Position numbers and translations under genes: made by a program. From an uncultured Aquimarina sp. (GTDB taxonomy: Bacteria > Bacteroidota > Bacteroidia > Flavobacteriales > Flavobacteriaceae), in assembly GCA_947498765.1 (NCBI GenBank), contig CANMLG010000016.1:186001-250000 (forward strand): a stretch of 64,000 bases of DNA, written 5' to 3'. The notes beneath the pieces were generated by a model. The model did not search any database, was not told the DNA's origin, and saw nothing but the letters and a program-made list of their open reading frames with translations. This document shows positions 1 through 64,000 of this stretch, in pieces. Position 1 is the stretch's first letter, and every line of letters begins with the position of its first letter.

Positions 1-345
1 TTTAAATTCTTTTTACATTTATCTAAGGAGGAACAAAAAAATAGATTGCTTAGAAGATTAGAAAAGAAAGATAAAAATTGGAAGTTTTCACCAGCAGATT
101 TAAAAGAGCGTAAATTATGGGATTTATATCAAGATAGTTACCAAGATGCTATTCAAAACACATCAACTTCATACGCTCCTTGGTATATAATACCTGCAGA
201 TAATAAACCTGTAGCCCGATACTTGGTTGCAAAAACCTTGTATGATAGCTTGAGTAAATTTAACGATATTCAAGAGCCTGAATTGCAAGAATCTACTGTT
301 GCAGAGTTGAGAAGTTACCTACAACAGTTAAAAAGCGAAAAATAA
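1..345 (+). CDS. Polyphosphate kinase 2 family protein, C-terminal part
   Basis: The reading frame is open from the first base, so this is the 3' end of a longer gene that begins outside the window. About 114 residues are visible. PPK2 enzymes transfer phosphate between polyphosphate and nucleotides in the cytoplasm. The visible part matches the C-terminal lid and tail of the family: a KFFLHLSKEEQ start, then WKFSPADLKER, then a SYAPWYIIPADNK stretch followed by a final helix. The P-loop and Walker B parts lie upstream and cannot be checked, so the ADP, AMP or GDP preference is unknown. The TTG at base 46 could be mistaken for a start, but the residues before it are already PPK2-like. Confidence 0.88.
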   Translation, partial: FKFFLHLSKEEQKNRLLRRLEKKDKNWKFSPADLKERKLWDLYQDSYQDAIQNTSTSYAPWYIIPADNKPVARYLVAKTLYDSLSKFNDIQEPELQESTVAELRSYLQQLKSEK

Positions 346-545
346 TCTTTTAACATTTTAGTAGTTTAAATTAATTAAGCTTGTGTTTTTGATATTTTTA
401 TTAGTGTATAATTGTTAAATCTGCATTTTGAAATCGATGAAATACAGAATTTAATAATTCATTTTTAATTAAAATTATAAAATAGAATGCATCCTGTTTA
501 GTGATTTCGATGAATTTTGCATTTTTTACTCCTTTCTCATAAGTG

Positions 546-561
546 ACGAAAACATTTTCGT
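546..561. promoter_or_regulatory. Short palindrome ACGAAAA-CA-TTTTCGT
   Basis: Seven-base arms (ACGAAAA and TTTTCGT) flank a CA spacer about 180 bases before the cellulase start. A dimeric repressor or activator could bind it, but in AT-rich DNA such a palindrome can arise by chance. Confidence 0.3.
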
Positions 562-588
562 AACATATATTTTCCTGTAAGTAAATAT

Positions 589-641
589 TTTATGTAAGAA
601 TATTATTATAGTTATAAATTGTAAGGTTATTCTTACATAAA
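589..641. promoter_or_regulatory. Exact 14-base inverted repeat in the cellulase promoter region
   Basis: The left arm TTTATGTAAGAATA (589-602) is the exact reverse complement of the right arm TATTCTTACATAAA (628-641), with 25 bases between them. The arm centres are 39 bases apart. It ends about 100 bases before the cellulase ATG. It may be a pair of operator half-sites read in opposite orientation, or a weak stem-loop. There is no T tract after it, so it is unlikely to be a terminator. Confidence 0.5.
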
Positions 642-741
642 GATATGTGTATACGATAAAAATGAATATACTTTTAAGTTAAATGAAATGGATCATTTTA
701 GTGTTCCTTTCAGAAAATAACTATAACTTAAAATTAAACTT

Positions 742-3700
742 ATGATTTTCAAGAAATTAAGTTTGTATGCTTTAGCTTTTTTGGGTTCGGCAAGTTTTGC
801 TCAATCCAATTTTAATTACGCTGAGGCATTGCAAAAATCACTTTTCTTCTATGAAGTGCAGCAATCAGGGGAGCTGCCTTCTTGGAATCGTGTTACATGG
901 CGTGGAGATTCTGCGCTGGATGATGGTTCTGATGTTGGGGTGGATTTAACAGGAGGCTGGTATGATGCTGGTGACCATGTTAAATTCAATTTCCCAATGG
1001 CATTTAGTGTAACTGCACTTTCATGGGGTGCAATTGAATATGAGCAAGCCTATAAAGATGCTGGACAATTAGATATTATAAAAAGAAATATCAAATTTGC
1101 TACAGATTATTTATTAAAATGTCACACTGGTCCAACTGAGTTGTATGGGCAAGTTGGTAATGGTGGTTTAGATCATGCATATTGGGGTTCATCGGAAGTA
1201 ATGATAATGGATCGTCCAGCATATAAAATTACCGCATCAGCGCCTGGATCTGATTTAGCCGCAGAAACTGCAGCAGCTATGGCAGCCGCAAGTATTTTAT
1301 TTAAAGATTCGGATCCTGCTTACAGCGCTACCTTATTAGATCATGCAAAGCAATTATATAAGTTTGCTGATGATTATAGAGGTGTTTATTCTGAAGCAAT
1401 TACTGATGCAGCAGGTTTTTATAGATCTTTTAGTGGTTTCCAAGATGAAATAGTTTGGGGGGCAGCATGGTTATATAGAGCTACAAATGACGCTACTTAT
1501 TTAGCTAAAGCTGAATCTGAATATGATAACTTAGGTAATGAAGGTCAAAGCAACGATAAAGCTTATAAATGGGGACTGGCATGGGATGATAAATCTTATG
1601 GTTCTTATGTATTAATGTCTCAGTTAACCGGAGATGATAAATATAAAGCAGATGCAGAAAGACATTTAGACTATTGGACGGATGGAGTAAATGGAGACAG
1701 AGTTCCATATAGCCCAGGAGGACAAGCACATTTAACTCAATGGGGTTCATTGAGGCACTCTTCTAACACATCTTTATTAGCGTTTATTTATAGTGATAAG
1801 GTGGCTATATCTGCAGCCAAGAAATCAAAATATCATGATTTTGCAGTAAGACAGATAAATTATGCATTGGGAGACAATCCAATAAATAGAAGTTTCATGG
1901 TTGGATTTGGAAACAACCCAGCTAATAATACACATCATAGGGCGGCACATGGAGCTTGGGCTAATTCATTGCAAAATAGACCTGACAAACCTAGTCATAC
2001 GCTTTATGGAGCATTGGCAGGTGGGCCAAGTTCTCCAGATGACCAATTTGTGGATGATCGTGGTGATTTTATAGCAAATGAAGTTGCTTGTGATTATAAC
2101 GCTTGCTTTACAGGTGCTTTGGCACGAATGTATAGTGAATTCGGTGGTAGTACATTAGCTAATTTTCCAACAGAAGAAGTTCCAAGTAGAGCTGAAGTTA
2201 GGAGTTATTCTAAATTTAATAGTGATAACGCCTTTGGAAGTACGGTTAAAATATTGCTTCAGAACAGATCTGCATGGCCAGCTAGAGTAATGGATAAATT
2301 AAGCTACAGATATTATTTTGATATTGCAGAAGGCGTAGCAGCAGGAAAAACAATTGCTGATTATGATATACAATTAAACGGAGTAGGAGGTTCTGCAACA
2401 ATGTCAATTGAAAGTGCGGGAGGAACTCTTTATTATGCTGAAATTAGTAATATTCCTTCAATTTCTCCAATTGGAGATCCTGCATTTAGAAATGAAACAC
2501 AGATTAATTTCAGAGTATCAAATGGAGTGCCTTATGATACATCAAATGATCCTTCTGCAGCTGGTTTAAGTGGAGGAAGTGAAGTGGAAAGTGTGAATAT
2601 ACCTGTTTATGATAATGGAGTGTTAGTTTTTGGACAAGAGCCAGATGGTTCATCGGGGCCTATTACTCCGGTAAATACAGCTCCAATTGCTAGTATTTCT
2701 GCTGATAAATTCTCAGGGCAAACTCCATTAACGGTTACTTTTGATGGTAGTGGATCTTCTGATGCACAGAATGATGCATTGACTTATTTATGGGATTTTG
2801 GAAATGGAGAAACTTCAACGGATGAGAACCCTTCAACAATTTATACTACACCAGGTGCTTATCTAGTTAGTTTAGTAGTAAATGATGGTTTATTGAATTC
2901 AGCCGAAGAATCTATAACGATTACTGTAACTGAACCAATACTTAATCCAATACCTGTTGCAGGAGGAACTTTGAGTGGCGGTCCATTTAGTTTCACAGTT
3001 GGTGATGGAGTAGCAGATAATGTATCTGGCGTTACAGTTTCTGGTAACAGTGGAGCAACAAGTCAGTGGATAGTAACTGATGATGCAGGTATGATTTTAG
3101 GATTGCCTCCAGCACCTGAAGCAGTAGATTTTGATGGAGCAGGAGCAGGAACTTGCTTTATTTATAACGTAAGTTATAATGGAACAATAACAGGATTAAC
3201 ACCTAATTCAAATATTGCTAGTTTATCAGGGGATTTTGAATTATCATCAAATAGAATTGAAGTTATTCGTAATGCAACAGTAATTGTAGATCCAATTACA
3301 CCTATTGCAGTTGCAGGAGGAACTTTAAGTGGTGGTCCATTTACATTTACAGTAGGTGATGGAATAGCAGATAACGTGGCTGGAGTATCAGTTTCAGGGA
3401 ATAGCGGAACAACAAGTCAGTGGATAGTAACTGATGATGCTGGTATGATTTTAGGATTACCACCAGCACCCGAAGCAGTAAATTTTGATGGAGCAGGAGC
3501 AGGAACATGTTTTATTTACAGTGTAAGTTATAATGGAACATTAAATGGTTTAGCGGCTGACGCAAATATTTCTGGTTTGTCAGGTGATTTTGAATTGTCA
3601 TCAAACCGAGTTGAGGTTATTCGTAATGCAGTGATTGTAACTCCTAATCCAACAGGAGACTGTACTTTTGGAGCACCAATAGCTTCACCATTAGAAACTA

Positions 3701-6700
3701 CTTATGGTTATTATACAAATATGTATGCATTTGGAAGTAATGCACCAACAATGAATAATTTATCTGGTTTTTCATTTAACTGGGATTTAGCAAACAATGG
3801 TTTGTGGAGTATTGCTATTCAAACAACAGATGGAAATCCAGCATATTATGTAGATTTAAGAGATAAAACAACTCATAATTTAGGATCAAGTCAGCCCAGT
3901 ATTACATTTACAGGCACAGGTGTGCCAAATTTAGACGGTACATATTATACAGCTAAAGATGGAGATAATCTTGTTTTAGTATCTACAACAACAAATTATA
4001 GTCTTTATTTTTCAAATTCATCTACGGCACCTGATTGTGGAGAAACAGAAACTCCAATAACAGTTGATGGTGGTACTTTAGTAGGAGGACCATTCTCATT
4101 TACAGTAGGAGATGGTATTGCTGATAATGTATCAGGAGTAAGTGTTTCAGGAAATACAGGTTCTAATTTTGGATGGATAGTTACTGACGAAGATTTAAAT
4201 ATTTTAGGTTTACCTCCAACACCAGACGCTGTTAATTTTGACGAAGCAGGAGTAGGAGTTTGTTTGATATGGCATATTGCTTATGAAGATGGGCTTACTG
4301 GACTTACAGCAGGTGAAAACGCTGGGAATTTAGTAGGTAATTTTGATTTATCTAATAGTATCCGTGTAGATAGAACAGCTGGATTACCTTCAACAACTGT
4401 AGATGGAGGTACTTTAGTAGGAGGTCCATTTACATTTATAGTAGGTGATGGAGTAGCAGATAACGTATCTGGAGTAAGTGTTTCAGGAAATACAGGTGCT
4501 AATTTTGGATGGATAGTTACTGATGAAGATTTAAATATTTTAGGTTTACCACCAACACCAGAAGCAGTAGATTTTGATACAGCAGGCGAAGGCGTTTGTT
4601 TAATTTGGCATATTGCATACGAAGACGGACTGACAGGTCTTGCACAAGGTGGGAATGCAGGTAATTTGTCCGGAACATTTGATTTGTCAAATAGTGTTCG
4701 AGTTGAACGAAATGCTGAAATTCCAGTTCCTATTACTTTAATTGATGGGGCTACCGTGGCAACTTCAACGGGAGCCGTTGCTGTTGAAACTATTACTGGT
4801 GACGGTGTGGCTGACTTAGTTACATTTACAAATACAACAGCTGGTACTGCGGATTATGCGTACCTAATTACTGACGCTACTGGAAATATCCTAGTAGTTG
4901 AAACAGATTCACATGATTTTGAAGGAGCGTCTGTTGGTGTCTGTTTAGTGTACGGAATATCTTATACAGGGACTTTATCAGTAACAGGAAAAGCAATAAC
5001 TGATACTGACTTATCAACAGAATTATTTGCAGTATCTTCAAATTCAATTTCAGTGGATCGTAAAGATATTCCTGTTGTTGTTGATCCAGTTGACCCAGGT
5101 ACAGGAGGTTCAACTACCAATAAATACATAGAGCGTTTCACTGAAATGAGAAATGAGATCTATGATCCTGCAAATGGCTATTTTAGTGCGGATGGTTCTC
5201 CACATCACTCTGTGGAAACACTTATTGTTGAAGCTCCAGATCATGGGCATGAATCAACATCTGAATTGTACTCTTATTGGTTAATGATGGAGGCTATGCA
5301 AGGTCGTATTACTCAAGACTGGCAGCCATTAGCTAAAGTATGGAGTGAAATGGAAAGAATGATTATTCCAACTAAAGCTGATCAGCCTACAAACGCGGCT
5401 TATAATTCGTCAAGTCCAGCAGCATACGCAGCGGAATTTCCATTACCATCAGGATACCCAGCACCATTAGATTTTAATGCAGCAGTTGGTCAAGATCCTG
5501 TTTCAGATGAATTAACAGCAGCCTATGGACCAGAAGTGTATCAAATGCACTGGTTATTAGATAATGATAACTTTTATGGATATGGAAATAGAGGAGATGG
5601 AACAAGTACTCCTTCTTACATCAATACTTTCCAAAGAGGAGAACAAGAATCAGTTTATGAAACTATTCCTCATCCATCATGGGAATCATTTGAGTTTGGA
5701 AATTCAGAAAATGGATTCTTACCATTATTTATTTTAGATGCTAATTATGCTAAGCAATGGAGATATACAAGTGCTCCAGATGCAGATGCACGTGCAGTAC
5801 AAGCAATGTACTGGGCTATCCAATATGCAAAAGAGCAAGGAGGTGCAATTGATCAAACACTTTTAGATAATACTAAAAAAATGGGGGATTACTTGCGTTT
5901 AGCTATGTTTGATAAGTATTTCAAACAAATTGGTTCTCAAGATGAGCAAGGTAGTGCAGGTTCTGGATATGATAGTGCACATTACTTAATGTCATGGTAT
6001 ATGTCATGGGGAGGATCAGCTGATCCAGCTTCGGCATGGGCATTCCGTATTAGCTCAAGTCACTGTCATTTTGGATATCAAAACCCAATTGCAGCTTATG
6101 CATTAACTACTTTGGATGAGTTAGATCTTCAAACACCAAATGGGGAAAGAGACTGGACAACAAGTTTAGGTCGTCAAATGGAGTTTTACAGATATTTACA
6201 ATCAGCTGATGGTGCCATTGCAGGTGGTGCTACAAACAGTTGGAATGGTGATTATAGTACTTATCCAGCAGGTAAATCTACTTTCTATGATATGGCTTAT
6301 GATGATAATCCAGTATATCATGATCCAGGAAGTGGAACTTGGTTTGGATGGCAAGCTTGGTCAGTGGAGCGTGTAGCAGAATACTATTACATTACCAATG
6401 ACCCGTTAGCTAAAGAAATTATGGACAAGTGGGTTGCATGGGTAAAGCCTAATGTGAACTTAATAGGAAGTGATGATTTCGAAATTCCAGCAACTTTAGA
6501 GTGGACTGGAGAACCAGATACGTGGAATGCATCTAGTCCTGGCGCAAATGCTAATTTACGTGTAGCTGTAACTAACTTTAATAGAGATTTAGGTATTGCA
6601 TCTTCATTAGCTAAAACGCTAACGTATTATGCTGCTGCAACACAAAAACATGATACGCTAGATGAAGAAGCTAAAAACTTAGCAAAAGAAATCTTAGATA

Positions 6701-7284
6701 GAATGTGGGTTACTTACCGTGATGAAAAAGGGGTTTCTTCTCCAGAATCACGTGGTGATTATGCGCGTATGTTTGAAGAGGTTGTTCATGTACCAGCTGG
6801 TTACACAGGAACAATGGCTAATGGTGATGAAATTAAAACAGGAGTTACTTTCTTAGATATTCGTTCTGGTTTACAGGATGATCCAGAATTTCCTGCTTTA
6901 AAAGCAGCTTATGATGCAGGTGAAGACTATACAACTAGGTATCACAGAACTTGGGCTCAAATGGAAACTGCTTTAGCTAATGCAGAATATGGATTCTTCT
7001 TCGGTGAAGACGATGCTTCTACAGGTGCTAAGTCATTAGATGTTGAGTTAACTGTATATCCTAATCCAGCTACAGAAGCTGTTACAGTAACTTACCCAAC
7101 AGAGGATGATATTGCTTTACAAGTGACTTTAGTAGATTTTGTTGGAAGAGTTATAACAAGTCAAGAGTTAGTTGATGATAAGTCAATAACAATTGATGTT
7201 AGTAACTTGGCTACTGGAATGTATATAGTTCGTTTAGAAACTAAAGGAAATGTAATACGTACAGAAAAGCTTATTATAGAATAA
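742..7284 (+). CDS. T9SS-secreted multidomain cellulase: GH9-CBM3-PKD-repeats-GH48
   Basis: This 2180-residue protein is predicted to hydrolyse cellulose outside the cell with an endo/processive GH9 and a cellobiose-releasing GH48 in one chain. Order: signal peptide 1-20 (cut after ASFA), GH9 about 23-470, CBM3c-like module about 482-635, PKD about 644-732, flavobacterial beta repeats at about 739-846, 857-964, 1107-1213, 1220-1327 and 1333-1443, an unassigned Cys-bounded module about 973-1100, GH48 about 1458-2089, T9SS type A tail about 2099-2180. GH9 catalytic residues are visible as D75 and D78 in WYDAGDH and E447 in ANEVACDYNA. The GH48 acid is E1508 in HGHESTSE, matching E55 of Cel48F. 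The layout resembles Caldicellulosiruptor CelA, whose central CBM3b modules are replaced here. GH48 is uncommon in Bacteroidota, so domain transfer is likely. The gene stands alone, with no SusCD beside it. Confidence 0.95.
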   Translation: MIFKKLSLYALAFLGSASFAQSNFNYAEALQKSLFFYEVQQSGELPSWNRVTWRGDSALDDGSDVGVDLTGGWYDAGDHVKFNFPMAFSVTALSWGAIEYEQAYKDAGQLDIIKRNIKFATDYLLKCHTGPTELYGQVGNGGLDHAYWGSSEVMIMDRPAYKITASAPGSDLAAETAAAMAAASILFKDSDPAYSATLLDHAKQLYKFADDYRGVYSEAITDAAGFYRSFSGFQDEIVWGAAWLYRATNDATYLAKAESEYDNLGNEGQSNDKAYKWGLAWDDKSYGSYVLMSQLTGDDKYKADAERHLDYWTDGVNGDRVPYSPGGQAHLTQWGSLRHSSNTSLLAFIYSDKVAISAAKKSKYHDFAVRQINYALGDNPINRSFMVGFGNNPANNTHHRAAHGAWANSLQNRPDKPSHTLYGALAGGPSSPDDQFVDDRGDFIANEVACDYNACFTGALARMYSEFGGSTLANFPTEEVPSRAEVRSYSKFNSDNAFGSTVKILLQNRSAWPARVMDKLSYRYYFDIAEGVAAGKTIADYDIQLNGVGGSATMSIESAGGTLYYAEISNIPSISPIGDPAFRNETQINFRVSNGVPYDTSNDPSAAGLSGGSEVESVNIPVYDNGVLVFGQEPDGSSGPITPVNTAPIASISADKFSGQTPLTVTFDGSGSSDAQNDALTYLWDFGNGETSTDENPSTIYTTPGAYLVSLVVNDGLLNSAEESITITVTEPILNPIPVAGGTLSGGPFSFTVGDGVADNVSGVTVSGNSGATSQWIVTDDAGMILGLPPAPEAVDFDGAGAGTCFIYNVSYNGTITGLTPNSNIASLSGDFELSSNRIEVIRNATVIVDPITPIAVAGGTLSGGPFTFTVGDGIADNVAGVSVSGNSGTTSQWIVTDDAGMILGLPPAPEAVNFDGAGAGTCFIYSVSYNGTLNGLAADANISGLSGDFELSSNRVEVIRNAVIVTPNPTGDCTFGAPIASPLETTYGYYTNMYAFGSNAPTMNNLSGFSFNWDLANNGLWSIAIQTTDGNPAYYVDLRDKTTHNLGSSQPSITFTGTGVPNLDGTYYTAKDGDNLVLVSTTTNYSLYFSNSSTAPDCGETETPITVDGGTLVGGPFSFTVGDGIADNVSGVSVSGNTGSNFGWIVTDEDLNILGLPPTPDAVNFDEAGVGVCLIWHIAYEDGLTGLTAGENAGNLVGNFDLSNSIRVDRTAGLPSTTVDGGTLVGGPFTFIVGDGVADNVSGVSVSGNTGANFGWIVTDEDLNILGLPPTPEAVDFDTAGEGVCLIWHIAYEDGLTGLAQGGNAGNLSGTFDLSNSVRVERNAEIPVPITLIDGATVATSTGAVAVETITGDGVADLVTFTNTTAGTADYAYLITDATGNILVVETDSHDFEGASVGVCLVYGISYTGTLSVTGKAITDTDLSTELFAVSSNSISVDRKDIPVVVDPVDPGTGGSTTNKYIERFTEMRNEIYDPANGYFSADGSPHHSVETLIVEAPDHGHESTSELYSYWLMMEAMQGRITQDWQPLAKVWSEMERMIIPTKADQPTNAAYNSSSPAAYAAEFPLPSGYPAPLDFNAAVGQDPVSDELTAAYGPEVYQMHWLLDNDNFYGYGNRGDGTSTPSYINTFQRGEQESVYETIPHPSWESFEFGNSENGFLPLFILDANYAKQWRYTSAPDADARAVQAMYWAIQYAKEQGGAIDQTLLDNTKKMGDYLRLAMFDKYFKQIGSQDEQGSAGSGYDSAHYLMSWYMSWGGSADPASAWAFRISSSHCHFGYQNPIAAYALTTLDELDLQTPNGERDWTTSLGRQMEFYRYLQSADGAIAGGATNSWNGDYSTYPAGKSTFYDMAYDDNPVYHDPGSGTWFGWQAWSVERVAEYYYITNDPLAKEIMDKWVAWVKPNVNLIGSDDFEIPATLEWTGEPDTWNASSPGANANLRVAVTNFNRDLGIASSLAKTLTYYAAATQKHDTLDEEAKNLAKEILDRMWVTYRDEKGVSSPESRGDYARMFEEVVHVPAGYTGTMANGDEIKTGVTFLDIRSGLQDDPEFPALKAAYDAGEDYTTRYHRTWAQMETALANAEYGFFFGEDDASTGAKSLDVELTVYPNPATEAVTVTYPTEDDIALQVTLVDFVGRVITSQELVDDKSITIDVSNLATGMYIVRLETKGNVIRTEKLIIE
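2956..5073 (+). repeat. Imperfect beta-domain repeats between GH9 and GH48
   Basis: Five copies of a roughly 107-residue module lie here. Copies 1 and 2 (from about 2956 and 3310) share GGTLSGGPF, VSGNSG and ILGLPPAPEAV. Copies 3 and 4 (from about 4063 and 4399) share GGTLVGGPF, FGWIVTDEDLNILGLPP and the ending SNS-RV-R. Copy 5 (from about 4738) is diverged. A different Cys-bounded module at about 3658-4041 separates copies 2 and 3. The family recurs in flavobacterial surface proteins. A spacer, adhesion or glycan-binding role is inference. Confidence 0.8.
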
Positions 7285-7306
7285 ATTAAGAGTAGTTTAT
7301 TTGTCT

Positions 7307-7344
7307 AAGGAGGTTGACTTTTTAAAAGTCAACCTCCTTTTTTA
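7307..7344 (+). terminator. Rho-independent terminator after the cellulase
   Basis: A perfect 16-base stem (7307-7322 pairing with 7324-7339; the innermost pairs must open to form the loop) is followed directly by a T tract. It ends the cellulase transcript and separates it from the MATE gene. Confidence 0.85.
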
Positions 7345-7412
7345 TTTTTGCTAGTAAACTAATGATTTTACTAAATATTACAGGAATAATAATACCTTAG
7401 CATACAAAAAAA

Positions 7413-8768
7413 GTGTTTTCTAAATACATTAAGGAATTTCCAATAAATTTACGTTTAGCTTATCCGATAATGATAGGTCAATTAGGAAACGTTATGGTCG
7501 GCTTTATTGATAATGTAATGGTTGGAGAGTTAGGAGCTTCAGCTTTAGCGGCAGTATCTTTAGGTAATGGTTTGTTTTTTTTGGCTTTATCGTTAGCTAT
7601 TGGGTTTTCTTTAAGTATAACACCATTGGTGGCAGAAGCAGATGGAAAACATGATCATCAACTAATTAGCTCACTTTTTAAAAATGGTATTGTATTATGT
7701 GCATTTATAGGTTTTAGTTTGTATGTGGTTATTAAATTATTACAACCTTTTTTAAAATTGTTAGACCAGCCTGAAGAAGTAGTTATATTAGCTAATCCGT
7801 ATATTGATATTTTGGCTTTTTCCATCATTCCTTTAGCTATATTTCAAGCCACAAAACAATTTTCTGATGGTTTATCGGTAACTAGCTATGCTATGATAGC
7901 AGCAATAATAGGTAATGTGCTCAATGTTTTTTTTAATTATGTACTTATTTACGGAAAATGGGGGTTTCCAAAGCTTTTATTAGAAGGTGCGGCAATTGGA
8001 ACTTTGATAGCAAGATGTTCAATGGTATTATTTATGGCTTTGTTATTTTACAAAAGACAACGTTTTAAAGTATACATTACGAATGTTTTTACGAATATTT
8101 TACAATTTATAACAATTAAAAAATTGTTAAAATTAGGTTTTCCTGCTGCTCTACAAATGCTTTTTGAGTTTGGGATTTTTATATCCTCAATATTTTTATC
8201 AGGTTTATTGAGTACTGAAGCACAAGCAGCTAATCAAATAGCACTAAATATTGCCTCAATAACATTTATGGTAGCTGTTGGTTTAGGAGTAACAGCTACA
8301 ATACGAACAGGAAATCAATTAGGGAAAAAAGATTTTAAAGCATTAGTACGAATTATACGCTCCATTTTATTGTTGGTTTTTTTAATTGAATTGATTTTTG
8401 CAATTATTTTAGTAATACTAAAAGATTATTTACCAACTTTTTATATTGCAGATTTAAATGTGATTAGTATAGCTTCACAATTATTACTTGTTGTGGCTTG
8501 TTTTCAAATTAGCGATGGTTTTCAGGTAGTGTTATTAGGTACACTTAGAGGTGTGCAAGACGTGAATATTCCAACATTATTTTTGTTTATAGCTTATTGG
8601 TGTATCGGTTTTCCAATTTCTTTTTATTTAGGAAAACCTATCCGATTGGGGGCTGTGGGTGTTTGGATTGGTTTGTTTGTTGGGCTTAGCGTTTCAAGCG
8701 GTTTGTTGTATTTAAGATATATATATCTTACTAAAAAGCTTTTGATAGATAATTGTAAAGCAGAATAA
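7413..8768 (+). CDS. MATE family multidrug/metabolite exporter
   Basis: This is a 451-residue inner-membrane protein of about twelve hydrophobic segments, the usual MATE length and topology. Such proteins export drugs or metabolites in exchange for sodium ions or protons. The N-terminal stretch PIMIGQLGNVMVGFIDNVMVG is a typical NorM-type first helix pair, and a second MatE half begins near residue 235 with LGFPAALQML. The start is GTG, because the next in-frame ATG lies inside the first membrane helix. Substrate is unknown. It stands between the cellulase terminator and a convergent lipoprotein gene, with no functional link visible. Confidence 0.9.
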   Translation: MFSKYIKEFPINLRLAYPIMIGQLGNVMVGFIDNVMVGELGASALAAVSLGNGLFFLALSLAIGFSLSITPLVAEADGKHDHQLISSLFKNGIVLCAFIGFSLYVVIKLLQPFLKLLDQPEEVVILANPYIDILAFSIIPLAIFQATKQFSDGLSVTSYAMIAAIIGNVLNVFFNYVLIYGKWGFPKLLLEGAAIGTLIARCSMVLFMALLFYKRQRFKVYITNVFTNILQFITIKKLLKLGFPAALQMLFEFGIFISSIFLSGLLSTEAQAANQIALNIASITFMVAVGLGVTATIRTGNQLGKKDFKALVRIIRSILLLVFLIELIFAIILVILKDYLPTFYIADLNVISIASQLLLVVACFQISDGFQVVLLGTLRGVQDVNIPTLFLFIAYWCIGFPISFYLGKPIRLGAVGVWIGLFVGLSVSSGLLYLRYIYLTKKLLIDNCKAE

Positions 8769-8832
8769 GAATCCAATTCCTTATAATAATTTAGTTGTCT
8801 TAATACCTTAGCTAATTGGAAAGTTACATTTT

Positions 8833-10353
8833 TTATGGATTTAGATCACTTTCAGTTATAGTTATGATTTCGCATTCGCGTATAAGTATATCTTCAGGGC
8901 ATTCAGGATTGTTAACTGTTACACAAATTTCATAGTTATTTGGATTGGCGAATGTATTAGAGAATTTATTGGTGTCATTTCCAATAACAATTCTATTATC
9001 TAAACTCCATGTATAAGTCGTTTTTGTTGGGTCTAATGATTGATAAATAGCTTCAAAATTAAATTTACCAAGTGTGGTAAAAAAATCTTTTTCATAAAAT
9101 AAATCTAGTCTCTGGCTACAATTAAATGGCGATAAGTCATCATTTATAGTAATAATTTTACAAACTCTAGGAAAAGAATTAGTACTGCCTACACATTCTA
9201 GTCCAGCTTCTCTAGCAATAAGACAAACTGAGTAAAGATTAGGTTCAGTAAATTGAAATGAAGAAGTGTTAAAAATGTCACCTATCGGGTCACCATCAAC
9301 AATCCAAACATAATTAGTGGTACTAGGGTCATCGGATTCAAAAATAGCTTCAAAATTTAATAGCCCAGGAGTGGTAGGATCTTCGGTAGTTATGAAATCA
9401 ATATCCTTACCACAAGCTTGGTTTACTTCGTTATCAAAATTAGTAATGATACAAACCTCTTTCTCTATAGTGCAATCTTCAAAACTTGTTTTAGCGCAAA
9501 TTTCAAATACATTTCTGGGAGTTTCAGGTGAGAATAATAAATTAAAGAAATCAAATTGTAAAAATGCTCTAGTTTCTCCTTCAATTATTTCTCCATCAAT
9601 AGACCATTCAGTAGCGATTGGTATTTTGCTATTTTCTGGTCTAATAATAAAGTTTAAAATATCAGATTCGGTTCCAAAATCAATAGTTTCTATCATGAAA
9701 TCGGGACAGACTTTATTTTCTACAGCAATTTCACAATCATTTAAAATAACCATATGCTGATATTTATTGGAAATTATAGTACCCTGATTTGATTTTATGG
9801 GATAAGATGTTATTGGATATTTAAATGTTGGGTTAGCAACAAAATTATTTAATTGTTCTTCGCTATTAATAACAAGTTTGTTATTCATATTTATTTCAGA
9901 AACTATCTCAATAGGGTATTGGTAGTCAAAACAATTAGTTTCGTTAAAAATGCGTTCATTTAAAAGAGGTATATTACAAGTTTCTAATAAATTAAAAAAA
10001 ACATCAATATTGGTAACGGTTACTTCATCGGCATCTCTAGGTTTTATTTTAAATGGTAATACCATTGAGCAAGAAAAAAATTTATCGCTTTGTATATTTA
10101 TAAATTCGCTAAGACCATCTTTATTTATAAGAGTAATATTATTTTCAGAATTATCAAGAATTGAAAAGGGGTATATAAATTCAAAACACTTTTCAGATTG
10201 GTCGTCAGTACTTTGTAGATAATCCAAAAAGCTAAGCATTAGCGAGGTTTCGACTGGTGTTCCACTTTCATCATTAAAAACGTCTTCTTCTGAAATACAA
10301 CTTACAGTTAGTAGAAGTGCAAAAAGAAATATATAATGTACGTATTTAAGCAT
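8833..10353 (-). CDS. Flavobacterial lipoprotein with twin YP modules and PKD-like domains
   Basis: This is a 506-residue predicted lipoprotein; the signal peptide ends in LTVSC, with the lipidated cysteine at C19. Two related N-terminal segments each start with a cysteine, an aromatic and a YP pair (CFEFIYPFSI and CFDYQYPIEI) and are followed by an Asn-rich turn and a short helix, a pattern common in unassigned flavobacterial lipoproteins. The C-terminal half holds repeated PKD/Ig-like beta domains, with WSIDG, WIVDG and WSLDN as the tryptophan strands. It is a paralogue of the frameshifted gene just upstream. A promoter-like element matching the one before fecR lies at 10471-10502. The function is unknown; a surface role under ECF sigma control is inference. 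Confidence 0.7.
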   Translation of the reverse strand: MLKYVHYIFLFALLLTVSCISEEDVFNDESGTPVETSLMLSFLDYLQSTDDQSEKCFEFIYPFSILDNSENNITLINKDGLSEFINIQSDKFFSCSMVLPFKIKPRDADEVTVTNIDVFFNLLETCNIPLLNERIFNETNCFDYQYPIEIVSEINMNNKLVINSEEQLNNFVANPTFKYPITSYPIKSNQGTIISNKYQHMVILNDCEIAVENKVCPDFMIETIDFGTESDILNFIIRPENSKIPIATEWSIDGEIIEGETRAFLQFDFFNLLFSPETPRNVFEICAKTSFEDCTIEKEVCIITNFDNEVNQACGKDIDFITTEDPTTPGLLNFEAIFESDDPSTTNYVWIVDGDPIGDIFNTSSFQFTEPNLYSVCLIAREAGLECVGSTNSFPRVCKIITINDDLSPFNCSQRLDLFYEKDFFTTLGKFNFEAIYQSLDPTKTTYTWSLDNRIVIGNDTNKFSNTFANPNNYEICVTVNNPECPEDILIRECEIITITESDLNP

Positions 10354-10475
10354 AGTTTATTATTTATTTTTCTGTTTCTTCATAAATATAATTTATGTTA
10401 AAATCTAAAAAACTAAAAATTATTTATTCTATAGGTGTTAAATTTTACGTAAAAAAATAACCTTATATTATATAT

Positions 10476-10502
10476 ACGCACAACATACCTATTTACCCTA
10501 CC
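10476..10502 (-). promoter_or_regulatory. Candidate ECF sigma promoter for the 506-residue lipoprotein
   Basis: On the minus strand GGTAGGGTAAAT (10502-10491) is followed after 12 bases by CGTATA starting with CGT at 10478-10476. The same two-part motif lies before fecR at 12579 and before the HEIGH protease at 55859. The gene start is about 120 bases downstream. Confidence 0.6.
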
Positions 10503-10590
10503 ACTTACAAATATATATTAAATTTGGTGATGTTTCATTTATTTTATATTCGTGCTAAAACATCAAAAAAATTAATGCTTATCTATTAGT

Positions 10591-11780
10591 TTAAGGGTTT
10601 AAATCTTCGGGAGTAACAACAACACTTTCGCAATCAAATAAGAAAAAACTATTAGTAGGACAGTTAATATCATTTATATTTACACAAACGGTATAAGTTC
10701 CAGTTTCTGTAAAGGTAAAGGTATTAGAAGGGTCATCAATACTCATTCCATTTGGTAAACCATAAACATTCCAAGTATATCTTACAGATTCAATATCAAT
10801 TGATGTATAAACAGCTGAAAATCTATAATTTCCTGGAATAAGTTCATTTTTATCAATTAATAGTTCAACATTAGGACTGCAAGCTTGTATAATATCACTT
10901 ACAGCTGTTGTTGTACATAGATTAATAGGAGTTTCGCAGTTAAAAAGATTTATTTCGGAGCAAATTTCATATACTCCGTTTTGCACAATTCTAAAATCAA
11001 AAATCACATTATTTTGATTTTCAATAAGTGTACCATCAACAAACCATTTAACAGATTCAATAGTATTATTTTGATTGTCTAAAGTATATGTATACGATGT
11101 TGGAGTAGTATTTGTAGTTTGAATATTTAAATCCATTTCAGAGCACTGGTTAACAGGGGTGCTATTGTTTTTACAGATATTTATAATGACTAAATGTTCA
11201 AATTGGTTGTTGATAACCAATCCATTGGTTGTAGTTACAGGGTAATTGAAAAAAGTAATTGCGCTATTTAAGTTGGAAAGAGCTTCTGTAATTTCATTTT
11301 GATTATTTATAATAATGTTTTTTTCATTATCAGATAGCCTTACAGGATATCGATATTGTAAACAGTCGTTTTCGGGGAAAGCACGAGAAATAAATGAAGG
11401 CATATCACATTCGTTTTCCAAAAGATTTAATAAATCAGCATTATCTGAAATAGTTATTAATTGTCCATTATCAAGTGTTACGTCAAAAGGAAATAAAATG
11501 GCATTAATAAAAAATCATTATCAAGAAAGCTTGTGGCTTCGTTAAGTGCATTTTGATTTATGTAAGTAACATTGTTTTTTTTATTAGTTGAAAATATGAC
11601 AGGGTAATTTAAGCTAAAACAGGCATCTGAATTATTTGAATTTATTATGTAATCAAGCATTGAAATTACTAGATCAGATTTAGAAATTGTAACAACTTCT
11701 TTTTCAAATACATCATTCTCTTTAACACAGGCGCTTGTGGAAAATAAAAATAATAGTAAATAATAAATCGATTTATTCAA
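10591..11780 (-). pseudogene. Frameshifted paralogous lipoprotein with YP modules and PKD-like domains
   Basis: Two consecutive minus-strand frames (11780-11478 and the frame ending at 10591) together encode one lipoprotein of about 396 residues, paralogous to the gene at 8833-10353. The first frame has a lipoprotein signal (STSAC, C18) and the first YP module (CFSLNYPVIF). The second has the next module (CLQYRYPVRL) and PKD-like domains with WFVDG and WNVYG strands. The break is in a run of six A on the plus strand (11509-11514). One more base there restores the phrase FFINAILFPFDVT, which aligns with FFSCSMVLPFKI in the paralogue. It may be a real mutation, a slippage-prone tract or a sequencing error. 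Confidence 0.75.
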
Positions 11781-11974
11781 TGTTATGAATATTATGGTTT
11801 TAAAAATTAATAACTAAAATTTAGTTTATGGAAATATATGAAATCACGGTTATTAATTTTTAGGTTAGGTAAACATGCCCTGACAATCAAGTGATGTTAT
11901 TTAGAGATTAAAATTCGTTTTCATAACAAGTTTTGCAAAAAAAAATTACTTTTGGTTTATTAAAAAAATGTTAA

Positions 11975-12499
11975 ATGCTAGGTTCAAAAAAAATATCATT
12001 ATGTAGAGATAGTGTGTATGAGTCTTTTTTTAAAGATCATGCTAAGTCATTACGTAATTTTTTGTTTGTTAAGTTTGGTGATAAGGACTTATCAGAAGAT
12101 TTAGTACAGGAAGCATTTATAAAACTCTGGGAAAATTGTAATAAAGTAAACCCAGATACGGCTAAAAGTTTTTTGTATAAAATAGCGATCAACACAGGAA
12201 TTAGTAATAAAAGGCATGATCAGGTAAAATTTAAATATCAAAATATTATTGTCCATCAAAAAAAATCGGCGGATATGGAAACTCCTGAGTTTATTATGGA
12301 AGAAATGGAGTTTAATGAAAAAGTAAAGAGAATTATTTCTTCATTACCCGATAGACAAAGAGAGGTTTTTATTTTAAATAGAATTGAAAAAAAAACCTAT
12401 AAGGAAATTGCTCAGTTATTAGATATTTCAGTTAAAGCTGTTGAAAAACTAATGCATAAAGCATTGTTGAAAATTAGGTCGGTAATTGGAAATAAATGA
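11975..12499 (+). CDS. ECF sigma factor, FecI-like
   Basis: This 174-residue protein is an extracytoplasmic-function sigma factor that directs RNA polymerase to a dedicated promoter set. Region 2 spans about residues 18-85 and includes DLVQEAFIKLWEN. Region 4 spans about 105-170 and includes LPDRQREVFILNRIEKKTYKEIA followed by a helix-turn-helix (LDISVKAVEKLMHKAL). A FecR anti-sigma and a TonB receptor with a signalling domain follow, giving a classic surface-signalling trio. A TACTTTTG box at 11947-11954 fits a housekeeping -7 element about 20 bases before the start. The likely target motif is described at 12579-12606. Confidence 0.9.
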   Translation: MLGSKKISLCRDSVYESFFKDHAKSLRNFLFVKFGDKDLSEDLVQEAFIKLWENCNKVNPDTAKSFLYKIAINTGISNKRHDQVKFKYQNIIVHQKKSADMETPEFIMEEMEFNEKVKRIISSLPDRQREVFILNRIEKKTYKEIAQLLDISVKAVEKLMHKALLKIRSVIGNK

Positions 12500-12578
12500 T
12501 ATCATTAAAGAAAAAAATAAAATTTTAAAAGTAAATTTGGAAAAAAAGCTGGTAAAAATTAGCTTTTTTAATCTAGGG

Positions 12579-12606
12579 GGTAGGGTAAATTGGAACTTAT
12601 GCGTTT
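12579..12606 (+). promoter_or_regulatory. Candidate ECF sigma promoter in front of fecR
   Basis: GGTAGGGTAAAT (12579-12590) is followed after 11 bases by CGTTTA at 12602. The position between sigma and anti-sigma genes, about 25 bases before the fecR ATG, suits a promoter used by the upstream sigma factor. Two further copies occur in the window with the same spacing (plus or minus one base). Confidence 0.65.
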
Positions 12607-12630
12607 AAACTTAGAGTATAGCTTATAATT

Positions 12631-13557
12631 ATGGAAAATAATAACTTTGAAGAAACTTTTTTAGCCAAATGGATATCTGGGGAACTAACTCAGAATCAAT
12701 TGGCTGATTTTGAAAAACATCCTCATTATAAGCAGTATGTTAAAATTAGTGAAGCCACCCAAAACATGTCACTAATTGAATATGATATTGATAATGCGTT
12801 ATTAAGTTTAAAAGGTAAAGTAAAAACACGATCTAAAAAAGTAAAGGTTTTTACACTATATAAATATATCGGAATAGCAGCAGCTTGTTTGGTTTTTTGT
12901 GCAGGGTTATATTTATTTACTTTTTCAAATACAATTTATACAAGTAGCATAGCAGAGCATAAAAATGTGGTGTTGCCCGATGGCTCAACAGTGTTACTTA
13001 ATGCAAAAGCAACCGCGGAGGTTAATAAATTTAAGTGGAAAAAAAACAGAGAGGTTAACCTTACGGGAGAAGGATATTTTAAAGTTAAAAAAGGGAGTAA
13101 ATTTAAAGTAAAAACAGCATTAGGAGTGGTTCAAGTAGTTGGTACTGAGTTTACTGTTAATGTTTTGGATAATGAGTTACTTATAGTAAAATGTTTTGAA
13201 GGTATTGTTAAAGTAGATGTGGGAATTAAAGAGGTTGTCTTAACTCAAGGAAATGCTTTGCAAGTTTATAATGAAAAAATACAACAATGGAATTTTATAA
13301 AAGAAGCTCCTAGTTGGGTACTCAATAATGAAACTCAATTTAATAGTGTACCCATAGGTTATGTTGTTACGGCCTTAAAAAGACAGTTTGATATCCAAAT
13401 TCTGGAACCTGAAAATATAGATGAAAAACTGATTTTTACGGGGAGGTTTTCAAATAATAATATTAAAAATGCGTTGTATACAGTATTTAGTACATTAGGT
13501 TTAAAGTATGAGTTTGTTTCTGAAAAAGAAATTCGTATTTTAGATCCAACAGAATAA
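12631..13557 (+). CDS. FecR-type anti-sigma factor
   Basis: This 308-residue inner-membrane protein is predicted to hold the ECF sigma factor and release it on a signal from the outer-membrane receptor. A short cytoplasmic N-terminal region has FLAKWISGELTQNQLADF. One membrane helix lies at about residues 78-98. The periplasmic FecR domain follows (LPDGSTVLLNAKA, then GEGYFKV), with a C-terminal DUF4974-type region (VPIGYVVTALKRQFDIQI, then FTGRFSNNNI). The gene ends four bases before the TonB receptor start, so the two are co-transcribed. The domain order is the usual Bacteroidota one. Confidence 0.92.
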   Translation: MENNNFEETFLAKWISGELTQNQLADFEKHPHYKQYVKISEATQNMSLIEYDIDNALLSLKGKVKTRSKKVKVFTLYKYIGIAAACLVFCAGLYLFTFSNTIYTSSIAEHKNVVLPDGSTVLLNAKATAEVNKFKWKKNREVNLTGEGYFKVKKGSKFKVKTALGVVQVVGTEFTVNVLDNELLIVKCFEGIVKVDVGIKEVVLTQGNALQVYNEKIQQWNFIKEAPSWVLNNETQFNSVPIGYVVTALKRQFDIQILEPENIDEKLIFTGRFSNNNIKNALYTVFSTLGLKYEFVSEKEIRILDPTE

Positions 13558-13561
13558 ATAA

Positions 13562-16087
13562 ATGCATTACATAAAGATTGGATTATTGTGCTTATGCACT
13601 ATACTTTTTAGTAAAATGAGTGTTATTGCTCAAAATAGTTTCTCAAAAAAAGTATCATTAAAAGAATATATACAATCATTGCAAGATAAGTTTGGATATA
13701 AATTTAGTTATTTAGATGCTTATGTAACTAAAGAAATCACTCCTCCATCCAATACTACTGACATAAAAAAAATTCTATTTTTTTTAGAAAAACAAGCTAA
13801 TTTACGTTTTGAAATTACCGATAATACAAATATTGTAATTAGGCCATTTGGAAATGATGATGTAATCAGTATATGTGGTTACACTAAGCTTAATGGAGAA
13901 ATAAAATCTAATATAAAAGTACAATCTGTATTTAGTTTAGAAGAAGTTAAAAGTAATGATCAGGGTTTTTTTGAAATCAAAATTCCATATGGCAGTTCTG
14001 TTATTTTTAGTTTTGAGAATACAATTTTAAGAAAATTAAAGGCAAGTCAACTTTTAACTAGTAATTGTTCTGAAGTAAACCTAAATACATATCATTTAGA
14101 ATTGAAAGAAGTAAATTTATGGCAATATTTAACAAAAGGGGTTAATAAAATAGCTCAAAAAACAGTATTTAAGCCTAAAGATTTTTCTGTTTTAGCAGGT
14201 TTAACAGAACCAGATATACTGCAAAGTTTACAGCATATTCCAGGAGTTCAAAATCCGTTTGAAACTGCATCAAGATTATTTGTAAGAGGCGGTACTCCAG
14301 ATCAAAATTTAATTTTGTGGAATGGTATTAAAAGTTATAATCAAGGACATTTTTTTGGATTAATATCTTCATTCAATCCTTATTTGATAAAAGAAATTGA
14401 TTTTTATAATAAAGGTGTAAATGCACAATTTGGTGATCGTATAGCAGGTGTTGTAGATTTAAAATCATCTCAAAAAGTAGCTAATAAATTTGAAGGTGGA
14501 TTAGGGGCTAATCTTGTACATGCGGATGCTTATGCAAGGATTCCAATAATTAAAGACAGACTTTCAATTGAAGTGGCAGGCAGGAGATCTTTTAATGATC
14601 TGTGGGAGTCACCTGCTTATAAACAAATGGCTGATCGTGTTTTTCAAAATACAAAAATAAGCGAATCATCTTCAAGAAGAAAAGATGATTTTTATTTTGT
14701 AGATTATAGCTTTAGTATTCAAGGTAAATTATCTTCTAAGGATGAAGTGCAATTAAATACATTATACACTAAAAATGAATTGAATTTTGATAGTCAAACT
14801 GGAAATCAAATGTTTTCAGATAATTTGATTACCGAAAATGAAGGTTATAGTTTTCAGTGGCAACGAAAATATAATAATAAATTATCGCAAAATACTAGAG
14901 TGAATTTATCTAATTATATTTTAGATTATTCTTTTACTACTAACGATGTTAATAATACAACATTGAAAGAAAAAGATATTAAACAAAATTTTATTAATGA
15001 TATAGGTGTGCAAACCTTTGGGATGCTAAAGTTAAATGAAAAATCGAATTTGCAATTCGGATACGAATATTCTAAAACAAATATTAGATTTGCATTGGAA
15101 AACCGAAACCCAAATATTTCAATAATATTAGATGAAGAAAAAAATGAATTAGATTCTCATAGTTTGTTTTCTCAATATGAAATAAAAACTAAAGATAATT
15201 TAGTTTTACAATTGGGACTTAGAGGGAATTCATATTCTATTTCTGATGATCTATTTATTGAACCACGTATTTATTTTGAAACACCAATACTGCCAAATGT
15301 AAGTGTGAATACTTCTTTTACTTTGAGAAGTCAGGCGATCACTCAAATTCAAGAATCTGTAGTAAGTAGTTTGTCATTAGAAAATCAACTTTGGCGTATA
15401 ACGGATAATGAATTGGATGTGTTACAAACGAGGCAAGTTTCTGTTGGTGCTACTTATAAAACCAAGAATTGGTTTATTGAAGTAGATAGTTATATGAAAA
15501 GAACAAAAAATGTAACTTCATTAGCAACAGGGTTATTGGCTCCAGGGAGTCAAGCTTTGGATTCAGGCTTAAGCAGTATTGAAGGGGTGGAAATTTTTAT
15601 TAAGAAAAAATGGAAAGATTACGCCTCATGGGTAAGTTATAGTTATACCAAGCAAAAAAATAAATTTGATGAAATCAACGATAATAATTTTTTCACGAGT
15701 AATTTAAATATTGATCACACATTTAAATGGTTACATTTTTATAAATTTAAACAATTCCAATTTTCATTAAGTTGGTTATGGCATACAGGTAAAACTTCAA
15801 CTGATTCTGATTCTATAGCATTTATTGATAATGGTGGTGAAATAGGAAACATTAATGAAGAAAATTTGCCAGTATATCATAAATTAGATGCTTCAATTTT
15901 GTATAATTTCAAGCTTTCAAATAAATTAAGAAGTCAAATAGGGCTTTCAGTACTAAATATTTATAATAGAAAAAGTATTATAAATAGAGAATTTAAATCT
16001 ACTCCAGGGATTTCTAAAGATTTTCTTACTTTAAATTATAAGGCTTTAGGAATAACTCCAAATTTAAGTATGCGCCTTTTTTGGTAA
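13562..16087 (+). CDS. TonB-dependent receptor with STN signalling domain
   Basis: This 841-residue outer-membrane protein completes the sigma/FecR/receptor trio. A signal peptide covers about residues 1-24. An STN (secretin/TonB N-terminal) domain follows at about 25-95, the part that contacts FecR in the periplasm. A carboxypeptidase-regulatory-like beta domain comes next (about 100-175). The plug domain lies at about 205-300, with LQHIPGV, FVRGGTPDQNLILWNG and the typical RIAGVVDLKS end, then a beta barrel ending in an aromatic residue (RLFW). The ligand cannot be told; no SusD partner is present, which argues against a standard glycan system and leaves siderophore, peptide or another ligand open. 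Confidence 0.9.
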   Translation: MHYIKIGLLCLCTILFSKMSVIAQNSFSKKVSLKEYIQSLQDKFGYKFSYLDAYVTKEITPPSNTTDIKKILFFLEKQANLRFEITDNTNIVIRPFGNDDVISICGYTKLNGEIKSNIKVQSVFSLEEVKSNDQGFFEIKIPYGSSVIFSFENTILRKLKASQLLTSNCSEVNLNTYHLELKEVNLWQYLTKGVNKIAQKTVFKPKDFSVLAGLTEPDILQSLQHIPGVQNPFETASRLFVRGGTPDQNLILWNGIKSYNQGHFFGLISSFNPYLIKEIDFYNKGVNAQFGDRIAGVVDLKSSQKVANKFEGGLGANLVHADAYARIPIIKDRLSIEVAGRRSFNDLWESPAYKQMADRVFQNTKISESSSRRKDDFYFVDYSFSIQGKLSSKDEVQLNTLYTKNELNFDSQTGNQMFSDNLITENEGYSFQWQRKYNNKLSQNTRVNLSNYILDYSFTTNDVNNTTLKEKDIKQNFINDIGVQTFGMLKLNEKSNLQFGYEYSKTNIRFALENRNPNISIILDEEKNELDSHSLFSQYEIKTKDNLVLQLGLRGNSYSISDDLFIEPRIYFETPILPNVSVNTSFTLRSQAITQIQESVVSSLSLENQLWRITDNELDVLQTRQVSVGATYKTKNWFIEVDSYMKRTKNVTSLATGLLAPGSQALDSGLSSIEGVEIFIKKKWKDYASWVSYSYTKQKNKFDEINDNNFFTSNLNIDHTFKWLHFYKFKQFQFSLSWLWHTGKTSTDSDSIAFIDNGGEIGNINEENLPVYHKLDASILYNFKLSNKLRSQIGLSVLNIYNRKSIINREFKSTPGISKDFLTLNYKALGITPNLSMRLFW

Positions 16088-16179
16088 TTAACTATTTTTG
16101 AATAAAATAAAATATTTCTCATTTTTATTCAAATTCATTTCTATTCAAAGTGTATTTTTGGTTTCATTAAAGAAAATAT

Positions 16180-18081
16180 ATGCGAATTTATTTATTTTTA
16201 GGAATTTACTTTTTTAGTATTTTTCAAATTTTTTCTCAAGAAATTTCAGCTTTTAAAGTGTCTGCCATTGATTCGGTATTAAAAATAGATGTCAACTCAA
16301 TAGTACGATTGCATACTATGGAGGTGAATATTGATAATTCATCTAAAATGAGTATTAAAAACAGATTAGTAATAACTGTTTTAAATAGAAAAGCGGAGCA
16401 AAATTTATGGTTTGGACAGCAATATTCTTCATCACGTAAGTTGAAAAAAATTGAAGCTCTTATTTATGATAAGAATGGAATTAAAATTAACAAGATTAAG
16501 GAAAATGAATTTGTAGACAGAAGCATAACAGATTATGCAACTGTAGCTTCCGATTCTAGGAAAAAGTATTTGCATTATGTAGGTAATACATTTCCATATA
16601 CGATTGATTTTAATTATGAAATTGAAACAACTAATACGGGATTTATGCCAGTGTTTTATTTTAACGGAAGGTATAATCAATCAGTTGAACAGGCTGAATA
16701 TAAAATTTTTAATCCAACAAGAATTCCTTTACGGTATAAAGAAGTTAATTTTTTAGATTTAAACATAAAAAAGGAAGAATCTGATGAAGGAATAGTTTTT
16801 AAAGCTGCCGATTTAAAACCTGTAAAAAAGGAAGTATATGGGCCTTCATATAATAAGATATTTCCATATGTTAAAGTGTCTTTAGAAGATTTTACGCTGG
16901 TTAATATTGCAGGGAAAGTTACCAATTGGAAAGAAATGGGGGGGTGGCAAAATGAAAATTTATTAAAAAATAGGAGAGATTTGTCTGATGAGGTAATTAA
17001 TGAAATTACAAAGTTAGTAGAAGGAGAAACAGATCAAATTGAAAAGGCTAAAAAGATATATAATTATGTACAAAATAAAACACGTTATGTTGGTATTCAA
17101 TTAGGAATAGGTGGATGGAAGCCAATGAAAGCATCTGATGTTGATACTTATGGTTATGGTGATTGTAAAGCATTAACAAACTATACAAAAGCCTTGCTAG
17201 ATTCACAAAATATACCAGCTTATTATAGTGTAATATATGGTAATGAAGAAATAATTAATATTGATGAGGATTTTGTTTCCCTGGAAGGGAATCATGTAAT
17301 TTTAAACTTACCAAATAAAGGTAACGATTTGTGGTTGGAATGTACAAGTCAAACTGTTCCATTTGGATATATTGGTGGCTTTACAGATAATAGAAATGCA
17401 TTAGTAATTACTCCTGAAGGAGGCCAAATAAAGAAAACTACTCATTATAAAACTGAACAAAATATTTTAGAAACTACGATTAATTTAAAATTTAACATAG
17501 ATAATTCAGTTTCAGGTACTTTTGAAAGTAAAGCCGCTGGAATACAGTATAATTGGCAAAGCAAAGTTAAGTTCGCCAAAAATAAAATAAAGCACTACAC
17601 TGAATCAGAATTTTATCATTTAAACAATTTAAATATTCAAAATGTAAATTTAATTGATGATAAAGATACTATTCAATACAAAGAAACTTTTGATTTTTCC
17701 ATAACATCTTTTGGAAATAAAGCAGGGAGTAGACTTATTTTTAAGCCTAATTTTTTCAATGTTTACAACCCGTCTATATCTTCGAAAGAAAGAAATTTTG
17801 ATTTAGTAATTTCTCATGGTTTTGTCGATGTTGATAATTATGTATATGAATTCCCTCCTGAGTATGAATTATACAAACTTCCAAAATCTAACGAATTAAA
17901 AACTGAATTTGGAGCATATTCATTTATTGTTAAAAAAATAGATGACCATAAAATTAAGTTGACTCGAAAATTGATAATTAATGAAGGGAAGTTTAATAAA
18001 GAAAAATATGAAGATTATAAAGAGTTTGTGAAAAAGATAAAGTCATATGATAACTCTAAAGCCATATTAAGCAAAATTTAA
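16180..18081 (+). CDS. DUF3857 and transglutaminase-like exported protein
   Basis: This 633-residue protein has a signal peptide (about 1-19) and then a DUF3857 beta domain (about 45-220). A transglutaminase-like fold follows (about 280-400) with a visible triad: C329 in GYGDCKAL, H372 in GNHVIL and E387 in WLECT, the last being Asp in many relatives. The C-terminal third is beta-rich. The family is common in Bacteroidota; its substrate is unknown, and peptide or isopeptide chemistry in the periplasm is a family-based guess. A TATTTTTG box at 16153-16160 may be its -7 element. It sits 8 bases before a related gene. Confidence 0.85.
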   Translation: MRIYLFLGIYFFSIFQIFSQEISAFKVSAIDSVLKIDVNSIVRLHTMEVNIDNSSKMSIKNRLVITVLNRKAEQNLWFGQQYSSSRKLKKIEALIYDKNGIKINKIKENEFVDRSITDYATVASDSRKKYLHYVGNTFPYTIDFNYEIETTNTGFMPVFYFNGRYNQSVEQAEYKIFNPTRIPLRYKEVNFLDLNIKKEESDEGIVFKAADLKPVKKEVYGPSYNKIFPYVKVSLEDFTLVNIAGKVTNWKEMGGWQNENLLKNRRDLSDEVINEITKLVEGETDQIEKAKKIYNYVQNKTRYVGIQLGIGGWKPMKASDVDTYGYGDCKALTNYTKALLDSQNIPAYYSVIYGNEEIINIDEDFVSLEGNHVILNLPNKGNDLWLECTSQTVPFGYIGGFTDNRNALVITPEGGQIKKTTHYKTEQNILETTINLKFNIDNSVSGTFESKAAGIQYNWQSKVKFAKNKIKHYTESEFYHLNNLNIQNVNLIDDKDTIQYKETFDFSITSFGNKAGSRLIFKPNFFNVYNPSISSKERNFDLVISHGFVDVDNYVYEFPPEYELYKLPKSNELKTEFGAYSFIVKKIDDHKIKLTRKLIINEGKFNKEKYEDYKEFVKKIKSYDNSKAILSKI

Positions 18082-18089
18082 ATATAACT

Positions 18090-20129
18090 ATGAGTATAAA
18101 ATTACAATTAACCTTTTTGATATTGTTACTATCATTTACAAGTTTATTTGGTGAGTCATTTTCTTGTTTACTAAAGGATAAAGGAGAAGAGGTAACAGTT
18201 GAACAGTTAAAAGAAGAGGCGTATGTAAAAGATGAAAACGCCAAAGCTGTAATATTGGATGAACAAGTTAAAGTTAGGTATGTGTACAATCAGAATGAGG
18301 GTTTTACAGTGCAAACTCAATTTTATAGAAAAATAAAAATTTATCATAAAGATGCCTTGTGGTGGGGGACACATTTAGTGAATCTTACCGTAAGTAATAG
18401 TTCTAAGGAAAAGCTTATAAATATAAAAGGAAAAACGTATAATTTAGTAAACGATAAAATTCAAATTGAAAAACTATCTAAATCAAGCGTATTTGAAGAG
18501 GAAGTCTCAAAATCTAAAAATAGTGTGAAGCTTACTTTACCAAAAGTAAAAGAAGGAAGTATCATAGAATATTCTTACACTAAGATCTCTCCTTTTTTTG
18601 GATATATAGATCCTATTTTTTTTGAAAAAGAAATTCCAGTAGTTAAAATGGATGTAGATATAAGAATTCCGGAATATTTTAATTATAATATACAGACAAG
18701 AGGAGAGTATCCAATCAATTTGGCTAGATCTGTAGAACGGGGTAGTTTACAATATACAGAAAAACATAGGAGTAATAATCAAAGTTTTTCAGTCACAAGA
18801 ACTTCTTTTGAAACTACAAATATTGATTTTACTTCAAAAATATATAAAGTAATGCTTACCGACGTTCCCGCATTAACTAAGGAACCTTTTGTGCCTAATG
18901 TATGGAATTACGCTTCTACTCTAGAGTTTTATTTACAAACAATCAAATATCCTTACGGGAAGCTGTATAATTATGCTCAAACATGGAATGATGTTCTTAA
19001 AAAGCTAAAAAACAGACCGGTGTATAGGGATGAAATTTCTAAAAGTGAATATTATAAAGAAGATTTAGCAGCAATAACATCAAAAGTATCTGATGAAAAG
19101 TTGAAAATAAATATGATTTATGACCATGTTAAAAAGACAGTAAAATGGAATAATTATAGGACTTCTTTGCCTTATCAAGGAGTTAAAAAGGCTTATAAAA
19201 ATGGAGTAGGTAGTAGTGGTCAAATAAATGCAATACTATTGTCAATGTTACAAAAAGCAAATATTAAAGCAAGACCAGTTTTTGTAATCTCGGATCAAGG
19301 AAGAAATTCAATTTTTCCAAACTATAATGCTTTTGATTATTTAATTGTTGAAGTTGTAACTAAAAGTAATAGCAAAATTTATTTGGATGCTACAGATCAA
19401 AAAAGTGCACCAAATGTATTGCCTAATAGAGTGGTTCAAGGTGTGGGTAAATTGTTAAGTGACAGTAATGTGGCAGTTGATATTGATTTGCGAGTAAAGC
19501 CATCAAAAGAGCAAGGAATTTTGACGTATTCAATAGATGAATTAGGGGTAGTTACAGGTAAGTACAAATTACAGCGAGAAAAAAATGCGGCGTTAAATCG
19601 AAGATATTTTATAAAAGATACTAAAGAGGAAAATGAAGAGGAGGTAAAAAAATATTATGAGTTAGCTGAAATATCAAATTATAAAAATACCTCTGTAAAT
19701 GAGCTAAGAAAAGCATTAAGTGAATCCTTTGATTTTAAAATAGATAATCAATCAACTGTTGTTGATGATGAAATTTATTTTTATCCCATGTTATCCCTAA
19801 AAAAAGTGACAAATCCATTAAAACAAGAGCATCGTAAATTTCCAATTGATTGGGGGTTTCCAAAATTAAAAGCGAGTATGATTTTAATAACTATTCCTGA
19901 AGAGTATAAAATAGTTTCAGTACCTGAGCAAACAAGTTTTGCCTTGCCCAATGATGGAGGAATATATTCTTTTCAAACAAGAATAAGTGGAAATACAATA
20001 AGTATTAGAGTAAAAGAAAAATTAAATAAAGCATTCTTTTCAATTGGTGAAGAAAGTGATAGTTTAAAAGCATTTTATAAAATGTTAGTAGAAAAAGAAA
20101 ATGAACAAATCGTTTTAAAGAAAATATAG
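18090..20129 (+). CDS. DUF3857/transglutaminase-like exported protein lacking the catalytic Cys and His
   Basis: This 679-residue protein is related in layout to its upstream neighbour: signal peptide, DUF3857 beta domain (about 55-250), transglutaminase-like fold (about 320-440) and a C-terminal beta region. The catalytic cysteine position reads GVGSSGQIN with Ser at about 376, and the expected histidine region reads FDYLIVEV without His. The Asp region YLDATD is kept. The fold is therefore probably non-catalytic. It lies eight bases after the active-looking homologue and is likely co-transcribed, so a regulatory or scaffold role for the partner is a reasonable inference. Substrate and partner are unknown. 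Confidence 0.8.
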   Translation: MSIKLQLTFLILLLSFTSLFGESFSCLLKDKGEEVTVEQLKEEAYVKDENAKAVILDEQVKVRYVYNQNEGFTVQTQFYRKIKIYHKDALWWGTHLVNLTVSNSSKEKLINIKGKTYNLVNDKIQIEKLSKSSVFEEEVSKSKNSVKLTLPKVKEGSIIEYSYTKISPFFGYIDPIFFEKEIPVVKMDVDIRIPEYFNYNIQTRGEYPINLARSVERGSLQYTEKHRSNNQSFSVTRTSFETTNIDFTSKIYKVMLTDVPALTKEPFVPNVWNYASTLEFYLQTIKYPYGKLYNYAQTWNDVLKKLKNRPVYRDEISKSEYYKEDLAAITSKVSDEKLKINMIYDHVKKTVKWNNYRTSLPYQGVKKAYKNGVGSSGQINAILLSMLQKANIKARPVFVISDQGRNSIFPNYNAFDYLIVEVVTKSNSKIYLDATDQKSAPNVLPNRVVQGVGKLLSDSNVAVDIDLRVKPSKEQGILTYSIDELGVVTGKYKLQREKNAALNRRYFIKDTKEENEEEVKKYYELAEISNYKNTSVNELRKALSESFDFKIDNQSTVVDDEIYFYPMLSLKKVTNPLKQEHRKFPIDWGFPKLKASMILITIPEEYKIVSVPEQTSFALPNDGGIYSFQTRISGNTISIRVKEKLNKAFFSIGEESDSLKAFYKMLVEKENEQIVLKKI

Positions 20130-20175
20130 TAGAGCCTATTTAATTTAGTATATTTAACAAACTTCAAAAGTAATA

Positions 20176-20403
20176 ATGGAATTTCCCAAGTTTTTATTAG
20201 GTGATAATACAGATTATCCCAATGCTATTTTTGTAATTCATACCGAGTTCCCTCGTTGTATAATTAACCTTGTTGATGATGAAGTGGAATGGTTGGAAGA
20301 GTTCGATAAAAATGATGAAGAAGAGTTATTACAAGAATCTCAAATTATTGTTGAGGCAGCAAGTACCTTTTATGATCGAGAAATTGAACGTTATAATAAA
20401 TAA
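20176..20403 (+). CDS. Small acidic conserved-type protein, function unknown
   Basis: This is a 75-residue acidic cytoplasmic protein with no signal peptide, membrane segment or cysteine pair. It has one Cys and a glutamate-rich middle (DDEVEWLEEFDKNDEEELLQ). The frame and length look like small conserved flavobacterial proteins, but I cannot name the family. It lies 46 bases after the DUF3857 gene and 15 bases before ohr, so it may be transcribed with either. Confidence 0.65.
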   Translation: MEFPKFLLGDNTDYPNAIFVIHTEFPRCIINLVDDEVEWLEEFDKNDEEELLQESQIIVEAASTFYDREIERYNK

Positions 20404-20418
20404 CTAAACTATTTTAAA

Positions 20419-20844
20419 ATGAAAACATTATATACAACATCAGCAACAACAGCTGGAGGTAGAGCAGGTAAGGCAACAACAGCTGATGGAAAATTATCAT
20501 TAGATTTAAGTGTGCCCAAAGAATTAGGAGGAGATAGTGGGAGTGGTACCAACCCTGAACAGCTATTTGCTATGGGGTATTCGTCATGTTATGGTAGTGC
20601 ATTACAACATGTAGCTGATCAAAAAAAAATTGATCTAGGGAGTTTTTCTGTAACAGCAGAGGTTTCATTAGGTAAAAACGAAGACGGGGATTTCCAATTA
20701 GCAGTAATATTAGATACGTATATTCCGGGTATTTCTGTTGATGAGGGTGAGGAGTTAATAAATGAAGCTCATGAAGTTTGTCCATATTCTCGTGCAACCG
20801 AAGATAATATTGATGTTACTCTAAATTTATTGATTGATGAGTAA
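20419..20844 (+). CDS. ohr: Organic hydroperoxide resistance protein, Ohr/OsmC family
   Basis: This 141-residue cytoplasmic peroxidase reduces organic and fatty-acid hydroperoxides. The two redox cysteines are C57 in YSSCYGSAL and C121 in EVCPYSRAT, the Ohr rather than OsmC spacing. R15 (AGGRAG) and E47 (TNPEQLF) match the residues that orient the peroxidatic thiolate. The length is normal for the family. In this family the electrons come from a lipoylated protein or a dithiol. No ohrR-like regulator is adjacent. A strong terminator follows. Confidence 0.93.
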   Translation: MKTLYTTSATTAGGRAGKATTADGKLSLDLSVPKELGGDSGSGTNPEQLFAMGYSSCYGSALQHVADQKKIDLGSFSVTAEVSLGKNEDGDFQLAVILDTYIPGISVDEGEELINEAHEVCPYSRATEDNIDVTLNLLIDE

Positions 20845-20859
20845 TTAAAAAAATCAAAA

Positions 20860-20903
20860 CAAAAGCTCCTGAATTATTCAATAATTCAGGAGCTTTTGTT
20901 TTT
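20860..20903 (+). terminator. Rho-independent terminator after ohr
   Basis: A 19-base inverted repeat (20860-20878 and 20880-20898) carrying AGCTCCTGAATTATT is followed by a T tract. The innermost pairs must open to form the loop. It separates ohr from the second sigma operon. Confidence 0.85.
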
Positions 20904-20949
20904 ATGTAATTTTATCTATACTATTTTTAATTTTTTTTTTTAATTTTTT

Positions 20950-20977
20950 GCAACAATCATTAAATTGTAACGTATTA
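20950..20977 (+). promoter_or_regulatory. Candidate autoregulated ECF promoter before the second sigma gene
   Basis: GCAAC at 20950-20954 and CGTATTA at 20971-20977 are 16 bases apart, the AAC/CGT arrangement typical of ECF sigma promoters. The GTG start lies 20 bases downstream. Use by the encoded sigma factor itself is inference. Confidence 0.55.
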
Positions 20978-20996
20978 AAAGTATATACTAGCTACT

Positions 20997-21545
20997 GTGG
21001 ATAATAATAAAAAATTAATAGCACGCTGCCGCAAGAAGGATCGTAAAGCTCAAATGGAGCTTTATAATAAATATTCGCGTGGAATGTACTTTGTGGCGTA
21101 TCGTTTTTTTAAAGATTCTTTTTTGGCTGAAGAAGCCATGCAGGAGTCATTTATAAAGGCTTTTTCAAAATTGGATCAATTTACTGGTGATGTTACTTTT
21201 GGTGCCTGGTTAAAACGGATTGTAATTAACAAAAGTATTGATATGCTTAAAGCGCGTAAGTTGGAAACAACTGCCCTAAATGAGCAAATTATGGGGACGC
21301 CAGAAGAGTTTGAAAATTGGGAAGTTGAAGATACAACAACTGCAGATGAGGTTAAAAAAGCCATTGATAATTTGCCAGAGAAATATAAATATCCAATACA
21401 TTTATTTTTGTTGGAAGGTTATGATCATAATGAGATTTCCGAAATTTTGGGAATCACGTCAGTTTCATCACGAACATTAGTACACAGAGGTAAGAAACGC
21501 TTACAAGAGCAGTTAAAGCACTTGAAACATGGGACAGGATATTAG
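20997..21545 (+). CDS. ECF sigma factor (RpoE-like)
   Basis: This 182-residue sigma-70 family protein has region 2 at about residues 20-90 (YFVAYRFFKDSFLAEEAMQESFIKAF, then WLKRIVINKSIDMLKARK) and region 4 at about 120-175 (LPEKYKYPIHLFLLEGYDHNEISEIL, with helix-turn-helix ITSVSSRTLVHRGKKRL). The start is GTG; the upstream sequence carries a promoter-like pair rather than coding sequence. Its 3' end overlaps the next gene by 17 bases, the usual arrangement for a sigma and its membrane anti-sigma. It belongs to a different type from the FecI-like factor at 11975. Confidence 0.92.
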   Translation: MDNNKKLIARCRKKDRKAQMELYNKYSRGMYFVAYRFFKDSFLAEEAMQESFIKAFSKLDQFTGDVTFGAWLKRIVINKSIDMLKARKLETTALNEQIMGTPEEFENWEVEDTTTADEVKKAIDNLPEKYKYPIHLFLLEGYDHNEISEILGITSVSSRTLVHRGKKRLQEQLKHLKHGTGY

Positions 21546-22158
21546 AGAATTATTGCAGACGGACTTTTTTAAAAATCAGCACTCTACGACTTTACAAGAT
21601 AATCATGAGAATCGTTTTTTAGATAAATTAAATGAAGCTTTCCCAGATGAAGCCTATAATGATAAGGGTATTGTTCTTAAAAAGAATAATAAGTGGTATA
21701 TGTCAATAGCCGCATCAGTTGTTATAACTTTAAGTTTAGGGGCATATGTAGTTACGGGTTTACAAACTAAATCAAAAGTGCAACGTGTAGATGATTTGAA
21801 CGTTTATAATATGAGTGTTTCAAATGAGGTTATTGCGCCTTCATTAGCGGATGTTTCTCCTGATTTTAAAAAGGTTGAAGATTACTATTTAACATCAATA
21901 AATATTGAGTTGGCACAGTTGAAAGTCAATGATGATAACAAAAGTGTTGTAGATAGTTTTATGAAGCATTTAAAGCAATTGGATGAAGAATATAAAACAT
22001 TGCAAAAAGAATTAAGGCAAGATGGGACAAATTCACAAATGCTTGAAGCTTTAATAGAAAACCTACAAATGCGTTTAGAATTGCTACAGCAATTAAAGGT
22101 AAAACTTAAAAACTTAAATGAATATAAAAACCCAACATACCAAAATCATCAGGCTTAA
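21529..22158 (+). CDS. Single-pass membrane protein, putative anti-sigma factor
   Basis: This 209-residue protein has a cytoplasmic N-terminal part of about 55 residues (IRELLQTDFF, then NRFLDKLNEAFPDEAYN), one membrane helix at about 58-80 (WYMSIAASVVITLSLGAYVV) and a periplasmic region rich in coiled-coil heptads (about 125-200). It overlaps the sigma gene by 17 bases, so the anti-sigma assignment rests on position and topology, not on a recognised domain. The coiled coil may sense envelope stress or a partner protein. Confidence 0.65.
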   Translation: MGQDIRELLQTDFFKNQHSTTLQDNHENRFLDKLNEAFPDEAYNDKGIVLKKNNKWYMSIAASVVITLSLGAYVVTGLQTKSKVQRVDDLNVYNMSVSNEVIAPSLADVSPDFKKVEDYYLTSINIELAQLKVNDDNKSVVDSFMKHLKQLDEEYKTLQKELRQDGTNSQMLEALIENLQMRLELLQQLKVKLKNLNEYKNPTYQNHQA

Positions 22159-23464
22159 TAAATTAGTAGTTGCGGTTATCTTTCTTTTTAGTGCACAAAT
22201 TTTTTTAGCACAAAATATAATTTCTAAATTAAAAAAAGAATACACTATAAAGCCTACGGCTACCTTAGAGTTAAATACATTATATACAGATATAGTTTTT
22301 AAAAGTTGGGATAAAGACCAGATTTATGTCAATGCTTATGTAAAATCAGAACAGCAAGATAACGAAGGCTTAGAGGAGCAAGTTGATCTATGGGAAGTGA
22401 AGATTAGTGAAAATGATTCATTACTTATTATTACATCAGATGCTTCTCGAAAACCTAAAAGAACAGTGTCAACCACCGCATATAATATTTCAGGTGATGT
22501 ATCACAGGAAAAATTGGGACAATTAATACAAGCTATGATGGCTCCAGTACTTGAAAATGTACAAAATAACCCAATACCAGCCTCGTTAAAAAGTAGTTTA
22601 GCACAATTGCAATTTGATTTTAATGCTTACAATAAACTTGGAGAAACTTACCTTAAAATTTGGGAATATAATTTAGTTAAAGATTTAGATGCTAAATCAG
22701 CAACTGAAGTACGTAAATGGTCAAAAAATGCAACATCTACATTGCAACAAGTAAGTAGTTCAAATGCAGTTAATGAAGTGTTAGTTCCGAATATTAATAA
22801 TAAACCCAATTATATACAATTCTCTCAAACCATAAGTACTACATCAACAGCAGTAGTGACATCAAAAAAAATATTAGAAATTTTCGTGCCGCTTAATGCA
22901 AAATTAAGATTCAAAACTCGTTATGGAAATGTAAGTGTAGTTAATGAATTAGCAAATGCTAAGGCAGAAATGAAATATACGCCCTTTAATGCAGAAAAGG
23001 TATCCGGTGTTGATACTGATTTAACTATTTCATTTGCTCCGGTATCTATAAATCATTGGAAAGATGGGAATTTGTCCTTAGGTTACGTGAAAAAAACAAC
23101 ATTGAATCATGTTGATAATATTAATTTGTATGCTAAATCTAGTCGAGTACAAATAGAATCTTTAAACGGGAGGGGTACTGTTGAAAGTCTTTTTGGAATG
23201 GTAAATATTTTAAAATTAACTGGAAATTTTTCAAAATTTTCATTATTATCAAAAAATAGTGATGTAGCTATTACTTTGCCAAAATTAGCTTATAATTTTG
23301 CTTATACAGGAAATCTAAGTCGAATTGAGATTCCTGAAAATAGAATGCAATTAACTTCACTTGGGGATAATTATAGTCAAATGTTAAATGGTTATTCTGT
23401 GTCAAGAAATACGGATAAAGAAATTCAAATGAATGTTTCTAATAGTCAAATATTTTTAAGGTAA
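22118..23464 (+). CDS. Exported beta-helix/adhesin-like protein of unknown function
   Basis: This 448-residue protein has an N-terminal signal peptide (about 1-31, after a basic lead) and then a mostly beta protein. The start ILELNTLYTDIVFKSWDKDQIYV and the later segment LRFKTRYGNVSVVNELANAK resemble DUF4097-type beta-helix repeats found behind ECF sigma operons in flavobacteria. A helical insert lies at about 125-230. It overlaps the preceding gene by 41 bases and so belongs to the sigma/anti-sigma operon. A role in envelope stress response is inference. The first ATG is used because no better start follows before the signal sequence. Confidence 0.65.
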   Translation: MNIKTQHTKIIRLNKLVVAVIFLFSAQIFLAQNIISKLKKEYTIKPTATLELNTLYTDIVFKSWDKDQIYVNAYVKSEQQDNEGLEEQVDLWEVKISENDSLLIITSDASRKPKRTVSTTAYNISGDVSQEKLGQLIQAMMAPVLENVQNNPIPASLKSSLAQLQFDFNAYNKLGETYLKIWEYNLVKDLDAKSATEVRKWSKNATSTLQQVSSSNAVNEVLVPNINNKPNYIQFSQTISTTSTAVVTSKKILEIFVPLNAKLRFKTRYGNVSVVNELANAKAEMKYTPFNAEKVSGVDTDLTISFAPVSINHWKDGNLSLGYVKKTTLNHVDNINLYAKSSRVQIESLNGRGTVESLFGMVNILKLTGNFSKFSLLSKNSDVAITLPKLAYNFAYTGNLSRIEIPENRMQLTSLGDNYSQMLNGYSVSRNTDKEIQMNVSNSQIFLR

Positions 23465-24302
23465 TTACTACATTTTTGTTTGTTTTGTTGAGAAATAACG
23501 TATTATTCGCAAATAGTTTTTAAAAAGTAGCAGGAGAAGCATCTAATTAAATAGAAAGTAAAAAATAAATCAACCTATTTAAATGAAATACCAACAGACA
23601 AATCGTATAAATTGAAATCAGGTTTAGATAAACTTAAAAATCATTAGTTTAATAAATTATTTCTAAAAGTCGTTTGTATAATTGTAGAAATGCGATTTTA
23701 AATAAGATGTTATTGCTGTGAAGCATAATAAATATGCTCTTTTTTTAAAATATCAACTAAGGTTTTACTACAGCTCTTTTTTTATTAATTTAATTAAGTG
23801 TATGCTATAACGTTATAGGTTGTTGTTTGGTGTTTAAATTATTGACTGTTAAAGCGTTAAATATATATTTTTTTTATGCTATATAATTTAATTTAAAATC
23901 CATATGTCTGTGTTTTGGGTGTTAATGTCGATGTTTTTAATGATGTAGTTTTAAATGATTCACTTAATTTGTTCTTGTAAGGTATTGATTTTTAATTTGT
24001 TTTTTTGATTTTTAATTTATAAGTGAAATTTATATTGAATGTTTTGTTGTAAAAAATATGTAGGAAGCGTCTTATTTTGTTTTTCATTTGCGGTTTATTT
24101 GTTAGGTTTATCGACTTAAATATCCTTTTGACAAATTGGTGAAAACAAATGTGTTTTTTTGTAAAATATATAGGTTATCTCAGCGTTTTGCAAAGGGTTT
24201 TTTGATGTTATATAACGACTGAATCAAGGAATTATAATGGCGACAAGTTGCAATGTGTTTTGTGATAGAGTCATTAAAGGAAGAAAAATAAAGAGAAGGC
24301 TT
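23465..24302. other. Long AT-rich intergenic region
   Basis: No supportable gene lies in these 838 bases. A weak hairpin with a T tract at about 23722-23746 (AGCATA/TATGCT stem) may end the sigma operon. A perfect 14-base palindrome CTATAACGTTATAG lies at 23805-23818. The rest appears to be leader sequence for the large surface protein gene. Confidence 0.55.
23805..23818. promoter_or_regulatory. Perfect 14-base palindrome
   Basis: CTATAACGTTATAG reads the same on both strands and is surrounded by T-rich non-coding DNA. It may be an operator. I saw no second perfect copy. Confidence 0.3.
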
Positions 24303-27300
24303 ATGATTAAGAAAATTATTTTTGGTTACATAATATTATTTTTTGTAACTGTTTTTAGCTCTTACGCGCAGCTTTCAATTGTACCAGATAGTGGACCGCC
24401 TAATCGAATATGTGCAGGTGCTGCTGAAACACTTAGAATTTCAGATGCATTAGATCCAAATGATTTAATAGAATGGAGATTGTTTCCTGATACAATTGGA
24501 GTTATTAAAAGTGCTTTGGTTAGTGCAGGAGGAGATTTTTTTGATATTAATGGTGTTGGTGGATTTCCTGTTGCAGCTAGGACCACTTTTAGAGCAACTC
24601 GAAATGGTAATGCATCCGATTTTGGTCAAATTCTTATGGAAGTTGATGGTACAGTTTCAATATTGCCTATGGATGCAGGTACTGGAGGAAATATATCATT
24701 GTGTGGTAACTCCAATGGCGATCCTATTGACTTATTAGCATTTACAGGAGGTGATGCAGGAGGAACATGGACACCAGCGCTGTTTACAGGAACAAATATT
24801 TTTACAGTAGGAATTGATGCAGCCACTATATATACATATAGTTTTCCACCAACAGGTACAGGTCCATGTGCAAGTCCAGGTTCTTCGGCAACCATTGTAG
24901 TAGGTGTTTGTCCTGATGTAGATACAGATGGTGATGGAATCAATAATGATGTAGATACTGATGATGATAATGACGGGATATCAGATATAGAAGAAGAATC
25001 TTTGTGTGCAGCTTCAGGTTTAACAGAAACGGCACCAATTGTTGATGTAGATTTTGGGGTTTTTGTAGGGCCAGCACCAGAATCAGCTTCGAGTGACCCC
25101 AATGTTTTAGGACATACATTTGTTAATCAACCACCAATTGGAGGACAATATGCTGTAGCTACATCTAGTTTTTTAGATCAAGGATTAGGTGCTGTGGCAA
25201 CATTTTTTGCATCTACAAATGCTATAGGTAATGTGGATGCAGACGGTAATGCTAATGGTCGCTTTTTATCTATGAATATTAGACAAAATTTTATTGGACA
25301 AGTAATCTATAATTTACCGAGTGTACCAGTAGTAGGTGGTAAACAATATATTTTTAGGATTGATTTGGCAGGTTTATGTGATGGATGTCCTAATTTACCT
25401 ATAATCGATTTAGAAATTAAAGATGCTGGAGGAGCTGTATTGGCAAATGCTACTTCAGCAACATTAGGAATTGCAAATGATGATGTTTGGCGTGAGGTGC
25501 GTTTGGATTTTACTCCTGCAGCCTCAAGTTTAGTTACATTATCTATTATTAATAGCCAGCCATTAGATGATAACGGAAATGATTTGGGTATCGATAATAT
25601 ACGTTTTTCATTATTAGAATGTGATTTTGACAAAGATGGAATTCCGAATTCATTAGATATTGATACAGATAATGATGGTATTTTAGATAGTATAGAAGGA
25701 GTACCCAATTATGCAGATATCGATTCGGATGATGATGGTATACCAGATAATATTGAAGCGCAATTTACAGCACGTTATTTCCCTCCTTTAGGCACAGATA
25801 TTGATGGAGATGGATTAGATGATGCTTATGATGGAGTGGGAAGTCCAGGAATTATACCAACAGATACGGATAGTGATAGTATTCCAGATTATGTAGATAC
25901 AAATTCAGATGATGATTGTAACGATGATAATATTGAAGCCTATGATACAGATTCAGATGGGGTATCTAATATATTACCAACAGGAGGTGATACAGATGGA
26001 GATGGCTTGTTAGATGTTTTTGATACCATTGTATTAGAATCGGCAACATCGGGAATAAATTCGTCAAATGGAACAACGCCTTTAAGTTTTCCAGATATAA
26101 AAATACCAGGTGGAGATAGAGATTGGAGAGAGTTTGATCTTGATGCGGGAACACTTTCAGGTAACCAAGATATATGTGTAGGAGGAACAACAACTTTTAT
26201 GTCTACATTGTCTGGAGGAACATGGGTATCTTCTGATTTTGCGATTGCTACTGTAGATGCTTCAGGGGTTGTAACAGGAGTGAGTGAAGGTGTGGCTAGT
26301 ATTATTTATACATTGTGTCCGGGAGTAACAGTTAGAAGAGGAGTTAGGGTTGGAAGTGGAGAAGATGCAGGGGTTTTGTCCGGTACACAAGAGGTTTGTG
26401 TGGGAAACACGACTATATTTAATTCAACAATACCAGGGGGTACATGGAGTTCATCAAATTCTGCTATTGCTACAGTAGATGCAGCTTCAGGAACCGTTTC
26501 TGGAGTAGCACCAGGTGGTCCTGTGCTTATTACTTATACCGTTACAAGTACAGCAGGCTGTACACCAGGGATAGCAGATAGAGAAGTTACGGTATCAGGA
26601 AGCCCAAATGCAGGTACCTTGGCAGGTACACAGGAGGTATGTATTGGGGATATGGTTACATTTACATCCAGTGTAGCAGGAGGAGTTTGGAGTTCATCAA
26701 ATAGCACTATAGCGACAGTCGACTCCGCGACAGGAGTAATTACTGGGGTGTTAGTGGGAACAACTACTATTGAATATAGAGTTGCTGGTTCAGGGGGGTG
26801 TACCGATGAAGTGGCTCAAAGGAATATTACCGTAAATGAAGCTCCCGATCCTGGAATTATAAGTGGAGCGGACAGAGTGTGTGAAACCAGAACAGTCACT
26901 TTTACTTCTACAGAGCTAGGTGGAGTTTGGAGTTCCGATGATCCATTAATAGCAACAGTAGATCCTAGTTCGGGTGTTGTTACAGGTGTGGCATTAGGTA
27001 CTACTACAATTCGCTATACATTTACAGCTGTTAATAGTTGTGGAGGCAGTGAAACTACAAAAGATATTACTGTAGATATTATTCCTGATGCAGGCATGGT
27101 ATCTGGAGGAGATCAAATTTGTGTGGGTAATTCTACAATTTTTTCATCAACAGAACCTGGAGGAACTTGGAGTTCTGATGATCCTACTATTGCAACGGTT
27201 GATTCAGTTACTGGAGAAGTAACAGGTGTTGCCAATGGGAGTGTAACAATTTTTTATACTATTGCTAGTTCAGGTCCTTGTGGTAGTGATCAAGCTTCAA

Positions 27301-29477
27301 AAATAATTACAGTAAGCTTAATTCGTTCTTTACCTGGTACATTATCAGGGGAACAATTAATTTGTGTCGGAGGTACAACAACATTTCAATCGACTAGATC
27401 GGGAGGGGCATGGAGTACAGGTGATGCTTCAATAGCAACAGTGGATCCTGTAACAGGAGTAGTAACTGGAGTAAGTAGAGGTTCAATTCAAATTACGTAT
27501 ACAGTTCCAGGTTTTGGAACTACCTGTGCTGCAGGAAGTACAACAAGAGATGTAATTGTTGAAGATTTATCAGAACCAGATGTTACGCTTTCTACTCGTT
27601 TTGGAATAACCGAAACTTGTGTAAACAATGAACCACCAATTATACTATTGTCTTCTGTGGCAGGTGGAACATGGATCTCTGGCGATACAAGTATAGCTAT
27701 TGTTAATGCAACAACAGGAACTTTTACACCTGTGGGACCAGGTTTAGTAAGCATATCTTATACAGTAAGTAGAAATGGGTGTGAAATGGCAGTAACAAAA
27801 ACTATAGATATTGTAGTAAATGCAGTGCCTAATCCGGGTATGATTGATGGAGATCAAATGATTTGTGAAGGAGATGCAGTTTTATTTACTTCTGATGGAG
27901 ATCCAGGAACATGGAATTCGTTGGATAGATCAATAGCTACGGTGGATAATAGTGGAAATGTAGTAGGGGTCTCAGGAGGGAGTACAACTATAGAATATAC
28001 TGTTGTAGGTTCTGGAAGTTGTGCTGCAGCTACGGTTACTCGAGGAATTACTGTAGAACCCACACCAGATGCAGGTACTTTACCTGTTGGAGCAAGTGTA
28101 TGTGTGGATGGTTCAATTACATTATCAATAGGTGGAGGTGACACTGGGGGAACATGGACCTCATTAAATGAATCTATTGCTACAATTGATGCCATTACTG
28201 GAGAAATAACTGGAATTTCTGCAGGTATAGCAGGGATTTTGTATGAAGTCAATCCTTCTGGTGATTGTGAGGCTATTGCAAATACAGATATTATTGTAGA
28301 CGAACCTATAGATGCAGGTACCTTATCTGGTGAACAAATTATTTGTTTAGGTAATACCACTACATTTACACCCGAACTTGGTTTTACTGGAGGAATATGG
28401 CAATCATTAAACCCTAGTATCGCAACCGTTGACACAAATGGGGTAATTACAGGAGTTAGCTTTGGAACTGCTGTAATTGAATATACTTTGGTTAATCCAG
28501 GACCATGTGGAAATGCTATGACAACAAGAACAGTTACTGTATCTGTACCGCCAGCAGATCCAATTATTAATGATATAGAGACTTGTGAAGGTGAATTAGC
28601 ACCTATACTAAGAGCTGGAATAGCAGATGGGTTGTCAGCTAATTGGTTTGATAGTGATGGAACAACACTTCTGTTAGCAAATAGTGATGAGTTTATTCCT
28701 ATTTTTTCAGGCTTAGGAATTTTTGATTATTTTGTGCAATCATTTAATCCTGTAACAGGATGCGAAAGTGAGTTGATTCCTTTTAGTGTTACTATTTTTG
28801 AAGCACCAAATGCAGGTACTGGAGGTACGCTTAGTCTTTGTCAAGGAGAAACGTTAACCATTAGTATGTTGGATAATTTTTTAATTGGAGCAGATGTTTC
28901 TGGAGTTTGGAGTCCACCAGTTGCTGGAGCAGGTATTTATACTTATACGGTTGATCCAATAAGCACTGCATGTTTGGCATCTGTATCTCAGGTTATTGTG
29001 TTAGAAACGCCATCTCCATCTGGAACAACAGTAACTACGGGTGATAGGAGTGCTACTATTAATACACGTTTTGGGTCAAACTTAGAATACACTGTTGAAC
29101 TACAAGATGGCGGTACTGTTGGTCCTCAATCGTCAAATGTATTTACAGATTTACCTTTAGGTGTACATACAGCTGTTGTTAATAATAGTTGCGCTCCTCC
29201 GGATATTGTGCCTTTTGATTTATTTGGTTTTCCAAAATTCTTTAGCCCAAATAATGATGGAATACATGACACGTGGAATGTAGAAGGTGTTCGAACTGAT
29301 GATTTTTTAATTACAATATTTGATCGCTATGGTAGATTAATGACTTCATTTAGACCTTTAAGTAGAGGTTGGAATGGGACATATAATGATATTCATATGC
29401 CAGCCGATGATTATTGGTATGTAGCCGTTCGCGATAATGGAGAAGAATTTAAAGGACATTTTGCATTGTTGAGATAA
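24303..29477 (+). CDS. T9SS type B surface protein with Big_2 repeats and CHU_C tail
   Basis: This protein of 1724 residues has a signal peptide (MIKKIIFGYIILFF..., cut after SSYA). The ATG at 24303 is preferred over the one at 24237, which would put 22 charged residues before the signal. Acidic calcium-binding TSP3-like repeats (DxDxDGxxN, DTDDDNDG) occupy parts of about 205-610 around a jelly-roll-like domain. Ten Ig-like Big_2 repeats span about 614-1417; most share the start AG-LSG-Q-ICVG and the phrase SSxxxIATVDxxxGxVTGV. Two more Ig-like domains follow. The CHU_C gliding-motility tail (about 1641-1724) carries FSPNNDGIHDTW and FDRYGR, the type B T9SS signal. It is probably a long adhesin or mobile surface filament protein; the ligand is unknown. 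Confidence 0.88.
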   Translation: MIKKIIFGYIILFFVTVFSSYAQLSIVPDSGPPNRICAGAAETLRISDALDPNDLIEWRLFPDTIGVIKSALVSAGGDFFDINGVGGFPVAARTTFRATRNGNASDFGQILMEVDGTVSILPMDAGTGGNISLCGNSNGDPIDLLAFTGGDAGGTWTPALFTGTNIFTVGIDAATIYTYSFPPTGTGPCASPGSSATIVVGVCPDVDTDGDGINNDVDTDDDNDGISDIEEESLCAASGLTETAPIVDVDFGVFVGPAPESASSDPNVLGHTFVNQPPIGGQYAVATSSFLDQGLGAVATFFASTNAIGNVDADGNANGRFLSMNIRQNFIGQVIYNLPSVPVVGGKQYIFRIDLAGLCDGCPNLPIIDLEIKDAGGAVLANATSATLGIANDDVWREVRLDFTPAASSLVTLSIINSQPLDDNGNDLGIDNIRFSLLECDFDKDGIPNSLDIDTDNDGILDSIEGVPNYADIDSDDDGIPDNIEAQFTARYFPPLGTDIDGDGLDDAYDGVGSPGIIPTDTDSDSIPDYVDTNSDDDCNDDNIEAYDTDSDGVSNILPTGGDTDGDGLLDVFDTIVLESATSGINSSNGTTPLSFPDIKIPGGDRDWREFDLDAGTLSGNQDICVGGTTTFMSTLSGGTWVSSDFAIATVDASGVVTGVSEGVASIIYTLCPGVTVRRGVRVGSGEDAGVLSGTQEVCVGNTTIFNSTIPGGTWSSSNSAIATVDAASGTVSGVAPGGPVLITYTVTSTAGCTPGIADREVTVSGSPNAGTLAGTQEVCIGDMVTFTSSVAGGVWSSSNSTIATVDSATGVITGVLVGTTTIEYRVAGSGGCTDEVAQRNITVNEAPDPGIISGADRVCETRTVTFTSTELGGVWSSDDPLIATVDPSSGVVTGVALGTTTIRYTFTAVNSCGGSETTKDITVDIIPDAGMVSGGDQICVGNSTIFSSTEPGGTWSSDDPTIATVDSVTGEVTGVANGSVTIFYTIASSGPCGSDQASKIITVSLIRSLPGTLSGEQLICVGGTTTFQSTRSGGAWSTGDASIATVDPVTGVVTGVSRGSIQITYTVPGFGTTCAAGSTTRDVIVEDLSEPDVTLSTRFGITETCVNNEPPIILLSSVAGGTWISGDTSIAIVNATTGTFTPVGPGLVSISYTVSRNGCEMAVTKTIDIVVNAVPNPGMIDGDQMICEGDAVLFTSDGDPGTWNSLDRSIATVDNSGNVVGVSGGSTTIEYTVVGSGSCAAATVTRGITVEPTPDAGTLPVGASVCVDGSITLSIGGGDTGGTWTSLNESIATIDAITGEITGISAGIAGILYEVNPSGDCEAIANTDIIVDEPIDAGTLSGEQIICLGNTTTFTPELGFTGGIWQSLNPSIATVDTNGVITGVSFGTAVIEYTLVNPGPCGNAMTTRTVTVSVPPADPIINDIETCEGELAPILRAGIADGLSANWFDSDGTTLLLANSDEFIPIFSGLGIFDYFVQSFNPVTGCESELIPFSVTIFEAPNAGTGGTLSLCQGETLTISMLDNFLIGADVSGVWSPPVAGAGIYTYTVDPISTACLASVSQVIVLETPSPSGTTVTTGDRSATINTRFGSNLEYTVELQDGGTVGPQSSNVFTDLPLGVHTAVVNNSCAPPDIVPFDLFGFPKFFSPNNDGIHDTWNVEGVRTDDFLITIFDRYGRLMTSFRPLSRGWNGTYNDIHMPADDYWYVAVRDNGEEFKGHFALLR
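26142..28551 (+). repeat. Ten Big_2 Ig-like repeats within the surface protein
   Basis: Repeats of roughly 80 residues (about 240 bases) recur in frame. Each has a Cys in the (I/V)CVG phrase, a tryptophan in GGTWSS and the signature IATVD. The copies are diverged at DNA level, which points to old duplications rather than recent expansion. Confidence 0.8.
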
Positions 29478-29522
29478 ATTTTTTTGACTGTTTTTATACA
29501 GTGAAAAATAATAGAAATAAAT

Positions 29523-29558
29523 AAAAGGCTGGTCAGGTTAAACCAAGACCAGCTTTTT
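29523..29558. terminator. Bidirectional terminator between convergent genes
   Basis: GCTGGTC (29528-29534) pairs with GACCAGC (29547-29553), flanked by A and T tracts that extend the stem. It serves the plus-strand surface protein and overlaps the stop region of the minus-strand epimerase gene. Confidence 0.75.
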
Positions 29559-30734
29559 ATTTATTTCTATACAAGCTCGAGAATTATGATAAGGGCATTT
29601 CCACATACCTATTTTTTCGTTTTTTTTATCAAAATTTCCGTCAGAGTCAATTAACCAATGCCATTCTCCATGTTTGTAGTCAATAACTTTTGTGGTTATA
29701 AAATTCCATATTTGGATAGCTTTTTTTAAATAGTTTTCATCTTGTTTTATTTGATAAGCATAATACAAGCCAACAATAGCTTCGGCTTGTTGCCACCAAT
29801 GTCTATCAGTATCTATTTCTCTAGATTTATAATTAATTTCATTAATTACACCTCCATCATTAGCTATAGCTTCATTTAAAAAAGTATCCGTTATTTGTAA
29901 AGCCATACGTTCAATAATGTGTATTATGTTTTTTTCGTTTAATGTTTTTGCGGCCTTAATTAATAACCAAGTAGTTTCTATATCATGACCATAAGAGTAT
30001 ATGGTACTTTTTAAATTCCATTTGACATCAAAAAAAAGATGGAGATGGTTATTTTTAGTGATAAATTTTGTTAAAAATAGATGGATTAAATTTTTTAACG
30101 CAACACCAATATTTTTTTTTGGATGTATTTGATATAATTTGGTGTAAGCTTCTAAAAGATGTAAATGTGTATTCATGGTTTTTTCAACATTTTTGTCTTT
30201 TGAACTAAGTCGCATATCAGTAATTGGACTCCAATCTTGATTAAAGGCTTCAATATATCCTCCATGTTTTGGGTCAAGGGCGTATTTTTCAATTAAATCA
30301 AATAATGTAATAGCCAATGTTTTACTTTCTTCATTTTTTGAAAATTGGTAATATTCTGAAAGAGCATAAATCATAAAGGCTTGTGCATAAATTTGTTTTC
30401 TGTTATTTACAGGGTTCCCTTTATAGTCAACTTCCCAAATAACTCCACCATAATTATGATCTATAAAATATTTTTTAAGGTATTCATAGCTTCTTGTGCA
30501 TAAATCGGTGTATTTGTCATTTTTGTAAAAAATTGAAGCTGCTGAAAAAGTCCATAATAGCCGTGTGTTTAATATAATGCCTTTGTGGTGCTCTGGTCTT
30601 TTTATATCAGGATAATCAATGTGACCGATATAGCCTCCATTTAATGTATCTAGAGTGTTGTGTTTCCAGAAATTTAGAATATTATTAAGCTCATCTTTCA
30701 TGGCTTTTTGTAAATCAGCCCAAGTGTTAATCAT
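29538..30734 (-). CDS. Cellobiose/mannobiose 2-epimerase (AGE superfamily)
   Basis: This 398-residue cytoplasmic enzyme inverts C2 of the reducing-end sugar of beta-1,4-disaccharides; in mannan loci it turns mannobiose into mannosyl-glucose. The (alpha/alpha)6 barrel motifs are present: NTRLLWTFSAA with R58, NTHLHLLEAY with H190, YGHDIETTWLL with H250 and E253, RHWWQQAEA and CPYHNSRAC with H383. H250 and H383 match the catalytic pair of known cellobiose 2-epimerases, with nearly the same separation. There is no signal peptide. It is divergent from the GH5 gene and forms the left edge of the mannan locus. Together with the GH130 phosphorylase it completes the mannobiose route. Confidence 0.92.
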   Translation of the reverse strand: MINTWADLQKAMKDELNNILNFWKHNTLDTLNGGYIGHIDYPDIKRPEHHKGIILNTRLLWTFSAASIFYKNDKYTDLCTRSYEYLKKYFIDHNYGGVIWEVDYKGNPVNNRKQIYAQAFMIYALSEYYQFSKNEESKTLAITLFDLIEKYALDPKHGGYIEAFNQDWSPITDMRLSSKDKNVEKTMNTHLHLLEAYTKLYQIHPKKNIGVALKNLIHLFLTKFITKNNHLHLFFDVKWNLKSTIYSYGHDIETTWLLIKAAKTLNEKNIIHIIERMALQITDTFLNEAIANDGGVINEINYKSREIDTDRHWWQQAEAIVGLYYAYQIKQDENYLKKAIQIWNFITTKVIDYKHGEWHWLIDSDGNFDKKNEKIGMWKCPYHNSRACIEINKKLVLV

Positions 30735-30828
30735 TTATAAATTTTTTGATTATTATAAAGTTATGTAATCAGAATATGTTTTTCTAATCATATTCAGTCA
30801 AATGGTGATCAAAAAATATAAAGAAGTC

Positions 30829-30844
30829 AATTGATGAATCAATT
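30829..30844. promoter_or_regulatory. Inverted repeat in the epimerase/GH5 divergent region
   Basis: AATTGAT-GA-ATCAATT has perfect 7-base arms. It lies between two divergent mannan genes, 95 bases before the epimerase start and 168 before the GH5 start. The half-site ATTGAT recurs in the other divergent region at 33812-33839. Binding by the AraC-type regulator is speculative. Confidence 0.35.
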
Positions 30845-31011
30845 TTCCATTACTACATCATATTATTTTCATTAGAATTTTAATAAAAAATAAACTCTCT
30901 TTAGTTATAGTATCATAAATTGATGAAATACTGTTAATTATATAATAAAAGCTAGCGTAGTTTAGATGTTGGATCTTAGTAATTAAATTATAGTATAAAT
31001 AAATAGAAATT

Positions 31012-32901
31012 ATGTATTCAATTTTTTTTAAAATAAGATTTTTGCTTGTGTTAACTATTATTCAATTAATAATAAGTTGTTCTGCAAAAAGAATAGAAAC
31101 ATTTGATCATTTTATTACTACACGAAAAGCGATGTTGTTTGATGGAGAAAAAGAATTTAGATTTTTGTCTTATAATGTGCCTACACTTAATTATGTGGAA
31201 GATAATATGGAATTTGAACAAACAAATCCTTATGGGCTTCCTACGGAATTTGAGTTAAGAGATGTGTTTAAAACCTTAAATCAGATAGGGGGTAATGTGG
31301 TTAGAGCTTATACTATACCTGTGCGTAATGAGAAATTTCCCAAAAAAGCAATTACTTATGTAGAGGGGCCAGGTCAATTCAATGAACAAGCTTTTAAATC
31401 AATGGATACTATGTTGGCATTAGCATCTGAGTATAAAATTAGAGTAATTATTCCTTTGGTTAATAATTGGGAATGGATGGGAGGTAGACCTAATTATGCC
31501 AAATTTAGAAATAGAGATAAAGATGATTTTTGGACGGATCCAGAGTTAATAGCAGATTTTAAAAAAACAATTGAATATGTATTAAACAGAACTAATTCAG
31601 TTACAGGAATTAAATATAAAAACGATAAAGCGATTATGGCTTGGGAGTCTGGTAATGAATTGCAGAATCCTGATTATTGGGCAATCGATATAGCTAAGTT
31701 TATAAAAAGTATTGATAAGAATCATCTATTTATAGATGGCTTTTTTGCTATTCATGGCGATGATAATTATAAAAGTGTTTTTGTTAAAGAATATTCAATT
31801 AATGAACCTGCAATAGATATTATTAGTACACATCACTATGAACCTACTTCTCAAAAAATGATTACTAATCTTAAAAAAACAGTGGATATGATTGGAGGTA
31901 AGAAACCCTTATTAATAGGGGAATTTGGATTTATAGGCACTTCGGGGATGAATCAAGTATTGGATTATGTGATTAATGAAAAAAGAATAGCAGGAGGTCT
32001 TATTTGGAGTTTAAGAAGGCATAATAAGAAAGGTGGTTTTTATCAACACACTGAGCCATTTGGAGGTGGTTTGTATAGGGCTTATCATTGGCCAGGTTTT
32101 AGTGAAGGAATCTTATATGATGAAACAAATACAATGAGACTATTCCGAAAAAAATCTTTTGAAATAATGAAAAAAAGAGAACCAAAAATAATTGCTCCAG
32201 ATCCTCCAAAGATTTTGAATTTTAAGGATACGCCTCAATTTAGTTGGCAAGGTTCGGCGGGTGCAAGTGGATATAATATTGAAAGAAGTTTTTCTAAAAA
32301 AGGACCCTGGAAGCTTATTAAATATAATATAGATGATATTGATACTCCAGGTTTTGATTTGTTTAGTGACCAAGATGTTCAAATAGGGAAATCATATTAT
32401 TATCGAATGCAAGCAATTAATGAGGGGGGAATATCCAAACCTTCAAATATAATTGGACCCATTAAGGTTGATTTTTTAACTAAGGTAGATTATGCTAAAA
32501 ACTTAATGCTTTTAGAAAAACATAAAGGCTTAAAAATAAAAAAAGGAGACTATAGATCTTTTAAAGAAGCTTATTCTCGTATTAATGGGAATAAAGGAAG
32601 TGAAGGAGTTTATGTAGTTCCAATGGAATTTAAAGAATTTCGTTTATATAGTTATGAATCTTCAAAAATACCTAATATTTCATTTTTGATTTCTGAAAAT
32701 GGAATACAATATTCAAAGTTTGATTTTGAAGTAAATGAATATAAATCAAAAGAAGATAATTATAATTATTTAGTGCCTAGAAAATACGTAATAAAGAATG
32801 CTAAATTTTTAGCTAATGATAGTATAAAAAAAATTAAATACATAAAATTTATGGCAGGAGACAACATTGATATTGTTAGGGCAGAGTTAACATATCAATA
32901 A
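31012..32901 (+). CDS. GH5-type (clan GH-A) surface lipoprotein glycosidase, probable beta-mannanase
   Basis: This 629-residue predicted lipoprotein (LIISC, C23) should face the cell surface. The catalytic TIM barrel spans about 35-390. The acid/base is E216 in AWESGNEL and the nucleophile E304 in LLIGEFGF, both in the positions expected for clan A. A fibronectin-III-like domain follows (about 400-480, SWQGSAGASGYNIERS), then a C-terminal beta region without a recognised family. The mannan context (GH26, GH130, epimerase) suggests beta-mannan as the substrate. The subfamily is not clear to me; an exo-acting mannosidase or mannobiohydrolase is an alternative. The gene converges on the AraC regulator with a two-base gap. 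Confidence 0.82.
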   Translation: MYSIFFKIRFLLVLTIIQLIISCSAKRIETFDHFITTRKAMLFDGEKEFRFLSYNVPTLNYVEDNMEFEQTNPYGLPTEFELRDVFKTLNQIGGNVVRAYTIPVRNEKFPKKAITYVEGPGQFNEQAFKSMDTMLALASEYKIRVIIPLVNNWEWMGGRPNYAKFRNRDKDDFWTDPELIADFKKTIEYVLNRTNSVTGIKYKNDKAIMAWESGNELQNPDYWAIDIAKFIKSIDKNHLFIDGFFAIHGDDNYKSVFVKEYSINEPAIDIISTHHYEPTSQKMITNLKKTVDMIGGKKPLLIGEFGFIGTSGMNQVLDYVINEKRIAGGLIWSLRRHNKKGGFYQHTEPFGGGLYRAYHWPGFSEGILYDETNTMRLFRKKSFEIMKKREPKIIAPDPPKILNFKDTPQFSWQGSAGASGYNIERSFSKKGPWKLIKYNIDDIDTPGFDLFSDQDVQIGKSYYYRMQAINEGGISKPSNIIGPIKVDFLTKVDYAKNLMLLEKHKGLKIKKGDYRSFKEAYSRINGNKGSEGVYVVPMEFKEFRLYSYESSKIPNISFLISENGIQYSKFDFEVNEYKSKEDNYNYLVPRKYVIKNAKFLANDSIKKIKYIKFMAGDNIDIVRAELTYQ

Positions 32902-32903
32902 AA

Positions 32904-33785
32904 TTATAAAATACGTTTTATACCTAAAAACTCTTTTCTATATTCAGTAGGAGTACAACCTTTATTTTTTTTAAATCTTCGATTAAAATTTGCAATGCTA
33001 TTAAAGCCACATTGGTAGGCGATTTCAGAGATACTTTGGTCTTTTTCAATTAGTGATCGAGTAGCATAACCGATTCTTAAATCATTAAGGTAATCAACAA
33101 AGGTTTTTCCAGTACTTTTCTTTATAAATCGACTAAAGGAACCTGTGCTCATATTTAATAATTGACAAGCATCGGAAATTTGAATTTTGGATCCATAATT
33201 TTTTTGTAAATAAATGGCCAGTCTATTTAACTTTTGATTGTGTTCAAAGCTTTCTGGCTCTACAGTTGAATTCGACAGTGTCTTTTGTTCAGTAGATATG
33301 GATAAGTCATATAGTATGGAAAAGATTTCCATAAAATAATCAATACCATCAATTTTTGAAAGTTTACAAATTCTTGGCTCCATTTTTAAGCAAGTAGCTT
33401 CAGAAAAAGCAATGCCGTGGTTTGCTCTTTTAAACATATCTCTTATAGGTTTTAAAATGGCTCTTTCTAACAATTCATGCTGAAATAAATTATTCGAAAA
33501 TTGAATAGTAATTTCATGCATTTGTTTTTTTGGAGCTTTATGTTGCTCCCAACAATGGTATAAATTTGGACCTACTAGTACAAGTTCTTTATCACTTATT
33601 TCTTCCATACTATCACCAACAACTCGCCGTAAACCTTTTCCACTTGAAATATAATTGAGTTCAATTTCGGGGTGGTAATGAATAGGGAAGTCAAAATAAT
33701 CTTTTTGCCTATCAAAAACTAAAAAACTATCATTTTCGGTCATTTGCATAATTTCCTGTTGTGGCTTTTGGTAGGAATGTTTCAT
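32904..33785 (-). CDS. AraC family transcriptional regulator of the mannan locus
   Basis: This 293-residue regulator has an N-terminal cupin-like sugar-sensing domain (about 25-110, FPIHYHPEIELNYI and GPNLYHCWE) and a C-terminal double helix-turn-helix (about 190-290, DACQLLNMSTGSFSRFIKK and SISEIAYQCGFNSIANFNRRFKK). It lies inside the mannan locus, divergent from the GH26 gene, so local activation in response to a mannan-derived sugar is the natural inference. It replaces the hybrid two-component system common in Bacteroides glycan loci. A soluble sugar is the likely effector because the protein has no membrane segment. Confidence 0.9.
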   Translation of the reverse strand: MKHSYQKPQQEIMQMTENDSFLVFDRQKDYFDFPIHYHPEIELNYISSGKGLRRVVGDSMEEISDKELVLVGPNLYHCWEQHKAPKKQMHEITIQFSNNLFQHELLERAILKPIRDMFKRANHGIAFSEATCLKMEPRICKLSKIDGIDYFMEIFSILYDLSISTEQKTLSNSTVEPESFEHNQKLNRLAIYLQKNYGSKIQISDACQLLNMSTGSFSRFIKKSTGKTFVDYLNDLRIGYATRSLIEKDQSISEIAYQCGFNSIANFNRRFKKNKGCTPTEYRKEFLGIKRIL

Positions 33786-33811
33786 ATTAATATTTGTTTT
33801 TGGTAGAATAG

Positions 33812-33845
33812 TATCAATGTAACGCTATAGGTATTGATATCTTTG
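33812..33845. promoter_or_regulatory. Inverted repeat and -7 box between AraC and GH26 genes
   Basis: TATCAAT (33812-33818) and ATTGATA (33833-33839) form an inverted repeat with 14 bases between arms. A TATCTTTG -7-type box (33838-33845) overlaps the right arm and reads toward the GH26 gene. This fits a regulator site touching the promoter. Confidence 0.4.
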
Positions 33846-33938
33846 TAATATAGTAATTTTTTAAAAAAATAATAAAATAAAATAAAAATATGTTATTTTT
33901 TTGATGTTTTGTTGAGTTATTGTTAATTGTAGTGGTAT

Positions 33939-35078
33939 ATGAATTTTGTTTTTAAACTAAATCGATTATTAAAACTAGGGATATATGTAATAATAATACT
34001 ATTACAGTTTTCGTGTGTGAGTGCGTTAAAAAAAGAATCAAAAAAAATAGTTTTAGCAGATCAAAACGCTAGTAAGTCAACTAGATATTTAATGGCTCGT
34101 ATAAAAGAATTACCTAAAAAAGGTTATGCTTTTGGTCAGCAAGATGCTACGGCTTATGGAGTGCACTGGAAAAATAAGGGAACAGACTATAAAAGTGATG
34201 TTAATGATGTAACCGGAGATTTTCCAGGAGTGTATGGTTTTGAATTGGGACACTTGGAATTAGGAGCTCAAGTAAATTTGGATTCAGTGAATTTTAAATT
34301 AATGAATAAACTGATTCAAAAGGCTGATCGTGATCGAGGTATTATCACTATTAGTTGGCACCCTGATAATCCAGTGACTTTAAAAAATGCTTGGGATCCT
34401 ACAGCTGCTGTGTCAACAATTATTGAAGGAGGTGTGTTACATTTAAAATATAAAGCTTGGTTGCGTAAAGTGGCCAATTTTTTAAATGAATTAAAAACAA
34501 AATCAGGAAAAAAAATACCCGTAGTTTTTCGACCATTTCATGAAATGAATGGTTCATGGTTTTGGTGGGGAGCAAAGAGTTGTACACCCAGCGAGTTTAA
34601 AAGTTTATGGCAACAAACATTTAATATACTTACTAAACAATATAAGGTAAACAATGCTATTTTTTGCTATTCAACGGATCAAATTACCAGTCAAGAAGAA
34701 TATTTACGCTTTTACCCAGGCGATGCATACGTAGATGTGCTAGGCATTGATTTATATCATAAAAGTACAACAGAAAATTATATAGAAGTTTTAAATACAA
34801 ATATTGATGTACTTGCAGCTATAGCCCATAGCAAAGGCAAACCTTTTGCATTATCCGAGGGGGGGCTTGAAAAAATACCAATTAAAAATTGGTGGACACA
34901 AGTGTTGGATAAAAACATTGCAAGTAAAGGTTTGTCATGGGCTTTGGTGTGGCGTAATGCCTGGGAAAATCATCATTATGTGCCTTATGACAAAAAGCAA
35001 GTAAGTTTTCAAGATTTTGTAAAGTTTAAAAATTTAGAGCATGTTTTGTTTCTAAAAGATTTAAAAAAAATAAAATAG
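33939..35078 (+). CDS. GH26 endo-beta-1,4-mannanase lipoprotein
   Basis: This 379-residue predicted lipoprotein (LLQFSC, C26) is a GH26 mannanase that cuts beta-mannan backbones at the cell surface or in the periplasm. Family motifs are clear: GYAFGQQDATAYG, ISWHPDNP, RPFHEMNGSWFWWG with acid/base E202, and ALSEGGLE with nucleophile E307. The length is that of a single-domain enzyme with no binding module. It is the first gene of the plus-strand run GH26, symporter, GH130, and is divergent from the AraC regulator. Confidence 0.95.
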   Translation: MNFVFKLNRLLKLGIYVIIILLQFSCVSALKKESKKIVLADQNASKSTRYLMARIKELPKKGYAFGQQDATAYGVHWKNKGTDYKSDVNDVTGDFPGVYGFELGHLELGAQVNLDSVNFKLMNKLIQKADRDRGIITISWHPDNPVTLKNAWDPTAAVSTIIEGGVLHLKYKAWLRKVANFLNELKTKSGKKIPVVFRPFHEMNGSWFWWGAKSCTPSEFKSLWQQTFNILTKQYKVNNAIFCYSTDQITSQEEYLRFYPGDAYVDVLGIDLYHKSTTENYIEVLNTNIDVLAAIAHSKGKPFALSEGGLEKIPIKNWWTQVLDKNIASKGLSWALVWRNAWENHHYVPYDKKQVSFQDFVKFKNLEHVLFLKDLKKIK

Positions 35079-35139
35079 CAATTAAGTGTATTGCTCAGGT
35101 TTTTAAGTAGTAATAAATATTTAATTCAAATAATAGACA

Positions 35140-36537
35140 TTGGAAAAACTAAAATTAAAAGAGAAAATTGGTTATGGCTTTGGGGATTTTGCATCGTCAA
35201 TGTTTTGGAAAATGTTTGGCGTGTATTTGTTGTTTTTTTATACAGATATTTTTGGAATTTCGGCTGCGGTAGTTGGTACTATGTTTTTAGTTACTAGGGT
35301 GTTTGATGGTATTAATGATCCATTAATGGGAATAATAGCTGATAGAACCGATACTAAATGGGGTAAATTCAGGCCTTACTTGCTTTGGATGTGTGTCCCT
35401 TTCGCTTTGTTTGGAGTGCTTACATTTACTACACCAGATTTAAGTGTATCAAATAAAATTATATATGCATATGTAACTTATTGTTTAATGATGGTATTTT
35501 ATACTACCGTTAATGTGCCCTACGCTTCATTAATGGGGGTAATGACATCTAATTTAAAGGATCGTACCTCATTGGCTTCGGTTCGGTTTATTTTTGCCTT
35601 TGCTGGCGGGATTTTTGTACTAGCAACAGCAGAATCTTTTGTTGATTTTTTTGCAAAAATAAATGGTAATGGAATAAACCTTCAAAAAGGTTGGCAATAT
35701 ACTATGGCTGTTTATGGGGTGGTTGCCGCACTGTTATTTTATTTCACTTTTCGTTGGACCAAAGAAAGAGTTGAACCTCCAAAAACACAAAAATCAAACT
35801 TAAAAGAAGATTTTAAAAACCTTGCTACTAACCGACCTTGGTTTATTTTGCTCGGAGCAGGGATCTGCTCCTTGATATTTAATTCTATACGTGATGGTTC
35901 TGCTATATATTACTTTAAGTATTATTTCGAAGATCAAAATACGCTTAGTTTCTTTTTTAATAAAATCTCTTTAAGCTATAGTACACTTTATTTGGTGTTA
36001 GGTCAAGCAGCAAACCTTTTAGGAGTAACTTTAGCTAAGCCAGCATCAGATATTTTAGGGAAAAAGAAAACATTTTTAACAGCAATGGGTATAGCGGCTG
36101 TGCTGAGCTGTTTTTTTTATTACTTAAATGAGCTGGATGTTGTTTTAATCTTTGTCCTTCAATTTTTAATAAGCTTGTGTGCGGGTATTATTTTTCCATT
36201 ATTGTGGTCAATGTATGCTGATATAGCAGATTATTCGGAGTGGAAAAGTGGTCGTAGGGCAACTGGGCTTATTTTTTCATCATCATCCATGTCACAAAAA
36301 ATGGGGTGGACCATAGGAGGTGCGTTAACAGGTTGGATATTGGCTTATTATGGTTTTGAAGCCAATGTTGAGCAAACTGAAGAAGCAAAATTAGGAATAC
36401 GTATGATGATGAGTTTTTTACCAGCAGCTGGAGCACTGATGTCTGCAATTATTGTATTCTTTTATAAACTTGATGATGCTTTTATGTTAAAAATTAATGC
36501 TGATTTAATAGAAAAAAGAAAACAAACAAGTTTATAA
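35140..36537 (+). CDS. GPH/MFS-type sugar:cation symporter
   Basis: This 465-residue inner-membrane protein has about twelve membrane helices. Family motifs include the start KIGYGFGDFASSMFWKMFG, the phrase RVFDGINDPLMGIIADRTDTKWGKFRPYL and, near 360, ADIADYSEWKSGRRATGLIFS, typical of glycoside-pentoside-hexuronide symporters. The gene starts with TTG; a stop codon lies two codons upstream. Between a mannanase and a mannosyl-glucose phosphorylase, the likely cargo is mannobiose or short manno-oligosaccharides entering the cytoplasm. Confidence 0.9.
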   Translation: MEKLKLKEKIGYGFGDFASSMFWKMFGVYLLFFYTDIFGISAAVVGTMFLVTRVFDGINDPLMGIIADRTDTKWGKFRPYLLWMCVPFALFGVLTFTTPDLSVSNKIIYAYVTYCLMMVFYTTVNVPYASLMGVMTSNLKDRTSLASVRFIFAFAGGIFVLATAESFVDFFAKINGNGINLQKGWQYTMAVYGVVAALLFYFTFRWTKERVEPPKTQKSNLKEDFKNLATNRPWFILLGAGICSLIFNSIRDGSAIYYFKYYFEDQNTLSFFFNKISLSYSTLYLVLGQAANLLGVTLAKPASDILGKKKTFLTAMGIAAVLSCFFYYLNELDVVLIFVLQFLISLCAGIIFPLLWSMYADIADYSEWKSGRRATGLIFSSSSMSQKMGWTIGGALTGWILAYYGFEANVEQTEEAKLGIRMMMSFLPAAGALMSAIIVFFYKLDDAFMLKINADLIEKRKQTSL

Positions 36538-36585
36538 TAATAAGAGTAACAAACGGAGTTGTTTAGATATAATTAATAGTCTTTT

Positions 36586-37761
36586 ATGAATAATTTAAGT
36601 ACAGATAGTATGGTATTTAGAAATCTTTTCGAAGAGCATGAGGTTTTATTGTCTAAAAAAAATGTTCCAATACCAGATGATAGCGGAATTTTTGTGAGGC
36701 ATAAATATCCTATAATTACAGCACAACATATTCCTTTACATTGGCGGTACGATCTAAATCCAATGACTAATCCAAAAGGTTTAGAGCGTATTGGAGTAAA
36801 TGCAACCTTTAACGCAGGGGCTATAAAATGGAATGATAAATATGTGCTTTGTGTTAGGGTTGAAGGTAAGGATCGTAAATCTTATTTTGCTTTCGCCGAA
36901 AGTGAAAACGGGATTGATAATTTTAGGTTTTGGGATACCCCATTATTATTACCTCAAACCGAGAATCCAGATGTAAATGTTTATGACATGCGTTTAACAC
37001 AACACGAAGATGGTTTTATTTACGGTATATTTTGTACAGAACGAAAGGATCCAAAAGCAAATGATACTTCTTCTGCAATAGCAAATGCTGGAATTATAAG
37101 ATCAAAAGATATGAAAAGTTGGGAACGACTTCCCGATTTGATTTCAAATTCAAATCAACAGCGTAACGTGGTACTGCATCCAGAATTTATTGATGGAAAA
37201 TATGCTTTATACACTAGACCTCAGGATGGTTTTATCGAAACTGGAGCTGGAGGTGGTATTGGATTAGGTTTTGTAAAAGATATGACATATCCTCAAGTAG
37301 GGCATGAGGTTATTATAAATCCAAAAAAATACCACACTATTTACGAAGTAAAAAATGGTCAGGGAGCAGCGCCAATAAAAACAACTGAAGGGTGGCTGCA
37401 TTTAGCTCATGGTGTTCGTAATACAGCTTGGGGTTTACGTTACGTATTATATATGTTTATGACAGCTTTAGATGATGTTTCAAAAATTATTTATGAGCCT
37501 GGAGGTTATTTTTTAGCACCTAATGAACAGGAGATTATTGGAGATGTTGGTAATGTGTTATTTAAAAACGGTTGGATTGCAGATCCTAATGGAACGGTGT
37601 TTATTTATTACGCATCGTCAGATACTCGTATGCATGTAGCTAAAACTTCAATTGATGTTTTAATTGATTATTGTAAAAATACACCAGCTGATAAGTTGAA
37701 TTCATCTGGTTCGGTAAAAAATATACTTGAACTTGTTAAAAGTAACAAAGGTTTTTATTAG
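36586..37761 (+). CDS. GH130 4-O-beta-D-mannosyl-D-glucose phosphorylase
   Basis: This 391-residue cytoplasmic enzyme cleaves mannosyl-glucose with phosphate to mannose-1-phosphate and glucose. Family features are a five-bladed propeller, the opening RYDLNPMTNPKGLERIGVNA, the proton donor D134 in NVYDMRLT, and HPEFIDGKYALYTRPQDGF. The near full-length agreement with the subfamily that works with mannobiose 2-epimerases supports the GH130_1 call over mannosyl-GlcNAc or oligosaccharide phosphorylases. There is no signal peptide. It is 48 bases behind the symporter gene, in the same run. Confidence 0.92.
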   Translation: MNNLSTDSMVFRNLFEEHEVLLSKKNVPIPDDSGIFVRHKYPIITAQHIPLHWRYDLNPMTNPKGLERIGVNATFNAGAIKWNDKYVLCVRVEGKDRKSYFAFAESENGIDNFRFWDTPLLLPQTENPDVNVYDMRLTQHEDGFIYGIFCTERKDPKANDTSSAIANAGIIRSKDMKSWERLPDLISNSNQQRNVVLHPEFIDGKYALYTRPQDGFIETGAGGGIGLGFVKDMTYPQVGHEVIINPKKYHTIYEVKNGQGAAPIKTTEGWLHLAHGVRNTAWGLRYVLYMFMTALDDVSKIIYEPGGYFLAPNEQEIIGDVGNVLFKNGWIADPNGTVFIYYASSDTRMHVAKTSIDVLIDYCKNTPADKLNSSGSVKNILELVKSNKGFY

Positions 37762-38050
37762 TCTTTTCCTTCTAGGGAATTGAAATTAATTTTTTATTAA
37801 ATAACAAATAAACACGAAAATGTTATTGTTTGTAATATGGTTTTTATTTGTTGTTTGTTATGTTTTTTGTGACTTATAGTTAGTAAAATAAAAAATAAGG
37901 ATATTATTTTAATAATAATACAAATAAATGACAGAATAGTCTTAGTGTGTAGGTTGTTGATTAATTAATTTTGAGTACTAGGCTAAAGTAAATTACAAGT
38001 GACTTGATCAGGTTTTTAATAGAATAAAATAACTAAATATAATATCAAAT

Positions 38051-41000
38051 ATGAATAAGCATATTGGGATAAAAAGCAAAATAAGTTTGCTGTTGCTATT
38101 ATTTGGATTTAGTGTCATAAGCCAAACAATTATAGGGCAAAATATAGTTAAAGGAACAGTGTTTGATTCAGATGGTATTGCGTTGCCAGGTGTTACTGTT
38201 TATGAAAAAAATTCCTCAAAAGGCACAGTTACTAATTTTGATGGAAATTACGAAATCGGTGTGGCTTCAAATGGAGTATTAGTATTTAGTTATACTGGAT
38301 TTATTTCGCAAGAAGTTGAAGTGGGAACACGATCAAAAATAGATATGATACTTGTTCAAGATGAGACATTATTGAATGAAGTTGTAGTGGTAGGATATAC
38401 GAGTCAGTTAAAAGAAGATGTTTCTGGCTCAGTAGCAAAAATAAATGTTGATGATTTAACAGCAATACCACAAGTAAGTGTAGATCAATTAATACAAGGA
38501 CGTGCAGCAGGAGTAACGGTAACCCAAAATACAGGTCAACCTGGAGGAGCGGTATCGATAAAAGTCAGAGGAGTAGGTTCAATAAATGCTTCGACAGAGC
38601 CTTTGTATATTATTGATGGTATTCCTTTTTCAAGTGATGTTAGGAATATAGCAGGTAGTGGTCGCTCTTTTGATAATAGTGCGAGTCCTTTATCTGGTAT
38701 TAACCCAAATGATATTGAATCAATTAATATTTTAAAAGATGCTTCTGCAACGGCTATATATGGATCTCGAGGATCCAATGGTGTGGTAATTATAAATACT
38801 AAAAAAGGTAAAAAAAGAGGCGGCGAAATTAAATTTAGTACGTACACTGCTTTTCAGCAACCAGTAAATTTATTACCAGTATTAAATTTAAGAGAATATG
38901 CGGGATTTCAAAATGAATTGAGAACAGTGTTTGGATTTCCAGAAGATCAGGCTATTGTAGAATTTTTACGGCCTGAATTACTAGGAGAGGGAACCCATTG
39001 GCAGCGAGAAATTTTTGACGAAGCTTATTTAATTAATCATCAACTAAGCTTTTCGGGATCAAATGAAAAAACAAATTACTTTTTATCTACAGGATATACT
39101 GATCAAGAAGGAATTGTTAGAGGTTCTGGTTTTGAAAGAATTAGTTTTCGATTAAATCTAGACTCACAGGTTAAAGAAAAGATTAAGATTGGTTTAAATT
39201 TATCGGGGAGTAGAACAGACGAAGATATTATTGCTAATGGCGATTCTCGTGGTGTAGTCGCATTAGCATTAAGAAACAATCCAGCAATAGCGGTATTTAA
39301 TCCAGATGGTTCATTTGCGGGTCCTACTACTTCCGAAGAAATTTCATTAGCATTACCAAATCCGATAGCTCAAATAGAAAGTGTTGATAATACACTTAGA
39401 AGAGATCGATTATTTGCTAAAATTTATGCCGAAATTGATGTGTTTGAAGGTCTTAAATATAGTCCAGAAATTGGAGGAAATTTCGAGTTTAATAATAGCA
39501 GAATTTTTCAAAGAGCATTTAGTTTTGGAGCGATTTCATTTGATACGCCAACAGTTACTAATCGAGATGAAAAAAATCAGTTTTGGATTATAAAAAATGT
39601 TCTTAATTACAATAAACGAATTAATGATCTCCATAATATTACGGCTCTGATAGGTCATGAGGCTCAAGAATCTTCATGGAATGGAGTAGAAACTGTGGGT
39701 ACAGGGTTTGTAGATAATGATTTATCAACTTTAAATGCTTCCGATGGTTTAAATGACCGTAATACAGAATACAAAGGTAGCACAGCTTTAGAATCCTATT
39801 TCGGACAAGCTTTTTACTCCTATGATAATAGGTATAATATTTCGGCTTCTATTAGAGCCGATGGATCATCAAATTTTACTAGAGAAAATCGTTGGGGATA
39901 TTTTCCATCTATAAGTGCGGCATGGAAATTATCCAATGAAAGTTTTATGGAAAATTTTTCTGCCATTCAAGATATAAAAATATATGGAGGCTATGGTGAG
40001 GTAGGAAATCAATCCATTTCTCCATTTTCATTTGGATCACGATTAAATTCACGAGCTACAGATTTAGGAACAGGTTTTTTATTAGCTAATTTTCCGAATC
40101 CTGATTTAAAATGGGAAACATCAAAACAAGTGAATTTAGGGTTAGATTTTTCATTATTCAAAGGGCATTTTAATACAACTATTGAAGTTTATCGAAAGTT
40201 AAATAGTGATTTCTTATTTCAATTAGGCTTAACAGATTTTGTTTTAGGGGGAGTAAATAGGCCGGGATCAATAGCTCCACCATGGGTTAATTTAGGTGAA
40301 ATGGAAAATAAAGGAATTGATGTAACTCTTAACTTTGACACATTTAATACCAAAGATTTTTCATGGAATTCAACAGTTACATTTTCGCACTATAAAAATG
40401 AAGTATTGTCCTTAGTAGATGGTTTACGTATTAATGGACAAACTAATTTAGATGATACCAATGAAGTATTAACACAAACCCGGGTGGGTGATCCTATTGG
40501 AGTTTTTTATGGCTATCAAGTCGAAGGACTTTTCAGATCGGTCGAAGATTTTGAAGGGGCTCCGATACAATTTGGGCAACCTGTTGGTGATGCAAGCATC
40601 CCTGGTCGTACTTGGCTAGGTGATATAAAGTTTAAAGATGTAAATAATGATGGAGTTGTAGATGCAAATGATAGAACGGCAATTGGGAGTCCACATCCAG
40701 ATTTTACATTTTCGTGGCAAAATAATTTTAGGTATAAAAATTTCGAGTTAGGAATATTTCTGCAAGGGTCTTATGGTAATGATGTGTTTAATGCCATAGG
40801 AAGATCATTAACAGCTACTAATTTAACTTTTAGAAATCAATTAACGTCAGTAACTGACTATTGGACACCACAAAATCCGAATGCATCACACCCAAGGTAT
40901 ACAAGCAATGCTACAAGTAATATATTTATTTCCGATAGGTATATTGAAGATGGTTCTTATTTAAGAATACAAAATGTGAGATTGGGTTACACGCTACCCA

Positions 41001-41200
41001 AATTATCATCATTAGAAAAAATAGGAATTTCTAAAGTAGGTATCTATGGATCAATTCAAAATTTACATACGTTCACAAACTATTCAGGTTATGATCCCGA
41101 AGTAGGTGCATTAAATCAAGATCCTTTATTACAAGGAGTAGACAATGGGAGGTACCCATTGGCAAGAACATTCACTTTTGGACTTGACTTAGTATTTTAA
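38051..41200 (+). CDS. SusC/RagA-type TonB-dependent glycan transporter
   Basis: This 1049-residue outer-membrane transporter has a signal peptide (about 1-30), a carboxypeptidase-D regulatory-like domain (about 32-115, VKGTVFDSDGIALPGVTV), a TonB-box-like stretch (LNEVVVVGYTSQLKEDVSGS) and a plug (about 125-240, with QGRAAGVTVTQNTGQPGGAV, IKVRGVGSI and ILKDASATAIYGSRGSNGVV), then a barrel ending in LDLVF. It imports mannan fragments with its SusD partner, encoded 11 bases downstream. A 289-base AT-rich leader precedes it, so it probably has its own promoter. Confidence 0.95.
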   Translation: MNKHIGIKSKISLLLLLFGFSVISQTIIGQNIVKGTVFDSDGIALPGVTVYEKNSSKGTVTNFDGNYEIGVASNGVLVFSYTGFISQEVEVGTRSKIDMILVQDETLLNEVVVVGYTSQLKEDVSGSVAKINVDDLTAIPQVSVDQLIQGRAAGVTVTQNTGQPGGAVSIKVRGVGSINASTEPLYIIDGIPFSSDVRNIAGSGRSFDNSASPLSGINPNDIESINILKDASATAIYGSRGSNGVVIINTKKGKKRGGEIKFSTYTAFQQPVNLLPVLNLREYAGFQNELRTVFGFPEDQAIVEFLRPELLGEGTHWQREIFDEAYLINHQLSFSGSNEKTNYFLSTGYTDQEGIVRGSGFERISFRLNLDSQVKEKIKIGLNLSGSRTDEDIIANGDSRGVVALALRNNPAIAVFNPDGSFAGPTTSEEISLALPNPIAQIESVDNTLRRDRLFAKIYAEIDVFEGLKYSPEIGGNFEFNNSRIFQRAFSFGAISFDTPTVTNRDEKNQFWIIKNVLNYNKRINDLHNITALIGHEAQESSWNGVETVGTGFVDNDLSTLNASDGLNDRNTEYKGSTALESYFGQAFYSYDNRYNISASIRADGSSNFTRENRWGYFPSISAAWKLSNESFMENFSAIQDIKIYGGYGEVGNQSISPFSFGSRLNSRATDLGTGFLLANFPNPDLKWETSKQVNLGLDFSLFKGHFNTTIEVYRKLNSDFLFQLGLTDFVLGGVNRPGSIAPPWVNLGEMENKGIDVTLNFDTFNTKDFSWNSTVTFSHYKNEVLSLVDGLRINGQTNLDDTNEVLTQTRVGDPIGVFYGYQVEGLFRSVEDFEGAPIQFGQPVGDASIPGRTWLGDIKFKDVNNDGVVDANDRTAIGSPHPDFTFSWQNNFRYKNFELGIFLQGSYGNDVFNAIGRSLTATNLTFRNQLTSVTDYWTPQNPNASHPRYTSNATSNIFISDRYIEDGSYLRIQNVRLGYTLPKLSSLEKIGISKVGIYGSIQNLHTFTNYSGYDPEVGALNQDPLLQGVDNGRYPLARTFTFGLDLVF

Positions 41201-41211
41201 ACATAGAAAAG

Positions 41212-42774
41212 ATGAAAAATATCATATTTAAAAATTACTTTACGTGTATTGTGTTAGGGCTTTCGCTAGTGTTTTCATCTTGTGAAGATGAGTTTTTAGA
41301 CAGACCACCAGAAGATGCGTTTAATTCGGCAGAGTTTTATCAAACCGCTGCTCAAATAGAGTCGGGGACTAATGCATTATATACTGTTCCATGGTTTCGG
41401 TATGTGTCCGAAGCGCAATGGCCAATCGGAGAGTTGGCTGGGGGAACAGGAAGAACTTGGGATCCCAGAAATCAAGATTTTGACCTTTTTGCGGTAACAG
41501 GGAGTAATAATACTTTAGGTTTAGCCTGGACATCATTATTTGCCGTAGTAGCACAAGCAAATGGAGTATTAAATTTATTACCCGATACTCCTCCCCAAGG
41601 CGTAACGAACGAGCAATTGAATAATGCTATTGGCGAAGCCCGTGCAATGCGCGCTTTAGCTTATTTTCATATTGTTCGTATATGGGGATCAGTACCAATT
41701 ATTGAAAATAATACCGAACTGGTAGGCGAAAATAGTATTCCAAGACATATTGTTGATGATGTGTATCAGTTTATAAAAAATGACTTGCAATTTGCTGTTG
41801 ATAATATTAGCTATACCAAAGCTAGTGATCCAGGAAGAATTTCAAGTAGTGGAGCCAAAGCATTATTATCTAAAGTGCATTTAACACGAAAAGAATATGC
41901 ACAGGCTTATCAATTGTCAAAAGAAGTGATTGATTCAGGCGAGTTTAAACTTTTGGGAGGAACTGGAGCTGATAGTACAGCAGGGAGTTACAATGACTTA
42001 TTTTTAACAGCTAATGATAATAATTTAGAAAGTATTATTGCATTGCAATGGACAACTTCGGGGGTACCAAATGATGGTAACTCGGTACAAAGCTTTTATG
42101 CACTTTCGGGTATAACAGGTTTTACAGATGGTTTTTCGGCCATAGGGCCATCACTAGATTTACAAGCTACCTATGAAGATATTGAAATGGATCAAAGGTA
42201 TATGGCAACCATTATGCAGCCAGATACTTTTTATCCAGATCTTAATGGAGGCTATACATCACCAGCTCCAGAAAGTGTTGATGCACAAGGGACACGAGCG
42301 GCGGTAAAAAAATACGTAGTAGGAACTCCAGCTACTAACGGAGGTGGTGCTCAAGGGAGTTATCCAAATAATACTTATATGCTCCGCTATGCCGATGTAA
42401 TATTAATAAATGCAGAAGCTATTATTATGGGAGGCGGAGGCTCAATGGCCGAAGCCGAAATAGGAGTAAATAAAATTAGAAATAGAGCAGGTTTACCTTC
42501 AATTACAAATCCAACTTTTGAAACTATTTTTAAAGAACGAAAAATTGAATTTGCTTTTGAAATGATTCATTGGTTTGATGCCATTAGAAGGGATGATGCC
42601 ACAGATTATTTATCCAATGTTGAGCGGGGGTGGTTTTTTAATAATGGAACCGAAGTGTTTTCTCGCAAAGTGACTGTAACTCCCGATAAGTTATTGTTTC
42701 CGTATCCTTCCAATGAAACCTTGAATAACCCTGCTTTGTTAGACACTCCAATTCCTTATCCTAATTTTAATTGA
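41212..42774 (+). CDS. SusD/RagB-type surface glycan-binding lipoprotein
   Basis: This 520-residue lipoprotein (VFSSC, C24) forms the lid of the SusC channel. It opens with the usual EDEFLDRPPEDAFN, has the TPR-like helical half (NAIGEARAMRALAYFHIVRIWGSVPII) and ends with the SusD C-terminal pattern NKIRNRAGLP, FKERKIEFAFE, WFDAIRR and LFPYPSNETLNNP. It is encoded 11 bases after SusC. The aromatic residues that bind glycan cannot be assigned by eye. Confidence 0.95.
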   Translation: MKNIIFKNYFTCIVLGLSLVFSSCEDEFLDRPPEDAFNSAEFYQTAAQIESGTNALYTVPWFRYVSEAQWPIGELAGGTGRTWDPRNQDFDLFAVTGSNNTLGLAWTSLFAVVAQANGVLNLLPDTPPQGVTNEQLNNAIGEARAMRALAYFHIVRIWGSVPIIENNTELVGENSIPRHIVDDVYQFIKNDLQFAVDNISYTKASDPGRISSSGAKALLSKVHLTRKEYAQAYQLSKEVIDSGEFKLLGGTGADSTAGSYNDLFLTANDNNLESIIALQWTTSGVPNDGNSVQSFYALSGITGFTDGFSAIGPSLDLQATYEDIEMDQRYMATIMQPDTFYPDLNGGYTSPAPESVDAQGTRAAVKKYVVGTPATNGGGAQGSYPNNTYMLRYADVILINAEAIIMGGGGSMAEAEIGVNKIRNRAGLPSITNPTFETIFKERKIEFAFEMIHWFDAIRRDDATDYLSNVERGWFFNNGTEVFSRKVTVTPDKLLFPYPSNETLNNPALLDTPIPYPNFN

Positions 42775-42781
42775 TATAAAA

Positions 42782-43858
42782 ATGAAAAAGTATAATTTAC
42801 ATAGTATAAACTTGGTGAGTAAGCTTTGGTTATTTTTAATTATGGGAATAACAATTTCATGTGAAAATGATTTTAAAGAACCCGATCTATTTGATGGAGC
42901 TCCAGCTCCTCCAATAATTACTAGCATAAATGATGCTAAAACAGATGTTGAAGTTGGAACAGGAGTTATTGGAGATTTCTATTACATTAGAGGCGTAAAT
43001 TTAGCTACTGTAAAAACGATAACATATAATGGTCTTGAGGCTGGATTCAATCCCGTTTTTGTTACCAATACATTAATCATTTCAAGAATACCTTTAGAGG
43101 CACCTTTTATAAATACATCCAATAAACTAACGGTTGAAACCCGGTTTGGTAAAGCAGATTTTAATTTGCCATTATTGACTATTACCGATTTTACAGAAAC
43201 TCTATTTGATAATAAAAATGCAGTAGTGTTAAATGGAGGTGATTTTAAGGATGTAAATAAAGTAGTTTTTGCCACTGGAAATGAAAGTCAAGGGAATAGA
43301 GTAGAAAGGGAAGCAACTATTTTAGATCAAAAAAATAATGCCCTTACGGTAGAAGTTCCGGCAGGAGTAATTCAAGCATTTATTGAAGTAGAAAGTAATG
43401 GAGCAACAACAAGGTCCACATCATTTGGTTTTAGTTATCCTATTTTTACCGATGAGTTGATTGATTGGGAATTAGGTGGCTTTAATGGATCTCAGGAATT
43501 ATCAACAGAAGTGGTTTTGGGTTCAACATCCATTAAAAGAACTACAGATCCTTTTGGAGGACTTACTTTTATACCAACACAGGCAGCGGCTCCTTTAATA
43601 ACTCAAGATTTTAGCACAATTTCATTTCAAATATATCCCGAGAGTACTGAGCCTTCTAAAGTAGCTTTAGCACTTAACGACTTTAATGCTCAAATAGTTT
43701 TGGATTTAGAACCCCAACAATGGAATCGATTTGTAATACCGATAACAGATTTATATCCAAGTGGTACAGCTCCCGATAGGATAACTCGAATTGATTTTCA
43801 AGAATTTTCAGGGATATCCACTGTGTTTTATTTTGATCAATTTGGATTTATTGAATAA
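42782..43858 (+). CDS. IPT/TIG-domain surface glycan-binding lipoprotein
   Basis: This 358-residue lipoprotein (ITISC, C27) has two IPT/TIG Ig-like domains (about 45-210, PIITSINDAKTDVEVG, YYIRGVNLATVKTITYNG, then VVLNGGDFKDVNKVVF) and a C-terminal jelly-roll-like binding domain (about 220-358) that ends in STVFYFDQFGFIE. This is the layout of SGBP-B proteins of Bacteroidota glycan loci. It is seven bases after SusD. Its last domain resembles in outline the twin modules of the next gene. Mannan binding is inferred from context. Confidence 0.82.
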   Translation: MKKYNLHSINLVSKLWLFLIMGITISCENDFKEPDLFDGAPAPPIITSINDAKTDVEVGTGVIGDFYYIRGVNLATVKTITYNGLEAGFNPVFVTNTLIISRIPLEAPFINTSNKLTVETRFGKADFNLPLLTITDFTETLFDNKNAVVLNGGDFKDVNKVVFATGNESQGNRVEREATILDQKNNALTVEVPAGVIQAFIEVESNGATTRSTSFGFSYPIFTDELIDWELGGFNGSQELSTEVVLGSTSIKRTTDPFGGLTFIPTQAAAPLITQDFSTISFQIYPESTEPSKVALALNDFNAQIVLDLEPQQWNRFVIPITDLYPSGTAPDRITRIDFQEFSGISTVFYFDQFGFIE

Positions 43859-43906
43859 ATAGTCAGATCGTGTATAAATTGCTTTTTAGGATTAAAAAAA
43901 ATAATT

Positions 43907-46222
43907 ATGAAAACAAAAAACAAATACAGTATACCAAAATACATCTATTGTATTTTAATGGTGTTGCTAATAGTAGCATGTAATAGTGATGATGATATTT
44001 TTCCACCTTCGGGAAGTGCAATACAAAGTATAACTGAAGTATTAGAAAATGAATCAAATCTAAGTACATTAACAAATACACTAAATCAGTTAGGTCTAAA
44101 TGAAACCTTAGCAAACGAAACCACTTTTACAGTTTTTGCACCCACTAATACAGCTTTCGAAGCTATAGATACATCTGAGTTGGATGAAGAAAATTTGAGG
44201 AATTTGGTATTAAATCATGTATGGAGTACCACTACAGCTGATTTGAGTGAAAATTTAATAACAGGTTACAGGAAATCTATGGCTATAGGGCCAGATGGTA
44301 ATAATTTAAGTTTTTATGTAAATACGACTAGTGAAAAGCTTGTTTTTAATGGAGTGGCTAATCCATTAGCTAACAAATTTGATTTAGGAGCAACTAATGG
44401 AGTGGTACACGTAGTTGATGGAGTATTAGAATTACCAGATGTTATTGATTTATTAGAAGCCAATCCAGAATATTCATTATTAGTAAGTGCCTTAGCCCGA
44501 GCTGAATTAACCAGTGCATTAAAAAGTGAAGGCCCTTTTACACTATTAGCTCCAAATAATAGTGCTTTTGAAGTAGCTATAAATCAATTAGAACAAGCTT
44601 TTGGGTGGAAAGGCATTGAAGAAATACCCATAGAAACATTATCTGAAATTTTAACATATCATGCGAGTGATCAAGGTAATTTGATAGCAACGGCTATTGA
44701 TGGACAAACTATAGAAACCCTACAAGGGAATGCATTTTCTGTAATTGGAACTACAGTTACGGACGACTCAACTACAAATGGAAGCATTAATTTAGCAGAT
44801 GTACAGGCTATAAATGGGGTAATACATGGTGTGGATAAAGTATTATTACCATCACAAGTTGTTCAAAAAATATTATCAGTAACCCTTGATTTACCTACAA
44901 GATTGAGAGACCGAGGTTTTACTACTTTTGCAGATGCTATAGATTTAGTGGGGTTAACAAGTTTTACTCAAACCACCCAATTAACGGCTTTGGTGCCTAC
45001 AAATGAAGCATTTGATTTACTTTTATTACAAATCACAAATTTTGAAAGCCTTTCTGATTTTGATACAGATCAAGAAATTGAAACATTAAAACAATTGATC
45101 AATTATCATTTGATTGAAGGAGTAAAAATGAGTAATCAATTTGAAAGTGGAAACCTAACCTCTCTTTTTAATGAAACCTTAACTGTTGAGGTTGCAGATA
45201 AAATAAGTGCAATTCCAACTAGAGAAAATGCGCCTAAAGCTAATTTTTCTGTTACTGATATTGGAGCTAGCAATGGAGTTATACATCAATTAGATAATGT
45301 ATTAGTTCCAGAATCTTTAGCAGTAGCTTTAGGGTACCCAGATCCAGTAGTTGACGGAGCACCAGTATTCGGTTTTGAAATATTTGATGATGCTTTAGCA
45401 GAAGGTATGTGGGCAGGAGCTTGGGCAGTTACCGAATTTGATAATACAGAGCCTGTTAAATCTGGAGTATTTTCTGTTAAAGCTACATTCCCTGGTGGCG
45501 ATGAAGGATTCCAGGTTGGAGGAGCAAACTTTAATGTGACTGATTTTACGTTTGTTAATGCTTCTATATATTCGGAAACTGGAACTACAGTTGGTTTTGT
45601 TTTAAATGAACAGTGGGGAAATCAATTCAATGTGGATATTCCTGCGGGTGAGTGGACGGAAGTAGCCGTGCCTGTTTCTGCAGTTGCTAATGGTACAATA
45701 GCCTTTGAGCAATTGGTAATTCGTGGAGCCGCTGGTATTCCTAATGATGTCATTTTTATTGATGAAATTGGTTTTGATGTCACATTTGAATCCTCGGTAC
45801 CTGCATTAGATTTTGTTTTTTATAAAGATGCTTTAGCCGAAGGTATGTGGGCTGGTGCATGGGCTGTTACAGATTTTAATAATACTTCCCCAGTAAGGGA
45901 GGGAGCATTATCTGTAAAAGCGACATTTCCAGGTGGTGATGAAGGCTTCCAAATAGGAGGGGCCACTTTAAATGTTACCGATTTTAGTTTTATAAATGCT
46001 TCTATATATTCAGAAACAGGTACTACAGTTGGTTTTGTACTTAATGAGCAGTGGGGTAATCAATTTAATGTAGATATTCCGGCAGGGGAGTGGCTCGAAG
46101 TTTCTGTGCCTATTGGATCAGTTGCAAATGGAACTATTGCGTTTGAACAATTAGTTATTAGAGGTGCCGCAGGTATACCAAATGACGAAATTTTTATAGA
46201 TAATATTGGGTTAACCAAGTAA
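43907..46222 (+). CDS. Lipoprotein with three fasciclin domains and twin C-terminal binding-type modules
   Basis: This 771-residue lipoprotein (LIVAC, C25) carries three FAS1 domains at about 36-160, 163-320 and 322-475, each with a TVFAPTNTAF-like box (TVFAPTNTAFEAI, TLLAPNNSAFEV, TALVPTNEAFDLL) and a GVIH/GVVH-VD box. Two nearly identical modules follow at about 489-628 and 636-771, sharing DALAEGMWAGAWAVT, KATFPGGDEGFQ and VGFVLNEQWGNQFNVDIP. They resemble beta-sandwich carbohydrate-binding domains. The gene is last in the SusCD operon, 48 bases after the IPT lipoprotein. Adhesion plus glycan capture is the inferred role; FAS1 domains are unusual in such loci. Confidence 0.82.
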   Translation: MKTKNKYSIPKYIYCILMVLLIVACNSDDDIFPPSGSAIQSITEVLENESNLSTLTNTLNQLGLNETLANETTFTVFAPTNTAFEAIDTSELDEENLRNLVLNHVWSTTTADLSENLITGYRKSMAIGPDGNNLSFYVNTTSEKLVFNGVANPLANKFDLGATNGVVHVVDGVLELPDVIDLLEANPEYSLLVSALARAELTSALKSEGPFTLLAPNNSAFEVAINQLEQAFGWKGIEEIPIETLSEILTYHASDQGNLIATAIDGQTIETLQGNAFSVIGTTVTDDSTTNGSINLADVQAINGVIHGVDKVLLPSQVVQKILSVTLDLPTRLRDRGFTTFADAIDLVGLTSFTQTTQLTALVPTNEAFDLLLLQITNFESLSDFDTDQEIETLKQLINYHLIEGVKMSNQFESGNLTSLFNETLTVEVADKISAIPTRENAPKANFSVTDIGASNGVIHQLDNVLVPESLAVALGYPDPVVDGAPVFGFEIFDDALAEGMWAGAWAVTEFDNTEPVKSGVFSVKATFPGGDEGFQVGGANFNVTDFTFVNASIYSETGTTVGFVLNEQWGNQFNVDIPAGEWTEVAVPVSAVANGTIAFEQLVIRGAAGIPNDVIFIDEIGFDVTFESSVPALDFVFYKDALAEGMWAGAWAVTDFNNTSPVREGALSVKATFPGGDEGFQIGGATLNVTDFSFINASIYSETGTTVGFVLNEQWGNQFNVDIPAGEWLEVSVPIGSVANGTIAFEQLVIRGAAGIPNDEIFIDNIGLTK
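45370..46218 (+). repeat. Recent tandem duplication of a binding-type module
   Basis: Two in-frame copies with a period of about 438 bases encode nearly the same module of about 130 residues. Identity is high at protein level and still clear at DNA level, so the duplication looks younger than the other repeats in this window. Confidence 0.8.
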
Positions 46223-46282
46223 GAATTAATTAATAAGTTTTAGTTAAGTTTATTAGTTAAATTAGTTATAGTTATTATTTTT

Positions 46283-46318
46283 AAAATCTCCGCATAAGTT
46301 TTGCGGAGATTTTTTATT
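46283..46318 (+). terminator. Rho-independent terminator at the end of the mannan operon
   Basis: AAAATCTCCGCA (46283-46294) pairs with TGCGGAGATTTT (46302-46313), followed by a T tract. It closes the mannan locus. It could also act weakly for the minus-strand gene that converges on it. Confidence 0.85.
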
Positions 46319-46367
46319 CTTATTGGACTCACGTTATCTATTAATTTAGAGGAACAACTAGAACTAA

Positions 46368-46919
46368 TTATTTTGACCAAAGTCTATTTTTAAAAGCATC
46401 ATCTACAGGTGTTTCAAAAATATGATTAAAATAATTACTCATGGTTTTAACACCAATGGCGGCAATTACACCTAATATATCCTTTTTAGCATATCCTGCA
46501 TTTATAAAATCGCTAATTTCTTCTTCGGTAGGGAAACCTCTTTTTGAGGTCACTTTTTTCGAAAAGATACTTAATGCCCTAAGTTTTTTATCAGATATAG
46601 TTGCATTATTTCTAATAGCATCGGTTACTTCTGTAGGCACATGTGTCATAGTATCCGCTACAAAACTATGGGCGGCCATACAATATTCACATTCGTTTTC
46701 AAAGGCAATGGATAAAAAGATAACTTCTTGCTCTTGGGGCGTAAATCCAGAGTTTGCTCTAAATGAATTGTATGCTGCTGTGTAGCCATCTAATAAAGCA
46801 GTATTATGAGCCATACCTACATACATATTTGGAATAATTCCTAGTTTTTTTTCTGTTGAGGTTAAAATTTCATGTGAAATTGCATCAACGTTTTCTACTG
46901 TTTTTGGTTCTAAATTCAT
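46368..46919 (-). CDS. Carboxymuconolactone decarboxylase/AhpD-like protein
   Basis: This 183-residue cytoplasmic protein has the all-helical AhpD-like fold with the redox motif C77-E-Y-C80 and H84 in ECEYCMAAHS. Family members reduce peroxides or act as thiol-disulfide proteins; true decarboxylases lack this CxxC. The N-terminal MNLEPKTVENV and the alpha bundle GIIPNMYVGMAHNTALLDGY are typical. It is under a site identical to the operator of the neighbouring TetR gene, so TetR repression is likely. Substrate unknown; a defence against oxidants or electrophiles is inference. Confidence 0.85.
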   Translation of the reverse strand: MNLEPKTVENVDAISHEILTSTEKKLGIIPNMYVGMAHNTALLDGYTAAYNSFRANSGFTPQEQEVIFLSIAFENECEYCMAAHSFVADTMTHVPTEVTDAIRNNATISDKKLRALSIFSKKVTSKRGFPTEEEISDFINAGYAKKDILGVIAAIGVKTMSNYFNHIFETPVDDAFKNRLWSK

Positions 46920-46945
46920 TTTAAATTATTTTAAGTTAATAATAT

Positions 46946-46961
46946 CTAATCAATTGCTTAG
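46946..46961. promoter_or_regulatory. TetR-type operator before the AhpD-like gene
   Basis: CTAATCAATTGCTTAG is a near-perfect palindrome (half-site CTAA-CAATTG) and lies 27 bases before the gene start. The same 16 bases occur before the TetR gene at 47560-47575. Confidence 0.75.
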
Positions 46962-46977
46962 TTATAGGGTAAAAAAA

Positions 46978-47541
46978 TTATAAGCGTTCAAAAACACTTT
47001 CAATAAAATCGTCTAATTGAGATTGTTCAAACATTTTTGAAGATACCGATAAACCTTGAAGAGAAACCATTAAATAGTTTACTTGTTTTTCAATTGTTTG
47101 TTCATCAGGGCTATTTGTTTTTAGTTTTTCAATAAATGAGTTTCTAACATTTAAAGCAAACTTCATAATTTCATTTCTAATTTTAGTATCTGTATTTTCT
47201 CCTAATTCATTAATTGTATTTGTTAATAGGCATCCTTTGTTTTGATTTAAGTCTTTAGAGAATGACACAAAATCATAAAAATATTGCTTAATAGCTAGTA
47301 CTCCTTTCGAAGAGTTTTTTAACTTATCCACTAAGGCTACTTGCGCTTTTTTCTTATAGCATTTAATACTTTCTATAAATACACCTTCTTTGCTACCAAA
47401 GCTTGAATACATTGAAAATTGATTGATCCCCATTTCTTTTTCAAGCATTCTAACAGAAGTAGTTTCATACCCATTACGCCAAAATAGATACATAGCCTTT
47501 TCAATGACTTCTTCTTCTATAAAGTTTTTTTTTCTAGGCAT
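46978..47541 (-). CDS. TetR/AcrR family transcriptional regulator
   Basis: This 187-residue repressor has an N-terminal helix-turn-helix (about 8-55, EKAMYLFWRNGYETTSVRMLEKEMGINQFSMYSSFGSKEGVF) and a helical ligand domain with two cysteines (C79 region and NKGCLLTN). Its gene has an operator 19 bases upstream, identical to one before the AhpD-like gene it overlooks, so it probably represses both itself and that gene. The effector is unknown; a reactive electrophile or oxidant sensed by Cys is possible. Confidence 0.9.
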   Translation of the reverse strand: MPRKKNFIEEEVIEKAMYLFWRNGYETTSVRMLEKEMGINQFSMYSSFGSKEGVFIESIKCYKKKAQVALVDKLKNSSKGVLAIKQYFYDFVSFSKDLNQNKGCLLTNTINELGENTDTKIRNEIMKFALNVRNSFIEKLKTNSPDEQTIEKQVNYLMVSLQGLSVSSKMFEQSQLDDFIESVFERL

Positions 47542-47559
47542 AATTTATTTTTATCAAAA

Positions 47560-47575
47560 CTAATCAATTGCTTAG
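47560..47575. promoter_or_regulatory. TetR-type operator before the tetR gene
   Basis: CTAATCAATTGCTTAG is identical in all 16 positions to the site at 46946-46961. It is 19 bases before the regulator start, which fits autorepression. Confidence 0.75.
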
Positions 47576-47660
47576 AAATAAAAAAATGAAATAGCTTTAT
47601 TTATGTTTAAATTATGATTTACGCTTTATAAAAGTAAAATCTATTGGTACTAATTTTAAT

Positions 47661-47704
47661 AAAAAAACATCAAATACTATTGATTAGTTAGTATTTGATG
47701 TTTT
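47661..47704 (-). terminator. Rho-independent terminator of the giant T9SS protein gene
   Basis: A 16-base stem (47664-47679 with 47689-47704, core CATCAAATACTA) and nine-base loop are followed on the minus strand by a T tract. It lies just after the stop of the giant gene. Confidence 0.8.
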
Positions 47705-47737
47705 GTATTTTAATCAAAATTGATCGTATATATTAAA

Positions 47738-50700
47738 TTATCGAGTAATCTCAATCAAAAGTTCTTCACTTTCGCCAGTATCAAAAGTGATTTTCAAAAT
47801 ATATACTCCTTGAGGATATGTAGTAGTACTAAATTGTAATCCATTAGGGGTTTCGATATCACTTTTTGAAAAACTGGTGATAAGCCCTGCTGAATTAGTA
47901 TCAAAAAGGTCAATTTTTTGAATGTTATTTTGCTGTGATTGAATGTTAACTAGATCACTTGTTGGATTAGGGAACACAACAATAGTACTCGTTGTAGTTG
48001 TAGTAGCCGTTGGAAGCGTTCTAATTGCAGTAGTAGCACCCGATACAGTTAATGTAAATTCAGTACTAGCTTTTAAGCCATTAAAATCGGTAGCTTCAAT
48101 ACTAATAGTTTGTATACTGCCAAGCGCACTTGCAGGTGCTATTCCAGATAAAACTCCAGAGACTTCATTAAAATTTAGCCAATTCGGAAGTGGTAAGTTA
48201 CTAGTTAAATTTACCGTGTAAGTTAATTTATTACCAGCATAGCCTTTATCAAAGGCATCCGTTATATTCAATTCAAAATTTTGAGCTATAATCGCGGTTT
48301 GATCATTTATGGTAGTTGCTGTTGGTATGGCTTGTGGTCTAATATTTTTGAAATAAAAAACATTGTCATTCCAATCGCAATTAGCAGATCCAGCTCCACA
48401 ACCATTTTGAATAAAATCTTGTAAAACAATGTATTCATTAGGAATAACTGTTCCAGTATTATCGATCACTCGATACACTCGAGCTCCAAGTAAGTCTGGC
48501 CTTCTTCCTTCAATATTATTTCCTCCGGTAATTAAGTAATTGGCAACGGCTATACGGAAGGGTTCATTAATAATAGCAGCCGTATCAAAACTAATAGATC
48601 CACGATTGTTGCGTGGCAATAAGGTTTGAAACCAAGTATTGGCATGGGAAAAGTTAATACCTCCTACAATATCTGTATTATCACTACCAATAAATTGAGC
48701 TCCATTAGAGCCTCGTCCATGCATGGCCGATATTTGAAAACCAATAACGGGTTGTGTTGGATCTGCTTGTACAAAAGCATCTGATAAAACCATATCACCT
48801 TCGTATCCTAAATCAATATTTTCGGAGTTAGGAAAATTGGACGAAGGTCTAAATGATCTTCTGTTTGGAGGGGTAATAGTACCATTATCATTAACAATAC
48901 TTAACATCGATGTTTTAAAACCAAAAGCATCAAATACTTGTTGAGCATTAATTTCTCTAGTACCCTCTTGCCCTTGTTGATGTGATCCATTAAGTGTGGC
49001 TTTAACCTCGGGGGTACTTACTGCGTTTGATAAAATAGTAAGTTCATTTATAAAGAAACTTTTTCCATCACTCCCATCACCATCAAAAGTTATAGGTAAG
49101 TCAACAAAACTATTAGGATCAATTGTTATGGGTAAATTAATAACATCACCTAATTCATTAGTTATTTCAAAACTAAATACAGGAGGACCAGCTATAGTAA
49201 TATCAGAAACCATTAACGTTTCGGTACCTGTATTATGTAAACGCAATGTATTTGAATCATGTAAGCTAGTATTTGCTCTAACATCTCTCACTTTATGAAA
49301 AGTTAGGTAGTCATTAGCAGGAAACCCAATAGTTGTTGTTGGTATTTTTGTTCTATTTTCTATGGATAAAATACCATTTGATTGCGTGGTAATTGCTGAA
49401 GGAGTGGCATTATCAAGGATAAAAACATAATCCTGATAATCTCCATTACTGGCATCTTCAAAAGTAATTAGGTAACTATTTTCTATAAGATTTCCGTTTC
49501 TGTCCTTGTTAGGATAAATACGAGTTCTGTGAGCAACACCTCCGCTATTTAGTTGATCCTGTGTAAAACTATTTCTTCCAAATGAAAGGGATTGAACAAA
49601 AATACCAAATACATTATCCTGAGGATCAAAGGCTTTAATTCCTGTTATAGATGGAGGAAATAAAGTTTGTGCATTTTCAACGCTATTTTCAAGAGTGTCT
49701 ATAAAATTAAGTTGTTGTGTATTTTGTTGATTAGTATACCAACCATAAGGTAATTCTTCGGCAGGAGAATACCTTGCTACAGGAGTTAGTGTTACAGGAG
49801 CATCAGTTGCTTTTTCCCATAGTTCTGTTTCAATTTCATCACCTATCGGGTCTGGATTTGTAGTGTTTGTAAGTGTTGTCCAACCTACATTTATACCTAT
49901 TCCGAGAGTATTTACTACACTTTGTAAGCTAGGTTCATCATTGCCTTCAAAACCTGCTTTTTTTAATGCATTTAAATTAATAGTTGTAGTTGGATTAGCC
50001 GGATTGTTACTTTCGATAGTCAAAATAGCATCTTGAAAACCTAGATCCTGCTCATTCAAATCAGGGGCGTAGGTAACAGCGTATTCAAAAGTCGCTCCTG
50101 GATTTATGGTTTGAATATTTACTAAAGGAGTGATATCAAATTGATCCGAAAAATTCCCCGAAAGGCTAATGGCATTAATTTCTAAAAGACCCAAGCCTAT
50201 ATTGCTAATAGTAATGGTATTTGTTTGGGTCATATTCCCATCAGTATTTACAGTAGTTTCAAAAAGTAATTCATTGGCAGAAACACTTAGGTTATTTGGT
50301 TTTGAAGAAGCTCTTAAAAGTGTTAAACGAGGTGTTCCACCTCCAGTTCTGTCATATTCAGAAATATATAAATTACCAGTATTTACATCTTCAACAACAT
50401 CTAATGGATCGTCAAAACCTTGTAAACCTGGTATAGCGTTGTAAGATTCAATAACATCACCATTGGCACTATTAACATCTAAACCAAGTAAATCATCTTG
50501 CCCACTAAATCGAGTAACAAATAACAAGCCTTGTAAACGCCCCTCAAATGTGGTGCTTTTGTATTCTATAACTCCATTAGGTGATTTATTAAATCCAAAA
50601 TCATAAGCAGGCTCTTGGTAGTTAGGATCGGGTAGTACAGTAGCTGGGTATTTAGGTACATCAATATATGGACTATCTTCTTGCCCTGGTAAGTTACTGT

Positions 50701-53700
50701 AAGCTTGTCCACCATGGTTTAATACAAACTCGCCACGGTATGGATTTGGATGCCCGTGGTACGAACCTCCTTGTGATTTAAATAACCAATCTTTTTGGGT
50801 GTTTCCACCTTCAAGAGCAGGAGTGTTAGGAAGAGTAGTTAATCCATCAATTCTTCGGGCTAACTCATAATCAGCAGTGGAGGGAGCATTAGGTGAGTTG
50901 GTATTGTTACCAGCAGTTCCATTTGTTGGAATATACATCCATCCATTAGAATGCCATACTAAATCATAAGCATTACGTACACCACTTGTAAAAATAGTTA
51001 CAGGGGAATTAGTAGCATATGGATTATAGGTGTTATCACTCATTAAAATGGTATCACTTGGAGCGTTGTTAATAACCGAAATGTTATCGGTAGTAAATAC
51101 ACTCAAAGGCAATGTAACAGGTAATTTATTTAACTCTACCTTGAGTATAGCAGCTGCTAGGAGGCGCTCGGGTCTAAAGGCCCAAGCAGGATCAATTTCT
51201 CCACCGGCACTATTACTTCCTTGACTAATGTACATATTGCCATCATTATCAAAAGTAATACTATTTGTTAAGTGGTCTTTAGCTGAGCGCGGAAGGTGGA
51301 TAAGTACATCTTGAACGGTTTCAAAATTAGGGCCACTCAAACGAGTTAGCACACCATCCCATTCGGGAGCATCTGATAGTGCTGCAGTACTATGGGTTAT
51401 ATAAATAATAGGATCAGTAGCAGTAGATGCAGGATCAAAATCCATTCCAATAATTAAGCGTGTATCATTATCGCGAATTCCATTAACAGGGTGCGGAGCA
51501 CCGTTTAATTCGGGCTCAAATACTTCTAAATTTGATAAAGAACCATCGGCTTCAATTGTCCAGCGTTGAATTTTTCCATCGGTAACAAAATTTCCTATAG
51601 TACTAGCATACAGCTTTCCGTCGGGGCCAATAACTAAGCTTGAAAAGCGTTCGTTTTCTGTTCCTTCTCCTAGTAAATTATTACCCGATACTTTTTCAAA
51701 TGAAATACCAGTTAAATCACGAGAACTAGGTCCTTGTATTACTTGTGTACCTGTTGTAAATGTAGCTTCAAAAGGTAAAAAAGACAAACGATCATTTAGG
51801 TTTCCAATTAAATTTGCTTGGACACCAGCGGTAATTCTAAATACATAAGTTGTATTCTCTTTAAGTGAACTTAGGGGGGTAAGGTTAACAAAATCACCAC
51901 CTCCTGTATCATTAGAGTTTGAAGGAATTAAAACTTCTCCAGCAGGAGTAACCTCAAAAAGGTTGATATTTCCATCAATTGTATTTTCGTCAAGTTCATA
52001 ACCACTAGGTGTAATTAAACCAACTCCAATTTGAAAATTTTCTAGAGCAACATCGGTGCTGTTATTTTGAGGGTTTACATCTGTAAAAAAGGGACGTAAT
52101 GTTTTGGAAATTTGAGTTACTTCAATACTATTAATTTTGGTATTAAATCCTCCATTAGCATCAATAGTAAGTCTGCCATCAGTTACGTTTGTTGTTAGGT
52201 TTGCGTTGGTAAATCTATTCCCGTTAATTGCGTCACCTGTGGGGATAAATTTATCTATAAGATTAGTGCCTTCAATATTAATACTGTGCATTGGAGTAAA
52301 GTTAACACCATCAACTAAAGGGTCTCCAAGACTAACACTTACCGTGTATACTCCATTAGGGACTTCTAATTCCCAGATACCTTCAGTAATATTTCCATTA
52401 TTGCGATTAACATCTCCATATTGTAGGTGTATAAGGGTGTTTTGTAATTCGGTAATGCCATTTACAGCCCTGTTACGTGTGTTGGCAGATAAATCTAATG
52501 GAGTAATGCCATCGGTGGTTAACCAACCATAGATAAAATCATTTCCTTGATCATTAAAGGGAAGTCCAGTATCTTTTAAATACGTAGCAACATCGGTACT
52601 TGCATTAGTAGTAAAATTAATTTTTACATCAACAAGGTCCTGTTCGGGTAGTATCGAAAAATCTTCAAAAGTATAAGTTACTTCTGTATTTTCATTTTCG
52701 TTTCTTTTGGAGGCATAAATACCAGCAAATGTTAAGTTGCTATAATTTGGATTACCATTTTTAATTGCCATTGGTAAGTCTATGGATCCAACTAAAACTT
52801 CGTTATCAGCGTTTAGTTTGTAAAATGCTGTTATTGTGTTTGTAACAGCGTCTACATTTAATCTAAGTCGAACTTTGCTAGTATTTAAATTAGGAACAGT
52901 TAATCCAATACCTTGATCACCTATAGCAATAGCATCAATTTCGGGGAGTAAATCTAAGATGTTATTATTTCGAGTAGAGAATTTAATAAAATTATCTTCG
53001 TTTAAACCTAACCAGATTCCAGCTTGTTCAAAATTATTTGAGGTATCAGAGTAGGGTTGATCAATTGTGGTAATAATATCAAAATTGGTTAATTCATTAA
53101 AATCAATACCCACTCCCAATGTATTGATTTGCGAATTGGTATTCGAGCTTCTTGTATTATTTTGAAAAGCAATTCCTTTAGTAGCAGTAATTAGTAAGTT
53201 GTTAGAATTAATCGAAATTTTGGAAGGCTCAAAACCAGGTATTTCGTTTGAAAAAATAGGGCTATCACTTATTAATCTAGCAGATGGATTATCGACCATG
53301 GTAAAGCCTGTATTTGCTATACCACCTTGGGTGCCATCAAAAGTTAGTTCTAGCGGTAGTTGAGCTTTTAATTGATCGCAAGTTAGTGTACTAATAGGGC
53401 TACATGCAGGAGTGTCAACATTTAATATTAAATCAAGAGTAGCAGGTGTAAATCCTTTTGCTGTGGCAATAATGCTAGCGGTTTGTTGTGCGCCAGTTGT
53501 AAAATTATCGGTGTTTATTTCAAAAGTATTACTACCAACATTTCCATCTTTTTGAATACTAAGCCATTCATTAGTAATAATGGTAGCTGTAGTTTCTTCT
53601 AAAATACCTTCGATTGAAAAACTAAGGTTGGTAGGCATGGAAGAAGCTAGTAAGTTTTCGGAAACTAACAAGCTAGTATTTTCAGCTACAGTAGTGTTTA

Positions 53701-54382
53701 AATTCGTATTAGCAAAATTTAAACTATTGGAGATTGGAGTGTCTGTTGATGAGGTAATGTTGATATAATTAATTTTTGAATTAAATCCACCCAAAGCATC
53801 TACGGTTAGTACGTTGTCGGTAACCTCAATAGTTAGGCTTTCTTCTCGAGTTTCTCCAGCAGTAGGAATAAACCCAGGCATAATTGTAATACCTTCAACA
53901 GTTAACGAATGGCGACTATCGGTTGAATTACTGGTGTCACCCGCACCAATAACAATATCGTAAATACCATTAGGAACTTCAATTTCCCAAATTAACTCAT
54001 TACCTCTCGGTTGTGTTGTCCATCCAGGTATATGATTTCCTTGTAAGTGTACCAATGTACCAGTTAGTTTTTCAGCTTCGGTAGCGGTAAGGTAGGCAGC
54101 TCCCAATCTGTTTCGACCAATACCATTGGCATTTCCTACAACTTCATCTGAGGCATCAAAAGGTGTGTTGTCGCCTTTTAATTTCCAACCATAGGTATAG
54201 GTGTCTGTGTTAATACTAATTTGCGAAGTTCCAAAGGCTTTTCCGTAATCGGCAACGTAACCTAATGGGGGAGGAGTTAAATTGGGGTTGTTCTGAAAAT
54301 TAATTCGGGCTTCAAAATTTTGTGCATTCCCTTGCAGTATTGCCAAAAATAGGAATAGCCAATAAAAAGTAATCTTTTTCAT
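47738..54382 (-). CDS. Giant T9SS type A protein with twin malectin-like domains and a beta-propeller
   Basis: This 2214-residue secreted protein has a signal peptide (1-20, cut after QGNA). Approximate order: malectin/galactose-binding-like domain 22-212, Ig-like domain 215-325, concanavalin-like domain 328-584, second malectin-like domain 586-760 (both with a VPNG(I/V)Y phrase), Big_5-like Ig domain 762-880, glucose/sorbosone-dehydrogenase-type propeller 884-1360, ASH-type anchor domains from about 1363 and 1706, unassigned beta regions, He_PIG-type Ig domain 2018-2118, T9SS tail from about 2133 (VVFPNPTSDLVNI). The enzyme activity of the propeller is not certain. The protein looks like a glycan-binding surface protein. 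It stands alone and its own terminator lies downstream. Confidence 0.8.
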   Translation of the reverse strand: MKKITFYWLFLFLAILQGNAQNFEARINFQNNPNLTPPPLGYVADYGKAFGTSQISINTDTYTYGWKLKGDNTPFDASDEVVGNANGIGRNRLGAAYLTATEAEKLTGTLVHLQGNHIPGWTTQPRGNELIWEIEVPNGIYDIVIGAGDTSNSTDSRHSLTVEGITIMPGFIPTAGETREESLTIEVTDNVLTVDALGGFNSKINYINITSSTDTPISNSLNFANTNLNTTVAENTSLLVSENLLASSMPTNLSFSIEGILEETTATIITNEWLSIQKDGNVGSNTFEINTDNFTTGAQQTASIIATAKGFTPATLDLILNVDTPACSPISTLTCDQLKAQLPLELTFDGTQGGIANTGFTMVDNPSARLISDSPIFSNEIPGFEPSKISINSNNLLITATKGIAFQNNTRSSNTNSQINTLGVGIDFNELTNFDIITTIDQPYSDTSNNFEQAGIWLGLNEDNFIKFSTRNNNILDLLPEIDAIAIGDQGIGLTVPNLNTSKVRLRLNVDAVTNTITAFYKLNADNEVLVGSIDLPMAIKNGNPNYSNLTFAGIYASKRNENENTEVTYTFEDFSILPEQDLVDVKINFTTNASTDVATYLKDTGLPFNDQGNDFIYGWLTTDGITPLDLSANTRNRAVNGITELQNTLIHLQYGDVNRNNGNITEGIWELEVPNGVYTVSVSLGDPLVDGVNFTPMHSINIEGTNLIDKFIPTGDAINGNRFTNANLTTNVTDGRLTIDANGGFNTKINSIEVTQISKTLRPFFTDVNPQNNSTDVALENFQIGVGLITPSGYELDENTIDGNINLFEVTPAGEVLIPSNSNDTGGGDFVNLTPLSSLKENTTYVFRITAGVQANLIGNLNDRLSFLPFEATFTTGTQVIQGPSSRDLTGISFEKVSGNNLLGEGTENERFSSLVIGPDGKLYASTIGNFVTDGKIQRWTIEADGSLSNLEVFEPELNGAPHPVNGIRDNDTRLIIGMDFDPASTATDPIIYITHSTAALSDAPEWDGVLTRLSGPNFETVQDVLIHLPRSAKDHLTNSITFDNDGNMYISQGSNSAGGEIDPAWAFRPERLLAAAILKVELNKLPVTLPLSVFTTDNISVINNAPSDTILMSDNTYNPYATNSPVTIFTSGVRNAYDLVWHSNGWMYIPTNGTAGNNTNSPNAPSTADYELARRIDGLTTLPNTPALEGGNTQKDWLFKSQGGSYHGHPNPYRGEFVLNHGGQAYSNLPGQEDSPYIDVPKYPATVLPDPNYQEPAYDFGFNKSPNGVIEYKSTTFEGRLQGLLFVTRFSGQDDLLGLDVNSANGDVIESYNAIPGLQGFDDPLDVVEDVNTGNLYISEYDRTGGGTPRLTLLRASSKPNNLSVSANELLFETTVNTDGNMTQTNTITISNIGLGLLEINAISLSGNFSDQFDITPLVNIQTINPGATFEYAVTYAPDLNEQDLGFQDAILTIESNNPANPTTTINLNALKKAGFEGNDEPSLQSVVNTLGIGINVGWTTLTNTTNPDPIGDEIETELWEKATDAPVTLTPVARYSPAEELPYGWYTNQQNTQQLNFIDTLENSVENAQTLFPPSITGIKAFDPQDNVFGIFVQSLSFGRNSFTQDQLNSGGVAHRTRIYPNKDRNGNLIENSYLITFEDASNGDYQDYVFILDNATPSAITTQSNGILSIENRTKIPTTTIGFPANDYLTFHKVRDVRANTSLHDSNTLRLHNTGTETLMVSDITIAGPPVFSFEITNELGDVINLPITIDPNSFVDLPITFDGDGSDGKSFFINELTILSNAVSTPEVKATLNGSHQQGQEGTREINAQQVFDAFGFKTSMLSIVNDNGTITPPNRRSFRPSSNFPNSENIDLGYEGDMVLSDAFVQADPTQPVIGFQISAMHGRGSNGAQFIGSDNTDIVGGINFSHANTWFQTLLPRNNRGSISFDTAAIINEPFRIAVANYLITGGNNIEGRRPDLLGARVYRVIDNTGTVIPNEYIVLQDFIQNGCGAGSANCDWNDNVFYFKNIRPQAIPTATTINDQTAIIAQNFELNITDAFDKGYAGNKLTYTVNLTSNLPLPNWLNFNEVSGVLSGIAPASALGSIQTISIEATDFNGLKASTEFTLTVSGATTAIRTLPTATTTTTSTIVVFPNPTSDLVNIQSQQNNIQKIDLFDTNSAGLITSFSKSDIETPNGLQFSTTTYPQGVYILKITFDTGESEELLIEITR

Positions 54383-54887
54383 AAAGTGGTTCTATTAGTT
54401 TGTGATACAGTTAAATAATGATCTAATATACTTTATGAACTTTATAAAATATAACACATATGATTTGACTTTTTAACAATGCTATTTTTTTTTAAAGCAG
54501 TGTATTTAGTATTGTAAAGCCTATTTGGAGGTGTTTTTATATTTCTGTAAAAAATGAAATATTCTCTTTTAAAGAAGTATTAAAATGGATGAATTATATT
54601 GTATTTTGAAAAAATACAAGTGAAGTTGTTGTTTTTTCTTACGCAAAAGGAGAGTTTACAAATGTTAGATGGCTAATTTATGTAAAAACTTAAGTGTTTT
54701 ATTTATATGTTGTTAACATTTTTTTGTAAAGTTTTTAGCCTTGTCAACCCTACTACTAGCGGAGGTAATTAGCTTTGGTGTCAATTTTTTTAATAATATC
54801 ATTAAAAAAGAAAAGCGACTATCTAAAAATAAATAGCCGCTTTAAATAAAAGATGTTAATTAAAATGTAATATTTTTAATTAATCTA
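54383..54887. other. AT-rich intergenic region with a terminator
   Basis: No gene is supported in these 505 bases. The part near 54812-54843 forms the terminator of the upstream protease gene. The rest is probably leader for the giant protein. A GTAGGGTTGAC stretch on the minus strand near 54750 only partly matches the ECF motif and has no CGT after it. Confidence 0.55.
54805..54843 (-). terminator. Terminator after the HEIGH metalloprotease gene
   Basis: On the minus strand AAAGCGGCTAT (54843-54833) pairs with ATAGTCGCTTT (54822-54812) with one G-U pair and is followed by a T-rich tract. Confidence 0.7.
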
Positions 54888-55787
54888 TTAACGCCCATAA
54901 ATACCTCTAATAGCATTAATATCCTCTTGGAATAAGTTGTAGTTTCCAATAAAACAAGCAGTCATAACCGAGTTGATATTTCTACGGTTTCCACTAGTAC
55001 CATTTACACGAGAATTATCATTTTGAGTTTCTCGCACATTAGCTTCATCTGTATTGCCAATATTTCTACAGCTCTGTCTGTTTTCAAAATCAGAATGCCT
55101 ATAGCCCATACCATGCATAATTTCGTGCATCATAATACCGCCTAAATCTCTTTCGTTACCAGCAGCTGCACTAAAAAAGCTTCTTCCAAAGTTGCCATTT
55201 ACAGGACCTGGAGCTGAACCGCCAGGAAATCCATTTACAGATGTACCAGCAAAATTAATTTCATTGTTTGTTCCATCAGGACTTATAACAAAGTATATTC
55301 TGGAACCAATGTTATTTAATGTGTTTACTGCTCTTCTTAGAGCTCGTCTCGCTCCAGCAGGAATTGATGAATTACCATTAAAATCTGTTCCAGGAACAAA
55401 TCCAATACTTACAAATCGGGTACCGTTAATAGCTCCTCTACTTGCATTAATTCTGGCACGTGTGATAAAAGCTTTTTCATTACCCTCAGAGTCATCTTCT
55501 AACAAAGATAAATCTACATTTTCTAAATCTTCGTCAGTGTAATACACATCATCCTGAGCCCAAACATTCATAGTTTTGTTAGCAATTGTAAGCTCTTTAC
55601 GTTCTACAAGAGTTAAATCAAAACCTAGTCCAGAAAGTTTGGTAGCTACATCATTCGGAATATTATTCAAATTTGTAGTTGCTTGTTCGTTTGATTTAGT
55701 TGGTGTAACATCATCATTATCTTGGTTGCAAGAAAATAATAATAGACTTGCTAGTAAAGAACTAGCTAAAATTTTGAAATTTTTCAT
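54888..55787 (-). CDS. Zinc metalloprotease lipoprotein, HEIGH/M57 type
   Basis: This 299-residue lipoprotein (LLLFSC, C20) has a metzincin-like zinc site H221-E222-I-M-H225 followed by H231 and D233 in HEIMHGMGYRHSD, as in M57 dual-action HEIGH peptidases. A pro-region (about 40-110) precedes a catalytic domain starting near RARINASRGAI. A conserved Cys pair lies in the C-terminal part (SCRN and TACF). The enzyme should act at the cell surface or periplasm; the substrate is unknown. Its promoter region carries the same two-part motif as fecR, so the FecI-like sigma may control it, although the gene is 43 kb away. Confidence 0.85.
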   Translation of the reverse strand: MKNFKILASSLLASLLLFSCNQDNDDVTPTKSNEQATTNLNNIPNDVATKLSGLGFDLTLVERKELTIANKTMNVWAQDDVYYTDEDLENVDLSLLEDDSEGNEKAFITRARINASRGAINGTRFVSIGFVPGTDFNGNSSIPAGARRALRRAVNTLNNIGSRIYFVISPDGTNNEINFAGTSVNGFPGGSAPGPVNGNFGRSFFSAAAGNERDLGGIMMHEIMHGMGYRHSDFENRQSCRNIGNTDEANVRETQNDNSRVNGTSGNRRNINSVMTACFIGNYNLFQEDINAIRGIYGR

Positions 55788-56131
55788 AAAATTAAGTTTG
55801 TTTTAAGTTAAATCAATATTGATTTAATATAAAACGTACTAGATTTAGTTTACCCTACCTTCTGTTTTTTTCTGTTTTTGTAGAAATTTTAAGGATAACA
55901 TGTATTTGATTTTTTTCTGTAGGAAATTGACTTTTGCGATTGATTTTATTTGTTTAAATAAAAAAACTGTAAATCATATTGTTATAATAGTATTTATAAA
56001 AATATTGTTTGTATTGCAACATGAGTACATTTGTAAATGGTTTTTTAGCTATTAAATCGGATTCAATTTTTTTAATTTTTTTTTAATTTTTTTTTTTCTA
56101 AAGCCCTGAAAATGTTAGCTGTCTTACACTT
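55788..56131. other. Intergenic region upstream of the protease gene
   Basis: No gene is supported in these 344 bases. The sequence nearest the protease gene holds the candidate ECF promoter at 55834-55859. The remainder is homopolymer-rich, with runs of T near 56068-56098. Confidence 0.55.
55834..55859 (-). promoter_or_regulatory. Candidate ECF sigma promoter for the HEIGH metalloprotease
   Basis: On the minus strand GGTAGGGTAAAC (55859-55848) is followed after 11 bases by CGTTTT, CGT at 55836-55834. It matches the sites at 12579 and 10502 in both sequence and spacing and is about 47 bases before the gene start. Confidence 0.6.
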
Positions 56132-56737
56132 TTAATTAGTGATATCAGCTACGTTTTTAACGGGATAAATAATTTTACCTTTAACAGAGGCTAAGGGTAA
56201 TTTAATAGTATCTGTCTGGTAGCCTTTTTCTTTAAGTAACTGCCAAGTATATTGGTAAAAGCGTTCTTGTTTATCGATATTAATATTGCGGTATTTAATA
56301 TGTTTACTGTCTAGTAGTTTCGTTAAGCGTTGGCAATTTGGGCAAGAATTATTTGTAAAAATTACAATTTCTTGTTTTATTAATTTAGAAACATCAGCTT
56401 CACTTTCATCCTTTCCCTTTAATTGAATATTCTCAAGTGTTTTGTTGGCAACAAAAGTGTAAGTGTAACTAGAGGGGACATTAACAAGCGGAATTAATGT
56501 AATTAAAAGTACTTTTGATTTTGGAGATAGTTGTTTAATAACTGGTCGGTCGCCGCTTCTGCGATACCCTTCGGCGTGTACTTTAAAAAATACACTTCTA
56601 GCTTCGTTAGTGGTATTTTCTGCAAAAATTAAAGTGCGTTTTTTTCTAACTTCTTCAATAATCTTAACTCCATTTTTTTGTGCATACGTATTAAAAAAGA
56701 AAATGATAATTAGGCTTGATAGTAAATTCTTGATCAT
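56132..56737 (-). CDS. Exported protein with C-terminal glutaredoxin-like domain
   Basis: This 201-residue protein has a signal peptide (about 1-19, cut before QKNG), an N-terminal beta domain of about 100 residues (EVRKKRTLIFAENTT, then YTYTFVANKTL) and a C-terminal thioredoxin-fold domain (about 122-201). The active site is C132-P-N-C135 in FTNNSCPNCQRL. Glutaredoxins are normally cytoplasmic; here the signal points to the periplasm. The beta domain is common in flavobacterial proteins but I cannot name it. A role in thiol-disulfide exchange is family-based, and the partner is unknown. Confidence 0.75.
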   Translation of the reverse strand: MIKNLLSSLIIIFFFNTYAQKNGVKIIEEVRKKRTLIFAENTTNEARSVFFKVHAEGYRRSGDRPVIKQLSPKSKVLLITLIPLVNVPSSYTYTFVANKTLENIQLKGKDESEADVSKLIKQEIVIFTNNSCPNCQRLTKLLDSKHIKYRNINIDKQERFYQYTWQLLKEKGYQTDTIKLPLASVKGKIIYPVKNVADITN

Positions 56738-56885
56738 CTTTTTTATTTATTTGATTATCAATAAATTTACTATTTTAATTGCAAGTTTTAGGTTATGATC
56801 TAATCATTTTTAGAATGTTTATTAGTAATCATCACGATTAGGCTTTCAATGGGTTTATTAGTAACTTTACTTTTTAAACGTATTT

Positions 56886-57656
56886 ATGGAATTAAAATTA
56901 AGCCGTCCAATTTGTTTTTTTGATTTGGAAACAACGGGCGTTAACATATCTAAAGATAGAATTGTAGAAATATCAATTCTAAAAGTATATCCTAATGGAA
57001 ACAAGGAAAGTAAAACATGGTTGGTGAATCCAGAAATGCCTATACCTGCTGAAACTACAGCAGTGCACGGAGTAACCAATGAAAAAGTAGCAAACGAACC
57101 TACTTTTAAGCAACTGGCTAAAATGATTAGTGATATGATTAGCGGTTGCGATTTAGGAGGCTATAATTCTAATAAGTTTGATATTCCGCTTTTGGCGGAA
57201 GAAATGCTAAGAGCCGATATGGATTTTGATATGTCAAATAATGTAGCAGTTGATGTTCAGAATATTTTTCATAAAATGGAACAACGTACACTTGTTGCAG
57301 CGTATAAATTTTATTGTGATAAGGATTTGACCAATGCCCACAGTGCAGAAGCAGATACTACAGCAACTTATGAGGTGCTGTGTTCGCAATTAGATAAATA
57401 TCCGGATTTGGAAAATGATATGAAGTTTTTGTCTGAGTTTAGTACCAGAAGGAAAACAGCTGATTTTGCAGGTTTTATAGCTATCAATGACGAAGGGAAA
57501 GAGGTATTTACTTTTGGAAAACACAAAGGTAAATTGGTTGAAGAAGTGCTGGACAAAGAGCCAGGATATTTTGGTTGGATACAGAATGCAGACTTTCCAC
57601 TGTATACCAAGAAAATTTTAACAGCTATTCGTTTACGTAAATTTAATGCAAAGTAA
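56886..57656 (+). CDS. DEDDh-type 3'-5' exonuclease (DnaQ-like)
   Basis: This 256-residue protein has an exonuclease domain over about residues 6-175. The DEDDh residues appear as FFDLETTG (Asp, Glu), GYNSNKFDIPLL (Asp) and NAHSAEADTTAT (His, Asp). The C-terminal part (about 190-250, FTFGKHKGKLVEEVL, YFGWIQNADFP) is an accessory domain often seen with these nucleases in Bacteroidota. It may be the DNA polymerase III proofreading type or a repair exonuclease. It leads a run with FAH, Hpt and CinA genes. Confidence 0.88.
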   Translation: MELKLSRPICFFDLETTGVNISKDRIVEISILKVYPNGNKESKTWLVNPEMPIPAETTAVHGVTNEKVANEPTFKQLAKMISDMISGCDLGGYNSNKFDIPLLAEEMLRADMDFDMSNNVAVDVQNIFHKMEQRTLVAAYKFYCDKDLTNAHSAEADTTATYEVLCSQLDKYPDLENDMKFLSEFSTRRKTADFAGFIAINDEGKEVFTFGKHKGKLVEEVLDKEPGYFGWIQNADFPLYTKKILTAIRLRKFNAK

Positions 57657-57659
57657 ATA

Positions 57660-58271
57660 ATGAAAATAATTTGTATTGGTCGTAATTATGCTGCTCATAT
57701 TGAAGAGTTAAAAAATGAAAAGCCTAGTGAGCCTGTAGTTTTTTTAAAACCAGATACTTCGATATTGCTTAAAAAACAACCATTTTTTATACCAGATTTT
57801 AGTAATGATGTGCATCATGAAATAGAATTTGTAGTCAAAATAAATAAGTTAGGAAAGCATATAAGCCCAAAGTTTGCTCATAAGTATTATGATGAAGTAA
57901 GTGTTGGTATTGATTTTACGGCTCGTGATGTTCAAAATGAATTAAGGTCTAAAGGATTACCATGGGAGTGTTCAAAAGCATTTGATGGGGCTACAGTACT
58001 TGGAAAATGGGTTTCTAAATCAAAATTTAAGGATATTTCAGATATAAATTTCAAGCTTTATAAAAACGATGTTGTTGTTCAAGATGGATTTACAAAATTA
58101 ATGCTATATTCGGTAAACGAGTTAATTGCTTATGTGTCAAAATACTTCACATTAAAAATAGGTGATATAATTTTTACAGGGACTCCAGCTGGAGTAGGGC
58201 CTGTAGCTCTAAATGATCAATTAAAGGGGTGTTTAGAAGAAGAAGAAATGTTTCATATTAAAGTAAAGTAA
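57660..58271 (+). CDS. Fumarylacetoacetate hydrolase (FAH) family protein
   Basis: This 203-residue cytoplasmic protein belongs to the FAH fold, a metal-dependent hydrolase or decarboxylase of beta-keto acids. Motifs are the start IICIGRNYAAHIEEL, the acidic metal ligands in HHEIEFVVKI and GIDFTARDVQ, and GDIIFTGTPAGVGPV near the end. The short length matches the one-domain bacterial type, such as oxaloacetate tautomerase or acylpyruvase. The exact substrate cannot be told. It lies three bases after the exonuclease gene. Confidence 0.9.
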   Translation: MKIICIGRNYAAHIEELKNEKPSEPVVFLKPDTSILLKKQPFFIPDFSNDVHHEIEFVVKINKLGKHISPKFAHKYYDEVSVGIDFTARDVQNELRSKGLPWECSKAFDGATVLGKWVSKSKFKDISDINFKLYKNDVVVQDGFTKLMLYSVNELIAYVSKYFTLKIGDIIFTGTPAGVGPVALNDQLKGCLEEEEMFHIKVK

Positions 58272-58276
58272 AAATA

Positions 58277-58612
58277 ATGAGTGCAGCATATAATCTTGAT
58301 AAGGTAAAAGAATTAGCCGGCGGTGATGAAAGTTTTGTAGAAATTTTAGTACAAACTTTTTTGGAAGAAATACCCGAAGATTTAAAAAGTATGTCCAATG
58401 CTGTAGCAGAAAATAATGCCAAGGTAGCTTATCAGTATGCGCATAAAATGAAACCTAATTTTCAATTATTTGGAATTGAAGTATTAGAACACATTCGACT
58501 TATAGAATCGTGGGCTAATGATGAAAAAACCTTAGAAGAGGTTAAGGTAGCGCTTGTTTCAGTAGAGCAAAAAGCTGAGTTAGCGATTACTTCATTAAAA
58601 AAATTAGTGTAA
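58277..58612 (+). CDS. Histidine phosphotransfer (Hpt) domain protein
   Basis: This 111-residue four-helix protein has the phospho-accepting H56 in YQYAHKMKPNF. Such proteins relay phosphate between hybrid kinases and response regulators. The flanking helices (SFVEILVQTFLEEIPEDL and EHIRLIESWAN) fit the Hpt fold. No kinase or receiver gene lies nearby, so the partner is elsewhere. It is five bases after the FAH gene. Confidence 0.88.
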   Translation: MSAAYNLDKVKELAGGDESFVEILVQTFLEEIPEDLKSMSNAVAENNAKVAYQYAHKMKPNFQLFGIEVLEHIRLIESWANDEKTLEEVKVALVSVEQKAELAITSLKKLV

Positions 58613-58630
58613 ACATTTAGCCATAATTTA

Positions 58631-59893
58631 ATGCTAGCAGAAATAATAACTATTGGTGATGAAATACTCATTGGTCAAATTGTAGATACAAATTCGGTGT
58701 TTATAGCTACGGAATTGAATAAAATCGGAATCGATGTTCATCAAATTAGTTCTATACGAGATGATCGAGAGCATATTTTAACAGCGCTGACTGAAGCACA
58801 ATCGAGAGTAGATTTAGTAATAGTAACAGGAGGTCTAGGTCCTACTAAGGATGATATAACTAAACATACTTTTTGCGAATTTTTTGATGATTCTTTAATA
58901 GAAAATAAAAAGGTGCTAGAGCATGTAGAAGCACTGTTTAAAAAATATATAAAAACACCAATTTCTGAAGTCAATAAAAAACAAGCTTTAGTGCCAAGCA
59001 AAGCCGAAGTGTTGATGAACGAATTTGGAACAGCACCTGGGATGTGGTTAACGGACAAAGACACCGTTTTTGTTTCGATGCCAGGAGTGCCTTTTGAAAT
59101 GAAGGCGATTGTAAAAGACCAATTGATACCACGTTTGCAAGAACGTTTTGATCGACCATATATACTTCATAAAACGATACTTACTTATGGAATGGGAGAG
59201 AGCAGGGTGGCAGAGCGTATCGAAGATTTTGAAAATAAGCTTCCAGATTATTTGAAGTTGGCTTATTTGCCCAATTTGGGAAGGGTTCGTTTACGTTTAT
59301 CAGCCCGAGGAGCTGATAAAGAAGTCTTAGAAAAAAGCATTGTTAAAGCCGTAGATGAATTAAAAGAATTAATAGGTGATATTATTGTTGGCTATGATGA
59401 AGATGAAAGTCTGGAGCGTGTAATAGCGAACATGCTAGTCACTAATGATTTTACATTGGCATTGGCAGAAAGTTGTACGGGAGGTAAATTAGCCCGAAGC
59501 TTTACTAAAATGGAAGGAGCTTCTAGATATTTTAAAGGTGGTTTAGTGCCTTATGATACAAAGCTTAAAACGACTGTTTTAGGTGTGCCTGAAGAATTGA
59601 TAAAAAAGCATTCAGTAGTTAGTACTCAAGTTGCGGAGTCAATGGCAACACAAGCATTAAAAATGTTTACTTCAGATTTTGCTATTGCTACTACAGGTAA
59701 TGCAGGGCCTACAAAAGGAGATAGTGACGTCGAAGTAGGGACAGTATGTATAGCTGTGGCTTCACCTAAAGGCGTAGTTTCAGAAAAATTTGTTTTTAGC
59801 AATCACAGAGAACGAACTATAGGAAAGGCGGTGAATAAATCCTTAGAATTGCTTCAAAATCAAATTTTAGAGCTGTTACGTGCTAAAAGATAG
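58631..59893 (+). CDS. cinA: CinA family protein (nicotinamide-nucleotide amidohydrolase/NMN deamidase)
   Basis: This 420-residue protein is full length. The N-terminal MoaB-like domain (about 2-170) has EIITIGDEILIGQIVDTN and VTGGLGPTKDD; the C-terminal PncC domain (about 255-415) has LALAESCTGGKLARSF and ATTGNAGP. It clears damaged or by-product pyridine nucleotides such as NMN. It closes the exonuclease/FAH/Hpt/CinA run and lies 18 bases after the Hpt gene. The ribosomal protein genes that follow have their own promoter. Confidence 0.93.
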   Translation: MLAEIITIGDEILIGQIVDTNSVFIATELNKIGIDVHQISSIRDDREHILTALTEAQSRVDLVIVTGGLGPTKDDITKHTFCEFFDDSLIENKKVLEHVEALFKKYIKTPISEVNKKQALVPSKAEVLMNEFGTAPGMWLTDKDTVFVSMPGVPFEMKAIVKDQLIPRLQERFDRPYILHKTILTYGMGESRVAERIEDFENKLPDYLKLAYLPNLGRVRLRLSARGADKEVLEKSIVKAVDELKELIGDIIVGYDEDESLERVIANMLVTNDFTLALAESCTGGKLARSFTKMEGASRYFKGGLVPYDTKLKTTVLGVPEELIKKHSVVSTQVAESMATQALKMFTSDFAIATTGNAGPTKGDSDVEVGTVCIAVASPKGVVSEKFVFSNHRERTIGKAVNKSLELLQNQILELLRAKR

Positions 59894-59956
59894 TTTATTT
59901 TGTAGTAATTTTGCAGAGCGAAAAAAGAAAAAAAACTAATATATTTTTAAAAACAG

Positions 59957-59988
59957 TTTGCTGGAAAGATAAAAAATTCGTTAATTTG
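59957..59988 (+). promoter_or_regulatory. Candidate housekeeping promoter of the L28 operon
   Basis: TTTG (59957-59960) and TTAATTTG (59981-59988) are 20 bases apart, close to the Bacteroidota -33/-7 pattern with one mismatch in the -7 box. The L28 start is 35 bases downstream. Confidence 0.5.
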
Positions 59989-60022
59989 CACCCTGTTTTG
60001 AAATAATACAAAAGATACAACC

Positions 60023-60262
60023 ATGTCAAGAGTTTGTGAGCTTACCGGAAAGAAAGCAATGGTGGGAAACAATGTTTCTCACGCAATGAATAAAACTAAA
60101 CGTAGATTTAATGCGAATTTAATCAAGAAACGTTTTTTTATTCCTGAAGAGAATAGTTGGGTAACACTTAAAGTGTCTACTGCAGCATTAAAAACAATAA
60201 ACAAAATCGGAATCTCAGCTGCTATTAAGGAGTCTGTAGAGAAAGGTATTTATAAAAAATAA
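60023..60262 (+). CDS. rpmB: 50S ribosomal protein L28
   Basis: This 79-residue ribosomal protein shows the family start MSRVCELTGKKAMVGNNVSH and the basic middle NKTKRRFNANL. It has only a single cysteine, so it does not carry the four-cysteine zinc ribbon. It is the first of the L28, L33, DUF4295 and FtsY genes, an order typical for Bacteroidota. Confidence 0.97.
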   Translation: MSRVCELTGKKAMVGNNVSHAMNKTKRRFNANLIKKRFFIPEENSWVTLKVSTAALKTINKIGISAAIKESVEKGIYKK

Positions 60263-60292
60263 TTCCTTAATATAGGGTTTAAATAGAGCACC

Positions 60293-60475
60293 ATGGCAAA
60301 AAAGGGAAACAGAATTCAAGTAATTTTGGAATGTACGGAGCACAAAGCAACCGGACAACCAGGAACATCTAGATATATAACAACAAAGAACAAAAAAAAT
60401 ACTCCAGATAGAATTGAAATCAAAAAATTCAATCCTATCCTTAAACGTATGACTGTTCATAAAGAGATTAAATAA
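60293..60475 (+). CDS. rpmG: 50S ribosomal protein L33, zinc-free type
   Basis: This 60-residue ribosomal protein has the family phrases [12 protein letters not shown] and [18 protein letters not shown]. The zinc-ribbon cysteine pairs of the other L33 type are missing except one Cys, so this is the C-minus (zinc-independent) form. It is 30 bases after L28. Confidence 0.95.
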
Positions 60476-60482
60476 TTAAGTT

Positions 60483-60635
60483 ATGGCAAAGAAATCAGTA
60501 GCAACATTACAGACAGGTTCAAAGAGATTAACAAAAGCCATTAAAATGGTAAAATCTCCAAAGTCAGGATCATATACTTTTGTAGAATCTATTATGGCAC
60601 CAGATGCCACAAAAGAATTTTTCAATAAGAAATAG
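60483..60635 (+). CDS. DUF4295 small basic protein
   Basis: This is a 50-residue protein starting MAKKSVATLQTGSKRLTKAI and ending PDATKEFFNKK. It matches the DUF4295 family, which is found in Bacteroidota directly behind L33 and is highly basic, suggesting a ribosome-associated role. It is seven bases after the L33 stop. The function is not established. Confidence 0.9.
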   Translation: MAKKSVATLQTGSKRLTKAIKMVKSPKSGSYTFVESIMAPDATKEFFNKK

Positions 60636-60652
60636 TATTATCAAAATAGATT

Positions 60653-60688
60653 AAAAGCCATTCTTCATTTGCAGAATGGCTTTTTTTG
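60653..60688 (+). terminator. Terminator after DUF4295
   Basis: AAAAGCCATTCT (60653-60664) pairs with AGAATGGCTTTT (60673-60684) across an eight-base loop, followed by T residues. Confidence 0.85.
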
Positions 60689-60704
60689 GTTATAGCTAAG
60701 TTGT

Positions 60705-60712
60705 TATCTTTG
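60705..60712 (+). promoter_or_regulatory. -7 box of ftsY
   Basis: TATCTTTG matches the TAnnTTTG consensus and lies 25 bases before the ATG at 60737. It falls inside the longer frame that would start at 60686, which supports the shorter start. Confidence 0.5.
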
Positions 60713-60736
60713 CTATATAATTTACAGCACATAAAT

Positions 60737-61690
60737 ATGGGTTTTTTTAAGAAAATTTTTTCAAAAGATAAGAAAGAGAGTCTTGACAAAGGACTAGAAA
60801 AATCTAAGACAAGTTTTTTCTCTAAACTAGGTAAAGCAGTAGCAGGAAAATCTAAGGTTGACGATGAAGTTTTAGATGATTTGGAAGAAGTGCTGGTAAG
60901 TAGTGATGTGGGTATTAAAACTACGGTTAAAATTATTGATCGGATAGAGGCGCGTGTAGCGAGAGATAAATATCTAGGAACCGCTGAATTGGATCAAATT
61001 CTTAGAGAAGAAATTGCAGGTCTTTTGTCTGAAACTAATTTAGGAGAAGCTGAAGATTTTGTAATCCCTGAAAGTAAAAAGCCTTATGTGTTAATGGTAG
61101 TAGGGGTAAACGGTGCTGGAAAAACAACTACTATAGGTAAGTTGGCCAATCAATTTAAAAAACAAGGTCTAAGTGTTATTTTAGGAGCGGCTGATACGTT
61201 TAGAGCTGCGGCTATTGATCAGTTGCAAGTGTGGGCTGATAGAGTTGATGTGCCCATTGTAAAGCAAAGTATGGGGAGTGATCCTGCATCAGTGGCTTTT
61301 GATTCGTTAAAATCGGGTGTAGCGCAAAATGCAGATGTAATTATTATTGATACAGCTGGGAGATTACATAATAAGATCAATTTGATGAATGAGCTTACGA
61401 AAGTAAAGAATGTGATGAAAAAAGTAATTCCAGATGCTCCACATGATGTTTTGTTAGTTTTAGATGGCTCAACGGGTCAAAATGCATTTGAGCAAGCAAA
61501 ACAATTTACGGCAGCTACAGAGGTAACTAGTTTGGCAATCACAAAACTGGACGGTACCGCTAAAGGCGGAGTAGTTATTGGAATTAGCGATCAATTCCAA
61601 ATTCCAGTAAAATATATTGGAGTAGGTGAAGGTATTGATGATCTGCAGGTGTTTAATAAATTTGAATTCGTAGATTCATTTTTTAAGTAG
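60737..61690 (+). CDS. ftsY: Signal recognition particle receptor FtsY
   Basis: This 317-residue GTPase guides ribosomes with SRP to the membrane translocon. The NG domain has GVNGAGKTTTIGKLA, DTFRAAAIDQL, DTAGRLHNK and TKLDGTAKGG. The start at MGFFKKIFSK (60737) is chosen; the in-frame ATG at 60686 would overlap the preceding terminator and the -7 box. The short basic N-terminal region fits the Bacteroidota type without the long acidic A domain. Confidence 0.95.
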   Translation: MGFFKKIFSKDKKESLDKGLEKSKTSFFSKLGKAVAGKSKVDDEVLDDLEEVLVSSDVGIKTTVKIIDRIEARVARDKYLGTAELDQILREEIAGLLSETNLGEAEDFVIPESKKPYVLMVVGVNGAGKTTTIGKLANQFKKQGLSVILGAADTFRAAAIDQLQVWADRVDVPIVKQSMGSDPASVAFDSLKSGVAQNADVIIIDTAGRLHNKINLMNELTKVKNVMKKVIPDAPHDVLLVLDGSTGQNAFEQAKQFTAATEVTSLAITKLDGTAKGGVVIGISDQFQIPVKYIGVGEGIDDLQVFNKFEFVDSFFK

Positions 61691-61721
61691 ATTGACTTTT
61701 TAAATTTGAATGAAAAAAAAC

Positions 61722-61777
61722 ACCAATTTAAATACATATATAAGTTCTTAGGAATTCGTATGTGTATTTAAATTGGT
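61722..61777. repeat. Inverted repeat with 15-base perfect arms behind ftsY
   Basis: ACCAATTTAAATACA (61722-61736) and TGTATTTAAATTGGT (61763-61777) are exact reverse complements with 26 bases between them. It may end the ftsY transcript, though no T tract follows, or be another structural element. Confidence 0.5.
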
Positions 61778-61796
61778 TTAAAATACTAAGACTAAG

Positions 61797-61838
61797 ATTA
61801 AAAAAAGAGGGTGTCTAAATAAATAGACATCCTCTTTT
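61797..61838 (-). terminator. Terminator of the T9SS subtilase gene
   Basis: The minus-strand stem (61838-61824 with 61817-61803, core GAGGATGTCTA with one mismatched or wobble pair) is followed by a T tract. It lies about 30 bases after the gene's stop. Confidence 0.7.
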
Positions 61839-61866
61839 GGGTTTGAAATTAATGTATATTATGAAA

Positions 61867-64000
61867 TTAATTTTTAATCAATTCCTTGTAGAATACTCTT
61901 TGTCCATCATTAACTTGAAGTATGTAAAGTCCTTGATCAAAATTAGATACATCAATTTTATCGGTAGATAAATTACCCGATTTTAGCATTTGTCCTGCTG
62001 TATTAATGATCTTATACGTACTATTAGTATTTTGAATATTGCTCAAGCTTATGTGTACATCATAGTTGGATGGGTTAGGGTAAACCTCAAGAGTTGTGGG
62101 TGCTTCATTACCTAGAATATTGGCCTTTTGATCAATACCAAACCCAACAAATTTTGGTTTACTGTTACTTGGTGTAAATGTTTCTTTAGTATTTAGGTTT
62201 GTGGTTGCAAATAATGCGCTATTTAAATTAGCATTAGATGTAGTGTTGATAATGTTAATGGTATAATCTTCGACTTCACCAAAATCAAATGTTTCGCAAG
62301 CTCCTGGTGCAGCATTATATTTCATAGATACACGCATTCGCGTTTGGCCTAAAGCGGCATTGGTCGGAACATTAACAGTAGCACTTAAATTATTAGCACT
62401 TGACGAAGAACCGTTAACAACCCTTTCACTAGATTCAAAAGTTCCATTTTTGTTAAAATCTATCCAAATTGACCAAAATTCAGTGTACGCTCGGCCACTA
62501 AATGCAGCACTAACAATCATAGTATTAGAGCTACCTCTTGCTAAGGTACCCACCTGTGATGTAAAGTCTGAATAACCACTTCCTGCTCCAGTAGCATTTG
62601 AAATACCTCCTAATTCAATATTGTCAATCCATTCAGCTTGAGTACTATTAGATTCTGAATCACAATAGGTTATTGTAGTAGGAGGATTTTGATTTGGTGG
62701 AGAAGTATCTCTGATACCGGTAATGATCAATGAAAATCTTTGACTACCTCCAATAAGGTTATCTTTAGCTCTTACTGTAATAGTATAGGTGCCAGTAGCG
62801 TTATTGATGTCAACTCGCTCAAAAGGGTCGACATTATTGTCTTTTTTTCTATTACTCGTAGCTCCGGTTAATTCATAAGGAAATGTAGTATTTCCTCCTT
62901 TGGTCACTCTAAGATCTAAATCATTAACCAAAACTGCTGCAGTGCTACTTGAAGCTATGGCAGTACCTGGTCGATCAGTCCATGAAATTGACGTCACTAA
63001 TGGGGAGGATTCATCTGATCGCACTGTCATGGTATATGTCTGTCCAGAATTTAAGATTAATTCTTCAATCTTCGAACTGTTGCCATTTTCTGTAATAGCT
63101 TCTGCGGCTTTTTTGGCATTAAGAAGTCCCCATCCAAAAATAGCATCAGGACCAGAAGGTCCTGCATCATCTGCAGTATGAAGCGCTAAACCTTTTAGGG
63201 TGGCAGCTTTCATAAATCTATTATTTATATTGTTATAATGCTGTTGTAGTAATAATAGTGAACCAGCAACATTAGGGGATGCCATGGAGGTTCCACTTAA
63301 TGAGCGGTATGAGCTATTATTTGCATCTGTAATTGATAATACACCAGTACCGTTTCCAGCAATATCAGGTTTTATTCGGAAGTCATCAGTGGGTCCTTCG
63401 CTACTAGAGCTATTGATACTCACGGAAATTAAATTTCCATTACTATTTACCCTTGCATCTTGAGCATTGGCTACCGCTAATGTATTTTTTGCAACTGCAG
63501 CTCCTGTAAGTTTATCAAAACCAAAGCCTCCAGTAGGATTATTATTAGCTGAATTGTCATTACCATCATTACCAGCTGCAATTACAGGTAGGTAATCTGG
63601 AGCATTAAAAGTTACAACATCCCAATCTCTGGATTCATCAATATATCCCCCAAAAAAATATTGAGGCAGTTGTACTTGTCCTTGTGGGTTTCTGGCAGCT
63701 AAACCATAGGAATGATTTGAAACTAACATACCATTACCTGCAGCACTTACAGCTTCAGCAATATCGTTATTCCAATCATACCCAATAGCACGAGCATAAG
63801 GAGCCATTCCTTCAGCATCACTTCTAATACCTGCAGCAATAATAGTTCCTGTAACATGTGCAGCATGGAAATTGAGGCCTAATCCTGCATTATCTCCTAT
63901 GGAATATCTGTTATTACCTCCAGCTCCATCAAACTCTCTATGACTGGCTCTTGAAACTCCTCCGTCCCAAACATGAGCGATCATATCTTGTCCCATTAGA
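61867..64000 (-). CDS. T9SS-secreted S8 subtilisin-like protease, 5' end outside the window
   Basis: The frame runs off the window edge; about 710 residues are seen. The S8 domain shows the triad as Asp in AHVWDGG (D11 in fragment numbering), His in NFHAAHVTGT (H47) and Ser in GTSMASPN (S237), with the oxyanion region AAGNDGND. A pre-peptidase-type beta domain (about 300-420), a GEVED domain (about 440-570, WIDFNKNGTF and FGEVEDY) and a T9SS type A tail (from about 625, LEVYPNPSNYDVHI) follow. The MGQDM start given by the fragment is internal. The protein should be exported and degrade proteins outside the cell. Confidence 0.9.
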   Translation of the reverse strand, partial: LMGQDMIAHVWDGGVSRASHREFDGAGGNNRYSIGDNAGLGLNFHAAHVTGTIIAAGIRSDAEGMAPYARAIGYDWNNDIAEAVSAAGNGMLVSNHSYGLAARNPQGQVQLPQYFFGGYIDESRDWDVVTFNAPDYLPVIAAGNDGNDNSANNNPTGGFGFDKLTGAAVAKNTLAVANAQDARVNSNGNLISVSINSSSSEGPTDDFRIKPDIAGNGTGVLSITDANNSSYRSLSGTSMASPNVAGSLLLLQQHYNNINNRFMKAATLKGLALHTADDAGPSGPDAIFGWGLLNAKKAAEAITENGNSSKIEELILNSGQTYTMTVRSDESSPLVTSISWTDRPGTAIASSSTAAVLVNDLDLRVTKGGNTTFPYELTGATSNRKKDNNVDPFERVDINNATGTYTITVRAKDNLIGGSQRFSLIITGIRDTSPPNQNPPTTITYCDSESNSTQAEWIDNIELGGISNATGAGSGYSDFTSQVGTLARGSSNTMIVSAAFSGRAYTEFWSIWIDFNKNGTFESSERVVNGSSSSANNLSATVNVPTNAALGQTRMRVSMKYNAAPGACETFDFGEVEDYTINIINTTSNANLNSALFATTNLNTKETFTPSNSKPKFVGFGIDQKANILGNEAPTTLEVYPNPSNYDVHISLSNIQNTNSTYKIINTAGQMLKSGNLSTDKIDVSNFDQGLYILQVNDGQRVFYKELIKN

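What the first reader, a model, noticed from the sequence alone, without database searches (positions are those of the whole stretch)
742..7284. CelA-like GH9/GH48 cellulase fused to a T9SS signal in a flavobacterium
One unbroken frame carries GH9 with a CBM3c-like module at the N-terminus and GH48 at the C-terminus, the two catalytic ends of Caldicellulosiruptor CelA, but with PKD and flavobacterial beta repeats in the middle and a type A sorting tail. Catalytic residues are intact in both (D75, D78, E447; E1508). GH48 is known mainly from Firmicutes and Actinobacteria and well-studied cellulolytic Bacteroidota such as Cytophaga lack it. A processive two-headed cellulase exported by T9SS would be a new way for this phylum to attack crystalline cellulose.
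Basis: partly seen in the sequence, partly recalled or inferred. Interest (0 to 1): 0.92.

Follow-up and report, generated by a model that had tools for sequence, protein, structure and literature searches.

The report
Two-headed flavobacterial cellulase with swappable head
One gene of a flavobacterium encodes a single protein with two cellulase domains, GH9 at the front and GH48 at the back; on the family tree of its relatives the front domain has switched between two types at least ten times while the back domain stayed, so it is likely a secreted enzyme for crystalline cellulose whose front head would be exchanged by recombination.

Summary
In detail: window 742-7284 is one 2180-aa frame, GH9 + CBM3c, PKD, five Ig-like repeats, GH48 and a T9SS type A tail, with both active sites intact. 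The architecture is not unique: GH48 sits in 33 of 66 genus genomes (29 as GH9-GH48) and in Tenacibaculum, Flammeovirga, Reichenbachiella and Flavivirga, yet it is rare in family and phylum samples. I found no description in the open-access papers searched. The GH48 half does not descend from Caldicellulosiruptor CelA (AU p 0.00035). The stronger finding lies outside the given coordinates: the GH9+CBM3c half comes in two types, about 53% identical, swapped under near-identical GH48 (two independent pairs, 99.5-99.7% GH48), with 13 switches on the tree, at least 10 forced by supported branches. The types differ in the loop that closes the GH9 cleft (164 of 164 versus 0 of 47). In one genome tandem GH9 and GH9-GH48 genes share an exact 1189-bp tract. 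Activity and secretion are inferred.

The parts
742..7284 (+). whole gene, 2180 aa: GH9-CBM3c-PKD-Ig-Ig-CBM113-Ig-Ig-Ig-GH48-T9SS type A tail
742..801 (+). putative N-terminal signal peptide, residues 1-20
   Evidence: read by eye from the translation; no predictor was run
817..2121 (+). GH9 catalytic domain (type I), residues 26-460; D75, D78, E447
1525..1563 (+). segment D262-A274 that holds the cleft-closing loop of GH9-CBM3c enzymes; absent in type II GH9
   Evidence: role of the loop from PMC4579020 and PMC6032398 passages
2173..2643 (+). CBM3c-like module fused to GH9 (about residues 478-634)
   Evidence: Pfam CBM_3 494-568; full-length alignment with 1js4 to residue 634
2674..2928 (+). 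PKD domain, residues 645-729; the swap boundary seen in relatives lies at the CBM3c/PKD junction
2956..3279 (+). Ig-like repeat 1
3310..3633 (+). Ig-like repeat 2
3661..4035 (+). CBM113 (UKD) domain, residues 974-1098; cellulose face W1022, Y1035, Y1036
4063..4383 (+). Ig-like repeat 3
4399..4719 (+). Ig-like repeat 4
4741..5070 (+). Ig-like repeat 5 (divergent, 34% identical to repeat 1)
5125..7002 (+). GH48 catalytic domain, residues 1462-2087; E1497, E1508, D1680
7054..7278 (+). type A T9SS sorting domain, residues 2105-2179

Best explanation
The gene encodes a single GH9-CBM3c/CBM113/GH48 protein that is likely exported by the type IX secretion system and would cut crystalline cellulose with two cooperating heads, and in its relatives the GH9 half has switched type at least ten times under a conserved GH48 half, most likely by recombination with neighbouring GH9 genes. 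Shown by sequence: the modules, the intact active sites, the T9SS tail and a SprA translocon gene in the same genome, the two GH9 types, their reciprocal placement in tandem genes of two genomes, and an exact 1189-bp shared tract in one genome. Inferred: the CBM113 docks the enzyme on cellulose; the type I GH9, with a closed cleft end, acts as a processive endoglucanase; GH48 acts as a cellobiohydrolase; the Ig-like repeats are spacers; exchange of the GH9 head tunes processive (type I) against open-cleft (type II) attack; recombination through the PKD-CBM113 tracts is the route of exchange.
For: Modules and residues. T9SS: 123 tail matches at E <= 0.01 in the genome and SprA. Same genome: a T9SS-tailed AA10 LPMO with two CBM113 and a second GH9 (type II) with CBM113. 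CBM113 cellulose positions aromatic in 236, 236 and 239 of 240 copies, near-duplicates included. Swap: 68 fused rows split into 43 type I, 23 type II and 2 other. Different-type pairs stay at 49-61% GH9 identity however similar the GH48 is; the 3 row pairs with GH48 above 95% (two independent pairs, as A. spongiae is in twice) have 53.2-53.7%, while 30 same-type pairs at that level have a median of 96.9%. Identity jumps to 98-100% at the CBM3c/PKD junction. 13 switches on the GH48 tree, at least 10 forced by starred branches, bootstrap 12-13. G778 and G828 carry the two types in opposite order in tandem genes; exact 1189-bp tract in G828. Loop segment 9-13 residues in 164 of 164 type I, 4-6 in 47 of 47 type II.
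Against: No activity, binding or secretion was measured. In genomes with both a fused and another typed GH9 the types are opposite in 7 of 17 and the same in 10, so the other GH9 is not always the reciprocal copy. The types are still clustered on the GH48 tree (13 changes against a shuffled mean of about 20.5), so switches are recurrent but not rampant. The exact tract was seen in one genome only; the comparable tract in G778 is 75.5% identical, and near-exact repeats can be assembly faults. Each of the two closest swap pairs includes a protein without a named source or DNA held here (P0009, P0022). The window's own gene has no GH9 gene beside it; its second GH9 is on another contig, so no exchange is shown for this gene itself.
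Confidence: 0.73

Rival explanations
1. The two GH9 types are old paralogous fused genes; each lineage kept one and lost the other, with no exchange of modules.
For: Some genomes hold both types (7 of the 17 with a fused and another typed GH9), so duplication plus loss is part of the history; the types are clustered on the tree.
Against: It cannot give 99.5-99.7% identical GH48 and downstream linker joined to 53% identical GH9 with a sharp boundary at CBM3c/PKD, unless the rest was homogenised, which is itself recombination. 13 switches on the GH48 tree.
Confidence: 0.12
2. The protein descends from a Caldicellulosiruptor-type CelA gene acquired by a flavobacterium and given a T9SS tail.
For: Same order GH9-CBM3c ... 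GH48, and high GH48 similarity to the C. bescii GH48 chains (841-843 bits; their organism is recalled, and P0297 bears that name).
Against: GH48 scores higher to 4fus (877 bits; Hahella chejuensis, recalled and by the name of P0280) and nests among T9SS-tailed Bacteroidota GH48, many unfused; holding 10 fused Bacteroidota rows with the C. bescii GH48 costs 109 log units, AU p 0.00035; the middle has CBM113, not CBM3b; adjacent-gene versions exist in Tenacibaculum, Aquimarina and Flavivirga. Only the GH48 half was tested, and the rows were chosen after the first tree.
Confidence: 0.05
3. The GH48 acts on chitin or another polymer rather than cellulose.
For: PMC10113389 files the GH48 of three Fulvivirga species under chitin; GH48 chitinases are known in beetles (recalled).
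Against: It is fused to a GH9-CBM3c cellulase and to CBM113 with a conserved cellulose face, and lies near GH5 cellulases with CBM113 in relatives; the nearest solved structures are mostly named cellulases.
Confidence: 0.07
4. It is an inactive or non-secreted relic.
For: No expression data were examined.
Against: Open frame, all aligned catalytic residues conserved, kept in many species.
Confidence: 0.03

Closest known systems
CelA of Caldicellulosiruptor bescii (GH9-CBM3c-CBM3b-CBM3b-GH48) and the glucan degradation locus around it
   Same: N-terminal GH9-CBM3c and C-terminal GH48 in one secreted chain; and, as in CelA versus CelC, the same GH48 part is found with different N-terminal catalytic heads (PMC6892212: GH9-CBM3c replaced by GH10 with identical GH48; PMC7142884: expansion of the locus proposed by recombination after duplication; passages seen)
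   Different: CBM113 and Ig-like repeats instead of CBM3b; T9SS tail; GH48 half of separate descent; the exchange here is between two GH9 types (at least 10 switches), and once with GH5 (P0024/G559)
CelAly of Aquimarina sp. 2-A2 (GH5-PL31 with UKD/CBM113, PMC13235733)
   Same: multimodular T9SS enzyme of Aquimarina with a CBM113 and Ig-like modules
   Different: catalytic domains GH5 and PL31; the window's CBM113 keeps the cellulose-binding aromatics but 1 of 3 reported alginate residues
Thermobifida fusca Cel9A (E4), GH9-CBM3c processive endoglucanase
   Same: best solved match to the GH9-CBM3c half, 724 bits; cleft loop present
   Different: no GH48 head and no T9SS tail
GH48 of Hahella chejuensis (4fus; organism from the name of P0280)
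   Same: best solved match to the GH48 half, 877 bits
   Different: GH48 without GH9; the database protein P0280 carries a CBM2 (PF00553)
Separate T9SS-tailed GH9 and GH48 genes of Flavivirga, Tenacibaculum sp. M341 and two Aquimarina-genus genomes (G806, G789)
   Same: same domains with CBM113, as adjacent genes
   Different: two proteins, each with its own T9SS tail

Membership tests
GH48 (PF02011) | full-length family profile above the curated cut-off | tested here: met
   929 bits over 1-619/619, cut-off 25
GH48 (PF02011) | catalytic acid and proposed base (Cel48F E55, E44, D230; numbers recalled) | tested here: met
   E1508, E1497, D1680 by alignment; unchanged in 284 of 284 rows
GH48 (PF02011) | exo-acting cellulase activity | not testable with these tools
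   needs assay
GH9-CBM3c processive endoglucanases (Cel9A/Cel9G/Cel9I type) | GH9 plus CBM3c with catalytic D, D, E | tested here: met
GH9-CBM3c processive endoglucanases (Cel9A/Cel9G/Cel9I type) | loop that blocks one end of the cleft | tested here: met
   13-residue segment D262-A274; type II relatives lack it
GH9-CBM3c processive endoglucanases (Cel9A/Cel9G/Cel9I type) | processive action on cellulose | not testable with these tools
   needs assay
CelA (Caldicellulosiruptor two-headed cellulase) | GH9-CBM3c at the N-terminus and GH48 at the C-terminus | tested here: met
CelA (Caldicellulosiruptor two-headed cellulase) | CBM3b modules between the heads | tested here: not met
   one CBM_3 match only, directly after GH9; the middle holds PKD, Ig-like repeats and CBM113
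CelA (Caldicellulosiruptor two-headed cellulase) | common descent with CelA | tested here: not met
   GH48 half, AU p 0.00035; the GH9 half was not tested against CelA
CBM113 (UKD) | sequence homology to the founding domain 9kvn | tested here: met
   E 1.4e-26 over the full domain
CBM113 (UKD) | planar aromatic cellulose-binding residues Tyr50, Tyr63, Tyr64 | tested here: met
   W1022, Y1035, Y1036, all aromatic
CBM113 (UKD) | alginate-binding residues Arg36, Lys100, Lys110 | tested here: not met
   S1008, K1072, T1082: one of three
T9SS type A cargo | C-terminal type A sorting domain in a genome with the T9SS translocon | tested here: met
   (SprA_N); other T9SS genes were not searched
T9SS type A cargo | N-terminal signal peptide | tested here: inconclusive
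   hydrophobic start read by eye; no predictor available
T9SS type A cargo | tail-dependent export to the surface or medium | not testable with these tools
   needs secretion mutant

The most novel reading that the evidence does not exclude
Marine Bacteroidota carry a natural head-exchange system for two-headed cellulases: a conserved CBM113-GH48-T9SS chassis receives alternative N-terminal cassettes (closed-cleft GH9 type I, open-cleft GH9 type II, or GH5) by recombination through shared PKD-CBM113 tracts of neighbouring cellulase genes, so strains of one species switch between processive and open-cleft attack while keeping the same exo-cellulase, independently reinventing CelA and its locus.
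Probability: 0.5. Interest if true: 0.85.

Novelty: new variant of a known kind. Interest (0 to 1): 0.72.

Why it matters
[quoted passage not shown] Here is a clade of Bacteroidota with GH48 tethered to a processive-type GH9 and a T9SS tail, in a genome that also has an LPMO with the same binding module. The near-identical pairs that differ only in the GH9 head are ready-made natural experiments: they allow the effect of a closed-cleft versus open-cleft GH9 on a fixed GH48 chassis to be measured directly, and they show which junctions nature uses to swap cellulase heads.

Tried and rejected

Rows dropped before counts. GH48 tree: 284 domain rows clustered at 80% to 137, 45 names removed by hand and 13 named rows added back, giving 105. 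Switch count: 119 rows at 66% or more GH48 identity to the window, thinned to 86 (same type and 98.5% or more GH48 identity removed), less 20 without a GH9 in the piece held, giving 66. Loop count: 231 unique GH9 domains, of which 20 were neither type I nor type II and are left out (segment 4-16 residues); 'type I' there means over 60% identity to a type I reference, so it takes in stand-alone GH9 outside the fused family. Pair counts and residue counts include near-duplicate rows (a gene held both as protein and as locus). Typing in the genus fetched the places above about 340 bits except G559:C45; the weaker GH9 (about 300 bits and below) were not typed.

Papers: PMC13235733 outline, abstract, section 18 and passages; PMC10113389, PMC6247017, PMC5831590, PMC4928363, PMC7142884, PMC6892212, PMC10535946, PMC6032398, PMC4579020, PMC5651568 passages only; all others search listings only. 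'Not in print' rests on (30 of 128 papers listed; 40 of 52; 7 of 7; 2 of 2; 4 of 4; 2 of 2; 7 of 7; 1 of 1) in an open-access library; subscription papers were not searched.
Full report
THE OBJECT. Its GH48 is 96, 94 and 97% identical (best segment) to those of Aquimarina agarivorans, A. agarilytica and an uncultured Aquimarina isolate, so I take the genus to be Aquimarina. Pfam gives GH9 (26-460), CBM_3 (494-568), PKD (645-729), GH48 (1462-2087) and a Por secretion tail (2105-2179), all above cut-off. The GH9-CBM3c half aligns over its full length with T. fusca Cel9A and the GH48 half with GH48 cellulases. Active-site residues are intact and unchanged in 226 of 226 GH9 and 284 of 284 GH48 rows, near-duplicates included.

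Residues 974-1098 match the UKD domain of CelAly (9kvn, E 1.4e-26), founding member of CBM113 (PMC13235733, passage), which binds insoluble cellulose and alginate (section 18). The cellulose-binding positions Tyr50, Tyr63, Tyr64 are W1022, Y1035, Y1036 here and aromatic in 236, 236 and 239 of 240 copies in the pooled proteins. The alginate positions Arg36, Lys100, Lys110 are S, K, T here; in the pool they are R in 33, K in 17 and K in 171 of 240. I infer a cellulose-directed module. The 'beta repeats' are five copies of about 108 residues, predicted at pLDDT 96 as a beta-sandwich that resembles many Ig-like domains, probably spacers.

THE REST OF THE SYSTEM. The genome has 123 matches to the type A sorting tail at E <= 0.01 and SprA. 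It has one AA10 LPMO with two CBM113 and a T9SS tail, a second GH9-CBM3-CBM113-T9SS protein, eight GH5-family matches and no GH94 match. CBM113 occurs at five places: the window gene, the LPMO (two), the second GH9, and a 401-aa protein with weak metallopeptidase matches.

DISTRIBUTION. GH48 is rare in the phylum sample (3 of 395 genomes over the cut-off, one more below it; this genome included) and in the family sample (5 of 397), but is in 33 of 66 genomes of the genus. Of 120 listed homologues (225 found) 52 read GH9..GH48..T9SS tail, 51 of them with CBM113; names include Tenacibaculum, Flammeovirga, Reichenbachiella and Flavivirga. So the architecture is widespread and auto-annotated. Eight paper searches, two of them with capped lists, gave no description of it; they gave Fulvivirga GH48 counts filed under chitin (PMC10113389) and the statement that a rumen Bacteroidetes genome, like others, has no GH6 or GH48 (PMC5831590).

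ORIGIN. In the GH48 tree the window lies in a clade of T9SS-tailed Bacteroidota GH48, fused and unfused mixed, while the C. bescii GH48 (P0297) sits with Clostridium (mixture-model tree). Forcing 10 fused Bacteroidota rows together with it against 11 other rows costs 109 log units, AU p 0.00035; the rows were picked after the first tree. GH9 and GH48 are found in the reverse order in 11 of 120 rows, for example Acetivibrio cellulolyticus, and in the same order without a T9SS tail in 16. The pairing has probably arisen more than once.

FUSED VERSUS ADJACENT. In Tenacibaculum sp. M341 the GH9 protein (residues 1-931) and the GH48 protein (30-1001) align with residues 1-931 and 1273-2233 of the fused T. 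agarivorans protein at 85% and 76%. Where the fused protein has three Ig-like repeats, the adjacent genes have the first T9SS tail, a stop, a 70-bp gap and the second signal peptide. The direction, fusion or fission, is not settled.

THE SWAP. Among 68 fused T9SS rows the GH9 half is of two types, 43 type I (the window's), 23 type II, 2 other. Thirty same-type pairs with GH48 above 95% have a median GH9 identity of 96.9% (range 75.7-100). The 3 different-type row pairs at that level, which are two independent pairs, have 53.2-53.7%: A. spongiae and P0009 (GH48 99.5%), A. acroporae and P0022 (99.7%). Signal peptides are alike, the difference spans GH9 and CBM3c, and identity jumps to 98-100% at the start of the PKD. 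On a GH48 tree of 66 fused rows the type changes 13 times, at least 10 forced by supported branches, 12-13 in bootstrap trees; shuffled labels need about 20.5, so types are inherited between switches.

MECHANISM CLUE. G778 has a tandem of type I GH9 then type II GH9-GH48; its near relative G828 has type II GH9 then type I GH9-GH48. Like types across positions are about 90% identical, unlike types at the same position about 50%. In G828 the two genes share an exact 1189-bp tract, 99.67% over 1203 bp, covering the PKD-CBM113 stretch, while the GH9 parts are 64% identical in DNA. A crossover there would put the other GH9 on the GH48 chassis; that step is inferred. In G778 the same tract is only 75.5% identical. 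In the 17 genus genomes with a fused and another typed GH9 the types are opposite in 7 and the same in 10.

WHAT IS SWAPPED. Type I keeps the loop that in GH9-CBM3c structures blocks one end of the cleft (residues 243-254 of Cel9I, PMC4579020); [quoted passage not shown] fusca E4 (PMC6032398). 164 of 164 type I domains have at least 9 residues in the segment, 47 of 47 type II have 4-6; 20 domains of neither type were set aside. I infer that type I is processive and type II more open. Whether this changes activity is untested.

COMPARISON. It works like CelA, and the locus behaves like the Caldicellulosiruptor glucan degradation locus, where the same GH48 carries different N-terminal heads (PMC6892212, PMC7142884, passages). 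It is not a member of that family by descent. The novelty lies in the T9SS/CBM113 chassis and the recurrent head exchange.

Noticed in passing
window 31012-46222: SusC/SusD pair with a GH5-family and a GH26 protein and a fasciclin-domain protein: probably a mannan utilisation locus, unrelated to the GH9-GH48 gene.
   Followed up: partly
window 24237-29477 (+): 1746-aa protein with nine Big_2 Ig-like matches and a T9SS type B (CHU_C) tail, adhesin-like.
   Followed up: no
window 47738-54382 (-): 2214-aa T9SS type A protein with He_PIG, Big_5 and a sub-threshold GSDH match; catalytic function unclear.
   Followed up: no
L082:2392-3597 (own genome, contig C9): 401-aa protein with weak metallopeptidase matches ending in a CBM113, beside the second GH9 gene: a CBM113 on what may be a non-carbohydrase.
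   Followed up: no
L136 (G559:C38) and P0024: A head with a GH5 match (in P0024) instead of GH9 in front of the same CBM113-GH48-T9SS part, with a separate GH9-CBM113-T9SS gene next to it.
   Followed up: partly
L120 (G800:C28): 1967-aa GH9-CBM113-T9SS protein without GH48, GH9 64% to type II and 60% to type I: perhaps a third type.
   Followed up: no
G789:C36:4698-5141 (L150): two short pieces of GH9 (profile 1-84 and 295-364), apparently a remnant of a further GH9 gene.
   Followed up: no
L010, L085, L086 (next gene) and L020 (second gene on): a GH5 cellulase with CBM113 and T9SS tail lies just after the GH48: a conserved cellulase cluster in relatives that is dispersed in the window's genome.
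   Followed up: partly
plasmid record CP012860.1 (Persicobacter sp. JZB09), 177304-178832: a GH48-like stretch on an 859-kb plasmid record, 66% identical in DNA to the window's GH48 region.
   Followed up: no
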